Assembly (NCBI GenBank): GCA_029782145.1
Contig: JAKOVH010000002.1
Coordinates: forward strand, 1-64,000
Direction: 5' to 3'
DNA from: Actinomycetes bacterium
GTDB taxonomy: Bacteria > Actinomycetota > Acidimicrobiia > Acidimicrobiales > Acidimicrobilacustridaceae
Length of the DNA stretch: 64,000 nt
Each line of letters begins with the position of its first letter. Within the stretch, counting starts at the first letter, position 1. Below are positions 1-64,000 of this stretch, piece by piece. The notes under the pieces were generated by a model. It saw only the letters and a program-made list of their open reading frames with translations, was not told where the DNA came from and ran no database searches. The translations under genes were made by a program, and so were the position numbers.

Positions 1-64
1 ACGGCTCGACGCCCACTTCCGCCGGCTCATCGCCGAAGAGGTCCTCGTGTCACTGGCTGACTGA
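1..64 (+). CDS. C-terminal end of an unidentified protein (partial)
   Basis: An open frame enters from the left edge and stops with TGA at 62-64. The visible 20 residues end in VLVSLAD. They are too few to assign a family. It is 27 nt upstream of the DUF262 gene and on the same strand, so it may belong to the same island. Confidence 0.4.
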   Translation, partial: RLDAHFRRLIAEEVLVSLAD

Positions 65-91
65 GTCGCTCAACCCCCTGATTGAGGTCGC

Positions 92-1911
92 ATGGAGATC
101 ATCCCCGACAAGCGCAAACTGATCGGACTCGTCGAGCAGGCCGGAGCCGGCAAGCTGTGCCTCCCGAACTTCCAGCGTGACTTCGTCTGGACCCGCGACG
201 CCATCGCAGACCTGCTGCGATCGGTGCTGCGCGGCTACTTCATCGGATCCGTGCTCCTCCTGCGGGCCGACCCCGAGCGGCCCCCGTTCGCACCCATCGC
301 CCTGCGCGGTTCGAACCCCGGCTCGTCGACGCTCCGCCCGGAGTGGCTGGTCCTCGACGGCCAACAGCGACTGACGTCGCTGATCTACGCATTGACCGCG
401 CCAGAACTCGGCTCAAGAACTCCAAGAATCCCCGGCGATTCTTCATCGATCTTGATGCACTGACCGACGACGCCGACAACGACGACATCGTGCTCGACCG
501 AACTCCCCGCGAGGTGCGTCGTGACGGGCTCGAAACTCCCGAAGGGCAATGGAAGAGCCACAAGCTTCCGTGCACGGCGCTTCTACGCGAACGGGACTTC
601 CTGCGCTGGCGTGACGGTATCGACGACTGGCTTCACGAGAACGACCCCGCCGAGCATCAACGCTTTCGAGAGGAATGGCGCGAGCCGTGGACCGAAGCGG
701 TCGGCAGGTTCCAATCGTTCGAGGTTCCCGTCGTGGAGCTACCGCGGGTCGCTGACGATGACGCCGACGCCATCGGACGAGTCTGCGCGATCTTCGAGAA
801 GTTGAACTCCACCGGCGTGGAGCTCTCCGTTTATGACTTGCTCACGGCGAGGCTCTACCGATCGCAGATCGACCTTCACGCGCTCTGGGACGAAGCGGTC
901 CTCCAGCACCCACTCCTCGCTGCGTGGTCGGGCGGGAGTGCTGACACCAACAACTTCGGTGTTTTGGTGCTGCGAACGCTCGCCCTCATGCGGGACCTCG
1001 AGCCAAAGCCGAAGATGCTCATCAATCTCGCGCCGAAGGGCTTCGAGGAGGACTGGCGTCGGGCGACGGCCGCAGTCGAACGAGCACTCGAACTGGCGAC
1101 CCACGTCGGGCCTGACGGCTTCGGCGTGTTCAACAAGAAGTGGTTGCCCGGCTTCGGGCTCGTCCCAGTTCTGGCGGCGCTGCGAGCCCACATCGAGGAT
1201 CATCGTCTTGGCGACGCGCCGAGAGCGGACTTGAGGCGCTGGTACTGGTGCTCGGTCTTCCTGGAGCGGTACTCGAGCACGGTGGAGACGAAGTCCCGCC
1301 GTGACTACAGCGAGTACAAGCGGCTGTGGAACGGGGAGGACATCACAACGACGGTGATGGCGGAGGCGGCCGCCAGGATCGGCTCGCCCACCTACTCGGT
1401 GCGAGACAGCACGAGTTCAGCAAGTTCGGTGTACTCGGGCGTCTTCTGTCTGCTTGCGATCAACGGGGCGCGTGACTGGGCGGCGGCGGAGGCGATCGAG
1501 CTCCAGAAGCTCGAAGACCATCACATCTTCCCGCAGAGCTACCTCAACAAGCGAGGCTTCGATCCGAAGCGTGACAAGACAGCGATCAACAGCATCGTCA
1601 ACCGAACGCTGATCTCCGACGCGACGAACAAGATCATCAGCGACAAGGCACCTGCGGACTACGTCGTGGATACTCGTGTGTTTCCGCAGCCGGCGACCGA
1701 TCTCGTCGGGCCGCACTTCATCGATGCCGCTGCGCTCTCGTCGATGATGGCTGCGAGCGCGGACTCCGAAGGATCGGTCCTTCGCGAGGTGTACGAGCGG
1801 TTCTCGGTTTCCCGCGAAGGAGCCATCGTGAGCGAGATTCGCCGCGCCTGCGGGGTGACGAAGAGCGCCGTGCCCCCGGCTGATGAATCGGACTTGGACG
1901 ATGAGCAGTAG
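92..1911 (+). pseudogene. DUF262/DUF1524 GmrSD-like restriction protein, frameshifted
   Basis: The ATG at 92 follows an AGG ribosome-binding site. The first frame gives a DUF262 N-terminus with NFQRDFVW and LVLDGQQRLTSLIYAL, the ParB/Srx-like NTPase motifs of GmrS-type proteins. The match then jumps to another frame near 400-415, where LKNSKNPRRFFIDLDAL continues the domain to a stop at 1911. The C-terminus carries LEDHHIFPQSYL and a following NRTLISDATNKI segment, typical of the DUF1524 HNH nuclease. The reconstructed protein is about 605 residues, usual for a single-chain GmrSD/type IV enzyme. The sequence behaves as if one base were missing; no slippery heptamer is visible, so a true mutation or a sequencing error is more likely than programmed frameshifting. 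Confidence 0.75.
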
Positions 1912-1995
1912 GCGGGGCTGCACCGCACACCTGTCACTCGCCCCAGGTTGTCGAACCGCAATGAGCTTCCGGGGCGTCCGTTCTCGCTGCCCGCA

Positions 1996-2074
1996 GAGAC
2001 GAGTCGTCTCGTCGATCCCCGGCATCGCGTCACACCCCCTGCGTACGATCGGGGTACGACGGGAGGCGAGGCGG
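1996..2074 (+). promoter_or_regulatory. Candidate operator and promoter of the sigma-factor/helicase operon
   Basis: The gap before the sigma gene holds a perfect inverted repeat, GAGACGAGTCGTCTC, at 1996-2010 and a -10-like TACGAT at 2044-2049. A purine-rich GGGAGGCGAGGCGG lies just before the ATG at 2075. No good -35 hexamer is obvious, so the promoter call is tentative. The palindrome could bind a dimeric repressor. Confidence 0.35.
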
Positions 2075-3247
2075 ATGGTCGAGACCGTGACTGTGGACCC
2101 AGACGAGCTAGAGGAGGACGCTGATCCGGTCTCACGCGTCGTGGCCCTGGCGCTCGACTGGTCCCAGAGTGGTCGGCTCGATCGAAGCGTGTTCAACCAG
2201 ATCCTCGAGGAGGTCGAGCTTCCCGCCCGCCACTACCGCGAGCTGCAAGTAGCCCTCGAGTCCGCTGGCATACGCCTGTACGACAGCGAGGTCCCCGCTG
2301 ACCCAGCCGAGGCAGACGCTGATCGTGGATGGGATGGCTCGGGCTTCGGGGAGTTCTTGAAGCGATCAGCGCATCGGATCCTGACGCCCGGGGAAGAGAT
2401 CGCACTCGCCGAGCGCATCGACCGGGGTCGACTCGCTCAGATGGCCCTGGACGAACGAACTGAGCTGACCTTCGAGGATCGCCGGGATCTGGAGCGGCGA
2501 GTCTTGGACGGTGAGCGTGCGGCGGAGGAGTTCGTACGCCACAACGTGCGTCTCGTGATCCACAACGCCAAGCGGTTCAGTCGGCGCCTCTCGGGCGGAC
2601 TCACCTTCGAGGACCTTGTCCAGGAGGGCTACTTCGGCCTCGCACGGGCGGTCGAGAAGTTCGATCCCTCGAAGGGCTTCAAGTTCTCCACCTACGCGAC
2701 CTGGTGGATCCGCCAGTCGATGGAACGTGCCATCGCCGACAAGGGGCGAACTATACGGGTGCCCGTTCACTATCACGAACAGATCGCCGCCCTATGGCGC
2801 GCTGAACAGACCATCGTGGCTGAAGGCGGGGAGCCGACGATTGAGGCGGTCGCATCGCTGATGGGCGTTTCGCCGAAACGGGTAGCTGAGGTCCGGCGTA
2901 TCGCGCTGCACCCGTCGTCGCTCGACGCGCCGGTGGAAGAGGGTGGCGCCACCCGCGGAGACTTCATCGGCGACATGGCCATACCGCCAGTCGAGCAACA
3001 GATCGAAGCAGCGGCGATCCGAGAAGCCGTGGCCGAGATGCTCCTCGAGGGACTGAACGATCGAGAGCGCCTTGTCGTGCAGCGGAGATTCGGGCTTGGT
3101 GGGCACGAGCCCGAGACGCTGGAGACGATCGGCAAGGACCTGGGTGTGACGCGAGAGCGAATCCGCCAGATCGAAAGCAAGGCGTTGAAGAAGCTCCAGC
3201 ATCCTCACCGGTCTGCCAAGCTGCGAACCTTCCTCGAGAGGGATTGA
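2075..3247 (+). CDS. Sigma-70 family RNA polymerase sigma factor (RpoD/SigB-like, group 1-3)
   Basis: This 390-residue protein directs RNA polymerase to promoters. Region 1.2 lies at about 97-130. Region 2 holds LTFEDLVQEGYFGLARAV (about 177-193) and FSTYATWWIRQS (about 205-215), the core-binding and -10 recognition helices. Regions 3 and 4 follow, ending with the helix-turn-helix TIGKDLGVTRERIRQIES. The ATG at 2075 is preferred over upstream in-frame starts because of the ribosome-binding site and because the extra N-terminus does not look like sigma. It opens a run of five coupled genes: its TGA overlaps the next ATG by one base. A full-length sigma factor inside a defence island is unusual and may give the operon its own promoter specificity, or it may be a moved housekeeping paralogue. 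Confidence 0.9.
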   Translation: MVETVTVDPDELEEDADPVSRVVALALDWSQSGRLDRSVFNQILEEVELPARHYRELQVALESAGIRLYDSEVPADPAEADADRGWDGSGFGEFLKRSAHRILTPGEEIALAERIDRGRLAQMALDERTELTFEDRRDLERRVLDGERAAEEFVRHNVRLVIHNAKRFSRRLSGGLTFEDLVQEGYFGLARAVEKFDPSKGFKFSTYATWWIRQSMERAIADKGRTIRVPVHYHEQIAALWRAEQTIVAEGGEPTIEAVASLMGVSPKRVAEVRRIALHPSSLDAPVEEGGATRGDFIGDMAIPPVEQQIEAAAIREAVAEMLLEGLNDRERLVVQRRFGLGGHEPETLETIGKDLGVTRERIRQIESKALKKLQHPHRSAKLRTFLERD

Positions 3248-5922
3248 TGCTCGCCTGCTGGGACTGCCGCAACCTCGAGAACTTCGTGCAGGTCTCGCCT
3301 CGCGGTGACGCGCGCTCCGTGCAGCAATCCTCATCGGGCCTGAAGCCCCTGTCATGGGATCAGGCGGATACCCGCCAACCCGGGCTGTACTGCGCGTCCT
3401 GCGGAAGTCCGATCGAAGGCGAAGTCGACCAGCTCGGCCTCGATGACTCCAGGCTCGACTTCGTTGAGCCGCAGGACTTCCGGGCAGAGCTGCTCGTTGA
3501 GGAGCTGAAGGCCCTCCGGCCAGACGCCCACTGGGAGCGCCTCGAGCTTCCGGCTCAAGACCCCCGCTTCCGTGACCTCGACGCAGATCTCGCGCCGCCC
3601 GTCGCGGCCGCTCTCAGTCGCACGGGTCGGCAGCGCCTGTACACGCACCAGGCCGACGCGGTCGAGGCGGCGCTTCGAGGTGGCCATGTGGTGCAAGCGA
3701 CCCCAGCTGGATCAGGCAAGTCACTTGGCTTCGTCCTTCCTGTCCTCGACACACTCGTTCGGGAACCTGACGCGACCGCCTTGTTCATCTTCCCGCTCAA
3801 GGCTCTGGCGAACGACCAGCTGGCGGGCCTCGCACGCTTCTCAGTCGACGATGACCCGTGGCTCGACCACAGCTCTTTCGACCTCAGACTCACCGCCGAC
3901 TCGGAACCGATCCGGGTCGGCCGGTACGACGGGAGCACCCTGAAGCACGAGCAGGTCGAGGTCCGACGGTCAGCTCGGCTGATCATTGCCACACCCGACA
4001 TGCTTCACGCGTCCGTCCTCCGTATGGCGCACCAGACCTACAAGGACAAGACGAGTTGGGCGCCGTTCCTTCGGGGCCTCCGGTTCGTGGTGCTCGACGA
4101 GATCCACTCCTACCAGGGAGTATTCGGGTCGGCTGTTGCCAACGTGCTCCGGCGGCTCCGGCGTGTAGCCAACCGCTACGGCATGGATCCGAAGTTCCTC
4201 ACGGCCTCTGCCACGATCGGTAACCCCGTAGACCTCGCCGAACGCTTGACTGGCGTCTCGCCCTTCGAACTCGTCGACAACGACGGATCGGGTCGGCGGA
4301 GTCGAGTGGTCCTCATCTGCAACCCGCCGGAGCGCGACAAGGAGGCGGCGACCACCAAAGCCCAAGCCACCAAGAAGGAGCGGGATGACGAGGCGGGAGA
4401 GCCCGGCGAAGCAGGTCGGATCGCTCCGCAGACGATCGCGATCGATGTCGTGTCGAAGGCGGCCCTTGCATCGGAGAGCCACCTGCCCATTCGGACCATT
4501 GGGTTCTGCCAGTCCCGGAACGCCGTCTTCCAGCTTTCGAAGCGAATCCAGGGCAGCCTCACCGAACTGAAGCGAGCAGACCTAGCCGACCACGTAGCAC
4601 CGTACGCGGCGACCTTCCTCGCCGATGACCGGGTGGAAGAGGAGGGAAAGCTCCGCGATGGCACAACCCTCGCCATCATCTCGACGAGCGCGCTCGAGCT
4701 CGGCATCGACATTCCTGACCTCTCACTCGCTGTGCTCGTCGGGTACCCCGGCCAGATCTCCTCCTTCCGTCAGCGCGCTGGACGTGTCGGCCGGACGGGG
4801 GAGGGGCTGGCAGTGCTCATCGTCGGCGACGACCCGCTGCAGCAGTTCCTCGCCCGCGACCCCGAGGCCCTGCAGAGGCTGCTCGCTGCTCGCGCGGAGG
4901 ACGTCGTCCTCAACGCGGAAGCCCCCGAGATCGCGCGGCGCTACGGCTTGGCGCCAGCCCAGGAGGAGTTCGGTGGCATCGCCTACGAGGACGCCTCGTA
5001 CTTCGGTGCCGAGGTCGTAGACGACTGGCTGCGCGACGCAACCGGCCCACCGACCACTGAGATTCGCGGCATCGGCTACTGGCATCAGCCCTGGGGAGAG
5101 GATCCCTACGCCAACCTACGCAGCTCGGTATCGGGTAAGAGCTACACCGTCGTCGCCGCGTCCAAGCGAGATCGGAAAGCGATCGGCGTCATCGATGAGG
5201 CCAGTGCACCACGCGACGCGTTCGTTCCGGCGATTTGGACAGGCCCCGGCGGGGATCTCTACCGGGTCGTCGGATTTGAGCAGGACCGAGCAGAGATCTA
5301 CTGCGAGGGTCCGATCGAAGCCGGCTTCCAGACCCGCGGTGTGTCGATCGACAGGGTTGAGGTACTGGGGGAGCATCATCCCGTGGCCCAGCACGGGGAC
5401 GCTCGCGTCGGCTACGGAGTCCTCCGCATCACCCGGCAGGTCTTCTCGTACCGTCAGCAGCATTTCTCGGGCGTCGAGAAGTCGTTCCCGGTCGAGCGCG
5501 GTTGGCCGCCAGTCGAGTTCGTTACGGACGGCCTCTTCCTTGAATCGCAACCCGAGTGGTTCGCTGACGACCAGGAGCGGGAGTCCGTCCTCCGGTCCGT
5601 TGAACACGTCCTCCTCAGCGTTGCACCAGCGCTCATCGCCTGCGACCCCTACGACCTCGACGCGTCGAGCGACCGTCACGGTGTGTACGTCTATGACTCA
5701 TTCGGCGGCGGACTCCGGCTCAGCGAAGTGCTCTTCCACCGGATAGATGAACTGACACAACTGGGGCTCGAAGTGGTCGGGACCTGTCCGTGTGCGAGCG
5801 GCTGCCCGAGCTGCATCATGCTGTCCCGGCGACCCGACGGGAACAAGGGGTTGTCGAAGGCGGGGGCGCTCATGCTCTTGGGCCGACTCAACTCGGCCGC
5901 AGCCGGGGGGAGCGCGAACTGA
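3247..5922 (+). CDS. DEAD/DEAH-box helicase with C-terminal DUF1998 zinc domain (MrfA/DrmA-like)
   Basis: An 891-residue superfamily 2 helicase. A short N-terminal CxxC pair (CWDC, then CASC near residue 50) could form a zinc ribbon. Motif I is ATPAGSGKS (about 153-161), motif II is DEIH (about 283), motif III is SAT, and motifs V-VI are STSALELGIDIPDL and QRAGRVGRTG. The end carries CPCASGCPSCI (about 847-857), the cysteine cluster of DUF1998 helicases such as MrfA and the DISARM DrmA type. The start ATG overlaps the sigma-factor TGA, and its own TGA overlaps the next ATG, so translation is probably coupled on both sides. No DrmB or DrmC partner is nearby, so this is not DISARM. A role in nucleic-acid remodelling during defence or repair is inferred from context. 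Confidence 0.85.
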   Translation: MLACWDCRNLENFVQVSPRGDARSVQQSSSGLKPLSWDQADTRQPGLYCASCGSPIEGEVDQLGLDDSRLDFVEPQDFRAELLVEELKALRPDAHWERLELPAQDPRFRDLDADLAPPVAAALSRTGRQRLYTHQADAVEAALRGGHVVQATPAGSGKSLGFVLPVLDTLVREPDATALFIFPLKALANDQLAGLARFSVDDDPWLDHSSFDLRLTADSEPIRVGRYDGSTLKHEQVEVRRSARLIIATPDMLHASVLRMAHQTYKDKTSWAPFLRGLRFVVLDEIHSYQGVFGSAVANVLRRLRRVANRYGMDPKFLTASATIGNPVDLAERLTGVSPFELVDNDGSGRRSRVVLICNPPERDKEAATTKAQATKKERDDEAGEPGEAGRIAPQTIAIDVVSKAALASESHLPIRTIGFCQSRNAVFQLSKRIQGSLTELKRADLADHVAPYAATFLADDRVEEEGKLRDGTTLAIISTSALELGIDIPDLSLAVLVGYPGQISSFRQRAGRVGRTGEGLAVLIVGDDPLQQFLARDPEALQRLLAARAEDVVLNAEAPEIARRYGLAPAQEEFGGIAYEDASYFGAEVVDDWLRDATGPPTTEIRGIGYWHQPWGEDPYANLRSSVSGKSYTVVAASKRDRKAIGVIDEASAPRDAFVPAIWTGPGGDLYRVVGFEQDRAEIYCEGPIEAGFQTRGVSIDRVEVLGEHHPVAQHGDARVGYGVLRITRQVFSYRQQHFSGVEKSFPVERGWPPVEFVTDGLFLESQPEWFADDQERESVLRSVEHVLLSVAPALIACDPYDLDASSDRHGVYVYDSFGGGLRLSEVLFHRIDELTQLGLEVVGTCPCASGCPSCIMLSRRPDGNKGLSKAGALMLLGRLNSAAAGGSAN

Positions 5923-8027
5923 TGGCGACTGAGTGGATCCTCACCTACAAGCCGGGCTTCTTGAACGAGGTGCTTGCGCTGCCCGAGAAGAACCGCGATC
6001 AGGTGCTCACCAAGATCGTCGATCTCGAGCGCGACCCACGTGCCGACGGGCACGCCAAGAAGCAGCTGAAGCACATGAAGAACAAGCTCCACCGGCTGCG
6101 GTCGGGGGACTTCAGAATCTTCTACACATTCGATGAGACCCACGTGAGTCTTCTCGCGCTGCGGCGCCGAGATGACGAGACGTACGACGCCGACGTCGAC
6201 CCCGAGTTCCTCGGCGGCGGTGCCGTCGACGTCGACCTGGAGGACATCGAGTCATCGGCCCAGACGCAACAACCGAGCTGGGAAGACTGGATCAAACCAG
6301 TCGAGCCCCAACGGACGCCTCTTCCCGAGCCCATCACTCCTGACCTCCTCCGGGCACTGCGCGTCCCCGAAGAGCTCCATGCCCGACTGCTCCCGTTGGA
6401 GTCACAGGAACAGCTCTTGGAGTGCCCAGGCGTACCGGACGAGATCCTCCTGAAGATCGACGAGCACATGTTCGCTCGGCCAGTTTCCGCCCGGCTGGAG
6501 GAGAAGGACCTTGTCGGGGCGAGTGGCGATGACCTCTTCCGCTACGTGCGCGGCGAGCTGCAGGACTTCCTTCTCAAGCTCAGCCCCGAGCAGGAGCAGT
6601 ACGCGAGGTGGGCGATCTCTGCAGCGGGACCAACTCTGGTGAAGGGGGGGCCCGGCAGCGGCAAGAGCACTGTCGCGCTCTACCGGGTTCGTGAGATCCT
6701 CCGAGTCCTTCGGTCTGAGGGAGAGGCTTCACCGCGGATCCTCTTCACCACGTACACGCGGCCGCTCGTCAACATGACGAAGCAGCTCCTCGCGCTCCTT
6801 CTGGATCCTGCCGACCTTCGTCGCGTCGAGGTCCGCAACTACGACAGACTCGTCCGTGAGGTCGTGCAAGGGGCCGGTCGGCGGTTCAACATCGCGAAGC
6901 CCAACCAGGAGCGTTCAGCATTCAGCGAAGCCTTCCGGGGCGTGCGCCTCAGCGGCACCGCCGACGAACAGGCGAAGCTGAGGTCCTTCCTCGACCGTCT
7001 CGGCGTCGACTACCTGAGAGATGAGGTGCTCTCGATCATCCAAGGCCGTGATCTCCCTGACCTCGCCGCGTACCAGGCGGCTGCAAGACACGGCCGGCAG
7101 ATCCCGTTCACCGCGCAGCAGCGAGAGGCGGTGTGGGCGATCCATCTGGAGTTCATGCGACGGCTCACCGCGAAGGGTCTGCGGACATGGCAGCAAGCCC
7201 GGGCCGAGGCGGCAGACCTCGTGCACAGCGGACGCGCGAAGCAGCTCACATACGACGCGGTGGTGATTGACGAGGCGCAGGATCTCGACCCAACAGTGCT
7301 GCGGATGCTCGTCGAGATGTGCGCCGCTCCGAATCGGTTGTTCATCACCGCCGACCAGAACCAGTCGATCTACCGCAGCGGCTTCAACTGGTCGGACGTC
7401 CACGACGATCTGAACTTCAGGGGCCGCACCGGCGTGCTGCGAGCGAACCATCGCTCGACCCGACAGGTGGCGGAGGCGGCGCGGAGCTACCTCGGTGCGG
7501 GCACGGGATCCGTTGCGCCCGACGAGCAGTCCTACGTCCACGAAGGCCCCGAGCCCGCGGTGCGTCGGGTCGATTCCGACGAGGCAGAGACCGAGCTCTT
7601 GCTTGCGTACTTCAACGCGGCGTCTCGCGAACTGCGCCTGACGCTCGGTAGCTGCGCAGTGCTCGTACCGACGAACGCGATCGGCAACTCGATCGCCGAG
7701 CGACTGAGTGCCGGTGGGCTCGAGGCCGTGTTCCAAGAGTCCGACGCGGTCGACCTCACCACCAAGGCGGTGAAGGTCATCACGCTGCAGGCCTCCAAGG
7801 GTCTCGAGTTCCCTATCGTCGCCGTCGCTGGTCTACTCGATCCTCACTTCCCATTCGTCCCGCCGTCGGCCTCCGTCGATGCCGTGGTAGAGACGCTGGC
7901 GAAGGATCGTCGGACCATGTTCGTGGCGATGACCCGAGCCATGCGCGCCCTGCTGGTTCTCCCGCCGGCCGGCAGCGACAGCACGCTCTACGAGGGCTTC
8001 GACCCCGAACTGTGGAACGTCGGATGA
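5922..8027 (+). CDS. RelE/ParE-like domain fused to a UvrD/Rep-type SF1 helicase
   Basis: Residues 1 to about 95 resemble a RelE/ParE toxin fold: a helical half, then the HRLRSGDFRIFYTF strand motif and a C-terminal RRRDDETYD. A linker leads to a UvrD-type helicase: Walker A GGPGSGKST (about 242-250), DEAQD (about 449), TADQNQSIYRSGF, RANHRST, ITLQASKGLEF and FVAMTRAMRALL. The total is 701 residues. The ATG overlaps the stop of the DUF1998 helicase. No antitoxin gene is adjacent, so the RelE-like part may act as an RNA- or ribosome-binding module rather than a free toxin, or it may be held inactive by the helicase. Fusions of this kind occur in helicases related to defence, but the function here is inferred. 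Confidence 0.85.
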   Translation: MATEWILTYKPGFLNEVLALPEKNRDQVLTKIVDLERDPRADGHAKKQLKHMKNKLHRLRSGDFRIFYTFDETHVSLLALRRRDDETYDADVDPEFLGGGAVDVDLEDIESSAQTQQPSWEDWIKPVEPQRTPLPEPITPDLLRALRVPEELHARLLPLESQEQLLECPGVPDEILLKIDEHMFARPVSARLEEKDLVGASGDDLFRYVRGELQDFLLKLSPEQEQYARWAISAAGPTLVKGGPGSGKSTVALYRVREILRVLRSEGEASPRILFTTYTRPLVNMTKQLLALLLDPADLRRVEVRNYDRLVREVVQGAGRRFNIAKPNQERSAFSEAFRGVRLSGTADEQAKLRSFLDRLGVDYLRDEVLSIIQGRDLPDLAAYQAAARHGRQIPFTAQQREAVWAIHLEFMRRLTAKGLRTWQQARAEAADLVHSGRAKQLTYDAVVIDEAQDLDPTVLRMLVEMCAAPNRLFITADQNQSIYRSGFNWSDVHDDLNFRGRTGVLRANHRSTRQVAEAARSYLGAGTGSVAPDEQSYVHEGPEPAVRRVDSDEAETELLLAYFNAASRELRLTLGSCAVLVPTNAIGNSIAERLSAGGLEAVFQESDAVDLTTKAVKVITLQASKGLEFPIVAVAGLLDPHFPFVPPSASVDAVVETLAKDRRTMFVAMTRAMRALLVLPPAGSDSTLYEGFDPELWNVG

Positions 8028-8083
8028 CCTACGCCGAACGTGCTCGGGAGCACGGTGCTCTCCTGATCTGGGATGGGCGATGA
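8024..8083 (+). CDS. 19-codon linker ORF between the UvrD fusion and the HamA-like gene
   Basis: An ATG at 8024 overlaps the helicase stop (ATGA), and the TGA at 8081-8083 overlaps the ATG of the next gene at 8080. The peptide reads MTYAERAREHGALLIWDGR. It fills the only gap in an otherwise fully overlapping operon, so it could relay ribosomes between the genes (translational coupling), or it could be a remnant of a deleted gene. There is no evidence that the peptide itself matters. Confidence 0.35.
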   Translation: MTYAERAREHGALLIWDGR

Positions 8084-8850
8084 CAGTCAGCTTGGCGGAT
8101 CTGTTTGACGAGGCGGAGGATGAGGCGATCTACAAGTTCGTTCTCTCATCTGTGACTCCCGACTGCGATCGACCGGATCTCGTGGCTGGGTTGGCTCAGC
8201 TATTGGCCTCCAACAAGGCCGACCCACGCGTCACGGCCGACTTGCTCAATGCCGCGGGCTGGGCTCCGGCGATCGCGACTCTCCGTAGGGGCAGGGTGTC
8301 GGTTCGTCGCGGAGACTTCGGTGAGGCTCTCGCTGCCGAAGCCGCGGAGTCATTGGACGAGATGGTCGTTCCAGTCCGAAAGCTTCGGTATCAGATCGAT
8401 CCGAACCAAACCCTTCCCGGGAGTGACGTGGTCGCCTTCGTCCTCGACGACGATGGTGGGATTGATGACCTGGAGTTCATCGAGTCGAAGTACCGGACAG
8501 CCCCGCACCTCGACCTTGCGGTTGAGGCTCACGAGCAGCTCGCTGCAGATCGGGAGGGTGGGTACGCAACGACGCTCAACTTCCTAGCGCACCGCCTCAA
8601 GGAGATCGACGGAGAGCTCTACGAGTCCTTCATCGCCTTTCTGAAAGAGCGCGACGTGAAGGACTCGCGACACACGATTGTCCTCACCTTCGACGAAGAC
8701 CACTGGGACGCTTCGGTTGCGGACAACCTCGACGACCTGCCGGACCACCTGCCCGAGCTATGGCTTCGGCTGTTCCCACTCGAGGAGGCAACCAGACTGA
8801 TCGAGGACGTCTACGCAGAACTCCTCTGGGACGTGCTGGACGATGTCTGA
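8080..8850 (+). CDS. HamA-like (DUF1837-type) PD-(D/E)XK nuclease, Hachiman effector candidate
   Basis: A 256-residue acidic protein. A GSD (D116) followed by LEFIESKY (E135, K137) gives a D...ExK nuclease core, and RGDFGE around residues 77-82 may add a further acidic residue. Size, this motif order and the adjacent large helicase match HamA of the Hachiman anti-phage system, in which HamA is a nuclease released or activated by the HamB helicase to degrade DNA. The gene overlaps the helicase start by 8 nt, so the two products are likely made together. Assignment rests on motifs and pairing, not on a database search. Confidence 0.65.
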   Translation: MTVSLADLFDEAEDEAIYKFVLSSVTPDCDRPDLVAGLAQLLASNKADPRVTADLLNAAGWAPAIATLRRGRVSVRRGDFGEALAAEAAESLDEMVVPVRKLRYQIDPNQTLPGSDVVAFVLDDDGGIDDLEFIESKYRTAPHLDLAVEAHEQLAADREGGYATTLNFLAHRLKEIDGELYESFIAFLKERDVKDSRHTIVLTFDEDHWDASVADNLDDLPDHLPELWLRLFPLEEATRLIEDVYAELLWDVLDDV

Positions 8851-11800
8851 CGCCACGATCGACCTCCTCGAGCTGCCGAGGTTCCAGAACGAGCTAGCGC
8901 AGATCGGAGCGCGAGCTGCGCTCAAGGAACTCGACTCGGACTCCACCATCCGGTGGCGGTACAGAAGTGAGCGTGTCGTCCGCAACCTCACTGCAGCGGG
9001 TCAGGTCATTCTCGCCAAGGCGAAGTCCGATGAGGGCACGTTCGGCGACCAGCGATCGGCCCTGACTCTCGCACGGGCATGGGAGCACCTCGCCACCCTC
9101 GAAGAACGTGTTGATTCGGCGGCTGCGTTGCTCAACTCCGCAGTCTTCTACGAGCTCGCCGGTTACCAGGCGAACTCGACCTGCCTGGCGCGCGTGGCCG
9201 TGGACCAGGAGAGGTGGACGAGCGCACCAGCGCTCGACGGTCTGATCAGCGCGTTCCTGCAGCGCTTGTTCTTGCGCGTCACCACGCTGAGGGCACCGTT
9301 GACGGAGCTACCGCCGGTTGCATTGATAGCGACGGATGATGAGATCGAGCGACGAGCGAGTCACGCCGTGACTGCCATCGCGCTGTCCGAGGCTTCTGCC
9401 TTCTTTCTAACCGGTGATGATTCGCACATTGATGCTGCCCTGGAACATCTTGCCCTAGCGAGGCAAGGGCTAGCGCAGGTCGGTGATGCGGTTGCGTACA
9501 ACGCCGTCGTTGGGGTTGAGCACGTCCTTCCGCTCATGGTCGATCGATCCACCTGGAAGCACCTTGGCGCCGTCAGCGATTCGCCTCGATGGACGCGGTA
9601 TCTCAAAGTGCTGGCACGAGGCCTCGGGGCCGATGTGTTGGATGCCCGGTCAGTCTCAGAACTGTGGCCGTCGCAGAGGGCGGCTGTCGACGGCGGCCTG
9701 TTGACGGATGCCAGGAGCCTGGCTGTCCGCATGCCGACAAGTGCTGGTAAGACTCGAGTCGCGGAACTTGCGATCGTCCACACCCTGGTGACCCAACCTG
9801 GTTCGAAGTGCGTCTACATCGCTCCGTACAGGGCCCTCGCAAACGAGATCGAGGAGTCCTTCGCGAATCTGTTCCATGACCTTGGGTACGCCGCATCGAC
9901 GGTGCCTGGTGGCTACGACCAGGATGAGATGGGGGAGGAGCTCGCTGCGACCGACGATGTCCTCGTGCTGACTCCCGAGAAGCTCGATCTCCTCTTTCGA
10001 CTTCGGGCGGATCTCCTGGACCAAGTAGCCCTTATCGTGATCGACGAAGGTCACATCGTGTCGGACCGCCAGCGCGGGCCGAAGTTCGAGCTGTTGGTTT
10101 CTCGACTTCGCCGTCGAATACCCGAGGCGCGCTTCCTAATGATGTCGGCAGTCGTACCGGATGCGACGCTGGTCGACTTCGCTCACTGGCTCGGGGGAGA
10201 CGAGGGTCGCTCCGTGTCGAGTGACTGGCGGCCGTCGCTGTTGAAGTACGGGCGCCTTGACTGGGATGGCTCGAAGGGCACGCTTAGGTTCGTCGACGAT
10301 GACGTCATCGACGGCGGCTTGGAGTTCATTCCGAGTCTTGTCGCTCAAAGGGAGTACGCCCACGTGGCTGCCGAGACGGGGCGAATGCGCAGGCCGAAGT
10401 TCCCACGCTCGGAGAGCAAGGGGGACGTTGCAGCCGAGGTGACGTACCGCTACGCGCCACTCGGTCCCGTGCTCATCTTCGCGATGCAGACCAACTGGGC
10501 TGAGTCCACCGCCTCAGCGCTCCTCCGTCGAATTGAGTTGGCCGAACTGGTGGGCGACGCGATTCCGCAAGTGTTCGCGCTGCGGCGTGAAGGGCGTGCC
10601 CTCGCCGTTGCAGCAGAGTGGCTGGGTGAGGACCATCTCGTGACAGATCTGCTGCGTCGTGGGATCGCGTTTCACCACGGCCGCCTACCCGATGCTGTCC
10701 GGGACGCGATCGAGCAGGACTTCCGAGCCCGCCGGCTAGGGGTGCTCGTGGCGACGAGCACTCTTGCGCAGGGCGTCAACCTGCCCGTACGGACCGTTGT
10801 TGTTCACAGCTGCCGGAGCAAGGAGGAGGATGGATCAGCGCGGGTCCTTTCTGCGCGCGACTACTGGAACATCGGAGGCCGGGCTGGGCGAGCCGGCTCG
10901 GAGACCGAGGGCACGGTGATCCACATCGCCTCCTCGTCTTATGACGTCGAGGACTTCAACCGGTACGCCGCGCGCCGCACGGACGTCGAACGTGTCGAGA
11001 GTGCGCTTCATCGGATGCTCCGGGATCTGGTGGCAGAGCGCATCAGTTCCGATGCGGCATCCGAGCAGCTCGATTCGGACCTCCTCGCTCTGCTCGTTGA
11101 GGAGGACGCGGTGGCGCTTGATGATGAGTCTCTCGCCGACACCCTGTCATCGAGCCTGTTTCGGATTCAGGCCATCGATACCGACACGCCGATCGCCCCG
11201 CTTATCTCCGTGATGACTTCAACGGCTCGCCGGATCAGCACAGATGTCCCGGAGCTGGCTACTCGCCGGTTGTTCGCAGAGACCGGCCTCTCGTCGAAGA
11301 GCTGTCTGTCGATAGTCGGCCACGTGTCGGCGAACCGAGAGCTGATCGCCGCACTGTTGACGGAGGGAGACCTCGGCGACCGAGAGGTATTCGTAGATCT
11401 CTTGCTGGCTGGCTTGGCGGAGGTTCGGGAGATGGAGCCGAGGGCAGCCCTGCCGGTCGACACGCGGGAGCTGCTGTCCTCCTGGCTGGATGGAGACGGC
11501 GTAAAGGAGATCTCCGATCGGCTGGGTGTCGAGGATCCTCAGGAGTTGACTGAGTACATCGAGGACGCCTTCGCCTATCGCCTGCCGTGGGGGGCGTCCG
11601 GATATATCCGGATTGCTGCGGAGACAGCCCCTGTCGCTGTGACATCGATACTCGCGTCGAACATCGCGGGGATGATCAAGTACGGGCTGCCGTCGCCCGA
11701 GGCGGTGTGGGCGATGTCTGCTGGTGTTGCGTCTCGCCGAGCTGCTGTGGCGGTGGCCGACGAGTTTCTGCGAATGAACCTTGACCGCTCTATTGGCCGG

Positions 11801-12241
11801 TTCAGGCGTTGGCTCGGCCGGCTGGATCCCGAGTCCGTCGCCGATCGACTGGGACTTGTCGGAGCCGAATTGGAATCGACTGCCAAGGCAATCCTCCGAT
11901 CGCAACCCAATGAGTACCTGGCAAACCTGGATGGCGACGGTGCCCTGCTGCCGCTTCGGGCCACATGCCGTCCACAGCGCTCCGCGATCGAGACGGGGTT
12001 CTTCTACGAGCTCGCGCTCGGCGACAGGCTTGAGGTTCACCGAGATCGGGACAGCCGCCTGAATCGGAACGCGGTCGTCCTGACTAGCCGCAACCAGCGT
12101 CTGGGATACCTCCAGGTCGATGCTGCTCGCGCACTCGGGACTGAGCTCGACGCAGGCCTCGCGGTGGTCGCCGAGATCGTGGAGATCTCGAGTGAACCTG
12201 GGCAGCCACCCGAGGTCGTGGTCCGGGTGAGCGAGGCATGA
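8843..12241 (+). CDS. HamB-like Ski2/DEAD-family helicase, Hachiman sensor candidate
   Basis: A 1132-residue SF2 helicase. A helical N-terminal region of about 280 residues precedes MPTSAGKTR (motif I, about 296-304), APYRALANEI (Ia), VIDEGH (motif II, about 399-404), MSAVVPD (motif III), a STLAQGVNLPVRTV motif V and IGGRAGRAG (motif VI, about 677-685). Another 400 residues follow with no motif I recognise. The domain order, the long tail and tight coupling to a PD-(D/E)XK gene fit HamB, which is thought to sense invading or damaged DNA and control HamA. It ends the five-gene run. A stand-alone Ski2-like repair helicase is the alternative. Confidence 0.7.
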   Translation: MSDATIDLLELPRFQNELAQIGARAALKELDSDSTIRWRYRSERVVRNLTAAGQVILAKAKSDEGTFGDQRSALTLARAWEHLATLEERVDSAAALLNSAVFYELAGYQANSTCLARVAVDQERWTSAPALDGLISAFLQRLFLRVTTLRAPLTELPPVALIATDDEIERRASHAVTAIALSEASAFFLTGDDSHIDAALEHLALARQGLAQVGDAVAYNAVVGVEHVLPLMVDRSTWKHLGAVSDSPRWTRYLKVLARGLGADVLDARSVSELWPSQRAAVDGGLLTDARSLAVRMPTSAGKTRVAELAIVHTLVTQPGSKCVYIAPYRALANEIEESFANLFHDLGYAASTVPGGYDQDEMGEELAATDDVLVLTPEKLDLLFRLRADLLDQVALIVIDEGHIVSDRQRGPKFELLVSRLRRRIPEARFLMMSAVVPDATLVDFAHWLGGDEGRSVSSDWRPSLLKYGRLDWDGSKGTLRFVDDDVIDGGLEFIPSLVAQREYAHVAAETGRMRRPKFPRSESKGDVAAEVTYRYAPLGPVLIFAMQTNWAESTASALLRRIELAELVGDAIPQVFALRREGRALAVAAEWLGEDHLVTDLLRRGIAFHHGRLPDAVRDAIEQDFRARRLGVLVATSTLAQGVNLPVRTVVVHSCRSKEEDGSARVLSARDYWNIGGRAGRAGSETEGTVIHIASSSYDVEDFNRYAARRTDVERVESALHRMLRDLVAERISSDAASEQLDSDLLALLVEEDAVALDDESLADTLSSSLFRIQAIDTDTPIAPLISVMTSTARRISTDVPELATRRLFAETGLSSKSCLSIVGHVSANRELIAALLTEGDLGDREVFVDLLLAGLAEVREMEPRAALPVDTRELLSSWLDGDGVKEISDRLGVEDPQELTEYIEDAFAYRLPWGASGYIRIAAETAPVAVTSILASNIAGMIKYGLPSPEAVWAMSAGVASRRAAVAVADEFLRMNLDRSIGRFRRWLGRLDPESVADRLGLVGAELESTAKAILRSQPNEYLANLDGDGALLPLRATCRPQRSAIETGFFYELALGDRLEVHRDRDSRLNRNAVVLTSRNQRLGYLQVDAARALGTELDAGLAVVAEIVEISSEPGQPPEVVVRVSEA

Positions 12242-12313
12242 TCCTCCCAGAGCATCGCAGCCACATGGTGTGACCCGTCGGTCAGGGCGAGTTCACGCCG
12301 CCTCGTAGCTACC

Positions 12314-12363
12314 GGGCGGGAGTGCGCGTGGGGTAATGGTGCAAGTCCCCCCTCCGACACCAC
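12314..12363 (+). repeat. Attachment-site copy A (left end of the tyrosine-integrase element)
   Basis: The core CAAGTCCCCCCTCCGACAC at 12342-12360 is repeated exactly at 21346-21364. The flank to the left (GGGAGT, then GCGTGGGGTAA) recurs with few changes at 40.95 kb. The core ends like a tRNA 3' end (CCGACACCA), but no folding tRNA is present. Outer GGAG/CTCC and inner GGGG/CCCC pairs could form a stem-loop. Confidence 0.65.
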
Positions 12364-12365
12364 GA

Positions 12366-12390
12366 AAGCCCAGGTCACAGACCTGGGCTT
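12366..12390. terminator. Strong hairpin beside att A, probable bidirectional terminator
   Basis: AAGCCCAGGTC (12366-12376) and GACCTGGGCTT (12380-12390) form an 11-bp perfect stem with a 3-nt loop, followed by CGCTCGTTTTC on the plus strand. It lies between the end of the minus-strand integrase and the att core and could stop transcription from either side. Confidence 0.55.
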
Positions 12391-12408
12391 CGCTCGTTTT
12401 CGGCCTGT

Positions 12409-12426
12409 TGGTCACAGAATGGTCAC
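12409..12426 (+). repeat. Left arm-type integrase site
   Basis: TGGTCACAGAATGGTCAC contains two TGGTCAC repeats. The right end of the element has the same arrangement at 21205-21222 with one mismatch. Paired short direct repeats inside both ends, next to the core, are what lambda-type integrases use as arm-binding sites. Confidence 0.5.
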
Positions 12427-12433
12427 GGGACCA

Positions 12434-13597
12434 TCACGACCCGCCGAAGATGAGGCCGGCGACCTGTTCGGCGGCGTCGCGTTGCATGCCCGCCGTGACG
12501 TGGCTGTAGGTGCCGAGGGTGATGCCGATGGTGGCGTGCCCGAGACGCTCCTGCACGACCTTGGGATGCACGCCGGCCTGTAGCGCCAGCGTCGCCCACG
12601 TGTGGCGCAGCCCGTGCAGCGTGAGCGCTGGTAGCTCCCACCGGGCGATGCGCCGTTGGAACTCTCGGGACACCCGCTCGGGGTGCAGTGGCTCACCGTC
12701 GACCTTGCAGAACACGAGGTCGTGGTCGTGCCAGCCGGCGCCGATGAGCAGCCGCTCCTCGAGCTGGCTTCGACGGTGGTCCCGAAGCGCGGTGACAGTG
12801 CCGGCATCGAGGTCGACCGAGCGGACGCCCTGTGCCGTCTTGGGCGTCCCGAACGCCGTTGCGTGCTTCACCGCGATGACTGTCTGACGGACCGACGCCC
12901 GTCCGGCGTCGAGGTCGAGGTCGGACCAGCGCAGCCCGAGCCCCTCACCGCGGCGCATGCCGGTGGTGGCGAGCAGCACCCACAGGACGTAGTACCGGTC
13001 CCCGTAGCCCTTAGAGCGGCCCAGGAAGTCGGCCAGCACCGCCGGGGGCCAGGTCGTCATCGTGGCTGTGTTCGTTGTCGGCCTCGGTGGGTCGGCGGCG
13101 TCGGCCGGGTTTCGTGTGAGCCGGCCCCACCGCACCGCGTCCTTGAACGCCCGGTGCAGGACCGTGTGCACGTAGCGCACGGTGCGGGGCGACAGGCCGT
13201 TGCCGGCGTCGTGGCCTCGGTGGCCGCTGGCGAGCAGCTCGGCGTAGAGCCGGTTCAAGGTGCCGCCGTCGACCGCCTGCAACGCCACGTCGCCGATGCG
13301 TGGCGCGACGTGCAGGTTCAGGTTCCGGCTGTAGCTGTGATGCGTGGAGGGGCGCACCGTCGGCTCGATGATGGCGAGCCACTCGCCCAGGTAGCCCGCG
13401 AGCGTCTGCTTCGTCGGCGCCACGTAGCCGCCGGTGCGGGCCTCGTGCTTCACGCGGTCGAGCTCGTCGAGCGCTTCGGCCTTCGTGGCGAACCCCCGGC
13501 GCCGTAGCTGCTTGCGTGGAGCGCCCGGGGGAGTGAGGTCGAGCACGAACATCCACTTCCCCGATGCGTCCCGCTTCACGCTGCCTTCGCGAGACAT
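12434..13597 (-). CDS. Tyrosine recombinase / phage-type integrase
   Basis: A 387-residue integrase that would catalyse site-specific insertion and excision of the 9-kb element. An N-terminal arm-binding region (about 10-60) and a SAM-like core-binding domain (about 65-165) precede the catalytic domain. TGMRRGEG gives the first arginine (about R215), a lysine lies near 253, HGLRHTW gives H328/R331, LGHATI gives H354 and the nucleophile is Y364 in GTYSHV. The ATG at 13597 overlaps the TGA of the upstream gene; an upstream in-frame start would add 22 residues with no similarity. The gene sits at the end of the element beside att A, the usual place for an integrase. Confidence 0.93.
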   Translation of the reverse strand: MSREGSVKRDASGKWMFVLDLTPPGAPRKQLRRRGFATKAEALDELDRVKHEARTGGYVAPTKQTLAGYLGEWLAIIEPTVRPSTHHSYSRNLNLHVAPRIGDVALQAVDGGTLNRLYAELLASGHRGHDAGNGLSPRTVRYVHTVLHRAFKDAVRWGRLTRNPADAADPPRPTTNTATMTTWPPAVLADFLGRSKGYGDRYYVLWVLLATTGMRRGEGLGLRWSDLDLDAGRASVRQTVIAVKHATAFGTPKTAQGVRSVDLDAGTVTALRDHRRSQLEERLLIGAGWHDHDLVFCKVDGEPLHPERVSREFQRRIARWELPALTLHGLRHTWATLALQAGVHPKVVQERLGHATIGITLGTYSHVTAGMQRDAAEQVAGLIFGGS

Positions 13598-14163
13598 CAG
13601 ACGGTCCCCTTCCCCTTCGTCGCTGGCGGGAGGTAGCCGCGTTCTCGCGCGAGGCTGACCCATCGGCTCGCGGTCCGATGCGACACCGGCTCGAAGCGAT
13701 GCATGACGGCCTCGGTCCCGCGTGGGTGGCCCGAGCGGTACACCTCAGCTACCTCGCGCAGATGCTCGTCGGTCACGGCCCATCGCCGGCCAGTGCGTCT
13801 CGGCGAAGCCAGCGCGTCCCACTGCACCCGCTGGCCCAGCTCATCGGCAATCCGAGCGTCCAGCAGCGTCGCACACGCGTCGACCAGGTCCTGCACAGGC
13901 AGGTCCTCGCGTAGCCGGCTCTGATTCAGAGAGCGCCCACCGCTCCGGCGGCGCAGCACCAGCTCGTCGACCGCGTAGATGCCGTCCTCGACGACCAGCG
14001 AAAGCGAGACGTCGAGGCCGTGCTGCTCCAACGTCGCCACCGCTCGCACCCGCTCGGGAACTCGTAGCTCTCCGAGCTGCACTACGGCCGTGCGTTCCGG
14101 CACTGAGAACGAGACCGCCACCGGAAGCGGTATCTGTGTGTTCCTCTTCGGGCCCATAGACAC
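13597..14163 (-). CDS. Element regulatory protein with C-terminal helix-turn-helix
   Basis: A 188-residue protein, coupled to the integrase by a TGATG overlap. The C-terminal half (about 125-180) reads TDEHLREVAEVYRSG and then VSHRTASRWVSLARERGYLP, a helix-turn-helix common in actinobacterial integrated elements. The N-terminal half shows beta-rich segments and no motif I know. It may control integrase expression or element copy number; this is inference. GTG at 14163 and ATG at 14157 are both possible starts, and neither has a clear ribosome-binding site. Confidence 0.7.
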   Translation of the reverse strand: MSMGPKRNTQIPLPVAVSFSVPERTAVVQLGELRVPERVRAVATLEQHGLDVSLSLVVEDGIYAVDELVLRRRSGGRSLNQSRLREDLPVQDLVDACATLLDARIADELGQRVQWDALASPRRTGRRWAVTDEHLREVAEVYRSGHPRGTEAVMHRFEPVSHRTASRWVSLARERGYLPPATKGKGTV

Positions 14164-14218
14164 AGCTTAGACATTCGGCGGACTCATGACCTAGTCAGGA
14201 CGCCACGCCATCCCCATT
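14164..14218. promoter_or_regulatory. Divergent promoter region of the element
   Basis: The 55 bp between the leftward integrase module and the rightward replication module must hold start signals for both strands. It is AT-richer than its surroundings. A TAGACAT stretch and a CATTATGG start context are visible, but no clean -35/-10 pair. The start codons lie close to the possible promoters, so leaderless transcripts are plausible. Confidence 0.35.
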
Positions 14219-14434
14219 ATGGCGAACATGAAGCCACTACCCGAACCCAACGAGCGCCCGACCGTGAGCGTGCCCGAAGCGGGCGAGTTCCTCGGTATCG
14301 GACGTGCCACCGCCTACGAGGCCGCCAAGGCTGGCGACCTCCCAACCATCCGGCTCGGCAAGCGCCTAGTCGTTCCGACCGCGGCCCTGCGTCGCATGCT
14401 CGGCCTTGACACTCGGGCAGGTGAGGCCGCGTGA
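14219..14434 (+). CDS. AlpA/Xis-type excisionase-like DNA-binding protein
   Basis: A 71-residue protein of the MerR-like HTH_17 family: VSVPEAGEFLGIGRATAYEA forms the winged helix-turn-helix, followed by LPTIRLGKRLVVPTAALRRML. Such proteins direct excision (Xis) or activate integrase genes (AlpA). It starts the rightward operon and overlaps the next gene by GTGA. The position opposite the integrase gene fits an excision or control role. Confidence 0.8.
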   Translation: MANMKPLPEPNERPTVSVPEAGEFLGIGRATAYEAAKAGDLPTIRLGKRLVVPTAALRRMLGLDTRAGEAA

Positions 14435-14793
14435 GTCGCCCGACGCGAGGAGGCCGGCCCGTGCCTGGGCCGGCCCCTCACCACAACGACGTCATCACCC
14501 ACGACGACGCTGCCGATGCTACCGGCTGCATGCAGTGCCGGGTCGCCGACCTACTCGGCGAACCCAGCCCGCAGCATGTCGGGCCCGCAGCCGCCAGCGA
14601 CGACCTGCTTGCCCTGGTCGTCCGACTCGCTGACCGGCTGCTCGACCTCGAGCGCCGGCTCGCCGCTGCCGGCATCGCCAACGTCGAGCCGTTGGAGCGG
14701 CAGCGAAAGCGAGGGCGTCGGCTGCTCGAGGAGTCGAGCCCGGTCGCCCGGTACGTCGCCGGCCGGCAGCGGGTGCTCGGCGGCCCCCGGTGA
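14431..14793 (+). CDS. Hypothetical satellite protein, 120 aa
   Basis: The GTG at 14431 overlaps the AlpA-like stop, and its own TGA overlaps the next GTG. Residues 30-40 contain a CMQC pair, then a helical stretch rich in leucine and arginine (LALVVRLADRLLDLERRLAA, a possible coiled coil) and a basic end. No family is recognised. Coupling on both sides supports it as a real gene of the element's replication operon. Confidence 0.6.
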   Translation: MSRPTRGGRPVPGPAPHHNDVITHDDAADATGCMQCRVADLLGEPSPQHVGPAAASDDLLALVVRLADRLLDLERRLAAAGIANVEPLERQRKRGRRLLEESSPVARYVAGRQRVLGGPR

Positions 14794-14918
14794 GCCGCCC
14801 AGGTCGATGCGGACACGACCGTGCACGCCGGCGCTGCATGTACTGCCGCGCCGGCGTGACGCCGGCCGACTACTGGCTCGCCATCTACCTGCTGCGACGC
14901 ATCGGAGGCCGACGATGA
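14790..14918 (+). CDS. Small zinc-ribbon-like protein, 42 aa
   Basis: GTG at 14790 overlaps the previous stop and TGA ends at 14918. The peptide has C7-x-H9 and C16-x2-C19 (CGHD, then RRCMYC), a likely zinc site, followed by a short hydrophobic helix (YWLAIYLLRR) and a basic tail. Overlap with its neighbour and the ordered cysteines support translation. A six-codon ORF (14915-14935) links it to the primase gene. Its function is unknown. Confidence 0.5.
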   Translation: MSRPGRCGHDRARRRCMYCRAGVTPADYWLAIYLLRRIGGRR

Positions 14919-14935
14919 GTCTCGTGGACCGCTGA

Positions 14936-16327
14936 GTGATGGTCGAACCGACACCACTGCGCCGGAACGACACCGGCCGCGCCGACCGCCACACCGACGC
15001 CGGCAACGCCGTGGCACTCGTCGAGCTGCACGGCCACCGGTTCCGGTGGGTGCCGTTGTGGGAACGCTGGCTCGTCTACGACGGCCGCCGGTGGCGGCAC
15101 GACACGCTCGGGGAAGTCATGCAGGCCGCCAAGGCCGTAGCCCAGCACCGATGGGACGAGGCGCTCGCAATGGAGCACGGCACCGCCCGCGACAAGGCCC
15201 TCGGATGGGCACGCCAGTGCGAGAACGCCGGCCGGCTCGACGCGATGGTGCGCCTTGCCCGCAGCGAGCCAGGCGTGGCCATCGACCCCGACGCCCTCGA
15301 CGCCGACCCGTGGCTGTTGAACTGCGGCAACGGCACCCTCGACCTCCGCAACGGGGAGCTGTACGCCCACGACCCAGCCGACCTCATCACCAAGGTGTGC
15401 GCCGCTGACTACGACCCCGATGCCGTCGCCCCGACCTGGGATCGGTTCATGCGCGAGGTGCAACCCGACCCCGACATGCGCGACTACCTCCGCCGAGCGG
15501 TCGGCTACAGCCTCACCGGCGCTCAGGACGAGCAGTGCATCTTCGTCAGCTGCGGCACTGGCGCCAACGGCAAGAGCGTGTGGACCGGCACCCTGCGCCG
15601 CGTGCTCGGCGACTACGCCCGCCAGGCGTCGGCCGACATTCTCGTCAACGCCGAAGCGCACCCCACCGGCGTCGCTGACCTCCAAGGCGCCCGGTTCGTG
15701 GTCGCCTCCGAGCTTGACGATGGCCGCCGACTGGCCGAAGCGACCGTGAAGGCCCTCACCGGCGGCGATCGGGTCAAGGCCCGGTTCATGCGTCAGGACT
15801 TCTTCGAGTTCGACCCGTCCCACACGCTATGGCTCGCCACGAACCACCGGCCCATCATCACCGGCACCGACCACGGCATCTGGCGCCGGGTGAAGCTCAT
15901 TCCCTGGGCGGTGACCATCGCGGAGACCGACCAGGACCGCCAGCTCGCCGACCGGCTCTCGCTCGAGCTGCCCGGAGTGCTCGCCTGGGCGGTCCGAGGT
16001 TGCGCCGAGTGGACCATGCGAGGCCTCGCCGACCCCGACACCGTGCGAGACGCCACCGCCGACTACCGCGCCGAGATGGACATGCTCGGCACGTTCCTCG
16101 ACGACGCATGCATCGCCGACCCCGACGCCCGAGTGCAAGCCAGCGACCTCTACACGGCCTACACCCGCTGGTGCGACGACAACGGCGAACGAGCCGTCAC
16201 GCAACGCCGGCTCGGCCAGGCTCTGACCGAGCGCGGGTTCGACCGCCGCAAGTACGGACCGGCCCGCCGCTGGCACTGGTTCGGCATCACTGTGGGCTCG
16301 TTCGACGTGTCACAGGTGAACCCATGA
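14936..16327 (+). CDS. D5/P4-type primase-helicase (SF3 helicase)
   Basis: A 463-residue replication protein. The first 180 residues match the D5_N region (LNCGNGTLDLRNGEL). The SF3 helicase follows: Walker A GTGANGKSVW (about 207-216), Walker B-like FVVASELDDGRRL, and the sensor segment LWLATNHRPII. A C-terminal winged-helix region holds YTAYTRWCDDNGERAVTQRR. The GTG at 14936 is followed at once by ATG, and either may be used. In phages and satellites this enzyme opens the origin and drives autonomous replication, so the element probably replicates after excision. Confidence 0.9.
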   Translation: MMVEPTPLRRNDTGRADRHTDAGNAVALVELHGHRFRWVPLWERWLVYDGRRWRHDTLGEVMQAAKAVAQHRWDEALAMEHGTARDKALGWARQCENAGRLDAMVRLARSEPGVAIDPDALDADPWLLNCGNGTLDLRNGELYAHDPADLITKVCAADYDPDAVAPTWDRFMREVQPDPDMRDYLRRAVGYSLTGAQDEQCIFVSCGTGANGKSVWTGTLRRVLGDYARQASADILVNAEAHPTGVADLQGARFVVASELDDGRRLAEATVKALTGGDRVKARFMRQDFFEFDPSHTLWLATNHRPIITGTDHGIWRRVKLIPWAVTIAETDQDRQLADRLSLELPGVLAWAVRGCAEWTMRGLADPDTVRDATADYRAEMDMLGTFLDDACIADPDARVQASDLYTAYTRWCDDNGERAVTQRRLGQALTERGFDRRKYGPARRWHWFGITVGSFDVSQVNP

Positions 16328-16584
16328 ACCCTTCAGAACCCTTCTCACCTATTAGCGCCCATACGCGCACGCACGCGGGGGAATGCCGGAATGAGGGTCC
16401 GAAGGGTTCCAAGGGTTCCGAATGGGTTCACCCCGGCGACTCCACCGGTGTCCTGCTCACCATCGCCGAGGCCCGGCTGCTGCTCAGCCTGTGCCACCTG
16501 GCCGTGCCGGAGACGCCCGCCCAGCTCGAGGTCGCCGCCCGTCTCTCGGTGCTGCTCGCCCTCGCCACGAAGGAGAACCCGTGA
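16324..16584 (+). CDS. Hypothetical satellite protein, 86 aa
   Basis: The ATG overlaps the primase stop (ATGA), and the TGA overlaps the next GTG. The first 35 residues are polar (GPKGSKGSE). The rest is helical and leucine-rich (LLTIAEARLLLSLCHLAV, then AARLSVLLALATKENP). No known motif. The chain of overlaps makes expression with the primase likely. Confidence 0.55.
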   Translation: MNPSEPFSPISAHTRTHAGECRNEGPKGSKGSEWVHPGDSTGVLLTIAEARLLLSLCHLAVPETPAQLEVAARLSVLLALATKENP

Positions 16585-16751
16585 CCGCTCGAAGCCACAC
16601 CCGCAGCCGCCGCAACCTACGCCGCCGAGCCCGAGCCCGAGCGTGGGCCAAGGCGCTAAAGGTCGCACGCCGGCGGGGCGTCGACCCGTGGGGCGCGTAC
16701 CTGCGCTACCAGAAGCCACGGGGCGCTCGCCGCGACGGGGCCGGCGAGTGA
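16581..16751 (+). CDS. Small basic protein, 56 aa
   Basis: GTG at 16581 overlaps the preceding stop. The product is highly basic (RSRRNLRRRARARAWAKALK) and ends with RGVDPWGAYLRYQKPRG. It could bind nucleic acid, but no family is recognised. It is the last gene before a long stretch without clear coding sequence. Confidence 0.5.
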   Translation: MTARSHTRSRRNLRRRARARAWAKALKVARRRGVDPWGAYLRYQKPRGARRDGAGE

Positions 16752-17713
16752 ATGCCGGCGGGGGTCAACACCGGGGCCGGGGTTGCTTGGGGGTGGGGGG
16801 ACCATGCGAGGGCGAGAGGTCCCCGGCCCTACTGCCCCGGCCGGTGGGGTCGGGTGGGTGTGGGCCCCCGACGCCGGATGGTGGCAGCGGACGCCCCGCC
16901 CCTGCCCGTGCCCGGCCACCCCGCACCACCGGTCGCGGCGTGCCAGCTCGTCGCACCACGACGACCGAGCACTCGTCGACCACCCGACGCCCGACCCGGG
17001 TGGTCGGGTCGAGGCTGCCCGGCACCTCGCCCCATGCCCGAGAGGTCAGGCACCGACCATCGCAGTCCAGCGTGTCGGCATCGCGGCTTGTGTCACTCGC
17101 TCGCTCAACGCAACGCCGATGCTCAGCCACAGGCCGACACCAGCCCCACCGACCGCCGCCCGCTGTCGCACCGCAGCGCCGGTCCCCGCTCGCACCCACC
17201 CGCGACGGGGTGGGCAGGGGGGAGGGGTCGCGACGTGAACCGCGACCCCGGCCGCCAGCCACGCCTTCCCTTTCTCGCTGTGCGTGTCAGGTACGAGCCG
17301 CCGACCCCCGGAACCTGTGAGGCGGTGGATGCGACATCGCTCCCCACCGTCTTGTGGTCCACGTCCAGGAATGTCGGATCCGACATCATCGGACACCGTG
17401 GCCTCGGCCTCGCGTTGGAGTGACGGCCCAGCTGCGGGAGGCGGTGGACGCATGGCAATCGTTGACTGGCCCAATGACGTGACCCATCATGGGCGCCAGC
17501 GAGTCGTGGACGCCGCCCCGGAGGGGCCGCTGAAGCGGCGAGGCAACGCCCGACGAGGGAGCGCCGACCGTCACGCCCGACGAGGGCCAGCGGAAGTCAA
17601 GAGTCGCCAACGCCCGACGAGGGAGCGGCGGCCTTTCCCCCGTTTCCCGGCCGCGGGCGCCGACCTTGCTTCGTCGCACACCAGCCGTGGCCCGTTCGAG
17701 AGGACGACCCCCC
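16752..17713. other. 962-bp region without a recognisable gene, upstream of the capsid gene
   Basis: Several open frames cross this very GC-rich stretch on both strands. None has a good start, a domain or balanced composition; they are rich in Pro, Arg, Ser and Gly, as random GC-rich frames are. It may be regulatory or packaging DNA, or decayed genes such as an HNH nuclease or small terminase. The right end holds three copies of a 14-bp repeat and a short GCCGC/GCGGC hairpin at 17527-17540. Confidence 0.4.
17546..17623 (+). repeat. Three direct repeats of ACGCCCGACGAGGG
   Basis: Exact copies of the 14-mer lie at 17546-17559, 17573-17586 and 17610-17623, spaced 27 and 37 bp apart. They end about 90 bp before the capsid gene start. 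Regular short repeats here could be activator-binding sites for late transcription, or packaging or replication sites. Confidence 0.55.
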
Positions 17714-19189
17714 ATGTCCGTCGACCCCATCCATGACCTCGAGGCGCGTGAGGCGGCGCTCGTCGACGAGCTGCGCCGCTATGGCAACGCTCCGACGACC
17801 ACCGCGAGCCAGGACGCCCGCGCCGACAACGCCATCGTCGAGCTCGAAGCGGTCCGCGCCGAGCTCGACACCTGCCGGGCCCGTGAGGTCCGCCGCGCCG
17901 AGCTGCGCCGCCCCGGTGGCGTGCCGCCCCGGCTCACCGCAGGGAACGTGTCGCACCCCGACGGCTCGTCGTTCAACGTGAACCGCCGCTCCGACCCGTT
18001 CGACGTCACCGACCTCGAGCGGGTGGACCCCGACACCCGCCTGCGGGAGACCCGCAGCCGAGCCCTCGACGTGATCGAGCACCGCACCCGCGGCGATCAC
18101 GTCACCGACGACGCGCTGCGTCACGCCATCGGCCTGCTCGAAGGGTGGGGCGGCGACGTGGCCCGCGACACCGCCGAGCTGATCTTGGCGACCGGCACCG
18201 ACGCCTACCAGCGGGCGTTCCGCGAGCACCTCAAGGACCCGGCGGCGCTCGGCCCCCGCATGGAGCTGGAACGTATGACGGGTGAGCTGCACTCGCGTAC
18301 CGCCGTGGCGATGGCCGGTGTGCAGGGCGCCCTGCACCTGCCCTACCAGCTCGACCCGACGATCCTGTTGACGAACGGCGGCGTTGTGAACCCGGTCCGC
18401 CAGGTGTTCCGCAACGTCAAGATCAGCGGCACGAACACATGGCAGCAGCCGACCACGTCCGGCGTGCTCGCCGGCCTGGTGGGCGAGTCTGCCCAGTTCA
18501 CCGACCAGTCCCCGACGTTCACCAGCACCGCGATCAGCTGCTACAAGGCGGCGTCGTTCGCGTTCGGGTCGTGGGAGGCGCTCGACGACTCCGGGCTGGC
18601 CGACGACTTGCCGATGATGTTCGCCGACGCCAAGGAACGCATGGAGGCCGGCTACTTCACCACCGGCCTCGGACCCAGCTACAACCAGCCCCAGGGCGTC
18701 ATCACGTTCGCCTCCAACGCCACCTCCATCGTCGCCGGGACGTCGGGTGCGGCGAACTCGGCCGACCTCACCGCCGCCGACATCTACAACGTGCGGAAGT
18801 CGCTGAGCCCCCGCTGGCGTCCTGACGCGGTGTGGCTGGCGTCGCTCGACACCAGCTACGCCATCCGCCAGCTCGGCACGTCGACCAACTACCACGCGTT
18901 CTCACTCGACGTCACCGCCGCCGACGGGGCGCTGCAACTGCTCGGCCGGCCGTTCTACGAGGTGTCCAACATGGCCACCAGCATCGTCAGCGGCAGCACG
19001 GATTTCATCCTTTGGCACGGCTCCCCGCAAGGGTTCGTGACCGTGGACCGGGTGGGCATGGTGCTGCAGTATGCGCCGATCATCACGTCGGGGTCGAAGT
19101 TCCCGACCGGTGAGTCCGGCTGGTTCGCGTGGTGGCGTTTCGGGAGTGGCGGGCTCGTTCAGGACTCAGCCCGAATGTTGAAGCTGTAG
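17714..19189 (+). CDS. HK97-family phage major capsid protein
   Basis: A 491-residue protein. The N-terminal 50 residues (LEAREAALVDEL, then IVELEAVRAELDTCRAREVRRAEL) are coiled-coil-like, as in the scaffolding delta domain. The rest has the HK97 fold signature: VVNPVRQVFRNVKISGTNTW, then KAASFAFGSWEALDDSG, then GEGG-like turns, NYHAFSLDV and GRPFYEVSNM near the C-terminus. The ATG at 17714 has an AGAGGA ribosome-binding site. No portal, protease, terminase or tail gene accompanies it. A lone capsid gene next to a primase suggests a satellite that builds its own capsid but borrows other phage parts. Confidence 0.85.
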   Translation: MSVDPIHDLEAREAALVDELRRYGNAPTTTASQDARADNAIVELEAVRAELDTCRAREVRRAELRRPGGVPPRLTAGNVSHPDGSSFNVNRRSDPFDVTDLERVDPDTRLRETRSRALDVIEHRTRGDHVTDDALRHAIGLLEGWGGDVARDTAELILATGTDAYQRAFREHLKDPAALGPRMELERMTGELHSRTAVAMAGVQGALHLPYQLDPTILLTNGGVVNPVRQVFRNVKISGTNTWQQPTTSGVLAGLVGESAQFTDQSPTFTSTAISCYKAASFAFGSWEALDDSGLADDLPMMFADAKERMEAGYFTTGLGPSYNQPQGVITFASNATSIVAGTSGAANSADLTAADIYNVRKSLSPRWRPDAVWLASLDTSYAIRQLGTSTNYHAFSLDVTAADGALQLLGRPFYEVSNMATSIVSGSTDFILWHGSPQGFVTVDRVGMVLQYAPIITSGSKFPTGESGWFAWWRFGSGGLVQDSARMLKL

Positions 19190-19330
19190 GTCCGCGGGGT
19201 GCCCGGCCGGCTTCCTCGGGCGAGGGTCACGGCCGGGTACCCCGTCGAGCGGTAGGCGTCAACGGCCACGGCCGAAGGGTGCGGGAGGGACCTCCTAGCC
19301 CGATGACCGCCCCTGCGTCTCCGCTCACAA

Positions 19331-19380
19331 CGCCAGCCCCCTTCGGAGCCCACCCTGCTCGGGCTCCGGGGGCGCTGGCG
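19331..19380. terminator. Long GC-rich hairpin after the capsid gene
   Basis: The left arm starts CGCCAGC and ends CGGAGCCC; the right arm starts GGGCTCCG and ends GCTGGCG. They pair over about 20 positions with an 8-10 nt loop. The hairpin sits between the capsid and WhiB genes. No T-run follows, so it could be a terminator or a structured RNA element. Confidence 0.5.
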
Positions 19381-19417
19381 CTTCCCGTTTCGTCGCTCAA
19401 CACAGAACAGGCACAGC

Positions 19418-19738
19418 GTGGACGACCTCGAGCACGACGTCTGGTTTTCGCTCATGACCGTCACTGGTCCGGCCGGCTGGGCGGAGCTGTTCACCCGTCC
19501 CGCATGGCACGCCCGGGCGGCGTGTCGTGGCGCCGGGCCCGGCCAGTGGTTCCCGGAGCGGGGCGAGGACGTGCGGCCCGCCAAGGCAGTGTGCGCCGGC
19601 TGCTCTGTGCGCTCGCAGTGCGCCCAGGACGCTCAGGAGGTTGGCCGTTACGCAATCGGGATATGGGGCGGGCTGTCAGACAGGGAACGCCGCAAACTGC
19701 GCCGCCGTCGGGCGCTCGAGGGTGAGGAGGCGGCGTGA
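19418..19738 (+). CDS. WhiB-family iron-sulfur transcription factor
   Basis: A 106-residue protein with the four WhiB cysteines: C36 (AACRG), C59 and C62 (VCAGC), and C68 (SQCAQ). The GIWGG turn is at 81-85, followed by a basic tail (RERRKLRRRR) that binds DNA. WhiB proteins carry a [4Fe-4S] cluster and act with the primary sigma factor; actinophages use them to take over host promoters. GTG at 19418 is taken as the start, with ATG 19454 possible. Its place after the capsid gene fits a control role within the satellite. Confidence 0.88.
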   Translation: MDDLEHDVWFSLMTVTGPAGWAELFTRPAWHARAACRGAGPGQWFPERGEDVRPAKAVCAGCSVRSQCAQDAQEVGRYAIGIWGGLSDRERRKLRRRRALEGEEAA

Positions 19739-19780
19739 CCTGAGCGCCTGGCGATCGACGCCTGCCGCCCGACCGCCCTT

Positions 19781-19903
19781 CTACATCCGTGCTGCCACCT
19801 GTGGCCGGACCGACGCCAGGTAGACGATCACAACGATCACGGCCAGGCCGAGCACGCCAGCGATCGCACCTAGCCTCCCTCTGCTGGTCCTCGAGGTGGG
19901 CAC
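19781..19903 (-). CDS. Small single-span membrane protein, 40 aa
   Basis: A minus-strand GTG at 19903 is preceded by GGGGG. The product has a basic start (PTSRTSRGR), one hydrophobic span of about 18 residues (GAIAGVLGLAVIVVIVYL) and a short tail. The composition is typical of an inner-membrane peptide. It overlaps the opposite-strand methyltransferase remnant, which is probably dead. Function unknown; a holin- or exclusion-like role is only a guess. Confidence 0.4.
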   Translation of the reverse strand: MPTSRTSRGRLGAIAGVLGLAVIVVIVYLASVRPQVAARM

Positions 19904-20255
19904 GTCGACCCCCGGGCGGGCACTCCACGCGGCGAGGCCGGTGCAGGCGTGGACGAAGGACGCGCGCCAGGCCGAGAAGGCCGAGCAACAGGCCAAGGCG
20001 TGGGACCTGTGGCTCGACTGCCTGAGCGAGCACGACGTGGCTGACGCCATTGACGTGCCGCGGACCACCGTGCAGTCGTGGCTTGACGAACAGCGCAAGT
20101 CTGCGGATTTCGTCAGGGCGCCGGAGTCGCGGCAGCACTTCGACGTGTGGAACTTCGCTCCCGCACGGGACGACAGCGCCGGATCGACGTCCTACTTCGG
20201 GGTCATGCCGCCCCATCTCCGCTCCGAACGACCTCGATACCGTCCGCGGCGCTGA
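19896..20255 (+). pseudogene. Internal fragment of an HTH/DNA-methyltransferase gene
   Basis: The frame contains LWLDCLSEHDVADAIDVPRT (a helix-turn-helix), then KSADFVRAPESRQHFDVWNF and SYFGVMPPHL. This series occurs in ParB-HTH-methyltransferase proteins of phages and conjugative elements just before the catalytic DPFxGxGTT block. Here the frame ends at 20255, before any SAM-binding motif, and the N-terminal ParB part is missing. It is therefore a remnant, missing both ends. Confidence 0.6.
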
Positions 20256-20271
20256 GCGTGGCGCCTCGGCA

Positions 20272-20559
20272 TCATTCCAAGGGGTCGAGCCCAGCCGACG
20301 CCACCTCTGCTACGACCCGCAACGCGGTCCGCAGCATGTGCGCTTCGGCCTCGTGCTGGCACTGCCCGTCGTCGTAGTCGCCGGTGCGTGTCCGCCAGGT
20401 GCTGCGGCCGTGCTCGTCGCCGCACACGATGCACGGGACGTAACGGTCGCCGTCGAGCATCGCCCGGATGGCGCGGCACACCCGGTCGAATGCGTCCGGG
20501 TCGACCTTTCGCATCTCATCGAGGAGCCGGGCGCCCTCGGTCGTGTCTAGGTTGGTCAT
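20272..20559 (-). CDS. Small CxxC protein, 95 aa
   Basis: The ATG at 20559 has AGGAG eight bases upstream. The product starts MTNLDTTEGARLL and is mostly helical. It has CIVCGDEHG near residue 45 with a later CQHEAEAH, which could together bind a metal. The gene runs opposite to the capsid-WhiB genes. No family is recognised. The good ribosome-binding site and balanced composition support it over the overlapping frames. Confidence 0.55.
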   Translation of the reverse strand: MTNLDTTEGARLLDEMRKVDPDAFDRVCRAIRAMLDGDRYVPCIVCGDEHGRSTWRTRTGDYDDGQCQHEAEAHMLRTALRVVAEVASAGLDPLE

Positions 20560-21204
20560 GTCGATCACGCTCCTGTCGTGTTCGGCCAGGCCCGGGGCTG
20601 TTGACGCAGCGCCCGGGCCACCTCGATTGTCGAGCGGGATCGTAGGCGCTGAGCATGCCGAGCGCCGGATCGCTGACCACGACCCGCAGGGCGACGTGCG
20701 GCAGACCGGGCCGTCCCGGGCGGCCCTGTTTGGGGTCAGGGCCGCCCGGTGAGCCGGCACGGCGGAGCGCCGACCGGCTAATCATGCCGCGCGTCATCAG
20801 CCGGCGGGAATAGCACTATTGGCTCAACGCGATGCGATCGGCACACTCAACCTCGTCCGCTGGGCGGTCGATACAGCAATGCCTGACTCCCACCCTCAGG
20901 CCTCTGTCCCGGACGCCCCACTGCGCTCGACGCGGTGGGGCGTCCGACGTTCCATGCCGGGCGCGGTGAGGCCCGCCGCCCACGCCACCCCCCTCTGGCG
21001 GGCCGGCGGGCCTCTCCGACGAGGCCCCGGCAGCGGAACCGGGGCCTCGCGGGATACGGGACCGGCGAGGGTCCCGCGACACCGCCCCGTGGCGGATGGG
21101 GCGGCACGCGTGAACCTAGGACGGCGCGCGCCGAAGTCGACAGGGCCGATGGTCCCTCGTCGCCACACGTCGGGTCGAGGTGGCTCGGCTGCTTAGCCGC
21201 CTAC
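20560..21204. other. 645-bp region without a gene, with strong hairpins
   Basis: No credible coding sequence is seen between the small CxxC gene and the right arm site. Two perfect hairpins stand out. GGACGCCCCA (20911-20920) pairs with TGGGGCGTCC (20936-20945), and CGAGGCCCCGG (21020-21030) pairs with CCGGGGCCTCG (21039-21049). They may be terminators or part of the element's replication or packaging origin. Confidence 0.5.
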
Positions 21205-21222
21205 TGGTCACAGATTGGTCAC
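21205..21222 (+). repeat. Right arm-type integrase site
   Basis: TGGTCACAGATTGGTCAC matches the left arm (12409-12426) at 17 of 18 positions in the same orientation. A further inverted copy, ACTCGTGACC, follows at 21225-21234. It lies about 125 bp inside the right core. Confidence 0.5.
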
Positions 21223-22986
21223 AGACTCGTGACCACCGGGCGAGACAGGACGACATCGACTTCGTGTATCACTGGTCGCGAATGCCCGCTGAGCAGGGGA
21301 TTCATAGACGCATCGCCACAGGCCGTCATGGGTGTCGTATGAGTTCAAGTCCCCCCTCCGACACGATCTAACGCACACCGGAAGCGCCTCGACTCGTACG
21401 AGGCGCTTCGTCGCGTCAAAGGTCAGTTCGAGGCCCAGTTCGTTGTACAGGCGGGCCTTCGCGTCGGGGTCAGCGCCGGCCAGGACGTCGCTGATCGGGC
21501 CAACTGCGTCGATGAGCGCTCGGATGTCGGCGTCATCGAGGACGCTGCTTGGCTGGGCGGCCGCGAGCTCTCGCTCGGCGGCGATCTTGGCGGCCCGCAG
21601 CTGCTGAATGCGAGGTCCAAGCGTGTCAGCGGGCGAGCCTTGCTCGATTGCCGCGACGAGGCGGTCGATCTTCTCGTTGGCATCCTCGAGAGCTCGGCGG
21701 GCAGCCTCGGCACGGGCGTCGTCGGTCTCGGTCGGCCCCTGTGCCTCGTTCAGTGCGGCGATGGTCGCGTCGAGGTTGGCCGGGTCGAAGACGGTAGCGA
21801 TCCACTCGTCGAGGGCGGGCACGATCTGGTCCTCGCGGAGGTAGATCGTGGCGGGGTGGTCGACCTTGTTGGCGAGGGCGTACTCGGCGGGCACCCGGCA
21901 CCGGTAGTGGGCCCGGTCATGGTTCCAGTTGCCTTGCATGCGAGCGCCGCAGGCCCCGCAGCGGAGCCGCCCGCGCAGTAGGTAGGTGTTCTTGCGGCGG
22001 TTGACCCGACGGGCCGCACGCTGTGCCCCGGCACCGGCGAGCTGTTGGGCTCGTGCGAAGACCTCGGGGTCGATGATCGGCTCGTGCGTGGTGTCCGTCG
22101 ACCAGATCCACTCATCGGACGAGTTCCAGCGGAGCTTTGTCTCGTGGCCGAGGGCGACGTCCTCGACGTCGATGAGGGTCTCGTCGCGCCGTTGCTTGTT
22201 CCATACTTCGCGGCCGGTGTAGCGAGGGTTGCGCAGGATGGCTCGCACGGCGCTCTTGGACCAGGCGATACCGGAGCGGTGCGAGTTGCGCTTCGGGTCG
22301 GCAGCGCTCGGGCACGGCACGCCGTCGCGGGTGAGACCCTCGGCGATGGCGTAGAGGCCGGAGTCGTGGAGGTACTCGGTGTAGATCCGCTCGACGATCG
22401 GAGCGGTGGAGGGGTCGGGCTCGAGGTAGTGGAGGCGCTGGCCGTTGGCCGCCTTGCCCGGGTTGGGGTGGAGGCCGCCGTCAGCGAGGCGGTAGCCGTA
22501 GGGCGGACGACCGCCGAGGAAGCGGCCCTCGGCGGCCTGGCTCGCCATCGCCGAACGGACCCGGATCTTGATGCGAGTGCGCTCGCCCTTCGACATGCCG
22601 CCGTAGAGCGCCATCACCATGTCGTGGGCGTCCGAGCCGGGGTCGACCGCACCACCGACCTCGGGCACCCACAACTCCACGCCGTAGTGGGTGAGCACCG
22701 GGAACGTGAGCCCGAACTGGTTGCCATAGAACGCTCGAGCCGGTTCGCCGATCACGATCGCGTCGAACCCACGGTCGGGACGCTTCAGGTCGCCGAGCAG
22801 CCGGGCCGCCTCGGGCCGGCGCTTCCACGGCAGCGATCGAGACTGGCCGATGTCGAAGTACTCGGTAACGACCTCACCGGTCGCCCCGATGAGCTGCGTC
22901 GCTCGTGAGAGCTGCCATGCCTTCGAGCTCTCCGGATCCTGCTGGTCCTCGGTCGAGACCCTGCCGTAGAACGCGAATCGCTTCAT
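21208..22986 (-). CDS. Large serine recombinase (integrase/resolvase family)
   Basis: A 592-residue site-specific recombinase. The catalytic serine is S11 in FYGRVSTEDQQ. The resolvase domain runs to about 150 (GGMSKGERTRIKIRVR helix). The Recombinase domain follows with GGRPPYGYR, and a zinc ribbon with CGACGARM and RCRVPAEY sits near 350-380. A coiled-coil segment follows (about 420-480). Such enzymes insert and excise actinobacterial mobile elements without accessory factors. The last 46 or so codons lie beyond att core B, inside the neighbouring element, so the present C-terminus is probably a hybrid made by insertion. Its start overlaps an 11-codon ORF coupled to the small gene upstream. 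Confidence 0.9.
   Translation of the reverse strand: MKRFAFYGRVSTEDQQDPESSKAWQLSRATQLIGATGEVVTEYFDIGQSRSLPWKRRPEAARLLGDLKRPDRGFDAIVIGEPARAFYGNQFGLTFPVLTHYGVELWVPEVGGAVDPGSDAHDMVMALYGGMSKGERTRIKIRVRSAMASQAAEGRFLGGRPPYGYRLADGGLHPNPGKAANGQRLHYLEPDPSTAPIVERIYTEYLHDSGLYAIAEGLTRDGVPCPSAADPKRNSHRSGIAWSKSAVRAILRNPRYTGREVWNKQRRDETLIDVEDVALGHETKLRWNSSDEWIWSTDTTHEPIIDPEVFARAQQLAGAGAQRAARRVNRRKNTYLLRGRLRCGACGARMQGNWNHDRAHYRCRVPAEYALANKVDHPATIYLREDQIVPALDEWIATVFDPANLDATIAALNEAQGPTETDDARAEAARRALEDANEKIDRLVAAIEQGSPADTLGPRIQQLRAAKIAAERELAAAQPSSVLDDADIRALIDAVGPISDVLAGADPDAKARLYNELGLELTFDATKRLVRVEALPVCVRSCRRGDLNSYDTHDGLWRCVYESPAQRAFATSDTRSRCRPVSPGGHESVTNL
21346..21364 (+). repeat. Attachment-site copy B (right end of the tyrosine-integrase element)
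   Basis: Exact 19-bp copy of the att A core. The preceding GAGTT extends it to GAGTTCAAGTCC, which looks like a tRNA T-loop. Read on the minus strand, it lies inside the 3' part of the serine recombinase gene and encodes CRRGDLNS, a peptide typical of tRNA 3' ends read in antisense. Confidence 0.7.
21381..21409. terminator. Hairpin beside att B
   Basis: GAAGCGCCTCG (21381-21391) and CGAGGCGCTTC (21399-21409) form a perfect 11-bp stem with a 7-nt loop. It mirrors the hairpin beside att A and lies in the last part of the recombinase frame, where it may mark the ancestral gene end. Confidence 0.45.
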
Positions 22987-23017
22987 CGCTGTCCGAGGCT
23001 ACGCAAGGGGTGCGACA

Positions 23018-23167
23018 TCACGCCGCCTCCCGCCGCTGCTGGCCGGCGAGCCGCTCATGTTCGCTGCGGAGGATCCGCAGCAGCACGACAGCGGCACCCG
23101 GGGCGAGGTTCGGCGTCCCTCCGGAGGGGATGATCTCGATCACGGGAGGCGAAGAGTTGGCCGGCAT
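23018..23167 (-). CDS. Small protein upstream of the serine recombinase, 49 aa
   Basis: The frame runs from ATG 23167 to TGA 23018. The product reads MPANSSPPVIEIIPSGG at the start, then LAPGAAVVLLRILRSEHERL. The stop overlaps a tiny ORF (MSHPLRSLGQR) whose own stop overlaps the recombinase ATG, so the three frames are coupled. The sequence looks protein-like (a proline-rich start, then an amphipathic helix). Its role is unknown; it could be a recombination directionality factor, but nothing proves this. Confidence 0.45.
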   Translation of the reverse strand: MPANSSPPVIEIIPSGGTPNLAPGAAVVLLRILRSEHERLAGQQRREAA

Positions 23168-23599
23168 GGGCAGACCATCTCGAATCGAGGTCCCGCGATC
23201 GTTCCCGGTTCATGTCCCGATCGCGGAATTTCTCGCGGAATCTCGTCGCACGGGGGCGCCTGGTCGTCGAGACCCCTCTGCTGCTGAATCGCATCCGCCT
23301 ACCTCCCACGGACACATCACTCCAGTCAGAACCCAGCTCTCGCTCATTCCCGGAGTAGTTCCCGAACCCGGATCCTCTCTCCACTCACCTCGGTCCCAGA
23401 AAAGCCAACAGAGCCAGCGAGACACGATTGCAACCCCTTCGGGTTGCCGGCCCGACCCGCGCCCAGCCGGTCGTCGATAGGAGCAGCGTCGAGGCCCCGA
23501 CGCTGTCGCAGCCCCTCCGCATACTCCTCATGCGGAGTAGTCGGCTGATCGGCGCTGGTGGCCGGCTCGGGCAAGAAGCGCAGGAAGGAGGTGAGCGAC
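23168..23599. other. 432-bp intergenic region with inverted repeats, part of a possible oriT
   Basis: No convincing gene is seen. The region has clustered TCCCG and CGCGGAAT motifs (23190-23250) and one arm of a 22-bp perfect inverted repeat at 23347-23368. Its partner is at 23929-23950. Together with the repeats at 23813-23985 it flanks the small basic-protein gene, upstream of the relaxase. Confidence 0.45.
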
Positions 23600-23950
23600 A
23601 TGGCACCCAGGAACACTCGTCAGACCTCGCCGAAGGCTGCGTCGTCGGCCGGCAAGGTCTTGGCCAACCCGAAGTCCAGCAAGGCCGAGAAGGCCGCTGC
23701 TGCCAGCGCGTTGAGTCAGGCGCCCAAGAAGGGCAAGTAGTCACGTGGGCGTCGAGGCCGAGGACGGCCTCGACGCCCACATCCCTTCCATTCCGCAGAA
23801 TCGCGAGCGCTCAGTCCCGGGATCGGTCCCGGAGTTGGTCCCGGGATTGGTCCCAGTCCCTGGTCAGAGCGTCGCGACGCTGACGCTCGCCGCCGTTGAG
23901 CCGCTCCGGTCCCGGTTGGGGAGATGTCGGTTCGGGAACTACTCCGGGAA
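23347..23950. repeat. 22-bp perfect inverted repeat pair around a small gene
   Basis: The arm at 23347-23368 (starting TTCCCGGAGTAG, ending TTCCCGAACC) is the exact reverse complement of 23929-23950. The copies are about 560 bp apart and enclose the 46-residue basic-protein gene. Possible roles are a relaxase- or replication-protein binding site at each end, or an invertible segment. Confidence 0.6.
23600..23740 (+). CDS. Small basic conserved protein, 46 aa
   Basis: The ATG at 23600 follows AGGAAGGAGGTG, the best ribosome-binding site in the window. The product is rich in Ala, Lys and Ser (APRNTRQTSPKAAS, then KVLANPKSSKAEKAAAASAL) and has one or two short helices. Similar small proteins occur in many bacteria and mobile elements without a known function. 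High translation and basic charge suggest nucleic-acid binding, which is inference. Confidence 0.65.
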   Translation: MAPRNTRQTSPKAASSAGKVLANPKSSKAEKAAAASALSQAPKKGK

Positions 23951-23985
23951 CTATCCCGGGACCGATCCCGGGAACCCGGTTTGTC
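23813..23985. repeat. Iteron-like GGTCCCGG/CCGGGACC repeats, candidate oriT/origin
   Basis: Short units such as GGTCCCGGAGTTGGTCCCGG and ATTGGTCCC (23813-23868), and GGGAACTAT, CCCGGGACCGATCCCGGGAA (23934-23978) repeat in direct and inverted order. They lie directly upstream of the MobF relaxase gene, the usual position of an oriT. Nothing here identifies the nick site. Confidence 0.5.
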
Positions 23986-24031
23986 ATGGTCCCCCTTTCC
24001 GGAGCAGCGGGGGAGGGCGGCGGTGGCGTGG

Positions 24032-26563
24032 ATGCGGATGATGGGCGTCGAGTCGGTGGCGTATCACCGCTCCACGGTGATGGACCGTTCCGATGACCAT
24101 CCGGACGCAGCTGTCGCCTACTACACATCCAGGGGCGAGTCGCCTCTGCAGTGGGGCGGGGGAGGCGCTGACCGCCTCGGCCTGGCGGGGACGGTCACCC
24201 CTGAGGCGTATGAGGCCGTGTTCGGCCCGGGCGGCGCCCGGGACCCGCTGACCGGTCGGCGTTTGGTGTCGACGAAGCGGCCCGGTCTCGAGCTGGTGGT
24301 GTCGGCGCACAAGTCGGTGGCCGAGCTGGGGGTGGTCGGCCGAGTCGAGGACATGCACCGGATCCTCGACGCGGAGACCGCCGGCACGCTCGAGTATCTG
24401 GAGGAGTTGACCCGTGACCGGGGCGGCCGCCGGGGGCGCGCTGCGACACGGTCCCCGACCTCGGGGATGACCTACGCGGTGACGAGGCATGCGACGTCGC
24501 GGGCGGGGGACCCGAACCCGCACGACCACGTCCTGATCGCGAATGTGGTGGAGATGCTCGACGACCGGGGCGGCTTCAAGGGCGCCGATACGGCGTTGTG
24601 GCGTGAGCATCTTCACGCCGCCACCGCGTACGGGCGGCTGCGCTCGGCTCGGGTGGCGGTTGAGCTCGGGTACGGGATCGTCCCGGATCGGGGGAAGTCG
24701 GGGCGGCTTGGGCACTGGGCCATCGCCGGGATCCCTGACGAGGCGATGGCGATCCACTCGAAACGGGCGGCGCAGATTGATGAGGCGCTGGGCTCTGGTG
24801 CCGCCACCGCGTATCGGGAACGGGCCATCGCGGCCCGCCGGACCCGCACCGCCAAGCGCCACGAACCGGTCGAGGACCTCGTCGAGCGTTGGAACCGGGA
24901 GCTTGCCGCCCATGGTCTCGATCGTGATGTCATCGCCGCCACGGTGGGTCTCGCTCACCGCACCCGCATCACTGGTGACCTCGACGACACGGCGCTCGAC
25001 CGTCTGGCCGGGAGGCTCCTCGAGGCTGATGGCCGGCTGGCGGCGGACAAGGTGTTCTCCCGCCGTGATGTGATCGTTGCCGCGGCACCTCACCTGTTTG
25101 GCCTCGACCCTACGGTGCTGGCCCGTCTGGTCGACAAGGTGCTCACCCACCCCTCCGCGGTCGAGCTCGAACCGAAGCCGTCCGCGTCGGAGCGGTTGTA
25201 CGCGCCTCGTTGTGTGATCGACACCGAACGAGCGATCGCCGTGCGGGCCCGGGACCGTCACCAGCTCGGCACCGCCCCAGCCCTGCTCACCGCGCTCGTG
25301 GACACCACCATCCGCCGCACCGAAGCGGAGCTGGCGGTGAAGCTCACCACCTCCCAGCGCCGCGCTGTCACCGGCGTGTGCACGTCGGGGCGCAGCCTGG
25401 ATGCGATCATCGGGGTCGCCGGCGCCGGCAAGACCACCGCACTGCGCGCCGTGCGCGACGCGCACGTGTCCGAACGCCGCCAGGTGATCGCCGCCGCGAC
25501 CTCCGGTCAAGCTGCCCGCACGGTGGGCCGCGACGCCGGCATCGAGTCCTACACCGTCGCCTCGCTCCTCGCTCGCCTCGAACGCGGCGGCCTCACAGTC
25601 GACCGCAACAGCGTCGTCGTGCTCGACGAAGCGGGCATGACCGACGACGCCCACCTCCTCGCCCTCATCAACCACACCAGCGCGGCAGGGGCGAAGCTGA
25701 TCCTCGTCGGCGACGACCGGCAACTCTCCGCCGTCGGCCCCGGTGGCGGCCTCCGGGCCCTCGTCGAGCGATTCGGTGGCAGCGTCTGGGAACTCACCGA
25801 GAACATCCGCCAACCCGACATCACCGAACGCCAAGCCCTCGCCGAGCTCCGCGCCGGCGACATCGACAGAGCGGTCGACTGGTTCGCCCGCAACCAGCGC
25901 ATCGTCACCGCCGCGGACCGTCACGAGCTCTACGGCGCCGTCATCGACGGCTGGCTCGCCGACACCGACCGCGGCCTCGACACCGTCATGCTCGCCTGGC
26001 GACGCAACACCGTCGACGGACTCAACCAACTCGCCCGCACCGCAGCTGACGAACGCGGGTGGCTCACCGGCCCCGAGATCACCGCCCCCGGCGGCACCGC
26101 CTACCGGGCCGGTGACCGTGTCGTCACCCTCGCCCCGATCAGCCGCAACGTCGTCACCTCCGAAACCGGAACCGTCCGCCGTGTCGACCCCGACACCGGC
26201 GGCCTGCACATCGACTTCGACAACGGCCGCAGCTACCAGCTGTCACGCCACCACATCGGATCCGACAAGCTCGCCCACGGCTACGCCATCACCGTCCACC
26301 GCGCCCAAGGCGCCACCATCGACACCGCCCACACCATCGAAGACGGCGGCGGCCGAGAACTCGCCTACGTCGCCCTCAGCCGAGCCCGACAACACGCGAC
26401 TGTCTACGTCGAAGCCGACAACCTCGACCAAGCCATCGACGACCTCACCGCGAACTGGGCCATCGAACGACGCCAACAATGGGTCACCGACGCTCAGACG
26501 CCTGGACGGGACCACCCGGCACAAACGCGAGATGCCATCGAACCACCCGGGCTCGGTCTTTGA
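24032..26563 (+). CDS. MobF-type conjugative relaxase with TraA/RecD2-like helicase
   Basis: An 843-residue protein that would nick oriT and unwind DNA for transfer. The TrwC relaxase domain spans about 1-330: the tyrosine pair Y30-Y31 (AYYTSRGE), VVSAHKSV, and the histidine triad RHATS...NPHDHVLIAN (H153, H164, H166). The helicase half has Walker A GVAGAGKTTAL (about 461-471), LDEAGMTDD, GDDRQLSAVGPGG, and the C-terminal HGYAITVHRAQGATID and YVALSRAR motifs. ATG 24032 is chosen because upstream residues do not resemble relaxases; 24038 and 24041 are also possible. No coupling protein or type IV secretion genes are nearby, so the element is probably mobilised by a helper. Confidence 0.88.
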   Translation: MRMMGVESVAYHRSTVMDRSDDHPDAAVAYYTSRGESPLQWGGGGADRLGLAGTVTPEAYEAVFGPGGARDPLTGRRLVSTKRPGLELVVSAHKSVAELGVVGRVEDMHRILDAETAGTLEYLEELTRDRGGRRGRAATRSPTSGMTYAVTRHATSRAGDPNPHDHVLIANVVEMLDDRGGFKGADTALWREHLHAATAYGRLRSARVAVELGYGIVPDRGKSGRLGHWAIAGIPDEAMAIHSKRAAQIDEALGSGAATAYRERAIAARRTRTAKRHEPVEDLVERWNRELAAHGLDRDVIAATVGLAHRTRITGDLDDTALDRLAGRLLEADGRLAADKVFSRRDVIVAAAPHLFGLDPTVLARLVDKVLTHPSAVELEPKPSASERLYAPRCVIDTERAIAVRARDRHQLGTAPALLTALVDTTIRRTEAELAVKLTTSQRRAVTGVCTSGRSLDAIIGVAGAGKTTALRAVRDAHVSERRQVIAAATSGQAARTVGRDAGIESYTVASLLARLERGGLTVDRNSVVVLDEAGMTDDAHLLALINHTSAAGAKLILVGDDRQLSAVGPGGGLRALVERFGGSVWELTENIRQPDITERQALAELRAGDIDRAVDWFARNQRIVTAADRHELYGAVIDGWLADTDRGLDTVMLAWRRNTVDGLNQLARTAADERGWLTGPEITAPGGTAYRAGDRVVTLAPISRNVVTSETGTVRRVDPDTGGLHIDFDNGRSYQLSRHHIGSDKLAHGYAITVHRAQGATIDTAHTIEDGGGRELAYVALSRARQHATVYVEADNLDQAIDDLTANWAIERRQQWVTDAQTPGRDHPAQTRDAIEPPGLGL

Positions 26564-26627
26564 GCGGCGCCGATCGCAGGCTCAGACGGCGCCGACCGGC
26601 GAGAGCGGCGTTGCCTACCGTTGCCGG

Positions 26628-27200
26628 ATGGACGCAACTCCGAGGCAGCAGCGGCGACATGATGAGCGGTGGCAGCACGAAGTGCTCGATGGCCTCGCCC
26701 GACTCCACGCAGTGATGCACGACATCTCAGACGGGGTCCAGAAGCTCGTCGCCCTGCTCCAAGACCTCGAGCGGCCGGCACCCACGCCAGCAACGGAAGC
26801 GGCCCCCACACGGCTGCTCTTCTCGGTCGATGATCTCGCTGACCTCCTCGGTGTCACCGCCTCCACGGTCCGCGGACTTCGGGCGAGCGGCCAAGGTCCG
26901 ACGGTCACCAAGATCGGCCGTCGTGTCTTCTTTCGCCGCGAGGATGTCGAAGGGTGGCTTGAGGAACAGCGGATGCCCGCCGTGGGACTCGCCGGAGCAT
27001 GGAGGGACAACTGGCTGCCAGGGCGGATCGGCTCCTCAGTCCCGCTCACCTCGGAGCGGCCCGACTACTGCAGCGGATCGCACAGCGAGCCGCTCTCGGC
27101 ATCGCGCTACAGCGGTCGAGGGGTCTGTCGGGTGTGCCGAGACGACGTGCTGGTCAACCGCGACGGTCGGCTGCGAAAGCACCACCGAAGCGGCTGGTGA
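26628..27200 (+). CDS. HTH_17 DNA-binding protein with C-terminal CxxC motif
   Basis: A 190-residue protein. An N-terminal helical region (HDERWQHEVLDGLARLHAV, then VQKLVALLQDLE) could be a coiled coil. A MerR/excisionase-like winged helix follows: FSVDDLADLLGVTASTVRGL with KIGRRVFFRREDVEGWL. The end has GVCRVCRDDVLVNRDGRL, a half zinc knuckle. It lies 64 nt downstream of the relaxase and probably serves excision or transfer control. Confidence 0.75.
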   Translation: MDATPRQQRRHDERWQHEVLDGLARLHAVMHDISDGVQKLVALLQDLERPAPTPATEAAPTRLLFSVDDLADLLGVTASTVRGLRASGQGPTVTKIGRRVFFRREDVEGWLEEQRMPAVGLAGAWRDNWLPGRIGSSVPLTSERPDYCSGSHSEPLSASRYSGRGVCRVCRDDVLVNRDGRLRKHHRSGW

Positions 27201-27594
27201 CCATGTCGCGTGTACGTGATGGCGGTCGGGTCGCTCCGTTCCAGCGGGACGGGGGAGTCCGCCCTCTTCTCAGCCGGTTTCCGCCGTGTGTGACCGCTGG
27301 CCACACACCTTCCGGGTCTTCGTGAAACCCACGCCAGCCGACCCGTCGACCGGTATGGTCTCTACGCAGTCGGGAGGCTCCTGAGCCGCCCGATCAGCGG
27401 CTCACCAGCCGTAGCCCTCGGGTGGAGGCGCGCAGTCCACCCCACGTGTACCGGTTCCAGCCGACGATCCGTGGGGTACCCAAGTGACGCACGTTCGACG
27501 AACACCCGACTATGCTCACGAACAATTGTTCGATCCGATTGCCGTCGAGCGTGGTCCGCTCGACGCCGAGTTCCATGGATGTAGTTTGACGCAC
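27201..27594 (+). promoter_or_regulatory. Promoter and operator region of the restriction-modification cargo
   Basis: No gene is seen in this 394-bp gap, unless the methyltransferase starts upstream at GTG 27484. A TGAGCCG/CGGCTCA hairpin lies near 27380-27403. A -10-like TATGCT at 27511-27516 is followed by the perfect palindrome CGAACAATTGTTCG at 27519-27532, an AT-rich island in GC-rich DNA. A palindrome at the transcription start suggests repressor control, as in C-protein or methyltransferase autoregulation. Confidence 0.45.
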
Positions 27595-28767
27595 GTGACT
27601 TCCTCCGATGGCCTCACGGTCGCAGGTCTCTTCGCTGGAATCGGGGGGATCGAGCTGGGGCTGAGCCGCCATGGCGGTCGGGCACAGCTTCTCTGCGAGG
27701 TGTGGGAGCCGGCCCACCGAGTGCTGGCCGAGCGATTCCCGGACGCCGCTCTCGTCGAGGACGTACGCGACCTCCGGTCGCTGCCGAAGGTGGACCTCGT
27801 CTCGGCCGGGTTCCCCTGCACCGACCTCTCGCAAGCAGGGATGATGAGCGGGATCAAGGGCGAGGCATCCGGACTCGTCGGTGAGGTGTTCCGCCTCCTC
27901 AAGCGACCACGAGCGCCGATGCTGCTGCTCGAGAACGTCCGCAACATGCTCGTTCTCGATGGCGGGGCCGCCATGCGGTACCTCACCAACGAGCTCGAAT
28001 CGCTCGGCTACCGATGGGCCTACCGGCTCGTCGACTCCCGCTTCACGGGCGTGCCGCAGCGACGCCAGCGCGTCATCTTCCTGGCGTCACGCACAGTGGA
28101 TCCGCGACGTGTCCTCTTCGCCGACGATGCAGGCGAGCCCCAGGCCGGTCACTTCGCCGACGACGTCTTCGGCTTCTACTGGACCGAAGGACTACGAGGG
28201 CTCGGCTGGGCCCAGGACGCAATCCCGACGCTCAAGGGTGGGTCGACGATCGGGATTCCGTCCCAGCCCGCCATCTGGAACCGGGATGCCCCGCTCGGTC
28301 AGCGGATCGTGCTGCCGGACGTCGACGAGGCTGACGAGCTGCAGGGATTCCCACGTGGGTGGACCACGCCAGCGGAGGCTGTCGCGGCGAGGAAGGGCAC
28401 CCGGTGGAAGCTCACCGGCAATGCGGTGACCGTCGGTGTCTCGGCATGGTTGGGTTCTCGTCTCCAGAACCCCGGGGAGCCGATCCTCGACGGAGCGCCG
28501 GTCAAGACCGGCGACCGTTGGCCCACAGCCGCCTACGGCGCCAAGGGCAAGGTGTGGGCGGTCAACGTCTCCATGTGGCCTACGCACGAGCCGTACCGCC
28601 ACCTGAGCGATGTCGTCGACCTCTCGGCGGCCCAGCAATTGTCGGCTCGGGCAGCGGCAGGATTCCTCGAGCGGGCACGGCGCGGCAACCTGCGCTTCGT
28701 CGACGGGTTCCTCGATGACGTCGAGGAGCACACCGCCTATATGGCCGAGGAGCTCTCCGTCGCCTGA
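27595..28767 (+). CDS. DNA (cytosine-5) methyltransferase
   Basis: A 390-residue type II modification enzyme making 5-methylcytosine. Motif I is GLFAGIGGIELGL; motif IV with the catalytic cysteine is GFPCTDLSQAG; motif VI is ENVRNM; motif VIII is QRRQR; motif X is LTGNAVTVGVSAW. The last 80 residues follow motif X and are unassigned. GTG 27595 is preferred because the likely promoter lies downstream of the alternative GTG 27484, which would add 37 residues without conservation. Vsr and three nuclease-like genes follow on the same strand, forming a restriction-modification cluster. Confidence 0.9.
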   Translation: MTSSDGLTVAGLFAGIGGIELGLSRHGGRAQLLCEVWEPAHRVLAERFPDAALVEDVRDLRSLPKVDLVSAGFPCTDLSQAGMMSGIKGEASGLVGEVFRLLKRPRAPMLLLENVRNMLVLDGGAAMRYLTNELESLGYRWAYRLVDSRFTGVPQRRQRVIFLASRTVDPRRVLFADDAGEPQAGHFADDVFGFYWTEGLRGLGWAQDAIPTLKGGSTIGIPSQPAIWNRDAPLGQRIVLPDVDEADELQGFPRGWTTPAEAVAARKGTRWKLTGNAVTVGVSAWLGSRLQNPGEPILDGAPVKTGDRWPTAAYGAKGKVWAVNVSMWPTHEPYRHLSDVVDLSAAQQLSARAAAGFLERARRGNLRFVDGFLDDVEEHTAYMAEELSVA

Positions 28768-29215
28768 CCCCCGGAAGCCCGCGCGCCCGCCGGCCTCGTC
28801 GGAGGTCGTGAGGCGACGGATGGAACGGCAGGCGCGTCGGGACACCAAGGCCGAGTTGGTAGTCCGCAGGGCAGTATGGCGGCGCGGCCTCCGCTACCGG
28901 GTCGACCTCGCCCCGCTGTCTGGCTCGAGACGGCGGGCCGATCTCGTCTTCACCCGGGCAAGGGTCGCAGTGTTCGTCGACGGCTGCTTCTGGCACGGCT
29001 GCCCTATCCACGCCACGGCCCCGAAGTCGAATGCCGCATGGTGGGAGGAGAAGCTCGCCGCCAACGTCCGGAGAGACCGCGATACCGAGGCGCGCCTGGA
29101 AGCAGCAGGCTGGCACGTTGTGCGGGTATGGGAGCACGAGGACCCGGAGGAGGCCGCCGAGCGGATCGTTGCAGCGGTCGACGCGCATCGAGGCCGAGAG
29201 TCCCCAGCCCCCTGA
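28715..29215 (+). CDS. vsr: Very short patch repair endonuclease (Vsr)
   Basis: Vsr nicks beside T:G mismatches that arise when 5-methylcytosine deaminates. The conserved core is complete: SSEVVRRRMERQARRDTKAE at the N-terminus, FTRARVAVFVDGCFWHGCP with the metal and zinc ligands, and a WWEEKLAANVRRDRD and GWHVVRVWEHE end. ATG 28715 gives 166 residues and overlaps the methyltransferase end by 53 nt. A start at GTG 28808 would remove part of the conserved N-terminus. Its place next to a cytosine-5 methyltransferase is the usual one. Confidence 0.9.
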   Translation: MTSRSTPPIWPRSSPSPDPRKPARPPASSEVVRRRMERQARRDTKAELVVRRAVWRRGLRYRVDLAPLSGSRRRADLVFTRARVAVFVDGCFWHGCPIHATAPKSNAAWWEEKLAANVRRDRDTEARLEAAGWHVVRVWEHEDPEEAAERIVAAVDAHRGRESPAP

Positions 29216-29239
29216 GACCGGGCCGCTAGCTTTCGGCGG

Positions 29240-30061
29240 GTGGAGGGCCCTCAGATTCTGGCGCAGACGTTGTCCGTGCCTGCGGCAACCAGAACTCAGG
29301 ACCCGTCGATGTGGCAGTACCACTCCCGTGGAGCCCGTCACTCGCTGGCCTCCTGTTGGGGCGTCCTCTACGACCTGCTCGTCCACTCGGCGTTGCTCCG
29401 GGACCACGTGACAACCGGGAAGGTCGTGTTCGGTCTCGACCACCGCATGCACGACTACCAGGCCAACCGGTCGAAGAACCTCGACCTGGTCATCGCCCGA
29501 CCGCATGAAGGCGGATGGACCAAGAAGCGTCGGCCGAGACACTTCTCCCAGCTCCCCGGCGAGTTCGACATGCACCTCACGGAGAGCCAGCTCGCCGAGC
29601 TCACCGCCCTGCCTGACCCAATCGAGGGTGAGGTCGGCGCTGTTCATCTCGCGCTCGAGGCGAAAGCCTGCATGACGGCCTTCACCAAGTCCTACCCGAG
29701 GTTCTACGACGAGCTGAACTCATCGCACGCGGTGATCCACGGGTCGTCCAACCGTGCTCTCGCGGTTGGCCTCGCCATCGTTAACGTTGCCCCCGACTTC
29801 CTCTCACCGGTCGGGAAGCTGAACAAGCACCATCAGCCCCAGGACGCGCTCGGTGCCATGGCCAAGGTCGAACAGCTCCCGCGCCGATCAGGTGACGAGG
29901 GCGTCGGATATGACGGTCTCGGGATCATCCTGCTCGACCTGCGGAACGACGGCAGCCCGGTGACGATCCCGACCGATCCTCCGGTGCCGATGAACTACCA
30001 GTACGACCGGATGATCCTGCGGATCGCAAACGAGTACGACGTGCGCTTCCGCGGCGCCTGA
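29240..30061 (+). CDS. PD-(D/E)XK-type restriction-like protein, 273 aa
   Basis: The segment KNLDLVIARP followed by VHLALEAKACMTAF gives a D...ExK pattern typical of PD-(D/E)XK nucleases. LYDLLVHSALLRDHV precedes it, and PRFYDELNSSHAVIHG follows. I know this arrangement from uncharacterised proteins near methyltransferases. It could be the cognate endonuclease of the cytosine methyltransferase. GTG 29240 is the long start; ATG 29309, just before WQYHSRGARHS, may be the real one. Confidence 0.6.
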   Translation: MEGPQILAQTLSVPAATRTQDPSMWQYHSRGARHSLASCWGVLYDLLVHSALLRDHVTTGKVVFGLDHRMHDYQANRSKNLDLVIARPHEGGWTKKRRPRHFSQLPGEFDMHLTESQLAELTALPDPIEGEVGAVHLALEAKACMTAFTKSYPRFYDELNSSHAVIHGSSNRALAVGLAIVNVAPDFLSPVGKLNKHHQPQDALGAMAKVEQLPRRSGDEGVGYDGLGIILLDLRNDGSPVTIPTDPPVPMNYQYDRMILRIANEYDVRFRGA

Positions 30062-30067
30062 GGCCTG

Positions 30068-30589
30068 ATGGTCGAGCGAGCGGACTTCGTCCGCCCTGAC
30101 TATGCGACCTCGGGGGAGTGGGGTGAGGTGGGTTCGCTCGCGGACCGGCTGGTTGCGCACCTCAATGCGCCTCACATCGCCGCGCAGATTGCGGACGCGA
30201 ACCAGCCTGGCCGATCGAGCGCAGCGGTCCAGACGGTCTTCCTGCGTGAGGCAGTGGCGCTGGGATTCACGGACGAGCGCAAGGGGCTGTTCAGCTCCTA
30301 CGACTCTGCGCTTCGTCCCGACTACTTCAAGCGGGTCGGCAACAGCGGCGTCATCCTCGAGGTCGAGCGAGGCAAGACCACGATCAACAACATGGACTTA
30401 CTCGATCTGTGGAAGTGCCACATCTGCGAGCATGCCGACTACCTGTTCCTCCTGGCACCTTCAGAGCTCCGCCAGAACCCGACCATGAGCCCGAGGCGCG
30501 AGTTCGTCGCAGTTCGCAGACGTCTCGCCACCTTCTTCATGCCTGGCAACTACACGAACGTTCGTGGTCTGGTGCTCGTTGGCTACTGA
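30068..30589 (+). CDS. BglII-like/PD-(D/E)XK nuclease candidate, 173 aa
   Basis: The core reads ALRPDYFKRVGNSGVILEVE followed by RGKTTINN, i.e. D...ExE with a nearby lysine, then LWKCHICEHADYLFLLAP. The pattern and size resemble BglII-type restriction proteins and their inactive relatives. It starts 6 nt after the previous gene and clearly belongs to the same operon. Whether it is an active nuclease or a subunit cannot be told from sequence alone. Confidence 0.5.
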   Translation: MVERADFVRPDYATSGEWGEVGSLADRLVAHLNAPHIAAQIADANQPGRSSAAVQTVFLREAVALGFTDERKGLFSSYDSALRPDYFKRVGNSGVILEVERGKTTINNMDLLDLWKCHICEHADYLFLLAPSELRQNPTMSPRREFVAVRRRLATFFMPGNYTNVRGLVLVGY

Positions 30590-30634
30590 GTCGATGCCCC
30601 TCCGGCGCTGGAAGAGCGCGTAGCGTCGGACGCC

Positions 30635-31456
30635 GTGCCGGAAGAGACCTGGAATGACTTGGCCCCCGATCCGGCGATGCTCGACGCTCTGGGCGCAGCC
30701 GACGCCGGTGGAACGCGGATCGCCGCATTGGATGGCCCCGCTCCTGCGAAGGGTCAGTGGAGTAGTCGGTTGGCTGATGCGGCTGCGGCCATGGTTGCTT
30801 CGGAGGTCCGCCGGCATGCCGCCTTCCGCGGATTCCAGGTCCGGCCCGTGGACGGCGGACCAGCCGAGCCGCTCACCTTCTCGGCTGCCGGCCAGGAGAA
30901 GAAGGTCGATGTGGTCGTATCTTCACTCGTGGCAGGCCTTCAGGTCGGATTCTCGCTGAAGGGCATGAACTTCCGTGATCGGACATCCCTCAACTTCGAT
31001 CACAACCTGACTGGTCGTACCTACGAGCTCCAGGACGAGCTGTCAGTCATCCACAAGTACCAGCCGGCCGCCTTCCTGGTTGCGCTCTACTTCATGCCGG
31101 TGGGCGCTGTGAACGACAAGAAGACCGACCAGGCCCCTTCGTCGTTCGCCCGAGTTGTGCAGCACCTGCGTGCGAGAACCGGAAGGCTGGATCCGATGCT
31201 GCCGAGCCAGATGGATCGAGCCGACTTCGCTGCAGTTGGCCTCTACTCGCCAGGGGACACCGAGCAGATCGGCGCTTTCGAGTACCGCGATGACCTGCCC
31301 AGGGGCGTTGTCAGGTACTTCGACGTTCTGGACGATCCGCCTCGGCGAGGGCGGCCGAGACTGTCAACCACATTGAGCTTGGCTGATCTCGTGGAACGGA
31401 TCGCATCTCGCGCACGGCCCAGCGAAGCGTTGATCAGCTGGGCTGAGCCCGAGTAG
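30635..31456 (+). CDS. Restriction-endonuclease-like protein, 273 aa
   Basis: An N-terminal helical part is followed by GQEKKVDVVVSSLVAGLQVG and FSLKGMNF, which resembles a PD-(D/E)XK core with D and a strand ending in K; the middle acidic residue is replaced by serine, so the active site may be altered. HNLTGRTYELQDELSVIHK and a beta-rich YQPAAFLVALYFMP follow. The family is not recognised with certainty. It follows two other nuclease candidates in the same direction, with a 45-nt gap. GTG start. Confidence 0.45.
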   Translation: MPEETWNDLAPDPAMLDALGAADAGGTRIAALDGPAPAKGQWSSRLADAAAAMVASEVRRHAAFRGFQVRPVDGGPAEPLTFSAAGQEKKVDVVVSSLVAGLQVGFSLKGMNFRDRTSLNFDHNLTGRTYELQDELSVIHKYQPAAFLVALYFMPVGAVNDKKTDQAPSSFARVVQHLRARTGRLDPMLPSQMDRADFAAVGLYSPGDTEQIGAFEYRDDLPRGVVRYFDVLDDPPRRGRPRLSTTLSLADLVERIASRARPSEALISWAEPE

Positions 31457-31651
31457 AGAGTGCTGATAGCCCCCCGTTGGGCCAACAAGTCACCGGGGAT
31501 CCTTGGCGCCCGCAAGGGCCCGACATCCGGCACACCGCCACCTGGCATGCCACAGCGGCCACGGCGACGGTGGGTCGGTCCCCCAGGCGGCGCTTGTCAT
31601 CAACTGCCGAAGCCAGGAGGGCTACGCTGGGCCCGCTCGCGGGAGGGCTCA
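31457..31651 (+). other. 195-bp leader before the reverse transcriptase, possible structured RNA
   Basis: No gene fits here. The leader has several self-complementary GC blocks, such as GGCGCCC...GGGCCC near 31506-31520 and GGGTCGGTCCCCC near 31574. Reverse transcriptases in defence loci often have a non-coding RNA just upstream, but no typical msr-msd inverted repeat was found. The RT start has a GGGAGGG ribosome-binding site. Confidence 0.3.
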
Positions 31652-33283
31652 ATGTTTCACGTCAGCGAGGCGGCGCTCGACTTCGCCCTGACTCACGTCA
31701 TCGCAAAGGGCGACACGGACATCCTTCCGCCTGCGCATGAGTACCGGGCAGTTCTGGCCCAGTGGGACTCGGTACGGTCCGATCTGGCCGGCCGCGATCT
31801 AGACACCTGGCATGTGCGACCAGCCCGCAGGTGTCTCTCACCGAAGCGCGGTCTGGCTTTCCGCGTCGCGACACAACTCGATCCGCTGGACACACTGCTG
31901 ATCACCGCTGTCGTCTACGAGATCGGCCAGGAGCTTGAAGCCCGGCGGGTGCCTGTGGACGACGCCATCGTTCACTCGTACCGGTTTGGACCTACGTCCG
32001 CGGGTCAGCTCTATCTACCGGCGTGGTCGTTCGAGTCGTTTCGTGAGCGGTCCCTATCGGAGGCTCGAGCTCGTGGCGGAGTTGTCCTCATGACGGACAT
32101 CTCAGACTTCTTCCAGCGGATCTACTTCCATCCACTTGAGAATGCCCTGTCGGTTGCCACCGCCAGCCGTGACCACGCCCGTGTCATTGGCAAGTTCATC
32201 TCCGGCTGGAATCAGAGCGTCTCGTACGGGATCCCGGTTGGACCGTCGATTTTCCGCCTTCTGGCCGAGGTGACCATCGACGACGTGGACCGAGCTCTCC
32301 TAAGCGAGGGCTACGCCTACTGTCGCTTCTCCGATGACTACCGGGTGTTCGTGGCGGACGAGCGGAGCGCACGGGAGGCCTGTGCATTCCTCGCGAATCT
32401 CCTCCTTCGTCACCACGGGCTCACCCTCCAGGAGAGCAAGACGGAGATCGTCGCGGCAGAGGACTTCATCAGACGCTTCGAACGAACGGAGGAGGATGCC
32501 GAGCGTGCCGCGCTTCGTGAGAGCTTCGACGACCTTCGACGACAGCTCCGCAAGCGGGAGGAGCAGGAGCTCATCGACATGGCCGATGTCGGTGAAGAGA
32601 CCGACTACTGGGATGCCTGGGTCGGTCTGGATGAGTACGCAGACATCGACTACGAGGATCTTGACGATGACCAGAAAGCGATCGTCGACGGATTGAACCT
32701 GTGGCAGGTCCTTCGGAGACAGCTGGAGGACACCGGCGCCTTGGACGTGCCGCTCACACGGTTTGTCCTACGTCGAATCGCGCAGCTGGGCCTGCAGGAC
32801 GATGAGGCCCTGCTGTTGTCCGATATCGCGCGGCTCTACCCGGTGTTCCCGCAGCTGGTTCAGGCACTGGCAGTACAGCACCCCGGGGATGCCCGTGCTC
32901 GCACGGAGCTGGGTGGCCGACTGCTTGCACTTTTCGACGACCCTGTGGTGGGGCACCTCGAATACCACCGGGCGTGGATCCTCAGCGTCTTCAACGACGC
33001 CACTTGGGGGCACGCTGACGAGATATCTCACGCCTACTCGAAGTTCTCCGACCAGCTCACGCGCCCTGAGGCCATCACTGCCCTCGCTGCCGCGGGCGTC
33101 GCGCATTGGTTCCGTTCGCGTAAGCAGGACGTGACGAACCTGCCACCGTGGGAACGCCGAGCGTTCCTCGCGGGTGCGCGGTGCCTCCCGAGGGACGAAG
33201 CCAGGCACTGGTTCCGATCCATTCTTCCGCAGCTCGACGAGCTCGAGCGCGTCGTGGTGTCGTGGGCGCAGACAAATGTCTAG
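31652..33283 (+). CDS. Defence-type reverse transcriptase (Abi/UG-like) with helical C-terminal domain
   Basis: A 543-residue protein with reverse-transcriptase motifs: MTDISDFFQRIY (catalytic D149), SYGIPVGPSIFRLLAE (motif 4, about 191-206) and YCRFSDDYRVF (motif 5, D228-D229, where SDD replaces the common ADD). The C-terminal 250 residues are all-helical, with repeats resembling HEAT/alpha-rep domains of AbiA/AbiK-type and DRT enzymes. No group II intron maturase or retron VTG motif is present. ATG 31652 has a strong ribosome-binding site. It lies 24 bp before an OLD nuclease gene, so the two probably work together against phages; the exact group cannot be set without a tree. Confidence 0.8.
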   Translation: MFHVSEAALDFALTHVIAKGDTDILPPAHEYRAVLAQWDSVRSDLAGRDLDTWHVRPARRCLSPKRGLAFRVATQLDPLDTLLITAVVYEIGQELEARRVPVDDAIVHSYRFGPTSAGQLYLPAWSFESFRERSLSEARARGGVVLMTDISDFFQRIYFHPLENALSVATASRDHARVIGKFISGWNQSVSYGIPVGPSIFRLLAEVTIDDVDRALLSEGYAYCRFSDDYRVFVADERSAREACAFLANLLLRHHGLTLQESKTEIVAAEDFIRRFERTEEDAERAALRESFDDLRRQLRKREEQELIDMADVGEETDYWDAWVGLDEYADIDYEDLDDDQKAIVDGLNLWQVLRRQLEDTGALDVPLTRFVLRRIAQLGLQDDEALLLSDIARLYPVFPQLVQALAVQHPGDARARTELGGRLLALFDDPVVGHLEYHRAWILSVFNDATWGHADEISHAYSKFSDQLTRPEAITALAAAGVAHWFRSRKQDVTNLPPWERRAFLAGARCLPRDEARHWFRSILPQLDELERVVVSWAQTNV

Positions 33284-33307
33284 GAACCGGATTCAACAGG
33301 GGAACTC

Positions 33308-34936
33308 ATGGCGCGACTGACCTACCTGGAGGTCAGCGGCTACCGCTCGATCGATGGCGACCTGTGCGTCAGAGTTCCGCCTGGCAAGCCGCTCGTCATA
33401 GTTGGCGAGAATAACGCCGGAAAGTCGAACATCATTCGGGCGATCGACCTTTTGCTCGGAGATCGCTGGCCTGGCTCATGGGCTCCGGAGGACCATGAGT
33501 TCTATGGCCGGGACCCGTCAGGAGCGATCCGGATCTGTGGTGATGTCGACGGTGTCGCGTGGAACCGCACAGGTGTCGAACGGATCGTTCTCACCAATAG
33601 CGCCGGCCGGAGTGAGATCAACATCGAGCTCGAGGACGGCAGCCAACGGTGGCCGAACAACGAGACACGGGCGCAGCTGCCCTGCGTCTTGATCAACGCC
33701 GATCGACGTCTCAGCTACCAGCTGAGCTATGCGTCCCAGTGGACGATGCTGTCGAAGCTGATGCATCGCTTCCACAAGGCTCTCACTGCAGACCCGGATA
33801 GGCGGGATGCGCTGAAGGCGCACTTTGATGCCCTCCATGAGATCTTCGACGGTGTTCCCGAGTTCTCGGTCTTCGTCGAGCGGCTTCAGGACGAGGTCGG
33901 CCAACTCGGCGGAAACATGCCGTATGGACTCGAGATCGACTTCTCGGCGTACGACCCGTCGAACTTCTTCCGTGCGCTGCGAGTCACACCCAAGCTCGAT
34001 GGTGAGCATCGGTCCTACGACGAGCTGGGAACGGGGCAGGAGCAGATCCTCGCGCTTGGCTTCGCCTATGCCTACGCGGCAGCCTTCGGTGCCACGGGTG
34101 AGGGCCTCGTACTCGTTATCGAAGAGCCCGAAGCCCATCTGCACCCGTTGGCTCAGGACTGGCTTGCGTCCCAACTCCACCGGTTCACAGCCGAGGGGGT
34201 GCAGGTGATTGTGACAACGCACAGCCCTGCTTTCATCGATCTCCGGAACCTCGATGCTCTCGTGCTCGTCCGCAAGGTCGCCGGAGCGACGTGCGTCTCT
34301 CAGCTCACCGCCGCTGAACTCGCTGACTATTGCCGCAACCATGGGGCACCGAAGGCAATGGCCGACTCGATCCTCGAGCACTACGACATCAACTCGACCC
34401 CGGCCTTGCGAGCGGGGTTCTTCGCCCGGGCCGTGATCCTGGTGGAGGGCGCGACAGAGGAATTCGCTCTGCCCGTGCTGCTGCGGCATCTCGGCCTGGA
34501 CCTGGTCGGAACGGGAGTCGCTTGTATCCCAGTTGGCGGGAAGGGCAACCTCGCTAAATGGTGGCGGCTGTTCACAGCCTTCGAGATCCCGACTTACGTC
34601 ATCTTCGATAACGACACGTCCGACGACGGCTCGGGAGCGAAACGATGTGATGTGCTCTGCGCTCTCGGGATCGGTACCGAAGAGCAGTCCGCGTATCTGG
34701 AGACCACAGAGCTCGTCGTCCGGCCCGGCTTCAGCGTGATGGGAGTCGATTTCGAGGCAACGCTGAGAGGTCTCCTTCCGGAGTACGCAGCCCTCGAAGT
34801 GGAGTGCGCCGATGTCAACGGTCAGATGGGTAAGCCATTCGTCGCGAGGTGGGTTGCGGAACGCCTTACGGACGTCGATAGCGAACGACTGGCAGAGCTC
34901 GCCGGGCGGCTACGCGAGATTGCGGCGGCGTCGTAG
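33308..34936 (+). CDS. OLD-family ATP-dependent nuclease (AAA ATPase plus TOPRIM)
   Basis: A 542-residue protein. The ABC-type ATPase has Walker A GENNAGKS (33-40), the signature-like ELGTGQEQILAL, Walker B LVLVIEEPEAHLHP (about 270) and the switch VTTHSPAFID (about 303). The TOPRIM nuclease follows with VILVEGATEEFALPVLL (about 376) and IFDNDTSDDG (about 433). OLD proteins degrade DNA and serve as effectors in P2 OLD, Gabija (GajA) and some retrons. No GajB-like UvrD gene is adjacent. The partner here is the reverse transcriptase 24 bp upstream, which suggests an RT-OLD defence pair. Confidence 0.85.
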   Translation: MARLTYLEVSGYRSIDGDLCVRVPPGKPLVIVGENNAGKSNIIRAIDLLLGDRWPGSWAPEDHEFYGRDPSGAIRICGDVDGVAWNRTGVERIVLTNSAGRSEINIELEDGSQRWPNNETRAQLPCVLINADRRLSYQLSYASQWTMLSKLMHRFHKALTADPDRRDALKAHFDALHEIFDGVPEFSVFVERLQDEVGQLGGNMPYGLEIDFSAYDPSNFFRALRVTPKLDGEHRSYDELGTGQEQILALGFAYAYAAAFGATGEGLVLVIEEPEAHLHPLAQDWLASQLHRFTAEGVQVIVTTHSPAFIDLRNLDALVLVRKVAGATCVSQLTAAELADYCRNHGAPKAMADSILEHYDINSTPALRAGFFARAVILVEGATEEFALPVLLRHLGLDLVGTGVACIPVGGKGNLAKWWRLFTAFEIPTYVIFDNDTSDDGSGAKRCDVLCALGIGTEEQSAYLETTELVVRPGFSVMGVDFEATLRGLLPEYAALEVECADVNGQMGKPFVARWVAERLTDVDSERLAELAGRLREIAAAS

Positions 34937-35323
34937 CATTCGATTCTTGACGCTCCTTGCCTCGGCGCCCGCGGATAGGACGAGCAGAGGTCACCGACTC
35001 GGTGCATGCACCTTTGCTCCCGTTGAGTGCCGTCGCCTCCGGCGCGCCTGACGTCTACCGGTACCGCTCCTGCTCCCGCCGTGCCTGGGTCCGGCCCCTC
35101 AGAGCGTGAGCTCACCCCTCAGCATCGGAGTGTGCTCACGGGTGTCTACGCCCCTCCGACACGGACTCGAACAGTGTTCGAACACCCGCCGCTCGAGTCA
35201 CCATGAGGCTCGAGCGGTTCCGCGTCAGGGGTCGTGCCGAAACCATCGCAGCAGAGCATTGTCACCCTGGTGACGAGCATCGGCTCCTCACCGGCGCACC
35301 GATGGGCGGGACGCGAGCAGCAG
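34937..35323. other. 387-bp intergenic junction with att-like copy C and a hairpin
   Basis: No gene is supported. CGCCCCTCCGACAC at 35149-35162 matches the end of attachment copy D and the last 12 bases of A and B. A 9-bp perfect hairpin, CCGCTCGAG/CTCGAGCGG (35189-35197 and 35209-35217), follows; it may end transcription. The base composition changes from the mobile cargo to the catabolic cluster here. Confidence 0.45.
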
Positions 35324-36235
35324 TCAGTCGATCAGCTCTTGGAGTAGTTCGGTGGTGCGGCGGATCGATGAGCGTCGATCCTCACCGACGGGGACGATGG
35401 CGGCCCAGATGTCGGTGGCGCCGGCGTCGATCAACGCGTGCAGTTCGGCGCGCACGGCGGCCTCCGATCCGACGATGGCGGCCTCGGGCGGACTCGAGGC
35501 GCCGCCCAGCTCCATGATCCGCTGGTAGTTCGGCTGATCGGCGTACATGGTCGAGTAGGCGACGACCGCGTCGCGGGCCTCGGCTTCGTCGTCGTGCACC
35601 GCTACGGGCAGACCGGCGACAATGCGAGGGGAGGGCCGCCCCGCGGCGCGGGCGGCTTCGTTGATCCGCGGTGCCACGTGCGCTTCGATCGCCTTGGCCG
35701 GCGCCATCCACAACACGGTGCCGTCGGCGACCTCGCCCGCCAGCCGTAGCAGTCGAGGTCCGAGCGCGGAGAGCAGCAGGGGGACAGGTTGCGTCATCGG
35801 CACGGCGCCGGCGGGGACGTGCGCCGACCAGTCGTCGCCTTCAACGTCCACGGCCTCACCGCGCAGCAGTGCGGCCAGGATCCGCAGGTACTCCTCGGTG
35901 TTGCGTCCAGGATGGTCGTAGGTCATCCCGTAGATCTCGATCGACGACGCGTGCGATGGCCCGATCCCGATCGTGAGTCCGGCTCGGCCGATACCGGAGG
36001 TGGCGGATGCGATCCGGTTGGCCTGCAGGACCGGGTGGACGGGCCACGTCTGCAGCACCGCGGTGCCGAGCTCGATCGAGGTGGTGGCTCGGCCGGCGAA
36101 GGCCATGGCCACGAGGGGGTCGCCGGTGACGACGCTGGCGTACCACAGTGAAGTGAACCCGTCGGCCTCCGCTTGTTGGGCCTGCTCGACGACCTTGTCG
36201 ACCGAACGCCCTCCGCCGGTCAGTCCGATACGCAT
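35324..36235 (-). CDS. Luciferase-like (LLM), probably F420-dependent oxidoreductase
   Basis: A 303-residue TIM-barrel flavin-type oxidoreductase. The N-terminus MRIGLTGGGRSVDKVVEQAQ and GFTSLWYASVVTGDPLVAMA, a central LTIGIGPSHASSIEIYGM and PVLLSALGP-like cofactor loop are typical of the F420-using actinobacterial group. Usual length. The ATG has AAGGGGAG upstream. It is transcribed away from the SnoaL-like gene, sharing a region with a perfect palindrome. Substrate unknown; hydride transfer in breakdown of a xenobiotic, terpenoid or steroid is likely from its neighbours. Confidence 0.85.
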   Translation of the reverse strand: MRIGLTGGGRSVDKVVEQAQQAEADGFTSLWYASVVTGDPLVAMAFAGRATTSIELGTAVLQTWPVHPVLQANRIASATSGIGRAGLTIGIGPSHASSIEIYGMTYDHPGRNTEEYLRILAALLRGEAVDVEGDDWSAHVPAGAVPMTQPVPLLLSALGPRLLRLAGEVADGTVLWMAPAKAIEAHVAPRINEAARAAGRPSPRIVAGLPVAVHDDEAEARDAVVAYSTMYADQPNYQRIMELGGASSPPEAAIVGSEAAVRAELHALIDAGATDIWAAIVPVGEDRRSSIRRTTELLQELID

Positions 36236-36278
36236 CTGTGCTCCCCTTGGTTTCCGAGGCGGTCATCGGCGCGTGTGC

Positions 36279-36294
36279 CCATACGAGCGTATGG
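36279..36294. promoter_or_regulatory. Palindromic operator between divergent genes
   Basis: CCATACGAGCGTATGG is a perfect inverted repeat (7-2-7) in the 118-bp gap between the LLM oxidoreductase and the SnoaL-like gene. It is a plausible regulator site. It differs from the P450 operator, so the regulator may not be the local TetR. Confidence 0.45.
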
Positions 36295-36353
36295 CATCTG
36301 GTGGGGGACGCGCCTACCCTCACGGGCTAGCGCACGACCAGGGGGTACACCAC

Positions 36354-36914
36354 GTGAGCGACACGACACTCGATCAGCTCAGGGCGGACGTCGAGTTCTT
36401 GCTGGACCGCACGGCGATCTTCGATTGCATCGCCCGCCACGCCCGCGGTCACGACCGCCACGACGCCGACTTGATCGCGAGCACCTACCACGACGATGGC
36501 GTCGACGAGCACGGCTACGCCATCAACCCTGGCGCGCAGTATGCGGCGTGGGCCAACGCCCAGCACGCGGCGAGTTCGGCCTCGCACCTGCACAACGTCA
36601 CCACCCACCTGTGTGAGATCGACGGCGACGTCGCCACGTGCGAGAGCTACGTCTTGGTCGTGCTGCTCAGCCCCGACGCCAAGTCGACGACGATCATGAA
36701 CGGCCGCTACCTCGACCGGCTGGAGAAGCGCGATGGCACGTGGCGCATCGCGGTGCGACGCTCGACGGTCGACGCTGTGATCAGCGGGGACGCGTCGATG
36801 CTGGGCCATCCGTTCTTCAAGCAGCAGGGCTACATCAAGGGCACGCGCGACCACGACGACATCTCCTACCAGCGGCCGATCGCCCTCGAGGGCTCTGAAC
36901 CTGCCCGTTGGTGA
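36354..36914 (+). CDS. SnoaL-like/NTF2-fold protein
   Basis: A 186-residue cone-shaped alpha+beta protein. LDRTAIFDCIARHARGHDRH, the paired HDDGVDEHG and SHLHNVTTHLCEIDGDVATC match the SnoaL_4 group, which includes dehydratases, isomerases and dioxygenase small subunits. GTG 36354 gives the family length. It is commonly found near P450s and SDRs in actinobacterial catabolic clusters, where it may act as a polyketide- or steroid-type isomerase or dehydratase. The reaction is not predictable from sequence. Confidence 0.75.
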   Translation: MSDTTLDQLRADVEFLLDRTAIFDCIARHARGHDRHDADLIASTYHDDGVDEHGYAINPGAQYAAWANAQHAASSASHLHNVTTHLCEIDGDVATCESYVLVVLLSPDAKSTTIMNGRYLDRLEKRDGTWRIAVRRSTVDAVISGDASMLGHPFFKQQGYIKGTRDHDDISYQRPIALEGSEPARW

Positions 36915-36979
36915 CCTCCTACGGCACCGATCCGCAGCGCCCACCTGCGAAGATGCCGTGTCCGTGATGAGGAGGAGCT

Positions 36980-37600
36980 ATGGCGACCGCTCGACGGGTC
37001 GGAACCGAGACATCCAAGACCCGCGCACAGATGCTCGACGCCGTCGAGCGCCTCATGGTCGACAAGGGCTACGCGGCGATCACCTATCGCGCCGTCGCCG
37101 CTGAGGTCGGCGTCACCTCGGGCAACGTCCAGTACTACTTCCCGACGCTCGACGACCTGTTGGTCGCCACGATCCGCCGGCGCACGGACCAGAGCCTCGA
37201 CCGGCTCCTCAACATGCTCCAGGCCCGCCCCAACCAGCCGTTGCGGGTCCTGTGGGAGTTCTCCAACGACGAGACCGTCGCGGCGCTCACGATGGAGCTC
37301 AGCGCGCTCGGTCATCACCGCCCGTCGGTCAGCGCCGAGATCCGCAACCACACACGCCGCTTGCGCGACGTCCAGCTCGCCGCTTTGGCCGCGGCACCGC
37401 ATGTCAACCGAGACGACGCCGTCCCAGCGCCGGCGCGGCTGTTCCTCCTCAGCGGCATCCCGAAGCTGGTGCGCATGGAAGAGGACTTCGACGTCGACAC
37501 CGGGCACGCCGAGATCGTCGCCCTCGTCGAGGCCTACCTCGACACGGTCGAACCCGCAGCCGCCGCCCCTCGCGCCCCGGGCAGACGCACCCGCCGCTAG
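36980..37600 (+). CDS. TetR-family transcriptional regulator
   Basis: A 206-residue repressor type. The N-terminal helix-turn-helix reads AAEVGVTSGNVQYYFPTLDD (about 45-65), preceded by RAQMLDAVERLMVDKGYAAI. The C-terminal ligand domain is all-helical. AGGAGGAG precedes the ATG. It lies 106 bp upstream of the P450 gene, in whose promoter a 26-bp palindrome is found, so it probably represses the P450-SDR operon and responds to the pathway substrate. Confidence 0.88.
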   Translation: MATARRVGTETSKTRAQMLDAVERLMVDKGYAAITYRAVAAEVGVTSGNVQYYFPTLDDLLVATIRRRTDQSLDRLLNMLQARPNQPLRVLWEFSNDETVAALTMELSALGHHRPSVSAEIRNHTRRLRDVQLAALAAAPHVNRDDAVPAPARLFLLSGIPKLVRMEEDFDVDTGHAEIVALVEAYLDTVEPAAAAPRAPGRRTRR

Positions 37601-37645
37601 CCAGCGGCGGCGCTGCAGCCATCCCCTTCCACCACCGAACAGGCC

Positions 37646-37671
37646 CGTTGCGTTACGGATGTAAGGCAACG
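37646..37671. promoter_or_regulatory. Candidate TetR operator upstream of the P450 operon
   Basis: Arms CGTTGCGTTAC (37646-37656) and GTAAGGCAACG (37661-37671) pair at 10 of 11 positions around a GGAT centre. Size and symmetry suit a TetR dimer. The site lies 35 bp before the P450 start, overlapping the likely promoter. Confidence 0.6.
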
Positions 37672-37706
37672 CTGTACGGTTGTGTGGCAGATCGAGAGGG
37701 GGACGC

Positions 37707-38897
37707 GTGGCCGACCACGAGCTCTACTACGACCCATACGACGTCGACATCGATGCCGATCCGTATCCGGTCTACAAGCGCCTGCGGGACGAGGCGCCGC
37801 TCTACTACAACGAGCGCTTGGACTTCTGGGGGCTGAGCCGCTTCGCTGACGTCGAAGGGGCGTTGAAGGACTTCAAGCGGCTGAGCTCAGCCAAAGGCGA
37901 CATCCTCGAGGTGGTCAAGGCTGACCCGGCGATGCCCCCGGGGGTGTTCATCAACGAGGACCCGCCCGAGCACACGATGCACCGAGCCTTGGTCTCGCGG
38001 GCGTTCACGCCGGGGCGGATGAGGAAGCTCGAGGCTCAGATCCGGGCGTTCTGCGCGGCGTGCCTCGATCCCCTCGATGGCGACGAGCGGTTCGACTTCG
38101 TGTTGGACCTCGGTGCCCAGATGCCGGTCAAGGCCATCGGGATGTTGTTGGGCATCCCCGAGGCCGACCAGCCCTCGGTCCGAGACGCAGCGGTGCGCAA
38201 ACTGCGCAACAAGCCGGGCGAACCACTGAAGGTCACGAAGGAGCGCTACTTCAGCGGGAAGGCGTACGCCGAGTACGTCGCGTGGCGAGCGGAGAACCCG
38301 TCGGACGATCTGGTCACCGAACTGCTCAACGTCGAGTTCGAAGATCTCTCCGGGGAACGACGCAGGCTCACCCAGGACGAGCTGCTCACCTTCATCGCCG
38401 TGATCGCCGGAGCAGGCGTTGAGACCACCGGGCGGCTCTTCGGGTGGATGGGCAAGGTCCTCGCCGAACACCCCGACCAACGCGCCCAGGTGACCAAGGA
38501 TCGTTCGCTCGTGCCGAAGGCGGTCGAGGAGCTGTTGCGGTTCGAACCCCCCGGACCCCACGTCGCCCGCTACGTGGCCGAGGACGTCGAGTACCACGGG
38601 CAGGTGATTCCCGCCGGGAGCGCGCTGCTGCTGATGGTGGCCTCGGGCAACCGCGACGAACGACGCTTCGACGACCCCGATCGGTTCGACATCCACCGCG
38701 ACATCGGCCAGTCCCTCACCTTCGGCTACGGCGCCCACTACTGCCTGGGAGCCGCCCTCGCCCGCATCGAAGGCCGGGTCGCGCTCGCCGAGGTCCTCGA
38801 CCGGTGGCCCGAGTGGGAGATCGACCTCGACAGCGCCGTTCGAGCCCCCACGTCAACGGTTCGCGGTTGGGACTCGATGCCGGCGGTCATCCGATGA
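37707..38897 (+). CDS. Cytochrome P450
   Basis: A 396-residue soluble bacterial P450. The I-helix oxygen-binding motif is AGAGVETT, the K-helix ExxR lies in VEELLRF, and the heme loop is FGYGAHYCLGAA with the ligand cysteine near residue 346. The start is GTG 37707 with GAGAGGGGG upstream. Its stop overlaps the glyoxalase-fold gene (ATGA). No ferredoxin gene is adjacent, so electrons must come from elsewhere. Hydroxylation of a hydrophobic substrate (terpenoid, steroid or similar) is likely but not specific. Confidence 0.93.
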   Translation: MADHELYYDPYDVDIDADPYPVYKRLRDEAPLYYNERLDFWGLSRFADVEGALKDFKRLSSAKGDILEVVKADPAMPPGVFINEDPPEHTMHRALVSRAFTPGRMRKLEAQIRAFCAACLDPLDGDERFDFVLDLGAQMPVKAIGMLLGIPEADQPSVRDAAVRKLRNKPGEPLKVTKERYFSGKAYAEYVAWRAENPSDDLVTELLNVEFEDLSGERRRLTQDELLTFIAVIAGAGVETTGRLFGWMGKVLAEHPDQRAQVTKDRSLVPKAVEELLRFEPPGPHVARYVAEDVEYHGQVIPAGSALLLMVASGNRDERRFDDPDRFDIHRDIGQSLTFGYGAHYCLGAALARIEGRVALAEVLDRWPEWEIDLDSAVRAPTSTVRGWDSMPAVIR

Positions 38898-39355
38898 CCG
38901 ACCTCGGGATCGTCGACATCGCGGGCGTGTCGCACATCGGGCTGTGTGTTTCCGACTTCGAGACGTCCCTGCGGTTCTACACCGACGGGCTCGGCTTCGA
39001 GGTGGCCGAAGGATGGGACATCCCCAGCGCCCTGGCCCAACTCGCGGAGGTACCACCGCCGATCGCCTGCCGATCGCAGATGCTCGTACGGGGCGCCTGG
39101 AAGCTCGAACTGCTCGGTTGGCAGGAACCGCACGCCGAAGGCCAAGCGCTCGAGACGCGCCGCCAGATCGGCTTCACCCACCTGTCGATCCACGTGTCCG
39201 ACCTCACCGCAGTCGAGGCGCGGCTGGTCGCGTTGGGCGCCGAGGCGATCGAGTCGACCCGCAGCCACATCCCCATGCCCGTCGGGTCGATGGACGTCGT
39301 GTTCCTCGCCGACCCCGACGGGATCCGCATCGAGCTCATCCAGGAGAGCCCATGA
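38894..39355 (+). CDS. VOC/glyoxalase-fold protein
   Basis: A 153-residue vicinal-oxygen-chelate protein with two beta-alpha-beta-beta-beta modules: VSHIGLCVSDFETSLRFYTD at the start, then IGFTHLSIHVSDLTAVEARL and VVFLADPDGIRIELIQ at the end. The metal ligands H, H and E are in the expected places (SHIG, THLSI, IELIQ). Such enzymes are epimerases, lyases or extradiol dioxygenases. The gene overlaps the P450 stop and the following SDR start by 4 nt each. Confidence 0.85.
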   Translation: MTDLGIVDIAGVSHIGLCVSDFETSLRFYTDGLGFEVAEGWDIPSALAQLAEVPPPIACRSQMLVRGAWKLELLGWQEPHAEGQALETRRQIGFTHLSIHVSDLTAVEARLVALGAEAIESTRSHIPMPVGSMDVVFLADPDGIRIELIQESP

Positions 39356-40095
39356 GCCGGGTCGCCGTCGTCACCGGCGGCGCCTCGGGTGTGGGCCAAG
39401 CGATCGCGCAGCACCTCGCCCGTGTCGATCACAGTGTCGCGGTGCTCGACCTCGACGGCGACGCCGCCACCGCGGTCGCCGAGGACATCGCCCGCAGTGG
39501 GCCACGTGCGCTCGGACTGCCCGTCGACGTCGCCGATCGCGACCAGGTCGAAACCGCCTACGCACAGATCCGCGCCGAGCTCGGGCCCATCGAGGTCCTC
39601 GTCACCAGCGCGGCGGTGTCGGGGTTCATCCGCTTCCAGGACATCACCGCCGAAGACTGGGACCGCGCCATACGGGTGAACCTGACCGGCACGTTCCACT
39701 GCGTGCAAGCGGCGATCGGGGACATGGTCGAGGGCCGCTGGGGTCGGATCGTGACCATCTCCTCGGCCGCCGGTCAGACCGCCTCGCCTCGCCAGGCGCA
39801 CTACTCAGCGTCCAAGGGCGGCGTCATCGCCATGACCAAGACGATCGCCGCCGAGTTCGCCCGCAAGGGCATCACCGCCAACACCGTTTCCCCGTTCACC
39901 GTTGACACCCCGATGCTGCGCCATGCCCAAGAGGCCGGTCAGCTCCCACCGGCCGAGGTGCTCGCGGGCATGGTCCCTGCCGGACGGCTCGGAACGGTCG
40001 ACGACATCGCCGCCACCGTCGCGTTCCTCTGCTCGGAAGAGGCCAGCTTCATCACCGGCCAGATCATTGCCCCCAACGGAGGAGCCGTCACGTGA
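39352..40095 (+). CDS. SDR-family NAD(P)-dependent oxidoreductase (FabG-like)
   Basis: A 247-residue classical short-chain dehydrogenase. The cofactor motif is TGGASGVG, a DLDGD acidic end of beta-2 favours NAD, and the active site is S (ISSAAGQ)...YSASKGG. The C-terminal FITGQIIAPNGG matches the FabG group. It overlaps both neighbours by 4 nt. It probably oxidises or reduces an alcohol or ketone made by the P450 pathway. Confidence 0.9.
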   Translation: MSRVAVVTGGASGVGQAIAQHLARVDHSVAVLDLDGDAATAVAEDIARSGPRALGLPVDVADRDQVETAYAQIRAELGPIEVLVTSAAVSGFIRFQDITAEDWDRAIRVNLTGTFHCVQAAIGDMVEGRWGRIVTISSAAGQTASPRQAHYSASKGGVIAMTKTIAAEFARKGITANTVSPFTVDTPMLRHAQEAGQLPPAEVLAGMVPAGRLGTVDDIAATVAFLCSEEASFITGQIIAPNGGAVT

Positions 40096-40862
40096 ACGAC
40101 CGCTTCGACCTCACCGGACAGGTCGCCATCATCACCGGCGGCGGCACCGGCATCGGCCGGGGCACGGCCCTCGTGCTCGCCGAACACGGTGCCGATGTCG
40201 TGCTCGCCGGACGCCGACCCGAACCACTCGAGTCGACCGCAGATGAGATCCGGGCGCTCGGACGCAAGGCACTGCCGCTCTCGACCGACGTCACCGACCC
40301 CGACGGCTGTCGTTCGCTCGTCGATGCCACCCTCGCGGAGTTCGGCCGGGTCGACATCTTGGTGAACAACGCTGGCGGCGCCGAGACCAAATCGATCGCC
40401 AAGTGGTCCGACGACGAGTGGCTCCACGTCCTCGCCCTCAACCTCGGCAGCGTCTGGCACCTCAGCCGCGCCGCCTCCACACCGATGCTCGAACAAGGCA
40501 AAGGCGCCATCGTCAACATCTCCTCCGGAGCGAGCCTCCTCGCCATGCCCCAAGCCGCCCCCTACGGGGCCGCCAAAGCCGGCGTCAACAACCTCACCGG
40601 GTCGATGGCCGCGTCATGGACCCGCAAGGGCATCCGGGTCAATGCCGTCGCCGTCGGTGCCGTGCGCGCTGCGACCCTGCTCGACGACGCCGCCCGCTAC
40701 GGCCTCGAGCCGGACGCCATCGGCCTCACCAACGCCTCCGGCCGCCTCGGCGAACCCGAGGAGATCGGCTACGGCGTCCTGTTCTTCGCCTCGGACGCCT
40801 CGAGCTTCTGCTCGGGCCAAACCCTCTACATGCACGGTGGCCCCGGGCCAGCGGGTATGTGA
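40092..40862 (+). CDS. SDR-family NAD(P)-dependent oxidoreductase
   Basis: A 256-residue classical SDR: TGGGTGIGRG for the cofactor, AGRRPEPLES (an NADP-type basic residue after beta-2), NNAGG, the catalytic serine in NISSGASLL, and Y/K in YGAAKAG. The GTG overlaps the previous stop. It is the last gene of the P450 operon and ends 86 bp before attachment copy D. Confidence 0.9.
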   Translation: MNDRFDLTGQVAIITGGGTGIGRGTALVLAEHGADVVLAGRRPEPLESTADEIRALGRKALPLSTDVTDPDGCRSLVDATLAEFGRVDILVNNAGGAETKSIAKWSDDEWLHVLALNLGSVWHLSRAASTPMLEQGKGAIVNISSGASLLAMPQAAPYGAAKAGVNNLTGSMAASWTRKGIRVNAVAVGAVRAATLLDDAARYGLEPDAIGLTNASGRLGEPEEIGYGVLFFASDASSFCSGQTLYMHGGPGPAGM

Positions 40863-40947
40863 CTCGCGCCAGCTTTGCCCGCCTACCCAAGCAGTCCGGG
40901 ATCGCCGTCTTCCACGCCCGCCGGACCTACGCTGCGAGGAACACGCC

Positions 40948-40997
40948 GGTGGGGGAGTCGCGTGGGGTAAAGGTACAAGTCGCCCCTCCGACACAAC
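40948..40997 (+). repeat. Attachment-site-like copy D
   Basis: CAAGTCGCCCCTCCGACAC (40976-40994) matches the A/B core with one change. The left flank, GGGGGAGTCGCGTGGGGTAA, matches copy A with few differences. It lies between the P450 operon and the unrelated minus-strand methyltransferase gene. Confidence 0.6.
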
Positions 40998-41112
40998 CTG
41001 TAGTCCCCCGAGGACCGGCTCAGGAGGACACCGCCGAGGGCGGGCCGGTGGGGAGGATCTCCTCATCAACTGACCGTGCCTTCATGGGCGTTATGGGACG
41101 CGGGTCGAACCT

Positions 41113-41934
41113 TCAGGCGCGGCAGAGGTAGCTGACCGTTCGGATGCGGCGTTCCGTGAGGTTGGCAATCTGGTTGGCGGCCATCTGGGGGAAGTCCTCG
41201 CCGAGGAATGCTCCGAAGCTGACCGGCGGCGGACCGTTCACCTCCAAGCGCGCTGAGAGGTCCCGGAACCACCCGAGACTCTCCTCGGTCGAGTCGACCT
41301 CCTGCAGCACATCGAACCCGACCGAAACGAGCATGTCTCGCATCTCTCCTGGCGTAGCGAGGTGACTCATCGAGGGTTCGCGTGCCCAGGGCACAGGGAA
41401 CAGAACATCGCCACCCTCACCTCGGAGCACGTCGTAGATCGCGAACGTCCCGGCCGGCCGCACGACACGTCGAGCCTCACGATAGACAGTCGGCTTGTCC
41501 GGGATGTTCATGGCAGCGTGGATGGTGATCGCTGCGTCGAAGCTGTGGTCATCGAAGGGCAGCGCGCACGCGTCGCCAACCCGAAAGCTCGTCTTATGGT
41601 CGAGGCCCGTCCATCGCGACAGCTCGGTCGCAGCGGTACAGAAGGATGGCGTGAGGTCGATGCCGGTGACTGTGCATCCGAAGGCCTCGGCCAGTGCCCG
41701 TGCCGTGCCGCCGAGGCCAGAGCCGATATCGAGTACCGAAGTGTCCGCACTGATCGCCATGCTCTCGGCGAGAGCAAGCGTTGCTTCCCTTCCACGGATG
41801 TGGAACTCATCGACCCCGGCGAGGATCGCTGTGGTCGCTGACGCCGGATCGATCCCCGCGGCCCGAAACGAGGCCGCGATCGACTCGGCCAGCGCATCAC
41901 ACTCGCAGTAATGGCTAGCGACGTCCTGGCTCAC
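41113..41934 (-). CDS. SAM-dependent methyltransferase
   Basis: A 273-residue class I methyltransferase. Motif I is VLDIGSGLGGTARAL, followed by VTGIDLTPSFC (acidic end of beta-2), GDACALPFDDHSFDA (post-I/IV) and RVVRPAGTFAIYD. The layout matches sarcosine/dimethylglycine or sterol-like small-molecule methyltransferases. ATG 41934. It is isolated from its neighbours and reads against them, so it has no pathway context here. Confidence 0.85.
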   Translation of the reverse strand: MSQDVASHYCECDALAESIAASFRAAGIDPASATTAILAGVDEFHIRGREATLALAESMAISADTSVLDIGSGLGGTARALAEAFGCTVTGIDLTPSFCTAATELSRWTGLDHKTSFRVGDACALPFDDHSFDAAITIHAAMNIPDKPTVYREARRVVRPAGTFAIYDVLRGEGGDVLFPVPWAREPSMSHLATPGEMRDMLVSVGFDVLQEVDSTEESLGWFRDLSARLEVNGPPPVSFGAFLGEDFPQMAANQIANLTERRIRTVSYLCRA

Positions 41935-42106
41935 GCGTCCCTCCCCAAACGGCTCAACGCCACCACCCTACGGATCGGACGCTCGGTGGTGCTGCTTCAC
42001 GTTTTCTTTGGTGCATTGGCGGGTGGCCGAGCATGACCGCCCACCGCCCGCTTTCCCAGGCGGCGGCAGCATGCGACGCTGCCACCCACGGTGCTGGGAG
42101 GGTGTG

Positions 42107-42343
42107 ATGGCTGGTGATGACCAACCCGCAGGCGAGGTCGCCGACGTGAAGGATCGGCGACGGCCTCCCTCAGGTGGAAGCGGCGGAGCGGTCTACGGGC
42201 TTGGCTTCATCGGTGCGCTGGTGTGGTTCTGGAAGCAGGCCGACGGCCCCGGGGAGCACTTCATCGCTGTGCTGAAGGCGATCGTCTGGCCAGCGTTCCT
42301 CGTCTACGCCGCATTCGAGGCTCTCCGCCGCAGCAGCGGCTGA
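42107..42343 (+). CDS. Small two-span membrane protein, 78 aa
   Basis: The ATG at 42107 follows GGGAGGG. A polar, charged N-terminus (about 25 residues) precedes two hydrophobic segments: AVYGLGFIGALVWFW and IAVLKAIVWPAFLVYAAF, with a short polar link. Small proteins of this kind are common in actinobacteria and bear no function. The gene lies between attachment copies D and E. Confidence 0.65.
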   Translation: MAGDDQPAGEVADVKDRRRPPSGGSGGAVYGLGFIGALVWFWKQADGPGEHFIAVLKAIVWPAFLVYAAFEALRRSSG

Positions 42344-42392
42344 ACGCCCTCCATCCTCCGTCACCTCATCCTGCGAGTTGGAGGGTCGCCCT

Positions 42393-42440
42393 CAGCAGGA
42401 GAGTGGGGGCTACAGGCCCAGTCCCCCCTCCGACACCACC
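42393..42440 (+). repeat. Attachment-site-like copy E
   Basis: AGTCCCCCCTCCGACACCAC (42420-42439) matches copy A exactly over 20 bases. To the left, GGAGAGTGGGGG can pair with CCCCCCTCC, making a stem-loop like those of A and D. It lies between the small membrane protein and the next minus-strand gene. Confidence 0.6.
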
Positions 42441-42480
42441 TTTCGCAGTCGATGCTCGATGGACTTGCGCAGACTGCTGG

Positions 42481-42741
42481 CTAGCTGGCGACGAAGATCG
42501 TGATGGTGTCAGGGTGAACGCCGTCGTACTCCTCGGCAGCCCGGGCCTCTTCGGTTGCGAGCGCAGCCTGGAGCGTCTCCATGTCGGGGGTCTCGATCAG
42601 GACGGCGCAGACCTTGCTATCGCCGACCGGCTGCCGAAATGCCGTGACCTTCATCCCACGCTGTTCAAAGAACTCTGCGCGCTTCGGCGAGTTGAACCAG
42701 TGCTCGACGTCGTCGACATCGTGTGTCGCAATCACCTGCAT
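42481..42741 (-). CDS. Small alpha/beta-barrel-like protein, 86 aa
   Basis: The frame from ATG 42741 starts MQVIATHDVDDVEHWFNSPK and ends PDTITIFVAS. Alternating strands and helices and a length below 100 suggest the dimeric ferredoxin-like alpha/beta-barrel fold. The ATG follows GAAAGGGGCGGTCACC. No enzyme motif is seen. Such proteins are often stand-alone monooxygenase-like or stress proteins, but nothing specific can be claimed. Confidence 0.6.
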   Translation of the reverse strand: MQVIATHDVDDVEHWFNSPKRAEFFEQRGMKVTAFRQPVGDSKVCAVLIETPDMETLQAALATEEARAAEEYDGVHPDTITIFVAS

Positions 42742-42966
42742 GGTGACCGCCCCTTTCCGAAGGCTCGGTCCGCACCGTCCGGTGAGGACGGTCCGACGCT
42801 ACGCCTTCGGTTTTGTGGACGCACTGCGCGGCCGGTTCCGCCCTCCACGGAGTATCACCTACCGCCGGCACAGTGTGTGGCAGTCCGCAGTTGGTCGGGA
42901 CCAGTGCGTTGAGAGCCGCTGAGTCTCGCTCCTCGGCCCGCGAGGGCGGCCGTCTACGCTGTCGCG

Positions 42967-43863
42967 GTGACGTCGGATCCGTGGCTGCGCGCCGGGCGAG
43001 CCACGCCCGCCGAGCTGGACGCGTGCACCAACCCGACGGTCACGTGGCTCGGGCACGCCAGCGTGGTCGTCGAGCTGGGCGGTGTCAGGGTCATGACCGA
43101 CCCGGCGCTCACCGACCGGGTGGCCCACCTCCGGCGCCACCACCGCCTCGACGTCGGTGCCCTCGACGCGCCGCACGTGCTCCTCATCTCGCACGTGCAC
43201 ATGGACCACCTCCACGTCCCGTCGTTGCGCCTCCTCGGTCCCGGCGTTCCGCTGATCGTCCCTGCCGGCGCAGCCGGCTTCCTCCGCCGACGGGGCTTCC
43301 GCCACGTTCGGGAGACGGCCGCCGGGCGGACCACCCAGGTGGGGCACCTGACCATCGAGACCGTCCCCGCCGCGCACAGCGGGCGGCGGGGGCCGCACAG
43401 CCGGATGTCGGTCGACGCCGTGGGCTACGTCCTAAGGGCGCCGGGAGGATCGGTGTACTTCCCGGGTGACACCGACCTGTTCCCCGAGATGGCGGCGCTG
43501 GACGACATCGACGTCGCGTTGTTCCCGATCGGTGGATGGGGCCCGACGGTCGGAGAGGGGCACCTCGATCCACGACGGGCGGTGGAGGCGACCGGGCTCG
43601 TCCAGCCCGGCCTGGTGGTGCCCATCCACTGGGGCACCTACAGCCCGGTCCGGCTGCGCCGCGGCGCGCCGGGCTGGCTCGGCGACCCGGCGCGGCGCTT
43701 CCGGTCCGAGATGGAGGGCGCGGGTCTCGCGGACCGGCTGCGCGTGCTCCAGCCCGGCGGCACCCTGCGCCTCCCCGCACCGGAGGGCCGGACACCGCCG
43801 GCGGCGCGACCGGCCCCGAGCACCGCTGGCCGTCTCCGACCCGACCGCCCGGATGCTCCGTGA
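42967..43863 (+). CDS. Metallo-beta-lactamase-fold hydrolase (UlaG/NAPE-PLD-like)
   Basis: A 298-residue protein. TVTWLGHASVVVELGGVRVM starts the fold, SHVHMDHLHVPS holds the HxHxDH metal site, further histidines lie in AAHSGRRGPH and PIHWGTYSP, and FPGDTDL gives the bridging aspartate. These match the YtnP/UlaG-like and N-acylphosphatidylethanolamine phospholipase D groups. GTG 42967. It lies 7 nt before a membrane phosphodiesterase gene, so phospholipid or nucleotide turnover at the membrane is possible. Confidence 0.88.
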   Translation: MTSDPWLRAGRATPAELDACTNPTVTWLGHASVVVELGGVRVMTDPALTDRVAHLRRHHRLDVGALDAPHVLLISHVHMDHLHVPSLRLLGPGVPLIVPAGAAGFLRRRGFRHVRETAAGRTTQVGHLTIETVPAAHSGRRGPHSRMSVDAVGYVLRAPGGSVYFPGDTDLFPEMAALDDIDVALFPIGGWGPTVGEGHLDPRRAVEATGLVQPGLVVPIHWGTYSPVRLRRGAPGWLGDPARRFRSEMEGAGLADRLRVLQPGGTLRLPAPEGRTPPAARPAPSTAGRLRPDRPDAP

Positions 43864-43870
43864 GCGCCGC

Positions 43871-46003
43871 ATGAGCGCTGCATCTGCGATCCTCCGGCCG
43901 CCGGTCGAGCGACCGTCGTGGGGACGGGTCCTCGGGCGGGTCGTGGTCGTCACCGTCGTCACCGCACTGTCGTTGTGGGTGCTGGCCGGGCTGCTCGACG
44001 GGTTCGCCATCGACAGCGTGGTCGACGCGCTGCTCGCGGGGTTCGTGGTCGGCCTGGTGAACGCAGTGGTGTGGCCGGCGTTGGCCGTCGTGGTCGTCCC
44101 GCTCTCCGTGCTCACCCTCGGGCTCGGCGCCATCGTCCTCGACGCCATCCTCGTGACGTTCGTGCTCGAGCGGCTGCCCGGCGTCAGCCTCGCCAGCTTC
44201 TGGACCGGCCTGGCCGTCGTGTTCGGGATGGCGGTGATCTCGACGCTCGTCGGGAGCTTCCTGGCCGTCGACGACGACGCCTGGTTCGACCAGTCGGTCG
44301 CCCGCCGGGCCCGCCGCCGCGGCCGCCGCCACGCCCGCCGTCGGGCCGACGTAGACGATGGCGGTGACGTCCCCGGCATCGTGTTCGTGCAGGTCGACGG
44401 CCTGGCCAAGACGGTGCTCGACCGTGCCCTGCGAGCGGGTGACGTCCCGAACCTGCGCCGGTGGTTGGCCGACGGGCGCCACCGCCTGATCGGGTGGGAG
44501 ACGGGCTGGTCGTCGCAGACCGGCGTGAGCCAGTGCGGCATCCTCCACGGGTCGGTCGTCGACATGCCCGCGTTCCGCTGGGTCGACAAGACGACGGGGA
44601 AGATCGTCGTCTCCAACCGCCCGCAGTCGGCGGCGGACATCGAGAAGGCGCATTCGGACGGGCAGGGGCTGCTGGCCCACCACGGCTCGAGCTACGGCAA
44701 CCTGTTCTCCGGTGACGCCGAACGGGCGGCGCTCACGATGAGCAACGTCGCCCGGAAGAAGGAGGGCCGCATCGGCGCGGGCTACGTGGGGTACTTCTCC
44801 CGCCCGCAGCAGGCGGTGCGGACGCTGAACGCGGTCGTGGTCGAGATCGTCCGAGAGCGCGGCGCGGCGCGGGACCAGCGCCGCCGCGGCGTCGAGCCGC
44901 GGGTGCGCCGGGGATGGACGTACGCCCTGCTGCGCTCCTTCACGACGGTGGTCAGCCGCGACGTCTGCGTGAACGGGGTCGTCAACGACGTGTGCGAAGG
45001 GCGGGCGGCCATCTACGTCGACCTCCTCGGCTACGACGAGGTCTCGCACCACTCGGGGCCGGAACGCGCCGACACGATGGGGGTGCTGCGCGACATCGAC
45101 CGCCAGATCGGCCGCATCGAGCGCGCCGTTCGGTGGGCTCCCCGTCCCTACCACCTCGTGGTGCTGTCCGACCACGGCCAGACGCAGGGCGCGACCTTCG
45201 CCGACCGCGCCGGGGAGACCCTCGCCGAGCTCGTCGGCCGGCTGTGCGGCGACGCGGCGTCGGGCGACCCGGACGCGGAGGAGGGGCGCACCGAGTCGAC
45301 GGCGTGGCTGCGCCGGGCGAAGGGCGACGACGACCAGCTGTCGGTCCCGGCCACGGCGGGTGCGCCCATCGTCCTGGCCTCGGGCAACCTCGGCCTGATC
45401 ACGCTCCCCGGCGATGCCCGACGCCTGACCCGCGAGGAGATCGACGCACGCCACCCGGGCCTGATCGACGGCCTGGTCGAGCATCCCGAGGTCGGCTTCG
45501 TGCTCGTCGCGACGGCCAGTGGGGGCTCGGTCGTGCTCGGGCGCGCCGGGAGCCGTGCCCTCGAGAGCGGCGAGGTGGTGGGTGACGACCCCCTCGCCCC
45601 GTTCGGCCCCCACGCCCTCGAGCAGGTGCGGCAGGTCGACTCGTTCACGACGGTCGCCGACCTGATGGTCAACAGCCGCTACGACGCGGACCTCGACGAG
45701 GTCGCCGCCTTCGAGGACCAGGTCGGCTCCCACGGTGGCCTCGGCGGCCCCCAGACCCACCCGTTCCTGCTGTACCCGGTCGAGCTGTCGGCGCCGCCGG
45801 ACCACATCCTCACCTCGGTGGCCGTGCACCGGGTGCTCAAGGGCTGGCTGGCGGAGGTCGGCCAGCCGGTGACCACCCCCTGGCTCACGGCGTCGTCGGC
45901 CTCGGAACCGTCGGCGTCGTCGGCCTCGGAACCGTCGACGGCGTCGGCGGCGGAACTCAGCGCTGGTCGGCCCCCGCAGGATTGCGCTCCCTCAGCGGGC
46001 TGA
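43871..46003 (+). CDS. DUF360/holin-like membrane domain fused to an alkaline-phosphatase-like phosphodiesterase
   Basis: A 710-residue protein. About four hydrophobic segments fill residues 20-140 (VVVVTVVTALSLWVLAGLL, VVDALLAGFVVGLVNAVVW, VLTLGLGAIVLDAILVTFV and a last one), the pattern of PF04020 'phage holin superfamily IV'. A basic linker RRARRRGRRHARRR follows. The rest is a type I phosphodiesterase/nucleotide pyrophosphatase fold: FVQVDGLAKTVL (metal Asp), a nucleophile region at ETGWSSQTGVSQ, AIYVDLLGYDEVSHHSG and VLSDHGQTQG. The tail holds a 24-bp duplication (about 45890-45937, SSASEPSA). The last 47 nt overlap the opposing gene. Confidence 0.8.
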   Translation: MSAASAILRPPVERPSWGRVLGRVVVVTVVTALSLWVLAGLLDGFAIDSVVDALLAGFVVGLVNAVVWPALAVVVVPLSVLTLGLGAIVLDAILVTFVLERLPGVSLASFWTGLAVVFGMAVISTLVGSFLAVDDDAWFDQSVARRARRRGRRHARRRADVDDGGDVPGIVFVQVDGLAKTVLDRALRAGDVPNLRRWLADGRHRLIGWETGWSSQTGVSQCGILHGSVVDMPAFRWVDKTTGKIVVSNRPQSAADIEKAHSDGQGLLAHHGSSYGNLFSGDAERAALTMSNVARKKEGRIGAGYVGYFSRPQQAVRTLNAVVVEIVRERGAARDQRRRGVEPRVRRGWTYALLRSFTTVVSRDVCVNGVVNDVCEGRAAIYVDLLGYDEVSHHSGPERADTMGVLRDIDRQIGRIERAVRWAPRPYHLVVLSDHGQTQGATFADRAGETLAELVGRLCGDAASGDPDAEEGRTESTAWLRRAKGDDDQLSVPATAGAPIVLASGNLGLITLPGDARRLTREEIDARHPGLIDGLVEHPEVGFVLVATASGGSVVLGRAGSRALESGEVVGDDPLAPFGPHALEQVRQVDSFTTVADLMVNSRYDADLDEVAAFEDQVGSHGGLGGPQTHPFLLYPVELSAPPDHILTSVAVHRVLKGWLAEVGQPVTTPWLTASSASEPSASSASEPSTASAAELSAGRPPQDCAPSAG

Positions 46004-46967
46004 GCGCCGCCCACTCCTGCGGCGACGAGGTGGCCCAGTCGTACAAGCTGGCGCCCAGCACGCCGTCGCGCGCTTCGATGGCGGCGAGCATGCCCTGCAC
46101 CTGCTCGACGGTGACCCCGTCGGCGATGCCGCCGATGACGTGGATCGGCAGGTCGGGCCGGCCGGTGGCGGCGCGGATGCGGTCGATGTTCTCGCCCACG
46201 TAGCGGTTGCCGTCGCGCCACTCGGGCAGCCGGATCGACCAGTAGGCCATCGGCAGGAGCACGTCGTAGTCCTCGGCGACCTGGGCCCAGGGGAAGTCGG
46301 GCCAGTACGAGGGGTTCACCACCTGCAGGTGCACGGCCGACAGCGTGATGGCGCCGATGACCTTGTCGGGAAGGGCCCGCCGCAACGCGGCGCTGAGCTC
46401 GAGGAGGCGAGCGTTGCGCTCGGCCGGATCCTTCACGGCCGTCGACTCGACGTCGACCGCCAGCCCGTCGACGTCGAGCTCAGCGGACGCCAGGAGGCGC
46501 TCGAGGTCGGCGTCGGTGTCCTCCAGCGTCGGCAGGTACCAGGCCATGACCGACAGGCCGTGCTCGTGGGCGGCGTCGATCAGCCCCTGGAGTCGATCCT
46601 TCTCGAGCACCGTCTGGTCGGGCACGCCCGTGTGCGAGGTCTGCAGGTAGACGGTCTGGATCCCCTCGGCGGCCATGGCCGCCAGGTCGTGCTCGTCGAC
46701 CACGGGCGCCGGGCCGCCCAGGGCGTGGGACCAGTCGAAGGCGTCGACCCAGGCCCCCAACCCCTCGTAGGGCTCGAGGGTCCACGGCTGGGCGACCGGC
46801 CCCTCGTGGCCCGAGCCCCGACCGACGGCCCACACGACCCCAGCGGTGAGGAGCGCGACCACCAGCAGGCCGGCGACCACGAAGCGGCCCCACCGCCGGG
46901 ACCCGGCCCGGGGGAGCGGGGCGTCGGCGTCGCCCGTGGCGATCGGCGGAGGGGGGTTGTCGGCCAC
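45957..46967 (-). CDS. Membrane-anchored TIM-barrel (glycoside-hydrolase-like) protein
   Basis: A 336-residue protein. The first 28 residues are cytoplasmic, one hydrophobic segment (about 29-48, FVVAGLLVVALLTAGVVWAV) acts as an anchor, and the outside part starts at GLGAWVDAFDWSHAL. Strands and helices alternate as in a (beta/alpha)8 barrel: GIQTVYLQTSH, LSVMAWYLPTLED, DVDGLAVDVES and VLLPMAYWS. A putative sugar hydrolase; catalytic acids may be the D/E of DVDGLAVDVES. It ends inside the opposing gene. Confidence 0.65.
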   Translation of the reverse strand: MADNPPPPIATGDADAPLPRAGSRRWGRFVVAGLLVVALLTAGVVWAVGRGSGHEGPVAQPWTLEPYEGLGAWVDAFDWSHALGGPAPVVDEHDLAAMAAEGIQTVYLQTSHTGVPDQTVLEKDRLQGLIDAAHEHGLSVMAWYLPTLEDTDADLERLLASAELDVDGLAVDVESTAVKDPAERNARLLELSAALRRALPDKVIGAITLSAVHLQVVNPSYWPDFPWAQVAEDYDVLLPMAYWSIRLPEWRDGNRYVGENIDRIRAATGRPDLPIHVIGGIADGVTVEQVQGMLAAIEARDGVLGASLYDWATSSPQEWAALSPLRERNPAGADQR

Positions 46968-47076
46968 GTGACCTCCTTACTCCAGATCCGGCCGCGACCC
47001 GGGCCGGGCGCGTCGACGCGGTGCCGGAGGTTCCGCCCGGCCCGGCGTCGCGGGCCACCGGTAGGCTGCCGGCTCG

Positions 47077-48083
<1,007 letters not shown>

Positions 48084-48084
<1 letters not shown>

Positions 48085-50087
48085 TGTGGGAGCGGGCGCG
48101 CTTCGCCAGCCGGTGGGACCCCGACGAGGCGCCGCCGCACGACGACCTGCTCGGCGGGTGCGTCCACGCCTCGCGCCTGCTGGGCCAGGACCCGGCGCTG
48201 GTGCTCGCCGGTGGCGGCAACAGCTCGGTGAAGACCGTCGAGGCCGACGTGCACGGCGACGACGTGGACGTGCTGTGGGTGAAGGGCAGCGGGTGGGACA
48301 TGGGCTCCATCGAGCCGGCCGGGTTCGCGCCGCTGCGTCTGGCGCCCGTCGCCCGGCTGGCCGAGCTCGAGTCGCTCTCCGACGCGACGATGGCCAACGA
48401 GCTGAAGGCCGCGTCGCTCGACGTCGCCTCGCCGGCGCCGTCGGTCGAGTCGATCCTCCACGCCACGCTCCCTCACCGGTTCGTGATGCACACCCACGCC
48501 GACGCGGTGGTGGCCCTCACCAACACGCCCGCCGGCCACGAGCTCGTGCGCGAGGTCTACGGCGACGAGGTGGTGATCGTCCCCTACGTGATGCCGGGCT
48601 TCGACCTCGCCCGCCGCTGCGCGGTGCAGTTCCCCGCCGAGGCCACCGACCGCACCGTGGGGATGGTGCTGTCGAACCACGGCCTGTTCACCTTCGGCGA
48701 CGACGCGAGGACCGCCTACGAGCGCCACCTCGAGCTCGTCGCCCGAGCCGCCGAGCGCCTGGGCGACGCGCTCGCCGCCGCGCCGACCCCGGAGGTCGAG
48801 CCCGTCGCGCCCCCCAGCAGCCACGAGCAGCTGGTCGCCATCGCCGAGCTGCGCCGGGACCTCTCGGGCGTCGCCGGCCACCCCATGATCACCTCGTGCT
48901 GCGCCGACGCCGCGCTGCGCCGCTTCGCGGCCCGCCCCGACCTCCAGCGGGTGAGCCAGCAGGGCACCGCCACGCCCGACCACGTGCTGCGCACCAAGCG
49001 CCTGCCGATGCTCGGACGCGACGTCGGTGCCTACGCCGCCGCCTACGAGGCGTACGTCGAGCGCAACCGGGCCCGGCTCGGCGACCGGCGCCTCGTGCCC
49101 GTCGACGCCGCGCCGCGGGTCGTGATCGACCCGGAGCTGGGCGTGCTCACCGCCGGCCGCCGGGTCGGTGACGCCCGGGCGGCGGCGGAGATCTACGCCC
49201 ACACCGTGGCCGTGATCGAGGCGGCCGAGGCCCTCGGCGGCTACCGCAGCATCAGCGAGGGGGACCTGTTCGACGTCGAGTACTGGGAGCTCGAGCAGGC
49301 CAAGCTCGCCCGCCAACCGACCCCCGCACCGCTGACCGGGCGGGTGGCGCTGGTGACCGGCGCCGCGTCCGGCATCGGCCGGGCATGCGCGGTGGAGCTG
49401 CTGAGGCGGGGTGCGGCGGTGGTCGGCGTCGACCTGTCCGAAGCGGTCGGCATGGTCTCGACCGAGCCGGCGTACATGGGCGCCGTCGGAGACGTCGCCG
49501 AGCCCGACGTGCTGCGGGCTGCGCTCAGCGAGGCCGTCCGCTCCTTCGGTGGGCTCGACCTGCTCGTCGTCAACGCCGGCGTGTTCCCCGAGCCGGCGTC
49601 GGTCGCCGCGCTCGACGCCGCCACCTGGGCGCGCACCATGCGGGTCAACGCGGAGGCCGCCGCCGTGCTGCTCGGCCTCGCCCACCCGTTCCTGGCCAGA
49701 GCGCCCGGAGGTGGCGCCGTCGTGGTGGTCGGCTCGAAGAACGTGCCGGCACCGGGCAAGGGGGCGGCGGCCTACTCGGCGTCGAAGGCGGCGCTCACCC
49801 AGCTGGCGCGCGTGGCCGCCCTCGAGTGGGGCGGCGACGGCATCCGGGTGAACGTCGTGCACCCCGACGCCGTGTTCGACACCGGGTTGTGGGACGACGA
49901 GCTGATCGCCACCCGGGCCGCGGCGTACGGCCTCAGCCCCGAGGACTACCGGCGACGGAACGTGCTCGGCTCCGAGGTCACCCCGGAGGTGGTGGCCACC
50001 CTGGTGGCCGACCTGTTCGGCCCCGGCTTCGCCCGCACCACCGGCGCCCAGATCCCCGTCGACGGGGGAAACGACCGCGTCATCTGA
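48084..50087 (+). CDS. Bifunctional class II aldolase / short-chain dehydrogenase
   Basis: A 667-residue fusion. Residues 1-400 are a class II aldolase: GGGNSSVKT, WVKGSGWDM, the zinc histidines in MHTHADAVVAL and LSNHGLFTFGD. Residues 415-667 are an SDR with TGAASGIG, NAGV, KNVPAPGKGAAAYSASKAAL and a substrate loop. This RhaD/YuxG-type enzyme would cleave a ketose phosphate and oxidise the aldehyde product. It overlaps mtnA by TGATG. The combination suggests a DHAP-shunt-like route for methylthioribulose or deoxyribulose phosphate. Confidence 0.88.
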
Positions 50088-50208
50088 GATCCGAGGCGGC
50101 AGCTCGGCCGTAGAACTCCTAGGCTGCCGATGCTCCTCACACGCGGTAGGGAGGGGGGTGGCGGCAGCGCGGACGACGGGTCTCGGCCCGTTCTCGGAGG
50201 GTGACGGG

Positions 50209-51297
50209 ATGACGAACGGGGGGCGCCGTGTGCTGTTGGCGCCGGGCGAGGTGGTCGAGCAGGTCGTCCTGGAGCAGTGCGCAGGCCCGCGGGTCGGGGA
50301 TGCCGTGACCGCGCCGGGGGTACGAGACCAACCGGTGAGTGACCCATCCCGGCCGCGAGCGTCCGGCGAGCCCAGCGTCGCCGTCGTCATCACGACCTAC
50401 GAGCACGCTCGCTTCGTGGAGGGCGCGGTCCGCAGCGTCCTCGCCCAGACCGTGCCCGTCGACGAGATCATCGTGGTCGACGACGGCTCGAGCGACCGCC
50501 CGCAGGACGTCGTCGCCGGGTTCCCCCAGGTGAGGATCGTCTCCCAACCGAACCGCGGCCTGGCCGCGGCCCGCAACGTGGGCTGGCGCACGGCACGCTC
50601 GGACCTGGTGCTGTTCCTCGACGCCGACGACCGGCTGGTGCCCATCGCCGTCGAGGCCAACCGCCGGGCGTTGGCGGCGGCCCCCGAGGCGGCGCTGGCC
50701 TACGGGGCCTACGTGCTGGTCGACGTGGCATCGGCACGGATCAAGCAGCCCGAGCAGTTCCCGCTGGCGACCTACGAGCGGCTCCTCGAGCGCAACGTGA
50801 TCGGCATGCACGGCGCCGTGCTCTACCGCCGGGCCGCGCTCGAGGCGATCGGCGGGTTCGACGAGCGCCTGCGGGCCTGCGAGGACTGGGACGTCTACCT
50901 GCGCCTGGCCCGCCACAGCCCCCTCGCCCGCACGCCCCACGTCGTCGCCCAGTACTGGCGCCACGACTCGAACATGTCCGGCGACCCCGCCACGATGGTG
51001 GCGGCCGCCCAGACGGTGCTGCGGGGCCAGGCCGGCGACGCCGGGGCGCTCGGGCTCGGTGCGCGGCTCCGGCGCAGCGCCCGCGCCTCCGGGGCCGACC
51101 ACTGCGCCGAATGGTGGTATCGGGTGGTGGGGGCCGCGGTCCGCCGCCAGCCCGTCCGCCCGGTCCTCGCCCGAGGCCCGGCACTGGCCCGCGTCGCACC
51201 GGTATCGTTCCTGCTCGCGCCGTGGAGGGTCGGTGCCCGTGAGTACCGGCGGTTCGAAGCGAGGAGCAGGCGCGTGGCTCCAGAGGGTCAGGGGTGA
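50209..51297 (+). CDS. Family 2 glycosyltransferase
   Basis: A 362-residue GT-A enzyme. VAVVITTYEHARFVEGAVRS opens the fold, IIVVDDGSS gives the nucleotide-binding acidic residues, FLDADDRL gives the DxD metal site and RACEDWDVYLRLAR the catalytic ED region. ATG 50209 has GGAGGG upstream; GTG 50335 is a shorter alternative. It begins a run of twelve genes on the same strand for making and exporting a surface polysaccharide. Confidence 0.88.
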   Translation: MTNGGRRVLLAPGEVVEQVVLEQCAGPRVGDAVTAPGVRDQPVSDPSRPRASGEPSVAVVITTYEHARFVEGAVRSVLAQTVPVDEIIVVDDGSSDRPQDVVAGFPQVRIVSQPNRGLAAARNVGWRTARSDLVLFLDADDRLVPIAVEANRRALAAAPEAALAYGAYVLVDVASARIKQPEQFPLATYERLLERNVIGMHGAVLYRRAALEAIGGFDERLRACEDWDVYLRLARHSPLARTPHVVAQYWRHDSNMSGDPATMVAAAQTVLRGQAGDAGALGLGARLRRSARASGADHCAEWWYRVVGAAVRRQPVRPVLARGPALARVAPVSFLLAPWRVGAREYRRFEARSRRVAPEGQG

Positions 51298-52274
51298 AGG
51301 TCTCGGTCGTGATGCCGTGCCGCGACGCGGCGCCGTACCTCCCCGAAGCGGTGGCGAGCGTCCGGCGGCAGGCCGGCGTGGAGTGGGAGCTGCTCGTCGT
51401 CGACGACGGCTCGACCGACGCGTCGCTCTCGCTGGCCCGCGAGCAGGCGGAGGCCGATCCTCGCATCCGGGTCCTGGCCACCGGGGCCGACCGCCGGGGC
51501 GCGGCCGCGGCGCGCAACGTCGGGCTGGCCGCCGCCGACGGTGACCTCATGGCCTTCCTCGACGCCGACGACGTGCTGCTGCCCGGGACGCTGCACCACC
51601 GAGCCGAGGCGCTGCGGGCCCAGCCGGCGGCGGTGGCGACCTACGGGCCCTCCCGGTGGCGCCACCCGGGCCACCCGCATCTCGACCGCGACGAGCGGAT
51701 GCGGGGCGTGGCCGGGCGGGTCCATCCACCGCCGGCGCTGCTGAACAAGGTCGTGCTGCTCAACCGCAGCGACGTGCCCTGCACGTGCGGTGTCGTGGTG
51801 CGGGCCGGGGCGGTCCGGGAGGTGGGCGGCTTCGACGAGGGCTTCTACCTGTTCGAGGACCAGACCCTGTGGGTCAAGCTGTTCCTGCGCCACCCCGTCC
51901 ACGTCGACGCGTTCGTGGGCGCCGAGTACCGGCGGCACCCGGGCTCGCTGACGGCGCGGGTCGACGGCCCGGGCGCCTTCGGCACCCCTCGGCACGCGTC
52001 GGCCCGCCAGAACTTCCTCGACTGGGTGGAGTCCTACGCCCGCCACGAGGGACGCCTCGACGCGTCGGTCGAGCGGTCGCTGCGGATCGCCCGCCACCGG
52101 GCGGAGGGCCCCGCCCCGGCCGACGGCTCGCACCGGGCAGCCGTCACCCGATCGGACCGGCTGGCCGCGAGCTGGCTCGAGGTGGAGTCGACGTTCACCC
52201 GCCAGGCGGCCCGGGCCCGTCGATGGCGGCGACGAGCCGGGCTGGCCGTGCGCGACAAGCGGGCCAGGGCGTGA
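51294..52274 (+). CDS. Family 2 glycosyltransferase
   Basis: A 326-residue GT2 enzyme: VSVVMPCRDAAPYLPEAV, LLVVDDGSTD, AFLDADDVLLPG and YLFEDQTLWVKLFLR. The C-terminus is basic. The GTG at 51294 overlaps the preceding stop by 4 nt, as do most junctions in this operon. It shares overall layout with the GT2 at 61168-62055, so the two may add similar sugars. Confidence 0.88.
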   Translation: MKVSVVMPCRDAAPYLPEAVASVRRQAGVEWELLVVDDGSTDASLSLAREQAEADPRIRVLATGADRRGAAAARNVGLAAADGDLMAFLDADDVLLPGTLHHRAEALRAQPAAVATYGPSRWRHPGHPHLDRDERMRGVAGRVHPPPALLNKVVLLNRSDVPCTCGVVVRAGAVREVGGFDEGFYLFEDQTLWVKLFLRHPVHVDAFVGAEYRRHPGSLTARVDGPGAFGTPRHASARQNFLDWVESYARHEGRLDASVERSLRIARHRAEGPAPADGSHRAAVTRSDRLAASWLEVESTFTRQAARARRWRRRAGLAVRDKRARA

Positions 52275-53086
52275 CCGGCTCCTGGCGCGGCGCGGCCCGG
52301 CCGCGCGCCCTGAGCCTCCCCGGGTCGCTCCGCCGCGGTGCCAGCCGGGCCCTCGGGCACCCACGAGTCTCGGCGCTCACCAGCCGGCTCGGCGTCGACG
52401 CCGGCGTCGAGTGGGCCACCGCCCCGCCGGTCGGGCGGGTGCGCTTCGGCGACCTGCGCCGCACCCGGCCGGTGGCCTCCGACTTCGGGTACGGCCGGGG
52501 AGGCCCCGTCGACCGCTACTACATCGAGGCCTTCCTCGAGGCGCACCGCGACGACGTCCGCGGGCGCGTGCTCGAGGTGGGCGACGACTCCTACACCAGG
52601 AGGTTCGGCGGCGAACAGGTCGACGCTGCCGACGTGCTGCACGTCGATGCCGCCTCCGGCGCCCGCTTCGTCGGGGACCTCGCCGACGGCGGCTTCCTGC
52701 CCGACGACGCCTTCGACTGCGTCGTGCTCACCCAGACGCTGCACCTGATCTACGACTTCGAGGCGGCGCTGCGCACCCTCCGACGGGTGCTGGCCCCCGG
52801 CGGCGTGCTGCTGTTGACCGTGCCGGGCATCTCCAACACCGATCCGGGGGAGTGGGGCTCGACGTGGCACTACTCGTTCACCGAGCACTCCCTGGCCCGC
52901 ATGCTCGGCGACGCGTTCCCCGGCTTCGAGCTCACGACCCGCTCCTACGGCAACGTGCTCGCCGCGGTGGCGTTCCTGCACGGCCTCTCCGCCGTGGAGC
53001 TCACGAGCGCCGAGCTCGACGACCACCACGTCGAGTACAGCCTGGTCCACGCCGCCCGGGTGCGGCGCCCCCCGAGGGACCGGTGA
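52271..53086 (+). CDS. SAM-dependent methyltransferase of the polysaccharide cluster
   Basis: A 271-residue protein. An N-terminal region of about 85 residues precedes GRVLEVGDDSYTRRFGGEQV and DVLHVDAASGARFVGDLADG, then DDAFDCVVLTQTLHLIYDFE and RVLAPGGVLLLTVPGIS, matching motifs I to post-II of type-11 methyltransferases. In such clusters these enzymes cap or decorate sugar chains and can set chain length before Wzt recognises the end. GTG 52271 overlaps the upstream stop. Confidence 0.82.
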   Translation: MTGSWRGAARPRALSLPGSLRRGASRALGHPRVSALTSRLGVDAGVEWATAPPVGRVRFGDLRRTRPVASDFGYGRGGPVDRYYIEAFLEAHRDDVRGRVLEVGDDSYTRRFGGEQVDAADVLHVDAASGARFVGDLADGGFLPDDAFDCVVLTQTLHLIYDFEAALRTLRRVLAPGGVLLLTVPGISNTDPGEWGSTWHYSFTEHSLARMLGDAFPGFELTTRSYGNVLAAVAFLHGLSAVELTSAELDDHHVEYSLVHAARVRRPPRDR

Positions 53087-53090
53087 GGCG

Positions 53091-54005
53091 GTGAGCGACC
53101 CCACCGGCCCGGCCTCCGCCCCGGCCGGTCCGGTCCCTGCCCCGGCCGGTCCGGCCCCTGCCTCCGCCGGGCGGCACCAGCACGGCTGGGTCGTCAACGC
53201 CCCGGCGAAGGGCTGGTGGGCGCCGCTGCGCCTGTCCCAGCTGTGGACGTCGCGGGAGCTCGTCGCCTTCTTCGCCCTGCGCGACCTGCGCGTGCGCTAC
53301 AAGCAGGCGTTCTTCGGGGGCGCGTGGGCGGTGGTGCAGCCGCTGATCGGCGCGCTCGCCTTCACCGTGCTGTTCCACCGGGTCGTCGGCGTCGACGTCG
53401 AGGGCGGCTCCTACTTCGCCTTCGCCCTCGTGGGCTACGCCGTGTGGGGCTACGTCACCAGCACCGTGCAGAACGGCGCGGGCAGCCTGCTCAACAACGC
53501 CGACCTGATCACCAAGGTCAGCTTCCCGCTGATCGTGGCGCCGGCCGCCACGCTGCTGCCGCCGCTCGTCGACCTGGCGGTGGCCCTCGTGCTGGGCACG
53601 GCGGTCGCCCTCGCCACCGGATCGCTGCCCTCGGCGTGGGCGGTGGTGGAGCTGCCGCTCGGCTTGGCGCTGCTGGTGCTCGCCGTGGTCGCGCCGGTCG
53701 CCTACTTCAGCGCCACCGTGGTGAAGTACCGCGACGTCCTTCCGCTCGTGGTCTTCGGCCTGCAGTTCGTGCTGTTCGTGACGCCCATCGCCTACCCGCC
53801 GGAGATGGTCTCCGAGCCGTGGCGGCTGTGGCTCTACCTGAACCCGGTGGCCGGTGCGGTGGGAGCGCTGCGGGCCGCGCTCGTCGGCACGAGCGCCCCG
53901 GCCGCCGGGGAGCTGGCCCTGTCGACGGCGGTCGGCGTGCTCCTCGGCGTCGTCGGGCTCGTCCGCTTCCGGCGGGGCGAGCGCGAGTTCGCGGACATCG
54001 TGTGA
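53091..54005 (+). CDS. ABC-2 type polysaccharide exporter permease (Wzm-like)
   Basis: A 304-residue membrane protein. The N-terminus is Pro/Ala-rich (APAGPVPAPAGPAPASAG). SRELVAFFALRDLRVRYKQA, the coupling helix of Wzm/TagG proteins, leads to six hydrophobic segments. FFGGAWAVVQPLIGALAFTV and PIAYPPEMVSEPWRLWLYLN are typical of O-antigen and teichoic-acid exporters. It precedes the matching ATPase with a one-base overlap. It would carry lipid-linked glycan across the membrane. Confidence 0.9.
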   Translation: MSDPTGPASAPAGPVPAPAGPAPASAGRHQHGWVVNAPAKGWWAPLRLSQLWTSRELVAFFALRDLRVRYKQAFFGGAWAVVQPLIGALAFTVLFHRVVGVDVEGGSYFAFALVGYAVWGYVTSTVQNGAGSLLNNADLITKVSFPLIVAPAATLLPPLVDLAVALVLGTAVALATGSLPSAWAVVELPLGLALLVLAVVAPVAYFSATVVKYRDVLPLVVFGLQFVLFVTPIAYPPEMVSEPWRLWLYLNPVAGAVGALRAALVGTSAPAAGELALSTAVGVLLGVVGLVRFRRGEREFADIV

Positions 54006-55255
54006 TGGGCCGCAACGCCATCGAGCTCGAGGCCGTGTCCAAGCGGTACCGGCTCGGCGAGCACCACGGGCAGGGCCTCGACCTGCGAGACGCCCTGGCC
54101 GCGCTGGCGGCGCGGGTTCGCCGCGGCGAGCGTCGTCGGGCCGAGGAGATCTGGTCGCTGCGCGGCGTCGACCTCGAGGTGCCGGAGGGCACGGCGCTGG
54201 GCGTCGTCGGCCGCAACGGCGCCGGCAAGAGCACCCTGCTCAGGGTCGTGAACCACATCACCGCGCCCACCGAGGGCGTGTGCCGCACCCGGGGCCGGAT
54301 CGGGTCGCTGCTCGAGGTGGGCACCGGCTTCCACAAGGAGCTCACCGGGCTGGAGAACACCTACCTCAACGGCGCCATCCTCGGCATGACCAAGGCCGAG
54401 GTCAGCGCCCGCCTCGACGAGATCGTCGCCTTCGCCGGCCTCGAGGGGTTCATGGACACACCCGTCAAGCGCTACTCGTCGGGCATGTACCTGCGGCTCG
54501 GGTTCTCGGTGGCGGCCCACATGGAGGCCGACATCCTCCTCGTCGACGAGGTGCTTGCCGTCGGCGACGCCGAGTTCCAGCGCCGCTGCCTCGGCAAGAT
54601 GGGCGAGGTGGAGCGCAGCGGTCGCACGGTGCTGTTCGTGAGCCACGACCAGCACGCCATCGCCCGGCTGTGCGAGACGTCGGTGTGGCTCGACCGCGGG
54701 CAGGTGCGCATGGCCGGCCCCACCGAGGCGGTGCTGCGCGCCTACCACGCGAGCGACGCCCACGGGACGGTGGTGCAGCTGCCGGAGGACGCCCGCACCC
54801 CGGCCCAGGTCGTCAAGACGTCGGTCGTCGACGAGAGCTACCAGCCACGGGACTCGTTCCCGCTCGACGAGGTGCCGCGCATCGCCGTGGGCCTGGTCGT
54901 GCGGGAGCGGATCCCCGGCCTCGACGTCGCCGTGCTGGTCTCGAACGCCCGGGGGGTGGCGCTGCTCGACCTCGCCATGACCGACGCCGGTCGCCCGTCG
55001 CTCGACGTCCCGGGCCGCTATGTCGTGGAGTGCCGCCTCCCTCACCTGCTGGTGCCCGACGAGTACCGGGTGAGCATCTGGGTCGGCACGCAGTACGAGA
55101 CGGTCGAGATGCACGAGGGCGTGCTGAGCTTCCTCGTGGAGGGCGAGGAGCGCGACCGCCGACGGGCGGTCAGGGCCGAGGCCGGCTGGCGGGCCGCCCG
55201 CGTCGACGACCACCTGCGCGGCTCGGCGAGGGCACTCGGCGGGAGCAGCGCATGA
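54005..55255 (+). CDS. ABC exporter ATP-binding protein with C-terminal carbohydrate-binding domain (Wzt-like)
   Basis: A 416-residue ATPase. Walker A GRNGAGKST (about 72-80), the signature YSSGMYLRLGF, Walker B ILLVDEVLAVGD and the switch FVSHD are clear. After about residue 260 there is a beta-rich Wzt-C-like domain (RIAVGLVVRERIPGLDVAV, then YRVSIWVG), which in Wzt binds the glycan end. ATG 54005. It pairs with the permease just upstream. Confidence 0.92.
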   Translation: MGRNAIELEAVSKRYRLGEHHGQGLDLRDALAALAARVRRGERRRAEEIWSLRGVDLEVPEGTALGVVGRNGAGKSTLLRVVNHITAPTEGVCRTRGRIGSLLEVGTGFHKELTGLENTYLNGAILGMTKAEVSARLDEIVAFAGLEGFMDTPVKRYSSGMYLRLGFSVAAHMEADILLVDEVLAVGDAEFQRRCLGKMGEVERSGRTVLFVSHDQHAIARLCETSVWLDRGQVRMAGPTEAVLRAYHASDAHGTVVQLPEDARTPAQVVKTSVVDESYQPRDSFPLDEVPRIAVGLVVRERIPGLDVAVLVSNARGVALLDLAMTDAGRPSLDVPGRYVVECRLPHLLVPDEYRVSIWVGTQYETVEMHEGVLSFLVEGEERDRRRAVRAEAGWRAARVDDHLRGSARALGGSSA

Positions 55256-56286
55256 GCTCCGGGCTGCGGCGACGGGCGCGGGCGTCGGTCGGGCGCACGG
55301 CCCACGCGGTGCGCGGCCGGGTGCGAGGTCGGGTGCGAGGTCGGGTGCGAGGGCCCCGGCCGGCGGTGCTCATGTACCACCGCATCGCCCGTGAGGCGGT
55401 CGACCCCTGGGCGCTGGCGGTCTCGCCGGAGCGGTTCGGGGCCCAGATCGACTGGCTGGCCCGCCGGCGCAGCGTCTGGCCCCTCGGCGCCTTCGCCGAA
55501 CGCCTCGCCGCCGGCGACCTCCCCGCCGACGCGGTGGCGCTCACCTTCGACGACGGCTACGCCTGCAACGCCCGGCTCGCCGCTCCCGTGCTGGAGCACC
55601 ACCGGGTGCCGGCGACGTTCTTCCTGGCCACCGACCCGATCAGCCGCGGGGAGGAGTACTGGTGGGACGACCTGGAGCGCATCGTCGGTGGGGCCCCGGA
55701 CGGGCAGCTCGCCGTGGACGTCGAGGGCCGCGAGCTGGTCCTCGACCTCGGGGCGGCCGGCTCGGCGTGGACCTGGGCCCCCGGTGCCCCGGCGGGCACC
55801 ACGCGCCAGCGCGCATACCTGGAGCTGTGGGCCGAGCTGCGCCGCCTCGGTGACGCCGATCGGCGTGCGGCCCTCGAGCAGCTGCGCCACCAGGCGGGCG
55901 TGCCCGTGCTGCCTCGCGACACCCACCGTCCCATGACCGTCGAGGAGGTCATGGCCCTGGTCGACAGCCCGGTCGTGGAGATCGGCGCCCACACCGCCAC
56001 CCACCCCCCGCTCAGCGAGCGGGCCCGGGACGACCAGGCGGAGGACATCGAACGGGGTCGCGCCGCGTGCCGGAGCTGGGGCGCGGCCCCGACGACGTTC
56101 GCCTACCCCTACGGCGACCTCGACGACGTCACCGTCGAGGTGGCGCGCGAGCTGGGGTTCGTCGCCGCCTGCACCACCGAGGCCCGCACGGCCCGACCGT
56201 GGTCGGACCCGCTGCGCCTCCCTCGCCTGGCGGTGGGCGACTGGTCCGTCAGCCGCCTGGCGGGAGCGCTCAGGATGGCCCCGTGA
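55252..56286 (+). CDS. Polysaccharide deacetylase (NodB-like)
   Basis: A 344-residue carbohydrate esterase of family 4. LMYHRIA starts the fold; ALTFDDGYACN holds the catalytic and metal aspartates; EIGAHTATHPPL gives the metal histidines; FAYPYGDLDD follows. The N-terminus carries a basic RGRVRGRVRGRVRG stretch from a 12-bp tandem repeat (55309-55350). The enzyme would remove acetyl groups from sugar residues in or near the cell envelope. ATG 55252 overlaps the ATPase stop. Confidence 0.9.
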   Translation: MSSGLRRRARASVGRTAHAVRGRVRGRVRGRVRGPRPAVLMYHRIAREAVDPWALAVSPERFGAQIDWLARRRSVWPLGAFAERLAAGDLPADAVALTFDDGYACNARLAAPVLEHHRVPATFFLATDPISRGEEYWWDDLERIVGGAPDGQLAVDVEGRELVLDLGAAGSAWTWAPGAPAGTTRQRAYLELWAELRRLGDADRRAALEQLRHQAGVPVLPRDTHRPMTVEEVMALVDSPVVEIGAHTATHPPLSERARDDQAEDIERGRAACRSWGAAPTTFAYPYGDLDDVTVEVARELGFVAACTTEARTARPWSDPLRLPRLAVGDWSVSRLAGALRMAP

Positions 56287-57191
56287 GCGCCGACGCGCCG
56301 GTCGAGGTGACGGTGGTCGTGGCGACCTTCGACCACGAGTCATCCATCGAGCGCGCCCTGCACAGCGTGCTGACCCAGCGCACCGAGCGGTCGCTGGAGG
56401 TCATCGTCAGCGAGGACTGCTCGACCGACGCCACACGGGATCTCGTGCTGCGGGCGGCCCGGTGCGACGAGAGGGTGCGGGTGATGCTCTCGGAGCACAA
56501 CCTGGCGTCCAACGAGGTCGTGGCCCGGGCCATCGGCGCGGCGCGAGGGAGGTACCTGTGCCTGCTCGACGGCGACGACTGGTGGTGCTCCCCCGACAAG
56601 GTGGAGCGGCAGGCGGCGTTCCTCGACGAGCACCCGGAGGCGTCGGCGGTCTTCCACAACGCCGTGATCGCCTACGACGACCTCGTCACCGACGAGCGTT
56701 GGACCCCGGCGACCCAGCCCCGGCACACCGACGCCCGGCGCATCTGGGAGGGCAACCCGTTCGCCACGTGCGCCGGGATGATGCGCACCGGGGCGCTCCA
56801 CGGCCTGGGTGCCTGGTACCACGACCTGTTCCCGATCACCGACTGGCCGCTGTACGTGCTGTGCGCGCGCTACGGGCTGCTGTGCTTCGACGACGACGTG
56901 GTCGGCGTCTACCGGCTGCACGCCGGAGGGGAGTTCTCGGCGCTGCCGCGCGACGCGAAGCTCGACGCCATCGCCGGCTTCTACGCGGCGATGCGACGCA
57001 GCGCCGGCGGGCACGATCCCGACCTCGACGCGGGCGCGGCCCGGTACTTCTTCGACCAGGCCTGGCAGCACGTCCACCTCGGTGAGCGCGACCTGGCCCG
57101 ACGCTGCGTGCGCCACGGCATCGAGCAGGGCCGGTCCCGGGCGCTGCGCAAGGAGCTGGTGCGCCTCGGGGGGCGGCTGTGGCGCCGCTGA
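56283..57191 (+). CDS. Family 2 glycosyltransferase
   Basis: A 302-residue GT2: VTVVVATFDHESSIERAL, EVIVSEDCSTD, CLLDGDDWW (DxD) and ITDWPLYVLCARYG. GTG 56283 overlaps the deacetylase stop. The acidic SEDCSTD motif and missing CxxED pattern place it in a group of teichuronic/LPS-type transferases. Its C-terminal helices are basic. Confidence 0.86.
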   Translation: MSADAPVEVTVVVATFDHESSIERALHSVLTQRTERSLEVIVSEDCSTDATRDLVLRAARCDERVRVMLSEHNLASNEVVARAIGAARGRYLCLLDGDDWWCSPDKVERQAAFLDEHPEASAVFHNAVIAYDDLVTDERWTPATQPRHTDARRIWEGNPFATCAGMMRTGALHGLGAWYHDLFPITDWPLYVLCARYGLLCFDDDVVGVYRLHAGGEFSALPRDAKLDAIAGFYAAMRRSAGGHDPDLDAGAARYFFDQAWQHVHLGERDLARRCVRHGIEQGRSRALRKELVRLGGRLWRR

Positions 57192-58150
57192 ACCCGCACC
57201 GGGCGTCGATCCACCCCGTGATGGGCAGCGCGCCCCGCCCCGTGTGGTCGGTGATGATCCCGACCTTCGAGTGCGCCGACCACCTCGCCGAGGCTCTCGA
57301 GAGCGTGCTCGTGCAGGACCCGGGGCCGGCCACCATGCAGATCGAGGTCGTCGACGACGGCTCGCTCGACGACCCGGAGTCGGTCGTGAGGGCGGTGGGA
57401 GGCGGTCGGGTCGGCTTCCACCGCCAGGCCGCCAACGTCGGCCACGTCCGCAACTTCGCCACGTGCCTGGCGCGGGCGAGAGGGGAGATCGTCCACCTGC
57501 TGCACGGCGACGACCGGGTGCTCCCGGGCTTCTACGAGGCGCTGGAGCGGGGCTTCCGCTCCTCCGAGCGCGTCGGTCTGGCGTTCTGCCGGTGGGCCAC
57601 CGTCGACGACGGCGGGCGGCGCACCGCGGTGGCCGCCCCGCTCCAAGCGGACCGGGGCCCGGTCCCGGCCGCCGTCGTCCGGCTGGCCGAGGAACAGCGC
57701 ATCGTCACGCCGTCGGTCGCGGTGCGCCGCTCGGCCTACGAGCAGCTCGGCGGGTTCGACGAGCGCCTGGTCTGCGCCGAGGACTACGAGATGTGGGTGC
57801 GGGTGGCCGCCCACTTCGACGTCTGGTACGAGCCCGAGCTCCTGGCCCACTATCGCACCCACGAGCGCTCCAACACCGGCCGCCACCAGCGCCTCGCCGA
57901 GGAGCTGAGGTACACCGCGACGGCCATCGCCCTCAACCGTGAGCACCTCCCGAGGCGTCAGCGGGCGCGGGTCAGCCGTCGGGCGCGCCGGGCCTACGCC
58001 GCCACCGCCATGGACCACGCCCGGGCCTACGCCGACGCCGCCGACACCGAGGCGGCGCGGGCGCACCTGCGGGTGGCGCTGCAGCTGAGCCGCTCGCCGC
58101 GCACCCTCGGCGCCGCCACCGCGGTGCTGGCGAAGGTGGTGCGCCCGTGA
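57179..58150 (+). CDS. Family 2 glycosyltransferase
   Basis: A 323-residue GT2: WSVMIPTFECADHLAEAL, IEVVDDGSLDD, LLHGDDRVLPGF and VCAEDYEMWVRVA. It overlaps the preceding gene by 13 nt, and its stop overlaps the next GTG. The HGDD form of the DxD motif differs from the LDADD of its neighbours, so it may use a different sugar donor. Confidence 0.86.
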   Translation: MAPLNPHRASIHPVMGSAPRPVWSVMIPTFECADHLAEALESVLVQDPGPATMQIEVVDDGSLDDPESVVRAVGGGRVGFHRQAANVGHVRNFATCLARARGEIVHLLHGDDRVLPGFYEALERGFRSSERVGLAFCRWATVDDGGRRTAVAAPLQADRGPVPAAVVRLAEEQRIVTPSVAVRRSAYEQLGGFDERLVCAEDYEMWVRVAAHFDVWYEPELLAHYRTHERSNTGRHQRLAEELRYTATAIALNREHLPRRQRARVSRRARRAYAATAMDHARAYADAADTEAARAHLRVALQLSRSPRTLGAATAVLAKVVRP

Positions 58151-59166
58151 TCGACGTGGCCGTCGTGGGCTGCGGTGAGGTCGCCCACCGCTACCACGCC
58201 CCGGCGCTGTCGGTGCTCGAGGGCACGGGTGCCCTGCGGGTCACCGCCGTGCTCGACCCGTCACGGCGCGCCGCGCAGCGGTTCGTCGACCGCTTCCGTG
58301 CGGCGCGGGCCGTCGCCGACCTCCCGGCGCTGCTGGCCACCCGGCCCGCCGTGGTGATCGTCGCCTCACCGCCGCGGTTCCACGCCGAGCAGGTGGTCGC
58401 CGCCCTCGAGGCCGGCTGCGACGTCCTCTGCGAGAAGCCGTTGGCCACCAGCGCGCCGGACGGCCGCCGCATGGTCGACGCCGCCGAGCGCACCGGGCGC
58501 CGGTTGGCCGTCGGGATGGTGCGCCGCCAGCTGCCGGCCACCCGGGCGCTGCGGCGCATCCTGCGCGCCGGCGTGCTCGGCGACATCCGCTCGGTCGAGT
58601 GCTTCGAGGGCGGCCCGTTCACCTGGCCGGTGGCCTCCCCGGACTACTTCCGCCCCGACGGCGGCAACGGGGGAGTGCTCCAGGACGTCGGCACGCACTG
58701 CCTGGACCTGCTCACCTGGTGGTTCGGCGAGCCCACCTCGACCCGCTACGCCGACGACGCCATGGGCGGCGTGGAGGCCAACTGCGAGCTCGCGCTCACC
58801 TTCGGCGCGACCGAGGCCCACGTGCGCCTTTCGAGGGACTGGGCCCGCCCCAACCGCTACGTGGTCGAGGGGACCAGGGGCCGTGCCGAGTGGGAGGTCG
58901 ACGAGGCGCGGGTCCTGCGCCTCGACCTGGACGACGGGCCCCTCGGCGACCTCGCCGTCGACGGGCCCGACCGGGACGGGTCGACAGCGGTGACCACCGA
59001 CTTCGAGGGCGCGTTCGTCGCCCAGCTGCGGGCCGTGGCCACCGGCCGCTGGGAGCAGCTGACGTCAGGGCGAGAGGCGCTGCCCGTGCTCGAGGTGGTC
59101 GACCGCTGCTACGCCTGCCGAGACACCATGCCGATGCCGTGGCTGCGGCCGGGTGGCGGGCGATGA
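58147..59166 (+). CDS. Gfo/Idh/MocA-family oxidoreductase
   Basis: A 339-residue NAD(P)-dependent sugar dehydrogenase. The Rossmann motif is VAVVGCGEVAHRYHAPAL; the family CEKPLA motif sits near 98; GGGVLQDVGTHCLDLLTWWF-like sequence (NGGVLQDVGTHCLDLLTWW) gives the catalytic HxxD region. It may make a keto or amino-sugar precursor for the polysaccharide. GTG 58147. Confidence 0.88.
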   Translation: MIDVAVVGCGEVAHRYHAPALSVLEGTGALRVTAVLDPSRRAAQRFVDRFRAARAVADLPALLATRPAVVIVASPPRFHAEQVVAALEAGCDVLCEKPLATSAPDGRRMVDAAERTGRRLAVGMVRRQLPATRALRRILRAGVLGDIRSVECFEGGPFTWPVASPDYFRPDGGNGGVLQDVGTHCLDLLTWWFGEPTSTRYADDAMGGVEANCELALTFGATEAHVRLSRDWARPNRYVVEGTRGRAEWEVDEARVLRLDLDDGPLGDLAVDGPDRDGSTAVTTDFEGAFVAQLRAVATGRWEQLTSGREALPVLEVVDRCYACRDTMPMPWLRPGGGR

Positions 59167-60236
59167 CGGCGGGCCCCATCGCCGTGATCGGCGCCAACGG
59201 TTTCATCGGCAACCGTCTCGTCGAGGTGCTGCACCTCACCGGCCGACCCGTCGTGCCCGTCGTGCGCCGGGCGAGCGCGCTGGCGCTGCCGGGCCGGTTC
59301 GACCTCGACGTCCGCCTGGCCGACGCCCGCGACGAGCAGGCCCTCACTGCCGCGCTGGCCGGTTGCGAGGTCGCCGTCACCGCGGTCGCCGGTGACACCG
59401 ACACCCTCGTCGGCACGGTGGAGCCGACCTACCGGGCGGCTGACCGGGCCGGCGTGCGGCGGCTGGTGCACCTCAGCACCGCGTCGGTGCACGGCCAGGC
59501 GCCACCTCCCGGCACCGACGAGCGCTCGCCGCTGTCGGTGCGCCAGCCGATCGCCTACAACAACGCCAAGGTGCGCGCCGAGCAGCGGCTGCTCGAGTGC
59601 CGGGGGCGAGGGCGCACCGAGGTGGTGCTGCTGCGCCCGGGCATCGTCCACGGGCCACGTTCGCAGTGGATCGGCGGGCTGGCCGACGCGGTGCTCGACG
59701 GCACCGCCGTGCTCGTCGAGGGCGGCCGGGGGATCTGCAACGCGGTGTACGTCGACGACGTGGTCGGCGCGGTGGTGGCGGCCGCCGACGCGCCGGGTGC
59801 CGACGGGGAGGCGTTCCTGGTCGGCGCGGACGAGTTGGTGACCTGGCGGGACCTGGCCGAGCCGGTGTGCCGGGCGCTCGGTGTCGACGTCGACGACCTG
59901 CCCCTGCTGCCGTTCGGCGCCGCCGAGCCGACGAGCAGGTGGCGCGACCGCGTCGCCGCCCTGGCCGGCCTGCGTCGGCACCTGCCGGCCCCGGTGAGAG
60001 CGGGCCTGGGCGCGGCCCGTCGGGCGGCGCGACCTCCGGCAGCGCCGGCTGCCGGGCACCCGGCGCCCCGCGTCACGTTGGAGACGGCGCTGTTGCACAC
60101 GTGCCGGTGGCAGCTGCCGTCGCACAAGGCCCACCGCATGCTGGGCTGGCGGCCGCTCGTGCCGTTCGAGCAGGCCTGCCGCCACAGCGTCTCGTGGCTG
60201 GCGTTCGCGGGCTATCCCGTCGTGGGGGAGCGGTGA
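59163..60236 (+). CDS. NAD-dependent epimerase/dehydratase (extended SDR)
   Basis: A 357-residue extended SDR. GANGFIGNRLVEVL binds the cofactor, HLSTASVHG gives the serine, and YNNAKVRAE gives the Y-x3-K pair. The middle VYVDDVVGAVVAAADAPG and the C-terminal part match UDP-glucose 4-epimerase relatives. It lies between the Gfo/Idh gene and a glycosyltransferase with 4-nt overlaps, so it probably remodels a nucleotide sugar. Confidence 0.87.
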   Translation: MTAGPIAVIGANGFIGNRLVEVLHLTGRPVVPVVRRASALALPGRFDLDVRLADARDEQALTAALAGCEVAVTAVAGDTDTLVGTVEPTYRAADRAGVRRLVHLSTASVHGQAPPPGTDERSPLSVRQPIAYNNAKVRAEQRLLECRGRGRTEVVLLRPGIVHGPRSQWIGGLADAVLDGTAVLVEGGRGICNAVYVDDVVGAVVAAADAPGADGEAFLVGADELVTWRDLAEPVCRALGVDVDDLPLLPFGAAEPTSRWRDRVAALAGLRRHLPAPVRAGLGAARRAARPPAAPAAGHPAPRVTLETALLHTCRWQLPSHKAHRMLGWRPLVPFEQACRHSVSWLAFAGYPVVGER

Positions 60237-61171
60237 TGCCCGGCGAGGAACCGCCCGAGGTCGCGGTGGTGATCACCACGTGCGACCACGCGCCCGTGCT
60301 CGAGCGGGCCATCACCAGCGCGCGCGGGCAGACCCACCCGCCGGCCGAGGTGATCGTGGTCGACGACGGCTCGGTCGACCATCCAGAGCTGGTGGTGGCC
60401 CGGTTCCCCGACGTGCGCCTCGTCCGCCAGCCCAACCGCGGCCTGGCCGCGGCGCGCAACACCGGGTGGCGGGCGGCGGCCAGCCCGTTCGTCACGTTCC
60501 TCGACGCCGACGACCGGCTGCTGCCCCACGCCATCGAAGTGAACGTTCGCCGGCTCATCACCTGCCCCGAGGCGCCGTTCGCCTACGGCGCCTACTCCTA
60601 CGTCGATCCCGACGGCCGCCGCCGCCCGGAGCCCCTGCGCCCGGCCGACGGCTTCGCCGCCCTTCTCCGGGAGAACGTGGTGGGCATGCACGGCACCGTG
60701 CTCTACCGTGCAGCCGCGCTGGCGGCCGCCGGCGGCTTCGCCGAGGACCTCCGGGCCTGCGAGGACTACGACATGTACCTGCGGCTGGCCCGCATCTCGC
60801 CGCCGATGCACGGCGTCGAGGTGGTCGCCGAGTACCACCTGCACGGCGCCAACATGTCGGGCGACGCCGCCCTGATGCTCGGCGAGGTGCTGCGGGTGCT
60901 CGAACGGCATCGAGGCGAGGCCGTGGCCGCCGGCTGCGCGGACGATCTTGCACAGGGCATCGCTGCCTGGAAGCGGTTCTACGCCACCTCCTGGTGGCAC
61001 GCGGCCGGGCGGGCGCTCGCCGAGCGCAGGGCCACGCCGCAGCTGGTGCGCCAGGGTGCCGGTGTCGCCGTCCGGGCGCCCGGAGCCTGGGTGGGCGTGC
61101 CGACCCGGGCGCTCGCCCAGCGGGCACGCCGCCTGGCCGGTCACGCCCGGAGGCGGTCGTGGGCGAGGTGA
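60236..61171 (+). CDS. Family 2 glycosyltransferase
   Basis: A 311-residue GT2 closely parallel to the one at 50209-51297: VAVVITTCDHAPVLERAI, VIVVDDGSVDHPELVV, RQPNRGLAAARNTGW, FLDADDRLLPHA and LRACEDYDMYLRLARISPP. The likeness to the first GT2 gene suggests duplication within the cluster. ATG 60236 overlaps the preceding stop; GTG 60233 is an equally close start. Confidence 0.88.
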   Translation: MPGEEPPEVAVVITTCDHAPVLERAITSARGQTHPPAEVIVVDDGSVDHPELVVARFPDVRLVRQPNRGLAAARNTGWRAAASPFVTFLDADDRLLPHAIEVNVRRLITCPEAPFAYGAYSYVDPDGRRRPEPLRPADGFAALLRENVVGMHGTVLYRAAALAAAGGFAEDLRACEDYDMYLRLARISPPMHGVEVVAEYHLHGANMSGDAALMLGEVLRVLERHRGEAVAAGCADDLAQGIAAWKRFYATSWWHAAGRALAERRATPQLVRQGAGVAVRAPGAWVGVPTRALAQRARRLAGHARRRSWAR

Positions 61172-62055
61172 CCGGCCCCGAGCCGCTGGTCAGCGTGATC
61201 GTCATCGTGCTCGACGGCGAGCGCTTCCTCGGCGAGGCCATCGACAGCGTGCAGCAGCAGAGCTACCCCCGATGGGAGCTGCTCGTCGTCGACGACGGCT
61301 CCACCGACGGCACCCTCGAGCTGGCGGCTCGCCGGGCGGCGGACGACCCGCGCATCCGGGTGCTGCGCCACCCCGACCTCGGCAACCACGGCATGAGCGC
61401 GAGCCGCAACCTCGGTCTGGCCGAGGCGCGGGGTGCGCTCATCGGCTTCCTCGACGCCGACGACGTCTGGGAGCCGGGCAAGCTCGGCGAGCAGGTCGAG
61501 CTCCTGCGTGCCGACCCGACGGTCGGGCTGGTGTACGGCCGCACGCTCGTCTGGCACCGCTGGCGGCCCGAGGGGCCGCCCGACTTCTTCTACGACCTCG
61601 GTGTGGCGCCCGACGCCGCCTACGACCCGCCCGTGCTGTTCGACCAGCTCGTCGACAACCGGTGCCAGACGCCCACCACGTGCAACGCCTTGTTCCGCCG
61701 TTCGGTCGTCGAGCGGGTGGGAGGCTTCGAGCCGTCGTTCCGGGGGATGTTCGAGGACCAGGTCTTCTTCGCCAAGGTCCTGCTCGAGCACCGGGCCCAC
61801 GTGTCGGACCGGTGCTGGGCGAGGTACCGGCAGCACCCGGCGAGCGCCTCCGCCCTGGCCGGCGAGCACGACGTGGCCAGCCGGGTGCGCTTCTTGCTGT
61901 GGCTGCGGGGCTACCTGCGCCGCGCCGGCGCGGCGACGCCGGCCCAGCGGCGCCACGTCGAGCGGGTGCTGGTCCGGGAGCTGAGCGGGGCGGGGCTGGG
62001 CGCCGCCCGGGCGCAGGTCGCCCGGCTCACCCGGCTCACCCGCCGGAACCGGTGA
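61168..62055 (+). CDS. Family 2 glycosyltransferase
   Basis: A 295-residue GT2: VSVIVIVLDGERFLGEAI, LLVVDDGSTDGTLELA, GFLDADDVWEPGK and MFEDQVFFAKVLLEH. GTG 61168 overlaps the upstream stop. It closes the polysaccharide operon and ends 20 nt inside the opposing SDR gene. Confidence 0.87.
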   Translation: MTGPEPLVSVIVIVLDGERFLGEAIDSVQQQSYPRWELLVVDDGSTDGTLELAARRAADDPRIRVLRHPDLGNHGMSASRNLGLAEARGALIGFLDADDVWEPGKLGEQVELLRADPTVGLVYGRTLVWHRWRPEGPPDFFYDLGVAPDAAYDPPVLFDQLVDNRCQTPTTCNALFRRSVVERVGGFEPSFRGMFEDQVFFAKVLLEHRAHVSDRCWARYRQHPASASALAGEHDVASRVRFLLWLRGYLRRAGAATPAQRRHVERVLVRELSGAGLGAARAQVARLTRLTRRNR

Positions 62056-62989
62056 GCGCCGCCTGCGGATCGGCCGGCACCGCCGTGCGCGGGAGGATGC
62101 CGAACCGGCGGCGCACCACGCCGGGCAGGTGGTCGACGACGAACCCGCTCACCTCGCCCTTGACCCACGCCACGCGGCGGTGGTCCCGCGGTTCGAGGTA
62201 CAGCCAGCGGTCGCCCCGGTCGACGGCCCGGACGATCTCGTCGGCGACCCACTCCGGGTCCGGCGCCCGGCGCAGCAGCTCGATGATGCCGTCGTGGTCG
62301 CGCAGCGGTGACGGCAGCGGCCCCAGCTGCGACTCGAGGATCGAGTCGGAGTTGACGAAGAACTCGGTGCGGGTCGGGTAGACGACCGCCCGCAGCACCC
62401 GCATCTCGGGCCGCGTGCGCCACCGCCGGGCGAGCTCGCCGCTCCTGGCGTGGAGCTCCGCCTTGGCGCGGGCGTAGATCCAGGGGTCGCGGTGCTCGAG
62501 GCCGGCGTCGGACAGCGGCATCACCACGGTGCACGCGGCCCCGCGTTCCTCCGCCCGTCGCAGGGCGAGCTCGGCGCACGCCAGCGGCTGCCAGAGGTTC
62601 ACGGCGCGCACCAGCGCGGTCACCTCCGGGGAGGCCGTGGCCGTGCTCTCGACGAAGAGGCCGGCGAACGGCAGGACCAGATCGACCCCGCCCCACTGCT
62701 GCACGGCGGCGTCGAGCGCCCCCCTGACCGAGTCGATCGTGCCCAGGTCCGCCACGAGCGGCTGCACCTCGGCCCCGTCGGCGCACAGCTCCTCGACCAG
62801 GCGGCGCAACCGGTCGCCGTCGATGTCGACGAGGGTGAGCCGCCAACCGACAGGCGCCAGCCGACGGGCGAGCGCCGTCCCGATCCCGCCGGCGGCGCCG
62901 GTGATGAACGCCGACCCGACGAAGGGTCGGCTCGTCGGGTGCCTCGTCCCGAGGCGTGCTGGTCGTCGAGCAGCAGAGAACATCCCCAT
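62036..62989 (-). CDS. SDR-family oxidoreductase
   Basis: A 317-residue protein. The SDR core is GSAFITGAAGGIGTALARRL, LVDIDGDRLRRL, ADLGTIDSVRGALDAAV, FAGLF and YARAKAELH (Y-x3-K). It has a C-terminal extension of about 60 residues. The catalytic serine position reads VVMPLSDAG, which is a little unusual. ATG 62989 or 62983 are both close to the fold start. It reads against the glycosyltransferase operon. Confidence 0.78.
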   Translation of the reverse strand: MGMFSAARRPARLGTRHPTSRPFVGSAFITGAAGGIGTALARRLAPVGWRLTLVDIDGDRLRRLVEELCADGAEVQPLVADLGTIDSVRGALDAAVQQWGGVDLVLPFAGLFVESTATASPEVTALVRAVNLWQPLACAELALRRAEERGAACTVVMPLSDAGLEHRDPWIYARAKAELHARSGELARRWRTRPEMRVLRAVVYPTRTEFFVNSDSILESQLGPLPSPLRDHDGIIELLRRAPDPEWVADEIVRAVDRGDRWLYLEPRDHRRVAWVKGEVSGFVVDHLPGVVRRRFGILPRTAVPADPQAALTGSGG

Positions 62990-63069
62990 ACCGGGCTCAG
63001 TATCGCCCAGCCCGACGGCGGCCCGGACGTCACCCCCGCCGTTCGTCGCCGATGCCGTCGGCGGTCCCT

Positions 63070-63759
63070 TCAGGCCGTCGACGCGGGGCGCGGATGCCAG
63101 GTGTGCTGGCGCACGAACTGGTACACGCCGGTGAAGTCGCGCACCGCCTCGGCGGGCAGCGCGACCGTTCCGCCGAGCTGCTGGGCGCCCCACGCGATGT
63201 GGGCGTTGTGCTCCACCACGAGCGCCGAGTGCAGGGCGTCGTCGACCGACCGGCCGATGACGACGAGGCCGTGGTTGGCCATCAGCATCGCCGAGCGGTC
63301 GGCGAGGTGGCGGGCGGCCTCCTCGGCCAGGCCCTCGGTGCCCGACGGGTGGTACCGCCCCACCGGCACGTCGCCGCCGATGTAGACGACGAACTCGTCG
63401 ATGCACGCCGGGACGGGCAGGCCGGCCACGGCGTACATCGACGCGTAGCGGGCGTGGCAGTGCACGACACCGCCCACCTCGGGGTACGCCCGCAGCACGG
63501 CGAGGTGCACGCCCTTCTCCGACGTCGCCGACCGGGAGCCGGCCACGACCTCACCGTCGAGGTCGACGACCACGAGGTCGTCGAGGGTCATCTCCTCGTA
63601 GCCGAGCGACGACGGGGTGACCACCACCGTGCCGTCGTCGACCCGACCCGACACGTTGCCCGCGGTGCCCTCGACGAGCCCGCGCCGGTGCATGGCCTTG
63701 GCGGCGGCGAGCACAGCGGCGCGCACCTCGTCGAGTGGCGCGCCGTTGGAGTCGGTCAT
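63070..63759 (-). CDS. Class II aldolase/adducin-family protein (fuculose-phosphate-aldolase- or MtnB-like)
   Basis: A 229-residue zinc enzyme. EGTAGNVSGRVDD, VTPSSLGYEEM and the acidic SEKGVHLAVLRAYP match the fold; zinc ligands are VHCHARYA and MANHGLVVIG. These enzymes cleave or dehydrate sugar phosphates. The ATG overlaps the dehydrogenase stop upstream (ATGA), so both are in one operon. With mtnA and the aldolase-SDR 13 kb away, a role in deoxy- or methylthio-pentose salvage is possible. Confidence 0.88.
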   Translation of the reverse strand: MTDSNGAPLDEVRAAVLAAAKAMHRRGLVEGTAGNVSGRVDDGTVVVTPSSLGYEEMTLDDLVVVDLDGEVVAGSRSATSEKGVHLAVLRAYPEVGGVVHCHARYASMYAVAGLPVPACIDEFVVYIGGDVPVGRYHPSGTEGLAEEAARHLADRSAMLMANHGLVVIGRSVDDALHSALVVEHNAHIAWGAQQLGGTVALPAEAVRDFTGVYQFVRQHTWHPRPASTA

Positions 63760-64000
63760 GGCAGCACCTCCGGGTTGACGCAGTGCCGCGGGCGGCGACC
63801 GGCGAGGAGCAGGGCGAGGTCGTCGGCGATCATCGCCGTGTGGTTGGCCTCGGTGTCGTAGGTGGCGCCCCCGATGTGAGGGGTGAGCACGACCTGGTCC
63901 ATGTCGAGCAGCGGGTGGGTGGGGGGCAGCATCTCGCCGTCGAAGTGGTCGAGCCCGGCGGCCGACAGGTGCCCGGAGCGCAGGGCCGCGGTGAGGGCGT
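63756..64000 (-). CDS. D-isomer-specific 2-hydroxyacid dehydrogenase, C-terminal part (partial)
   Basis: The gene enters from the right edge and stops at 63756-63758. The visible 81 residues include LRSGHLSAAGLDHFDGE, PLLDMDQVVLTPHIGGATYD and PRHCVNPEVLP, which is the end of the NAD-binding domain with the catalytic histidine of the phosphoglycerate/hydroxyacid dehydrogenase family (PHIGG). Its stop overlaps the aldolase ATG. Confidence 0.88.
   Translation of the reverse strand, partial: ALTAALRSGHLSAAGLDHFDGEMLPPTHPLLDMDQVVLTPHIGGATYDTEANHTAMIADDLALLLAGRRPRHCVNPEVLP

Follow-up and report, generated by a model that had tools for sequence, protein, structure and literature searches.

A candidate phage-satellite-like integrative element with a lone major capsid gene in a genome of the Acidimicrobiia

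Introduction

Small elements defined by an integrase plus a major capsid protein (MCP) gene have been described in Mycobacterium, phiRv1 and phiRv2 among them, and were proposed as candidate PICIs whose use of a helper is undemonstrated (PMC10654092). Ccm of SaPIbov5 is a lone capsid-protein homologue that needs the capsid protein of the helper and alters the helper shell (PMC8569155). Capsid-forming PICIs are defined by genes for an MCP, a protease, a portal, head–tail connectors and a terminase (PMC10690885). Satellites in general are usually defined by the functions that they borrow.

Through phiRv1/phiRv2 and the Mycobacterium candidates, integrase-plus-capsid elements are already known in actinobacteria (PMC10654092). 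The locus described here would extend them to an order without a published report that we could find; a search of the open-access literature for work joining Acidimicrobiia with phage satellites returned none. The locus is a phage-like region with integration machinery and an MCP gene, as in the definition of a candidate PICI (PMC10654092). Its capsid-protein homologue is the only shell protein that it encodes, as for Ccm.

Results

Boundaries and attachment site

The window, i.e. the whole 64-kb stretch of DNA that was analysed, is the start of contig C13. The following boundary features were located in it.

12342–21364, 9,023 bp: integrated element, with an exact 19-bp direct repeat at both ends
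12342..12360, + strand: left attachment core, identical to the tRNA-Leu(GAG) 3′ end
21346..21364, + strand: right attachment core, same 19-bp sequence as the left core
12409..12418, + strand: putative arm-type site TGGTCACAGA of the left arm, found by string count
21205..21225, + strand: two putative tandem arm-type sites TGGTCACAGA of the right arm, with copies at 21205 and 21216

The core repeat is CAAGTCCCCCCTCCGACAC and both copies in the element match it exactly over 19 bp, as the first-pass annotation had claimed. When an 18-bp part of the core was searched with up to three mismatches, four matches were observed, against 0.1 in shuffled sequence. Near-copies of the core, differing at one of 18 bp, also lie at 40977 and 42419 and suggest a tandem island array behind tRNA-Leu(GAG). 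An intact tRNA-Leu(GAG) with CAAGTCCCCCCTCCGACAC as its 3′ end was found elsewhere in the genome (G000:C21:418412-418496), about 7 kb from the end of its own contig. It is placed on a separate contig because no tRNA gene was found in the window.

The window contains exactly three copies of TGGTCACAGA, against 0.1 expected, and all of them lie just inside the element ends. Judged from the sequence, this layout is the pattern of tyrosine integrase arm-type sites. Because the copies cluster at both ends, the boundaries of the element are fixed independently of the cores. Thus core repeats identical to the tRNA 3′ end, a neighbouring integrase and arm sites were all found, as in an integrative element at tRNA-Leu(GAG).

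Gene content

The element contains the following genes and one spacer.

12434..13597, − strand: tyrosine integrase (PF00589, 4.1e-22, Pfam)
13597..14163, − strand: putative regulator of 188 aa, overlapping the integrase, weakly DUF6214-like (8e-4)
14219..14434, + strand: excisionase-like HTH_17 protein (PF12728, 2.1e-9; excisionase phrog_66, 1e-4)
14431..14793, + strand: 120-aa protein, with a stop/start overlap with the excisionase-like gene
14936..16327, + strand: D5-type helicase, 463 aa (D5_N, PF08706, 5.7e-36)
16324..16584, + strand: 86-aa ORF, overlapping the helicase stop (ATGA)
16581..16751, + strand: 56-aa basic ORF, overlapping the preceding 86-aa ORF
16752..17713, no strand: spacer, some 960 bp long and devoid of coding signal, ahead of the MCP gene
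17714..19189, + strand: HK97-fold MCP, 491 aa (PF05065, Phage_capsid, 1.1e-24)
19418..19738, + strand: WhiB-family protein (PF02467, 5.7e-18)
19896..20255, + strand: 119-aa HTH ORF, with a sub-significant small-terminase PHROG match
20272..20760, − strand: ORF without assigned function

Integrase, excisionase-like, D5, HK97 MCP and WhiB genes had been named in the first-pass annotation, and the domains of all five were recovered with Pfam and PHROGs. The integrase probably starts at the ATG at 13597; the longest ORF extends to 13663. An integrase 51% identical to it, from a different genus within the same order (locus L125), adjoins an intact tRNA-Leu(GAG), which supports the assignment of the integrase to this site. 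The C-terminus of the 188-aa regulator resembles that of an integrase-adjacent regulator at locus L078 (36% over 53 residues). From the excisionase-like gene to position 16751 the genes are closely packed, overlapping or nearly abutting, with several start/stop overlaps.

The D5-type helicase was aligned with positions 332–756 of the 772 of phrog_6088. In phage primase profiles, which are about 770–855 residues long, it matches the C-terminal helicase portion only, so the N-terminal primase part appears to be missing. A short sequence, CAACGCCCGACGAGGGAGCG, is directly repeated in the spacer (17544 and 17608). The spacer showed no trace of a terminase, portal or protease.

The HTH ORF at 19896–20255 scored E = 0.016 with phrog_3218 and E = 0.003 with phrog_4151. 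It is not claimed as a small terminase, given the E value of 0.016. By eye it was suspected to be a truncated methyltransferase, and it had no match among phage records. The WhiB gene and the two ORFs 3′ of it were not conserved among the other lone-capsid elements examined.

Missing virion genes

A six-frame HMM search of the element detected no gene for a portal, terminase, prohead protease, connector or tail, which bears out the earlier claim that portal, terminase and tail are absent. To look for remnants, HMMs derived from 53 loci were used; they covered TerL, portal, protease, connectors, major tail and tape measure, among other families. Outside real genes, the best matches had E values of about 0.013–0.02 over about 25 models and were judged to be chance. 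The element is therefore not a complete tailed prophage, being without portal, large terminase, protease and tail genes, nor a capsid-forming PICI, since only the MCP was found. Identity as a capsid-forming PICI was rejected on the missing portal, terminase, protease and connector genes. The missing prohead protease adds to the genes listed as absent in the first-pass annotation.

The host genome (98% complete) was searched with family models, and no PF04860 portal, PF03354 TerL ATPase or PF04586 protease was found. Control genomes with prophages scored positive for the portal, TerL and protease families; these negatives apply to recognisable forms, and a very divergent portal, TerL or protease could escape. 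Since the host genome has no such match, a resident helper prophage of the PF04860/PF03354/PF04586 type is unlikely. A candidate helper prophage sought in this genome by portal family PF04860 was not found. The element contributes the one PF05065 MCP of the genome.

Major capsid protein

The MCP matches its counterpart in phage Mycofy1 (1.6e-44, residues 89–489), and the fold match to that protein reached 9.7e-19. Its gene has no stop or frameshift and aligns lengthwise with phage MCPs. The protein has an N-terminal region of about 195 aa that is absent from the structured mature shell of its relatives. Modelled mature shell chains of Mycofy1 comprise about 290 residues, against 543 in the protein, and from these lengths we infer that the relatives shed the N-terminal part on maturation. 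No protease for trimming this part is encoded by the element. The AlphaFold model of the MCP was weak (16-row alignment, mean pLDDT 64). In a 53-row tree the MCP fell in a supported set with those of L016–L018, on a very long branch (2.45). It matched the phage capsid family only, and no cargo gene of the encapsulin kind was recognised.

MCP relatives

A survey of 84,980 species genomes gave 48 loci with MCP relatives, and IMG/VR and phage records gave further ones. No close relative was found in the order (397 genomes), in the 84,980 species genomes, in IMG/VR or in phage records, MCP identity being at most 37%. Most relatives sit in ordinary TerL-portal-protease-MCP modules. The closest of this type in named genomes (L016–L018, 32–37% identity) belong to complete phages of Nocardiopsis and Streptosporangiaceae.

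A distinct minority of the relatives has no portal and no TerL beside the MCP. Portal-less integrative elements with an MCP were found at L023, L025, L038, L039, L045, L057, L063, L202 and L078; their hosts include Pseudonocardia, Mycobacteriaceae, Gordonia and one further genome of the same order, and L057 is a locus in an Acidobacteriota MAG. Some portal-less loci are cut by contig ends. The Pseudonocardia loci L023 and L024 have an integrase, an HTH regulator, an HTH_17 protein, an AAA_25 ATPase, the MCP and a protease. At L025, L038, L039, L045, L063 and L202 a tape-measure gene lies 3′ of the MCP, and several of these loci also carry an integrase, a protease or an AAA_25 ATPase. Proteins of 1,100–1,500 residues that follow the MCPs of the mycobacterial elements were considered as MCP fusions; this was rejected, as Pfam identified them as tape-measure proteins. 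Among the host genomes of portal-less loci that were tested, a PF04860 portal was found only for L023 and L030, on other contigs. The portal-less state requires at least six changes on the MCP tree, so it arose or was lost repeatedly. That MCP elements without a portal recur across actinobacteria, in several cases with a tape-measure gene, suggests that the mycobacterial candidates are part of a broader pattern.

Loci of the same order

At L078 (genome G361, 96% complete) an integrase adjoins tRNA-Val. This locus resembles the element in having, in the same order, an integrase, a regulator with a related C-terminus, an excisionase-like HTH, a replicative helicase and an MCP, and its genome is likewise without a portal, TerL or protease match. 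It differs in that the MCPs are 26% identical, DnaB takes the place of D5, a glycosyltransferase precedes the MCP, and a possible tail-like ORF follows it before the contig end. On L282, a viral contig of 4.7 kb, two small ORFs, but neither TerL nor portal, lie between a related D5 helicase and the MCP that comes after it. L014 and L036, in the same order, are a counter-example: HNH, TerL, portal and protease genes, in this sequence, stand between their D5 helicase and MCP, and the present layout could result if such an element underwent a deletion. A prophage of the same order (L121) carries WhiB as well as an integrase with 46% identity. Integrases of the same family accompany other cargo and no MCP at L119 and L125.

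Discussion

Nature of the element

The element is best read as a phage-satellite-like integrative element of a lone-capsid type, with a probability of roughly 0.57. This reading is supported by the intact cores and arm sites, by uninterrupted and partly overlapping genes without remnants, and by the unrelated actinobacterial elements that, independently of it, have retained an MCP but no portal. It is weakened because the element is a single copy and no close relative shows the gene set kept as a unit; no candidate helper was found in the host genome, and the WhiB gene and the two 3′ ORFs are not conserved elsewhere. The very long MCP branch, with the nearest MCPs in the complete phages L016–L018, and the gap of about 960 bp, which sits where L014 has HNH, TerL, portal and protease, weaken it further. 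The same branch and gap favour a compacted defective prophage, i.e. a temperate siphophage after large clean deletions of packaging, head and tail genes, in which integration, replication and capsid genes are retained for now. Full phage head modules around the nearest MCPs, the L014 gene series as the expected order before deletion, and the L121 prophage with its related integrase and WhiB gene point the same way. We nevertheless regard decay as the less probable course, though a serious one: no remnant of any lost gene was found, the integrase, excisionase-like, helicase and MCP genes are intact together with the attachment sites, and the recurrence of an MCP without a portal in unrelated elements is not what it would lead one to expect.

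The surroundings of the element suggest another role for the capsid gene, as anti-phage or interference cargo (capsid poisoning) of an unpackaged element in a defence-rich tRNA island. Its left neighbour is a Hachiman system, its right neighbour is an island with DRT8-like and OLD/GajA-like genes, capsid remodelling diverts the capsid protein of a helper (PMC8569155), and integrases of this family also mobilise other cargo, with no MCP (L119, L125). These defence genes lie outside the cores, however, in neighbouring elements, and a replication helicase is not accounted for by a function in interference only, which makes this role improbable. Least credible by a wide margin is a domesticated encapsulin-like compartment shell unrelated to mobility. 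Encapsulins have the HK97 fold and are among the weaker structural matches, but the sequence family is that of phage MCPs (PF05065; Mycofy1, 1.6e-44), the phage N-terminal region is retained, and the element that contains the gene is bounded by att sites and has no recognisable cargo enzyme.

Proposed life cycle

Under the satellite reading, an external helper phage would enter the cell and induce excision of the element, the D5 helicase would drive its replication, and the MCP would be made late. The MCP may then co-assemble with the capsid protein of the helper and change the shell, as Ccm of SaPIbov5 does, or it may build the shell by itself. The particle, carrying the element of about 9 kb, would be completed with protease, portal, terminase and tail of the helper. 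The first-pass annotation had proposed a satellite that builds its own shell. The satellite part of this proposal is the best supported, whereas an own shell is not the sole mechanism, Ccm-like remodelling being at least as likely. Co-assembly is slightly favoured here because the element is without a protease and a portal.

A more general and rather doubtful idea is an actinobacterial class of satellites that move with only the virion proteins that set size, mixed or swapped into the particle of an external helper. Such elements would carry the MCP alone here, the MCP and a protease in Pseudonocardia, and the MCP and a tape-measure protein in Mycobacterium and Gordonia; head (and tail) dimensions would be redirected, with portal, terminase and other tail parts coming from the helper. 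Why the MCP is the sole structural gene kept becomes a testable question.

Comparison with known systems

The candidate PICIs of Mycobacterium are likewise small elements defined by an integrase plus an MCP; the ones presented there with tyrosine integrases use tRNA genes, and some encode replication proteins (PMC10654092). The present element is from another bacterial order, carries a D5-type helicase and WhiB and has no prohead protease; several of the elements with homologous MCPs that were examined carry AAA_25-type ATPases instead of a D5-type helicase. No close sequence kinship with the Mycobacterium candidates was found. An actinobacterial form with WhiB had been put forward as possibly new at first; integrase-plus-capsid elements as such had been published (PMC10654092), and WhiB was not found in the other lone-capsid elements examined.

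In SaPIbov5, too, a capsid-protein homologue stands alone, as the only satellite protein found in the particle; Ccm has the HK97 fold, its N-terminal domain is removed during assembly and it redirects the helper shell (PMC8569155). SaPIbov5 is staphylococcal, its helper is known and its encapsidation is proven, whereas for the present element both a helper and packaging are predicted. Capsid-forming PICIs and the Streptomyces satellites MulchRoom and MiniFlayer, the latter two also from actinobacterial hosts, resemble it in encoding their own MCP (PMC10690885). They differ in the other genes that they bring: portal, terminase, protease and connectors in capsid-forming PICIs, and portal, terminase, scaffold and head-to-tail adapter in MulchRoom and MiniFlayer (PMC10690885), against the MCP only in the present element. 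A lone-capsid element of this kind, in a genome where no other phage head gene was detected, would take an intermediate position between capsid-forming PICIs and elements contributing no shell protein at all.

Neighbourhood of the element

The left side of the element is directly adjoined by a Hachiman-like gene pair, and a further island with defence genes lies to its right.

8080-12241, Hachiman-like pair HamA (9.5e-18) and HamB (1.7e-119)
21208-22986 (-), serine recombinase, window copy
27484-34936, island with a type II methyltransferase, a DRT8-like reverse transcriptase (match 2.6e-137) and an OLD/GajA-like ATPase
40977-40994, core copy with one mismatch
42419-42436, core copy with one mismatch

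The one-mismatch core copies suggest that more islands or scars lie in tandem behind tRNA-Leu. Two similar serine recombinases were found, each adjoining the same tRNA-Leu core: the ORF of the window copy crosses the right core and terminates within the element, and the second (L011:6478-8121, on contig C21 of the same genome) lies beside tRNA-Leu. Recombinases of two families, serine and tyrosine, seem to have one tRNA site in common. Inside the element, short direct repeats (CAACGCCCGACGAGGGAGCG and variants) occupy positions 17541-17640, just 5' of the major capsid protein (MCP) gene.

Integrase relatives

The integrases of loci L119 and L125 are about half identical to that of the element, and their cargo differs and has no MCP: it comprises D5 and HTH genes in L119, and no phage genes were seen in L125. 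The integrase module is therefore common to different elements.

MCP genes in related contexts

In the integrative elements listed here, which lack a portal gene and come from Mycobacteriaceae and Gordonia or, for L202, from a viral contig, a tape-measure gene directly follows the MCP gene.

L025:9683-12941, MCP and tape-measure locus
L038:9710-15886, likewise
L039:9794 onward, likewise
L045:9611-15557, likewise
L063:9410-14947, likewise
L202:7439-13043, likewise, viral contig

The MCP and the tape-measure protein are the pair that determines the dimensions of head and tail. Genes for a portal, TerL or major tail protein were not found near this pair in any of these loci; the tape-measure proteins belonged to PF10145 or PF20155 in those loci scanned.

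D5 helicase and MCP genes occur together in two further loci.

L282:1-4731, short viral contig on which a related D5 helicase is accompanied by two small ORFs and an MCP (PF05065, 2.8e-78)
L014:1-10332, genome G145, of the same bacterial order as the window host (contig L036 has an identical MCP)

Between the D5 helicase and MCP of L282, neither TerL nor portal was found. In L014, the D5 helicase is directly followed by HNH, TerL, portal, protease, MCP and connectors; this locus, known from a contig that ends on both sides, is a possible capsid-forming PICI.

Follow-up and report, generated by a model that had tools for sequence, protein, structure and literature searches.

The 64-kb window, the whole stretch of DNA that we analysed, carries five intact genes on the + strand in the order M-V-A-B-C, and so agrees with an earlier sequence-only reading of a cytosine methyltransferase and a Vsr gene followed by three nuclease-like genes. 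Genes were called with a simple caller of our own using GC by codon position. M (27484..28767) encodes a C5-cytosine DNA methyltransferase, matching PF00145 (E 3e-40), TIGR00675 (1.3e-38, above cut-off) and PADLOC MTase_II (3.2e-124). Its start had been placed at 27595, which proved to be an internal GTG; because an N-terminal extension is conserved among relatives (L025, L036 and L174), we read M from about 27484. Within M, the core of its presumed target-recognition region (28171..28272, alignment A4) bears the motif GFYWTEG..GLGWA..A.P.LKGGS..GI.S.PA. V (28808..29215) encodes a Vsr-type mismatch endonuclease (TIGR00632, 1.5e-34, 118.8 bits against a cut-off of 97.85; PF03852, 9.7e-18). The open frame of V starts at 28610, overlapping the end of M, and in L025 V is fused to M. 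Downstream of the locus lie other defence genes, a Drt8-type reverse transcriptase and an OLD-like ATPase.

The three nuclease-like genes, A (29240..30061), B (30068..30589) and C (30635..31456), are separated by 6 bp (A-B) and 45 bp (B-C). None matched a family in Pfam, NCBIfam or PADLOC, nor A one in PHROGs, and their sequences and profiles gave no useful match against the PDB. The motifs noted in the sequence-only reading lie where they were claimed (EAKAC at residues 140-144 of A, EVERGKT at 98-104 of B and SLKGMNF at 107-113 of C), and they are not chance patterns, their key residues being invariant among relatives of each protein. For A, called restriction-endonuclease-like also for its adjacency to M, D82 (29483), E140 (29657) and K142 (29663) were invariant in 34/34 aligned relatives and in 8/8 of a more diverse set; this conserved D...E-x-K motif marks A as a putative PD-(D/E)XK nuclease. 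Against relatives, dN/dS was 0.09-0.31 for A, B, C, M and V, with synonymous changes near saturation.

The model of C (pLDDT 88.3, pTM 0.87) had PD-(D/E)XK restriction enzymes as its closest structural neighbours, at middling Z scores of 9.2 and below (NucC 9.2, BbvCI 9.0, AgeI 7.4, Bse634I 7.3, SgrAI 7.2, Cfr10I 7.0), and a best Foldseek E of 0.19. D92 (30908), S107-x-K109 (30953-30961), E131 (31025) and E135 (31037) were invariant in 11/11 relatives, S107 and K109 also in 5/5 of the first relative set, and the two glutamates sit on helix 125-142 of the model, giving an S-x-K followed by a glutamate from the next helix. C is thus predicted to fold as a PD-(D/E)XK restriction nuclease with an unusual "SLK" that is kept in 11/11 relatives. 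Its best match in a viral structure library, an uncharacterised cyanophage protein (E 1.0e-3), was uninformative.

The model of B (pLDDT 79.7) retrieved OkrAI (1.0e-4), BglII (3.4e-4) and BamHI (1.1e-3) with Foldseek. Structural Z scores were 13.5 for BglII, 12.6 for BstYI, 11.3 for OkrAI and 11.1 for BamHI; the BamHI/BglII/BstYI group filled 11 rows at 13.5-10.2, and the next, unrelated row scored 6.7. The match spans 140-154 of 173 residues, so the predicted fold of B is that of the BamHI/BglII/BstYI family. E98, E100 and K103 were invariant in 4/4 relatives and in a first set of 3, and the candidate catalytic residues D85 (30320), E98 (30359) and E100 (30365), matched by sequence order and not by superposed active sites, were invariant in 4/4 rows. 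Two of three products lacking a nuclease fold, which would have spoken against a row of nucleases, was not what emerged: the two proteins folded, B and C, both gave restriction-nuclease folds.

We then surveyed which effectors accompany the M family, taking the best 80 of 566 loci. The partners were A in 33, A+B in 3, A+C in 1, A+D in 1, C in 10 and D in 12, with none in 20, where D is a third effector type beside this family (13 of the best 80 loci; SduA_C present in 7/13) and truncation at a contig end (as in L045, L053 and L051) may have led to a false 'none'. L055/L192, also scored 'none', holds an apparent C remnant fused to V. Only two of the best 80 loci combine two types among A, C and D. 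The partners lie close: in this sample no more than 300 bp separates M or V from A in 38/38 cases, from C in 9/11 and from D in 11/13. Near-identical pairs are present in the set (L037/L038, L040/L080, L044/L045 and L008/L009). For the helicase-like and 476-aa neighbours of M in L123/L129, a CglI/NgoAVII-like identity was considered with reference to PMC5737866 and set aside, as no PDB or Pfam match backed it.

On a tree of 98 M rows (L051 and L118, too short, were omitted), partner labels changed 16 times for A (bootstrap range 14-16), 10 for C (9-10) and 4 for D (4-4), with at least 11, 9 and 3 changes, respectively, forced by starred branches. Methyltransferases as close as 86.4% identity (L065 with A, L064 with C) and 82.2% (L092 with A, L082 with D) have differing partners, and in discordant pairs the DNA similarity was essentially confined to the M gene (7/7 pairs compared). 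Across the best 80 of 566 loci the recognition core showed about 100% conservation, whether the partner was A, C, D or none, a figure partly built in because the locus search patterns included GFYWTEG, part of the presumed recognition motif. Less affected by this is a test at matched overall identity, in which recognition-region similarity for different versus shared partners was 59.8 vs 59.5% (50-55% bin), 62.9 vs 62.8% (55-60%) and 64.9 vs 66.0% (60-65%); in the 70-75% bin similarity was lower with different partners (67.9%, against 73.5% with shared ones; 11 and 19 pairs). Since M swaps partners and its specificity region shows no dependence on which one it has, A and C look, at the level of sequence, like interchangeable endonucleases for one common site. 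Distant homologues have other companions (an SPPY-type methyltransferase and an XhoI-family nuclease for A, an N6-type methyltransferase for C); the A and C families can therefore change target. A PF04555 survey of 296 genomes (20 positive) found no A neighbours besides the two already known, and viral contigs held one relative of A and none of C.

These distributions bear on how the three nucleases are related to one another. The sequence-only reading had offered one enzyme with two subunits, two restriction systems, or methylation licensing several nucleases. Tight packing in one orientation would suit a single hetero-oligomeric restriction enzyme, yet A is found with neither B nor C in 33 of the best 80 of 566 loci (34 counting A+D), C without A in 10 of them, and B alone in L026 and L033; because each is found without the others, we regard a shared enzyme as very improbable. 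Profile comparison points the same way, showing no relation of B with A or C and a weak A-C score (probability 16%). Two restriction systems in the plain sense find no support either, as the locus has a single methyltransferase. Licensing fits A and C best, each being the sole partner of M elsewhere while the specificity region is partner-independent; the place of B under it is uncertain.

C could nonetheless be a bystander next to an ordinary M-V-A system (perhaps with B), brought there by defence-island proximity and aimed at another target, protected by a distant methyltransferase, or inactive. The Drt8-type reverse transcriptase and OLD-like ATPase indicate that defence genes stack at this locus, and the M relatives closest to that of the window (L036, L037/L038) carry A and no C. 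However, C directly partners the M family in 11 of the best 80 of 566 loci and in L023 and L024, is itself intact and under purifying selection, and joins A and M in two more places, as C-M-V-A in genome G543 and as M-V-A-C in L049, where C is broken. The G543 protein is of a different C subtype with an extra HTH, so that A+C stacking arose more than once. We consider a bystander C unlikely. Instead, we think it probable that the one M mark guards against both A and C, unrelated endonucleases acting at the same site, and so against two enzymes at least; B is perhaps licensed as well.

The position of B is less clear. It is a neighbour of A or M at L025/L038, L032/L037 and L047: A directly precedes it both in the window and at L025/L032, and at L047 it flanks M. 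B and M also co-occur above expectation, in 4/298 genomes (M in 12, B in 7; hypergeometric 5e-5, or 7e-4 without the window's genome and 0.0098 without one of two sister genomes as well). Against these associations stand solitary copies: G274 has an intact B with no close M, G444 a split B with M absent, and G543 a B separated by 2.5 Mb from its C-M-V-A locus. A 30% relative of B adjoins a NaeI system, and on a phage contig the B domain forms the C-terminus of an ankyrin protein. Viral contigs gave one relative of B, and plasmid and phage searches gave no B. The intact and split copies lacking a nearby M, with the NaeI-side relative, indicate that B is not bound to the window's M family. That B lies outside the restriction system altogether, as a mobile BamHI-fold nuclease that stands alone and comes to lie beside such systems, a separate defence effector for instance, is for us a serious contender, if just short of an even bet.

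Two leads pointed toward a CTCGAG/TCGA-like target: the XhoI-family nuclease near distant A, and the layout of L124, which resembles BsuMI/LlaJI. CTCGAG was the most avoided 6-base palindrome in pooled effector-bearing loci (O/E 0.78, z -6.1). Once control genomes served as the reference, the class to which the window belongs showed no such avoidance (0.89 vs 0.90), and elsewhere z was just -2.0 to -3.1 with 37-45 palindromes compared; we therefore rejected it as evidence of the target.

Together, the best reading of the locus is a variant of type II restriction-modification in which two unrelated endonucleases, and perhaps a third, are licensed by a single methyl mark. M would mark a single target site, and this mark would shield the chromosome from A and C, both of which would cut that site when unmethylated; V would mend T:G mismatches left by deamination of 5-methylcytosine. 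B may act as a third endonuclease of BamHI/BglII fold, and its licensing by the M mark is possible and much less certain. We infer cleavage by A and C at a target common to M, with the shared specificity deduced from partner exchange, and both may be active simultaneously in the window's host. Such a stack could provide a back-up when a phage escapes or inhibits one of the enzymes, and could also strengthen host addiction to the element carrying M. More broadly, the mark of the M family may be a licence for at least five unrelated effectors, namely A, C and the fusions of D, a new N-terminal domain, to a Shedu nuclease, an McrB-like AAA or an ABC-type ATPase module; that these are swappable and stackable, with the window stacking the non-homologous A, B and C under one mark, we hold to be evenly balanced.

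Among known enzymes, B resembles BamHI, BglII, BstYI and OkrAI in predicted fold and in the order of its D-x12-E-x-E triad, which we take to be placed as in BamHI. Those enzymes are paired with N4-cytosine methyltransferases, whereas the partner of B would be a C5 enzyme, or none, and no PDB chain matches B in sequence. In Cfr10I and NgoMIV, a serine replaces the usual acidic residue and a glutamate comes from the next helix. C shares both features with the CCGG-type endonucleases (Cfr10I, Bse634I, SgrAI, AgeI and PspGI), its neighbours at Z 7-8, but it has no sequence match, and the scores of NucC and BbvCI equal or exceed theirs; with Z this low, we do not place C inside that group. Catalytic residues recruited from elsewhere are mentioned in PMC4081073. 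The D effector shares SduA_C with Shedu (SduA), though in D it is fused to the new N-terminal domain and sits beside a methyltransferase, and it is absent from the window. LlaJI and BsuMI-type systems combine C5 methyltransferases with McrBC-like restriction proteins and have several restriction genes per system. They resemble L124, where a relative of M accompanies a second C5-methyltransferase-like frame, an AAA_5 protein and an McrC protein, and their layout is unlike that of the window.

The locus also resembles type II systems that combine Vsr with a C5 methyltransferase, in which M, V and a PD-(D/E)XK endonuclease are adjacent, V next to C5 methyltransferases being the usual arrangement. 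These systems have one endonuclease, whereas the window locus has two to three, unrelated in sequence, and the partner of the M family is exchangeable. Searches of open-licence literature, at the level of titles, abstract openings and passages of PMC12907096, PMC4081073, PMC5737866, PMC8011034, PMC12707154 and PMC10333322, turned up no system in which two unrelated endonucleases are interchangeable partners of a single methyltransferase. The putative endonuclease families A and C and the BamHI-type B, none matched in the family libraries used, would be a further gain, and stacked endonucleases would give redundancy against phage inhibitors of one enzyme. In the usual description of restriction, each methyltransferase is matched to a single endonuclease, and this leaves the puzzle of how a new pairing arises without host death. 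A constant mark with changing or coexisting endonucleases would offer a safe route, in which a cutter of the same specificity enters an already-marked cell, and the M family makes this puzzle directly testable.

Five genes lie in a row on the forward strand: a C5-cytosine methyltransferase (M, 27484-28767) and Vsr (V, ending at 29215), both clear family matches, are followed by three nuclease-like genes, A (29240-30061), B (30068-30589) and C (30635-31456). The motifs EAKAC, EVERGKT and SLKGMNF picked out by the sequence-only reading were confirmed, and we judged its start for M to be internal because relatives share a longer N-terminus. A, B and C had no meaningful match in Pfam, NCBIfam or PADLOC and none in PHROGs; dN/dS was 0.09-0.31 for all genes of the locus. 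Upstream of M are an HTH gene (26610-27200; PF12728) and, identified by eye, a TrwC-like relaxase frame (23924-26563) and two reverse-strand recombinase-like frames (12434-13663 and 21208-22986), so that 12434-27200, read mostly by eye, resembles an integrated conjugative element. Downstream of C, adjoining the restriction genes, lies a second defence pair (31652-34936): a Drt8-type reverse transcriptase (PADLOC, 1.7e-137) and, immediately after it, an OLD/GajA-like ATPase that carries TOPRIM (PF20469, 6.9e-21).

Structure prediction, the check suggested alongside the sequence-only reading, was run on B and C, and both models resembled restriction nucleases. The B model (pLDDT 79.7; 4 sequences) matched OkrAI (1.0e-4), BglII and BamHI in Foldseek, and its VIA Z scores (BglII 13.5, BstYI 12.6, OkrAI 11.3, BamHI 11.1, then a drop to 6.7) point to a BamHI/BglII/BstYI-like fold. 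The C model (pLDDT 88.3; 11 aligned sequences) places D92 just before strand 93-97 and puts S107 and K109 within strand 101-110; helix 125-142 bears E131 and E135. Each of these five residues is invariant (11/11 sequences). Foldseek by itself returned no significant match for C. Among its best structural neighbours were NucC, BbvCI, PspGI, BstEII, BsoBI, AgeI, Bse634I, SgrAI, Cfr10I and EcoRI (Z 9.2-6.7); these scores are middling, yet PD-(D/E)XK nucleases fill most of the top rows, and a restriction nuclease fold of that kind is predicted. Given the invariant residues and these neighbours, the SLK of C, previously called altered, is a conserved variant and not decay. A is a putative nuclease, assigned from its sequence, in which D82, E140 and K142 are invariant (34/34 sequences). 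Profile comparison linked B to neither A nor C, and A and C scored only weakly against each other.

We then scanned an M profile against 84,980 genomes. Of the 566 relatives confirmed we retained the best 80, and surveyed 7 kb on each side of M where available. Among these 80, A was found in 38, C in 11, B in 3 and a further effector type, D, absent from the window, in 13; all four were absent in 20. Partners lay within 300 bp of M or V in 38/38 (A), 9/11 (C) and 11/13 (D) cases. Where A or C occurs, it is usually the only nuclease detected next to M of this family, which makes it unlikely that A, B and C are one enzyme plus two subunits, as had been proposed. In Nocardia and Rhodococcus, M-V pairs without A, C or D nearby (L090, L093, L099, L100, L104-L107, L109, L111-L113, L115) apparently carry solitary methyltransferases; in layout they resemble a C5 methyltransferase of Caulobacter that stands alone with its Vsr (PMC12907096). 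At one locus (L055:8320-9063, same as L192) the Vsr next to M carries an in-frame fusion to an apparent N-terminal remnant of C, as though a deletion had removed C. A GHKL-ATPase-like gene (665-681 aa; PF13589 E 0.0015, below cut-off) recurrently adjoins A or M (L188:10047-12053, L036, L186, L191); it may be compared with paraMORC genes, which occur near C5 methyltransferases (PMC8011034). Two gene rows (L021:6178-8672, L022:5666-8128) join an A-family gene and an XhoI-family nuclease with an SPPY-type methyltransferase, so that here too one methyltransferase is accompanied by two nucleases.

D comprises a new N-terminal domain (TSTKKY...SKxGNxSVRxTQS) on three different effector modules, all beside the same methyltransferase family: SduA_C (7 loci), an AAA_5 ATPase (4) and an ABC-type ATPase (2, in one of which, L062, an HNH gene adjoins D). 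The D loci are L059, L060, L063, L074, L075, L078, L054, L061, L082, L085, L096, L062 and L067.

On a careful M tree of 98 sequences the partner label changed 16 times for A, 10 for C and 4 for D (bootstrap ranges 14-16, 9-10 and 4). M identity between different-partner loci reached 86.4%, with DNA similarity essentially confined to the M gene (7/7 pairs compared). Had the target changed with the partner, the recognition region should have diverged. In well-filled bins of matched overall identity, different-partner pairs were as similar there as same-partner pairs. At 70-75% identity the similarity of this region was lower for different partners (67.9 vs 73.5%; 11 and 19 pairs); above 75%, where pairs are few, it was higher. 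Since GFYWTEG formed part of the scan patterns, the search itself accounts for some of that motif's conservation. Two leads from gene context make CTCGAG a possible target, to which an avoidance test lent no clear support. An endonuclease can be maintained solely where M shields its site from cutting, and A and C therefore most likely cleave the site marked by M.

The earlier proposal that methylation licenses several nucleases is thus favoured for A and C by partner exchange, and B may be licensed too, as the third such endonuclease, or may be independent. B occurs in 7 of 298 genomes of the window's order, M also in 4 of the 7 (hypergeometric 5e-5; 0.0098 when the genome of the window and one sister genome are omitted). 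In the window, as in two near-identical MAGs (L025/L038 and L032/L037) and in L047, B adjoins A or M; in G543, B is 2.5 Mb from the M locus. Against a link, one genome (G274) has an intact B without a close M, another (G444) a split B without M, and in a third (G443) a 30% relative adjoins a NaeI-family system. On a phage contig (L144:3266-4474), an ankyrin-repeat protein carries the B nuclease domain at its C-terminus.

M is present in 12/298 genomes of the window's order; judged by context, A is present in 10 of the 12, C in 3 and both in two. Beyond the window, A and C stand together in L049 (M-V-A-C), where C is broken and the contig holds N, and in G543 (C-M-V-A). Because the G543 C is another subtype, with an HTH extension, on the opposite side of M, stacking arose more than once. 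In L054, A and a Shedu-type D flank M-V.

Gene content, the B and C folds, conservation, partner exchange and stacking were computed here; in the working we propose, M would methylate one site, A and C would each cut it when unmethylated, and V would limit mutation at the marked site. With two unrelated cutters sharing a single mark, inhibiting one of them would not suffice for escape, and dependence on the M-carrying element would rise. We found no description of such an arrangement in the open-licence literature searched. The locus would work in a type II-like manner and is classed as a type II variant. BsuMI and LlaJI also have several restriction proteins per system; these are required together, and A and C of the window differ from them in this respect.
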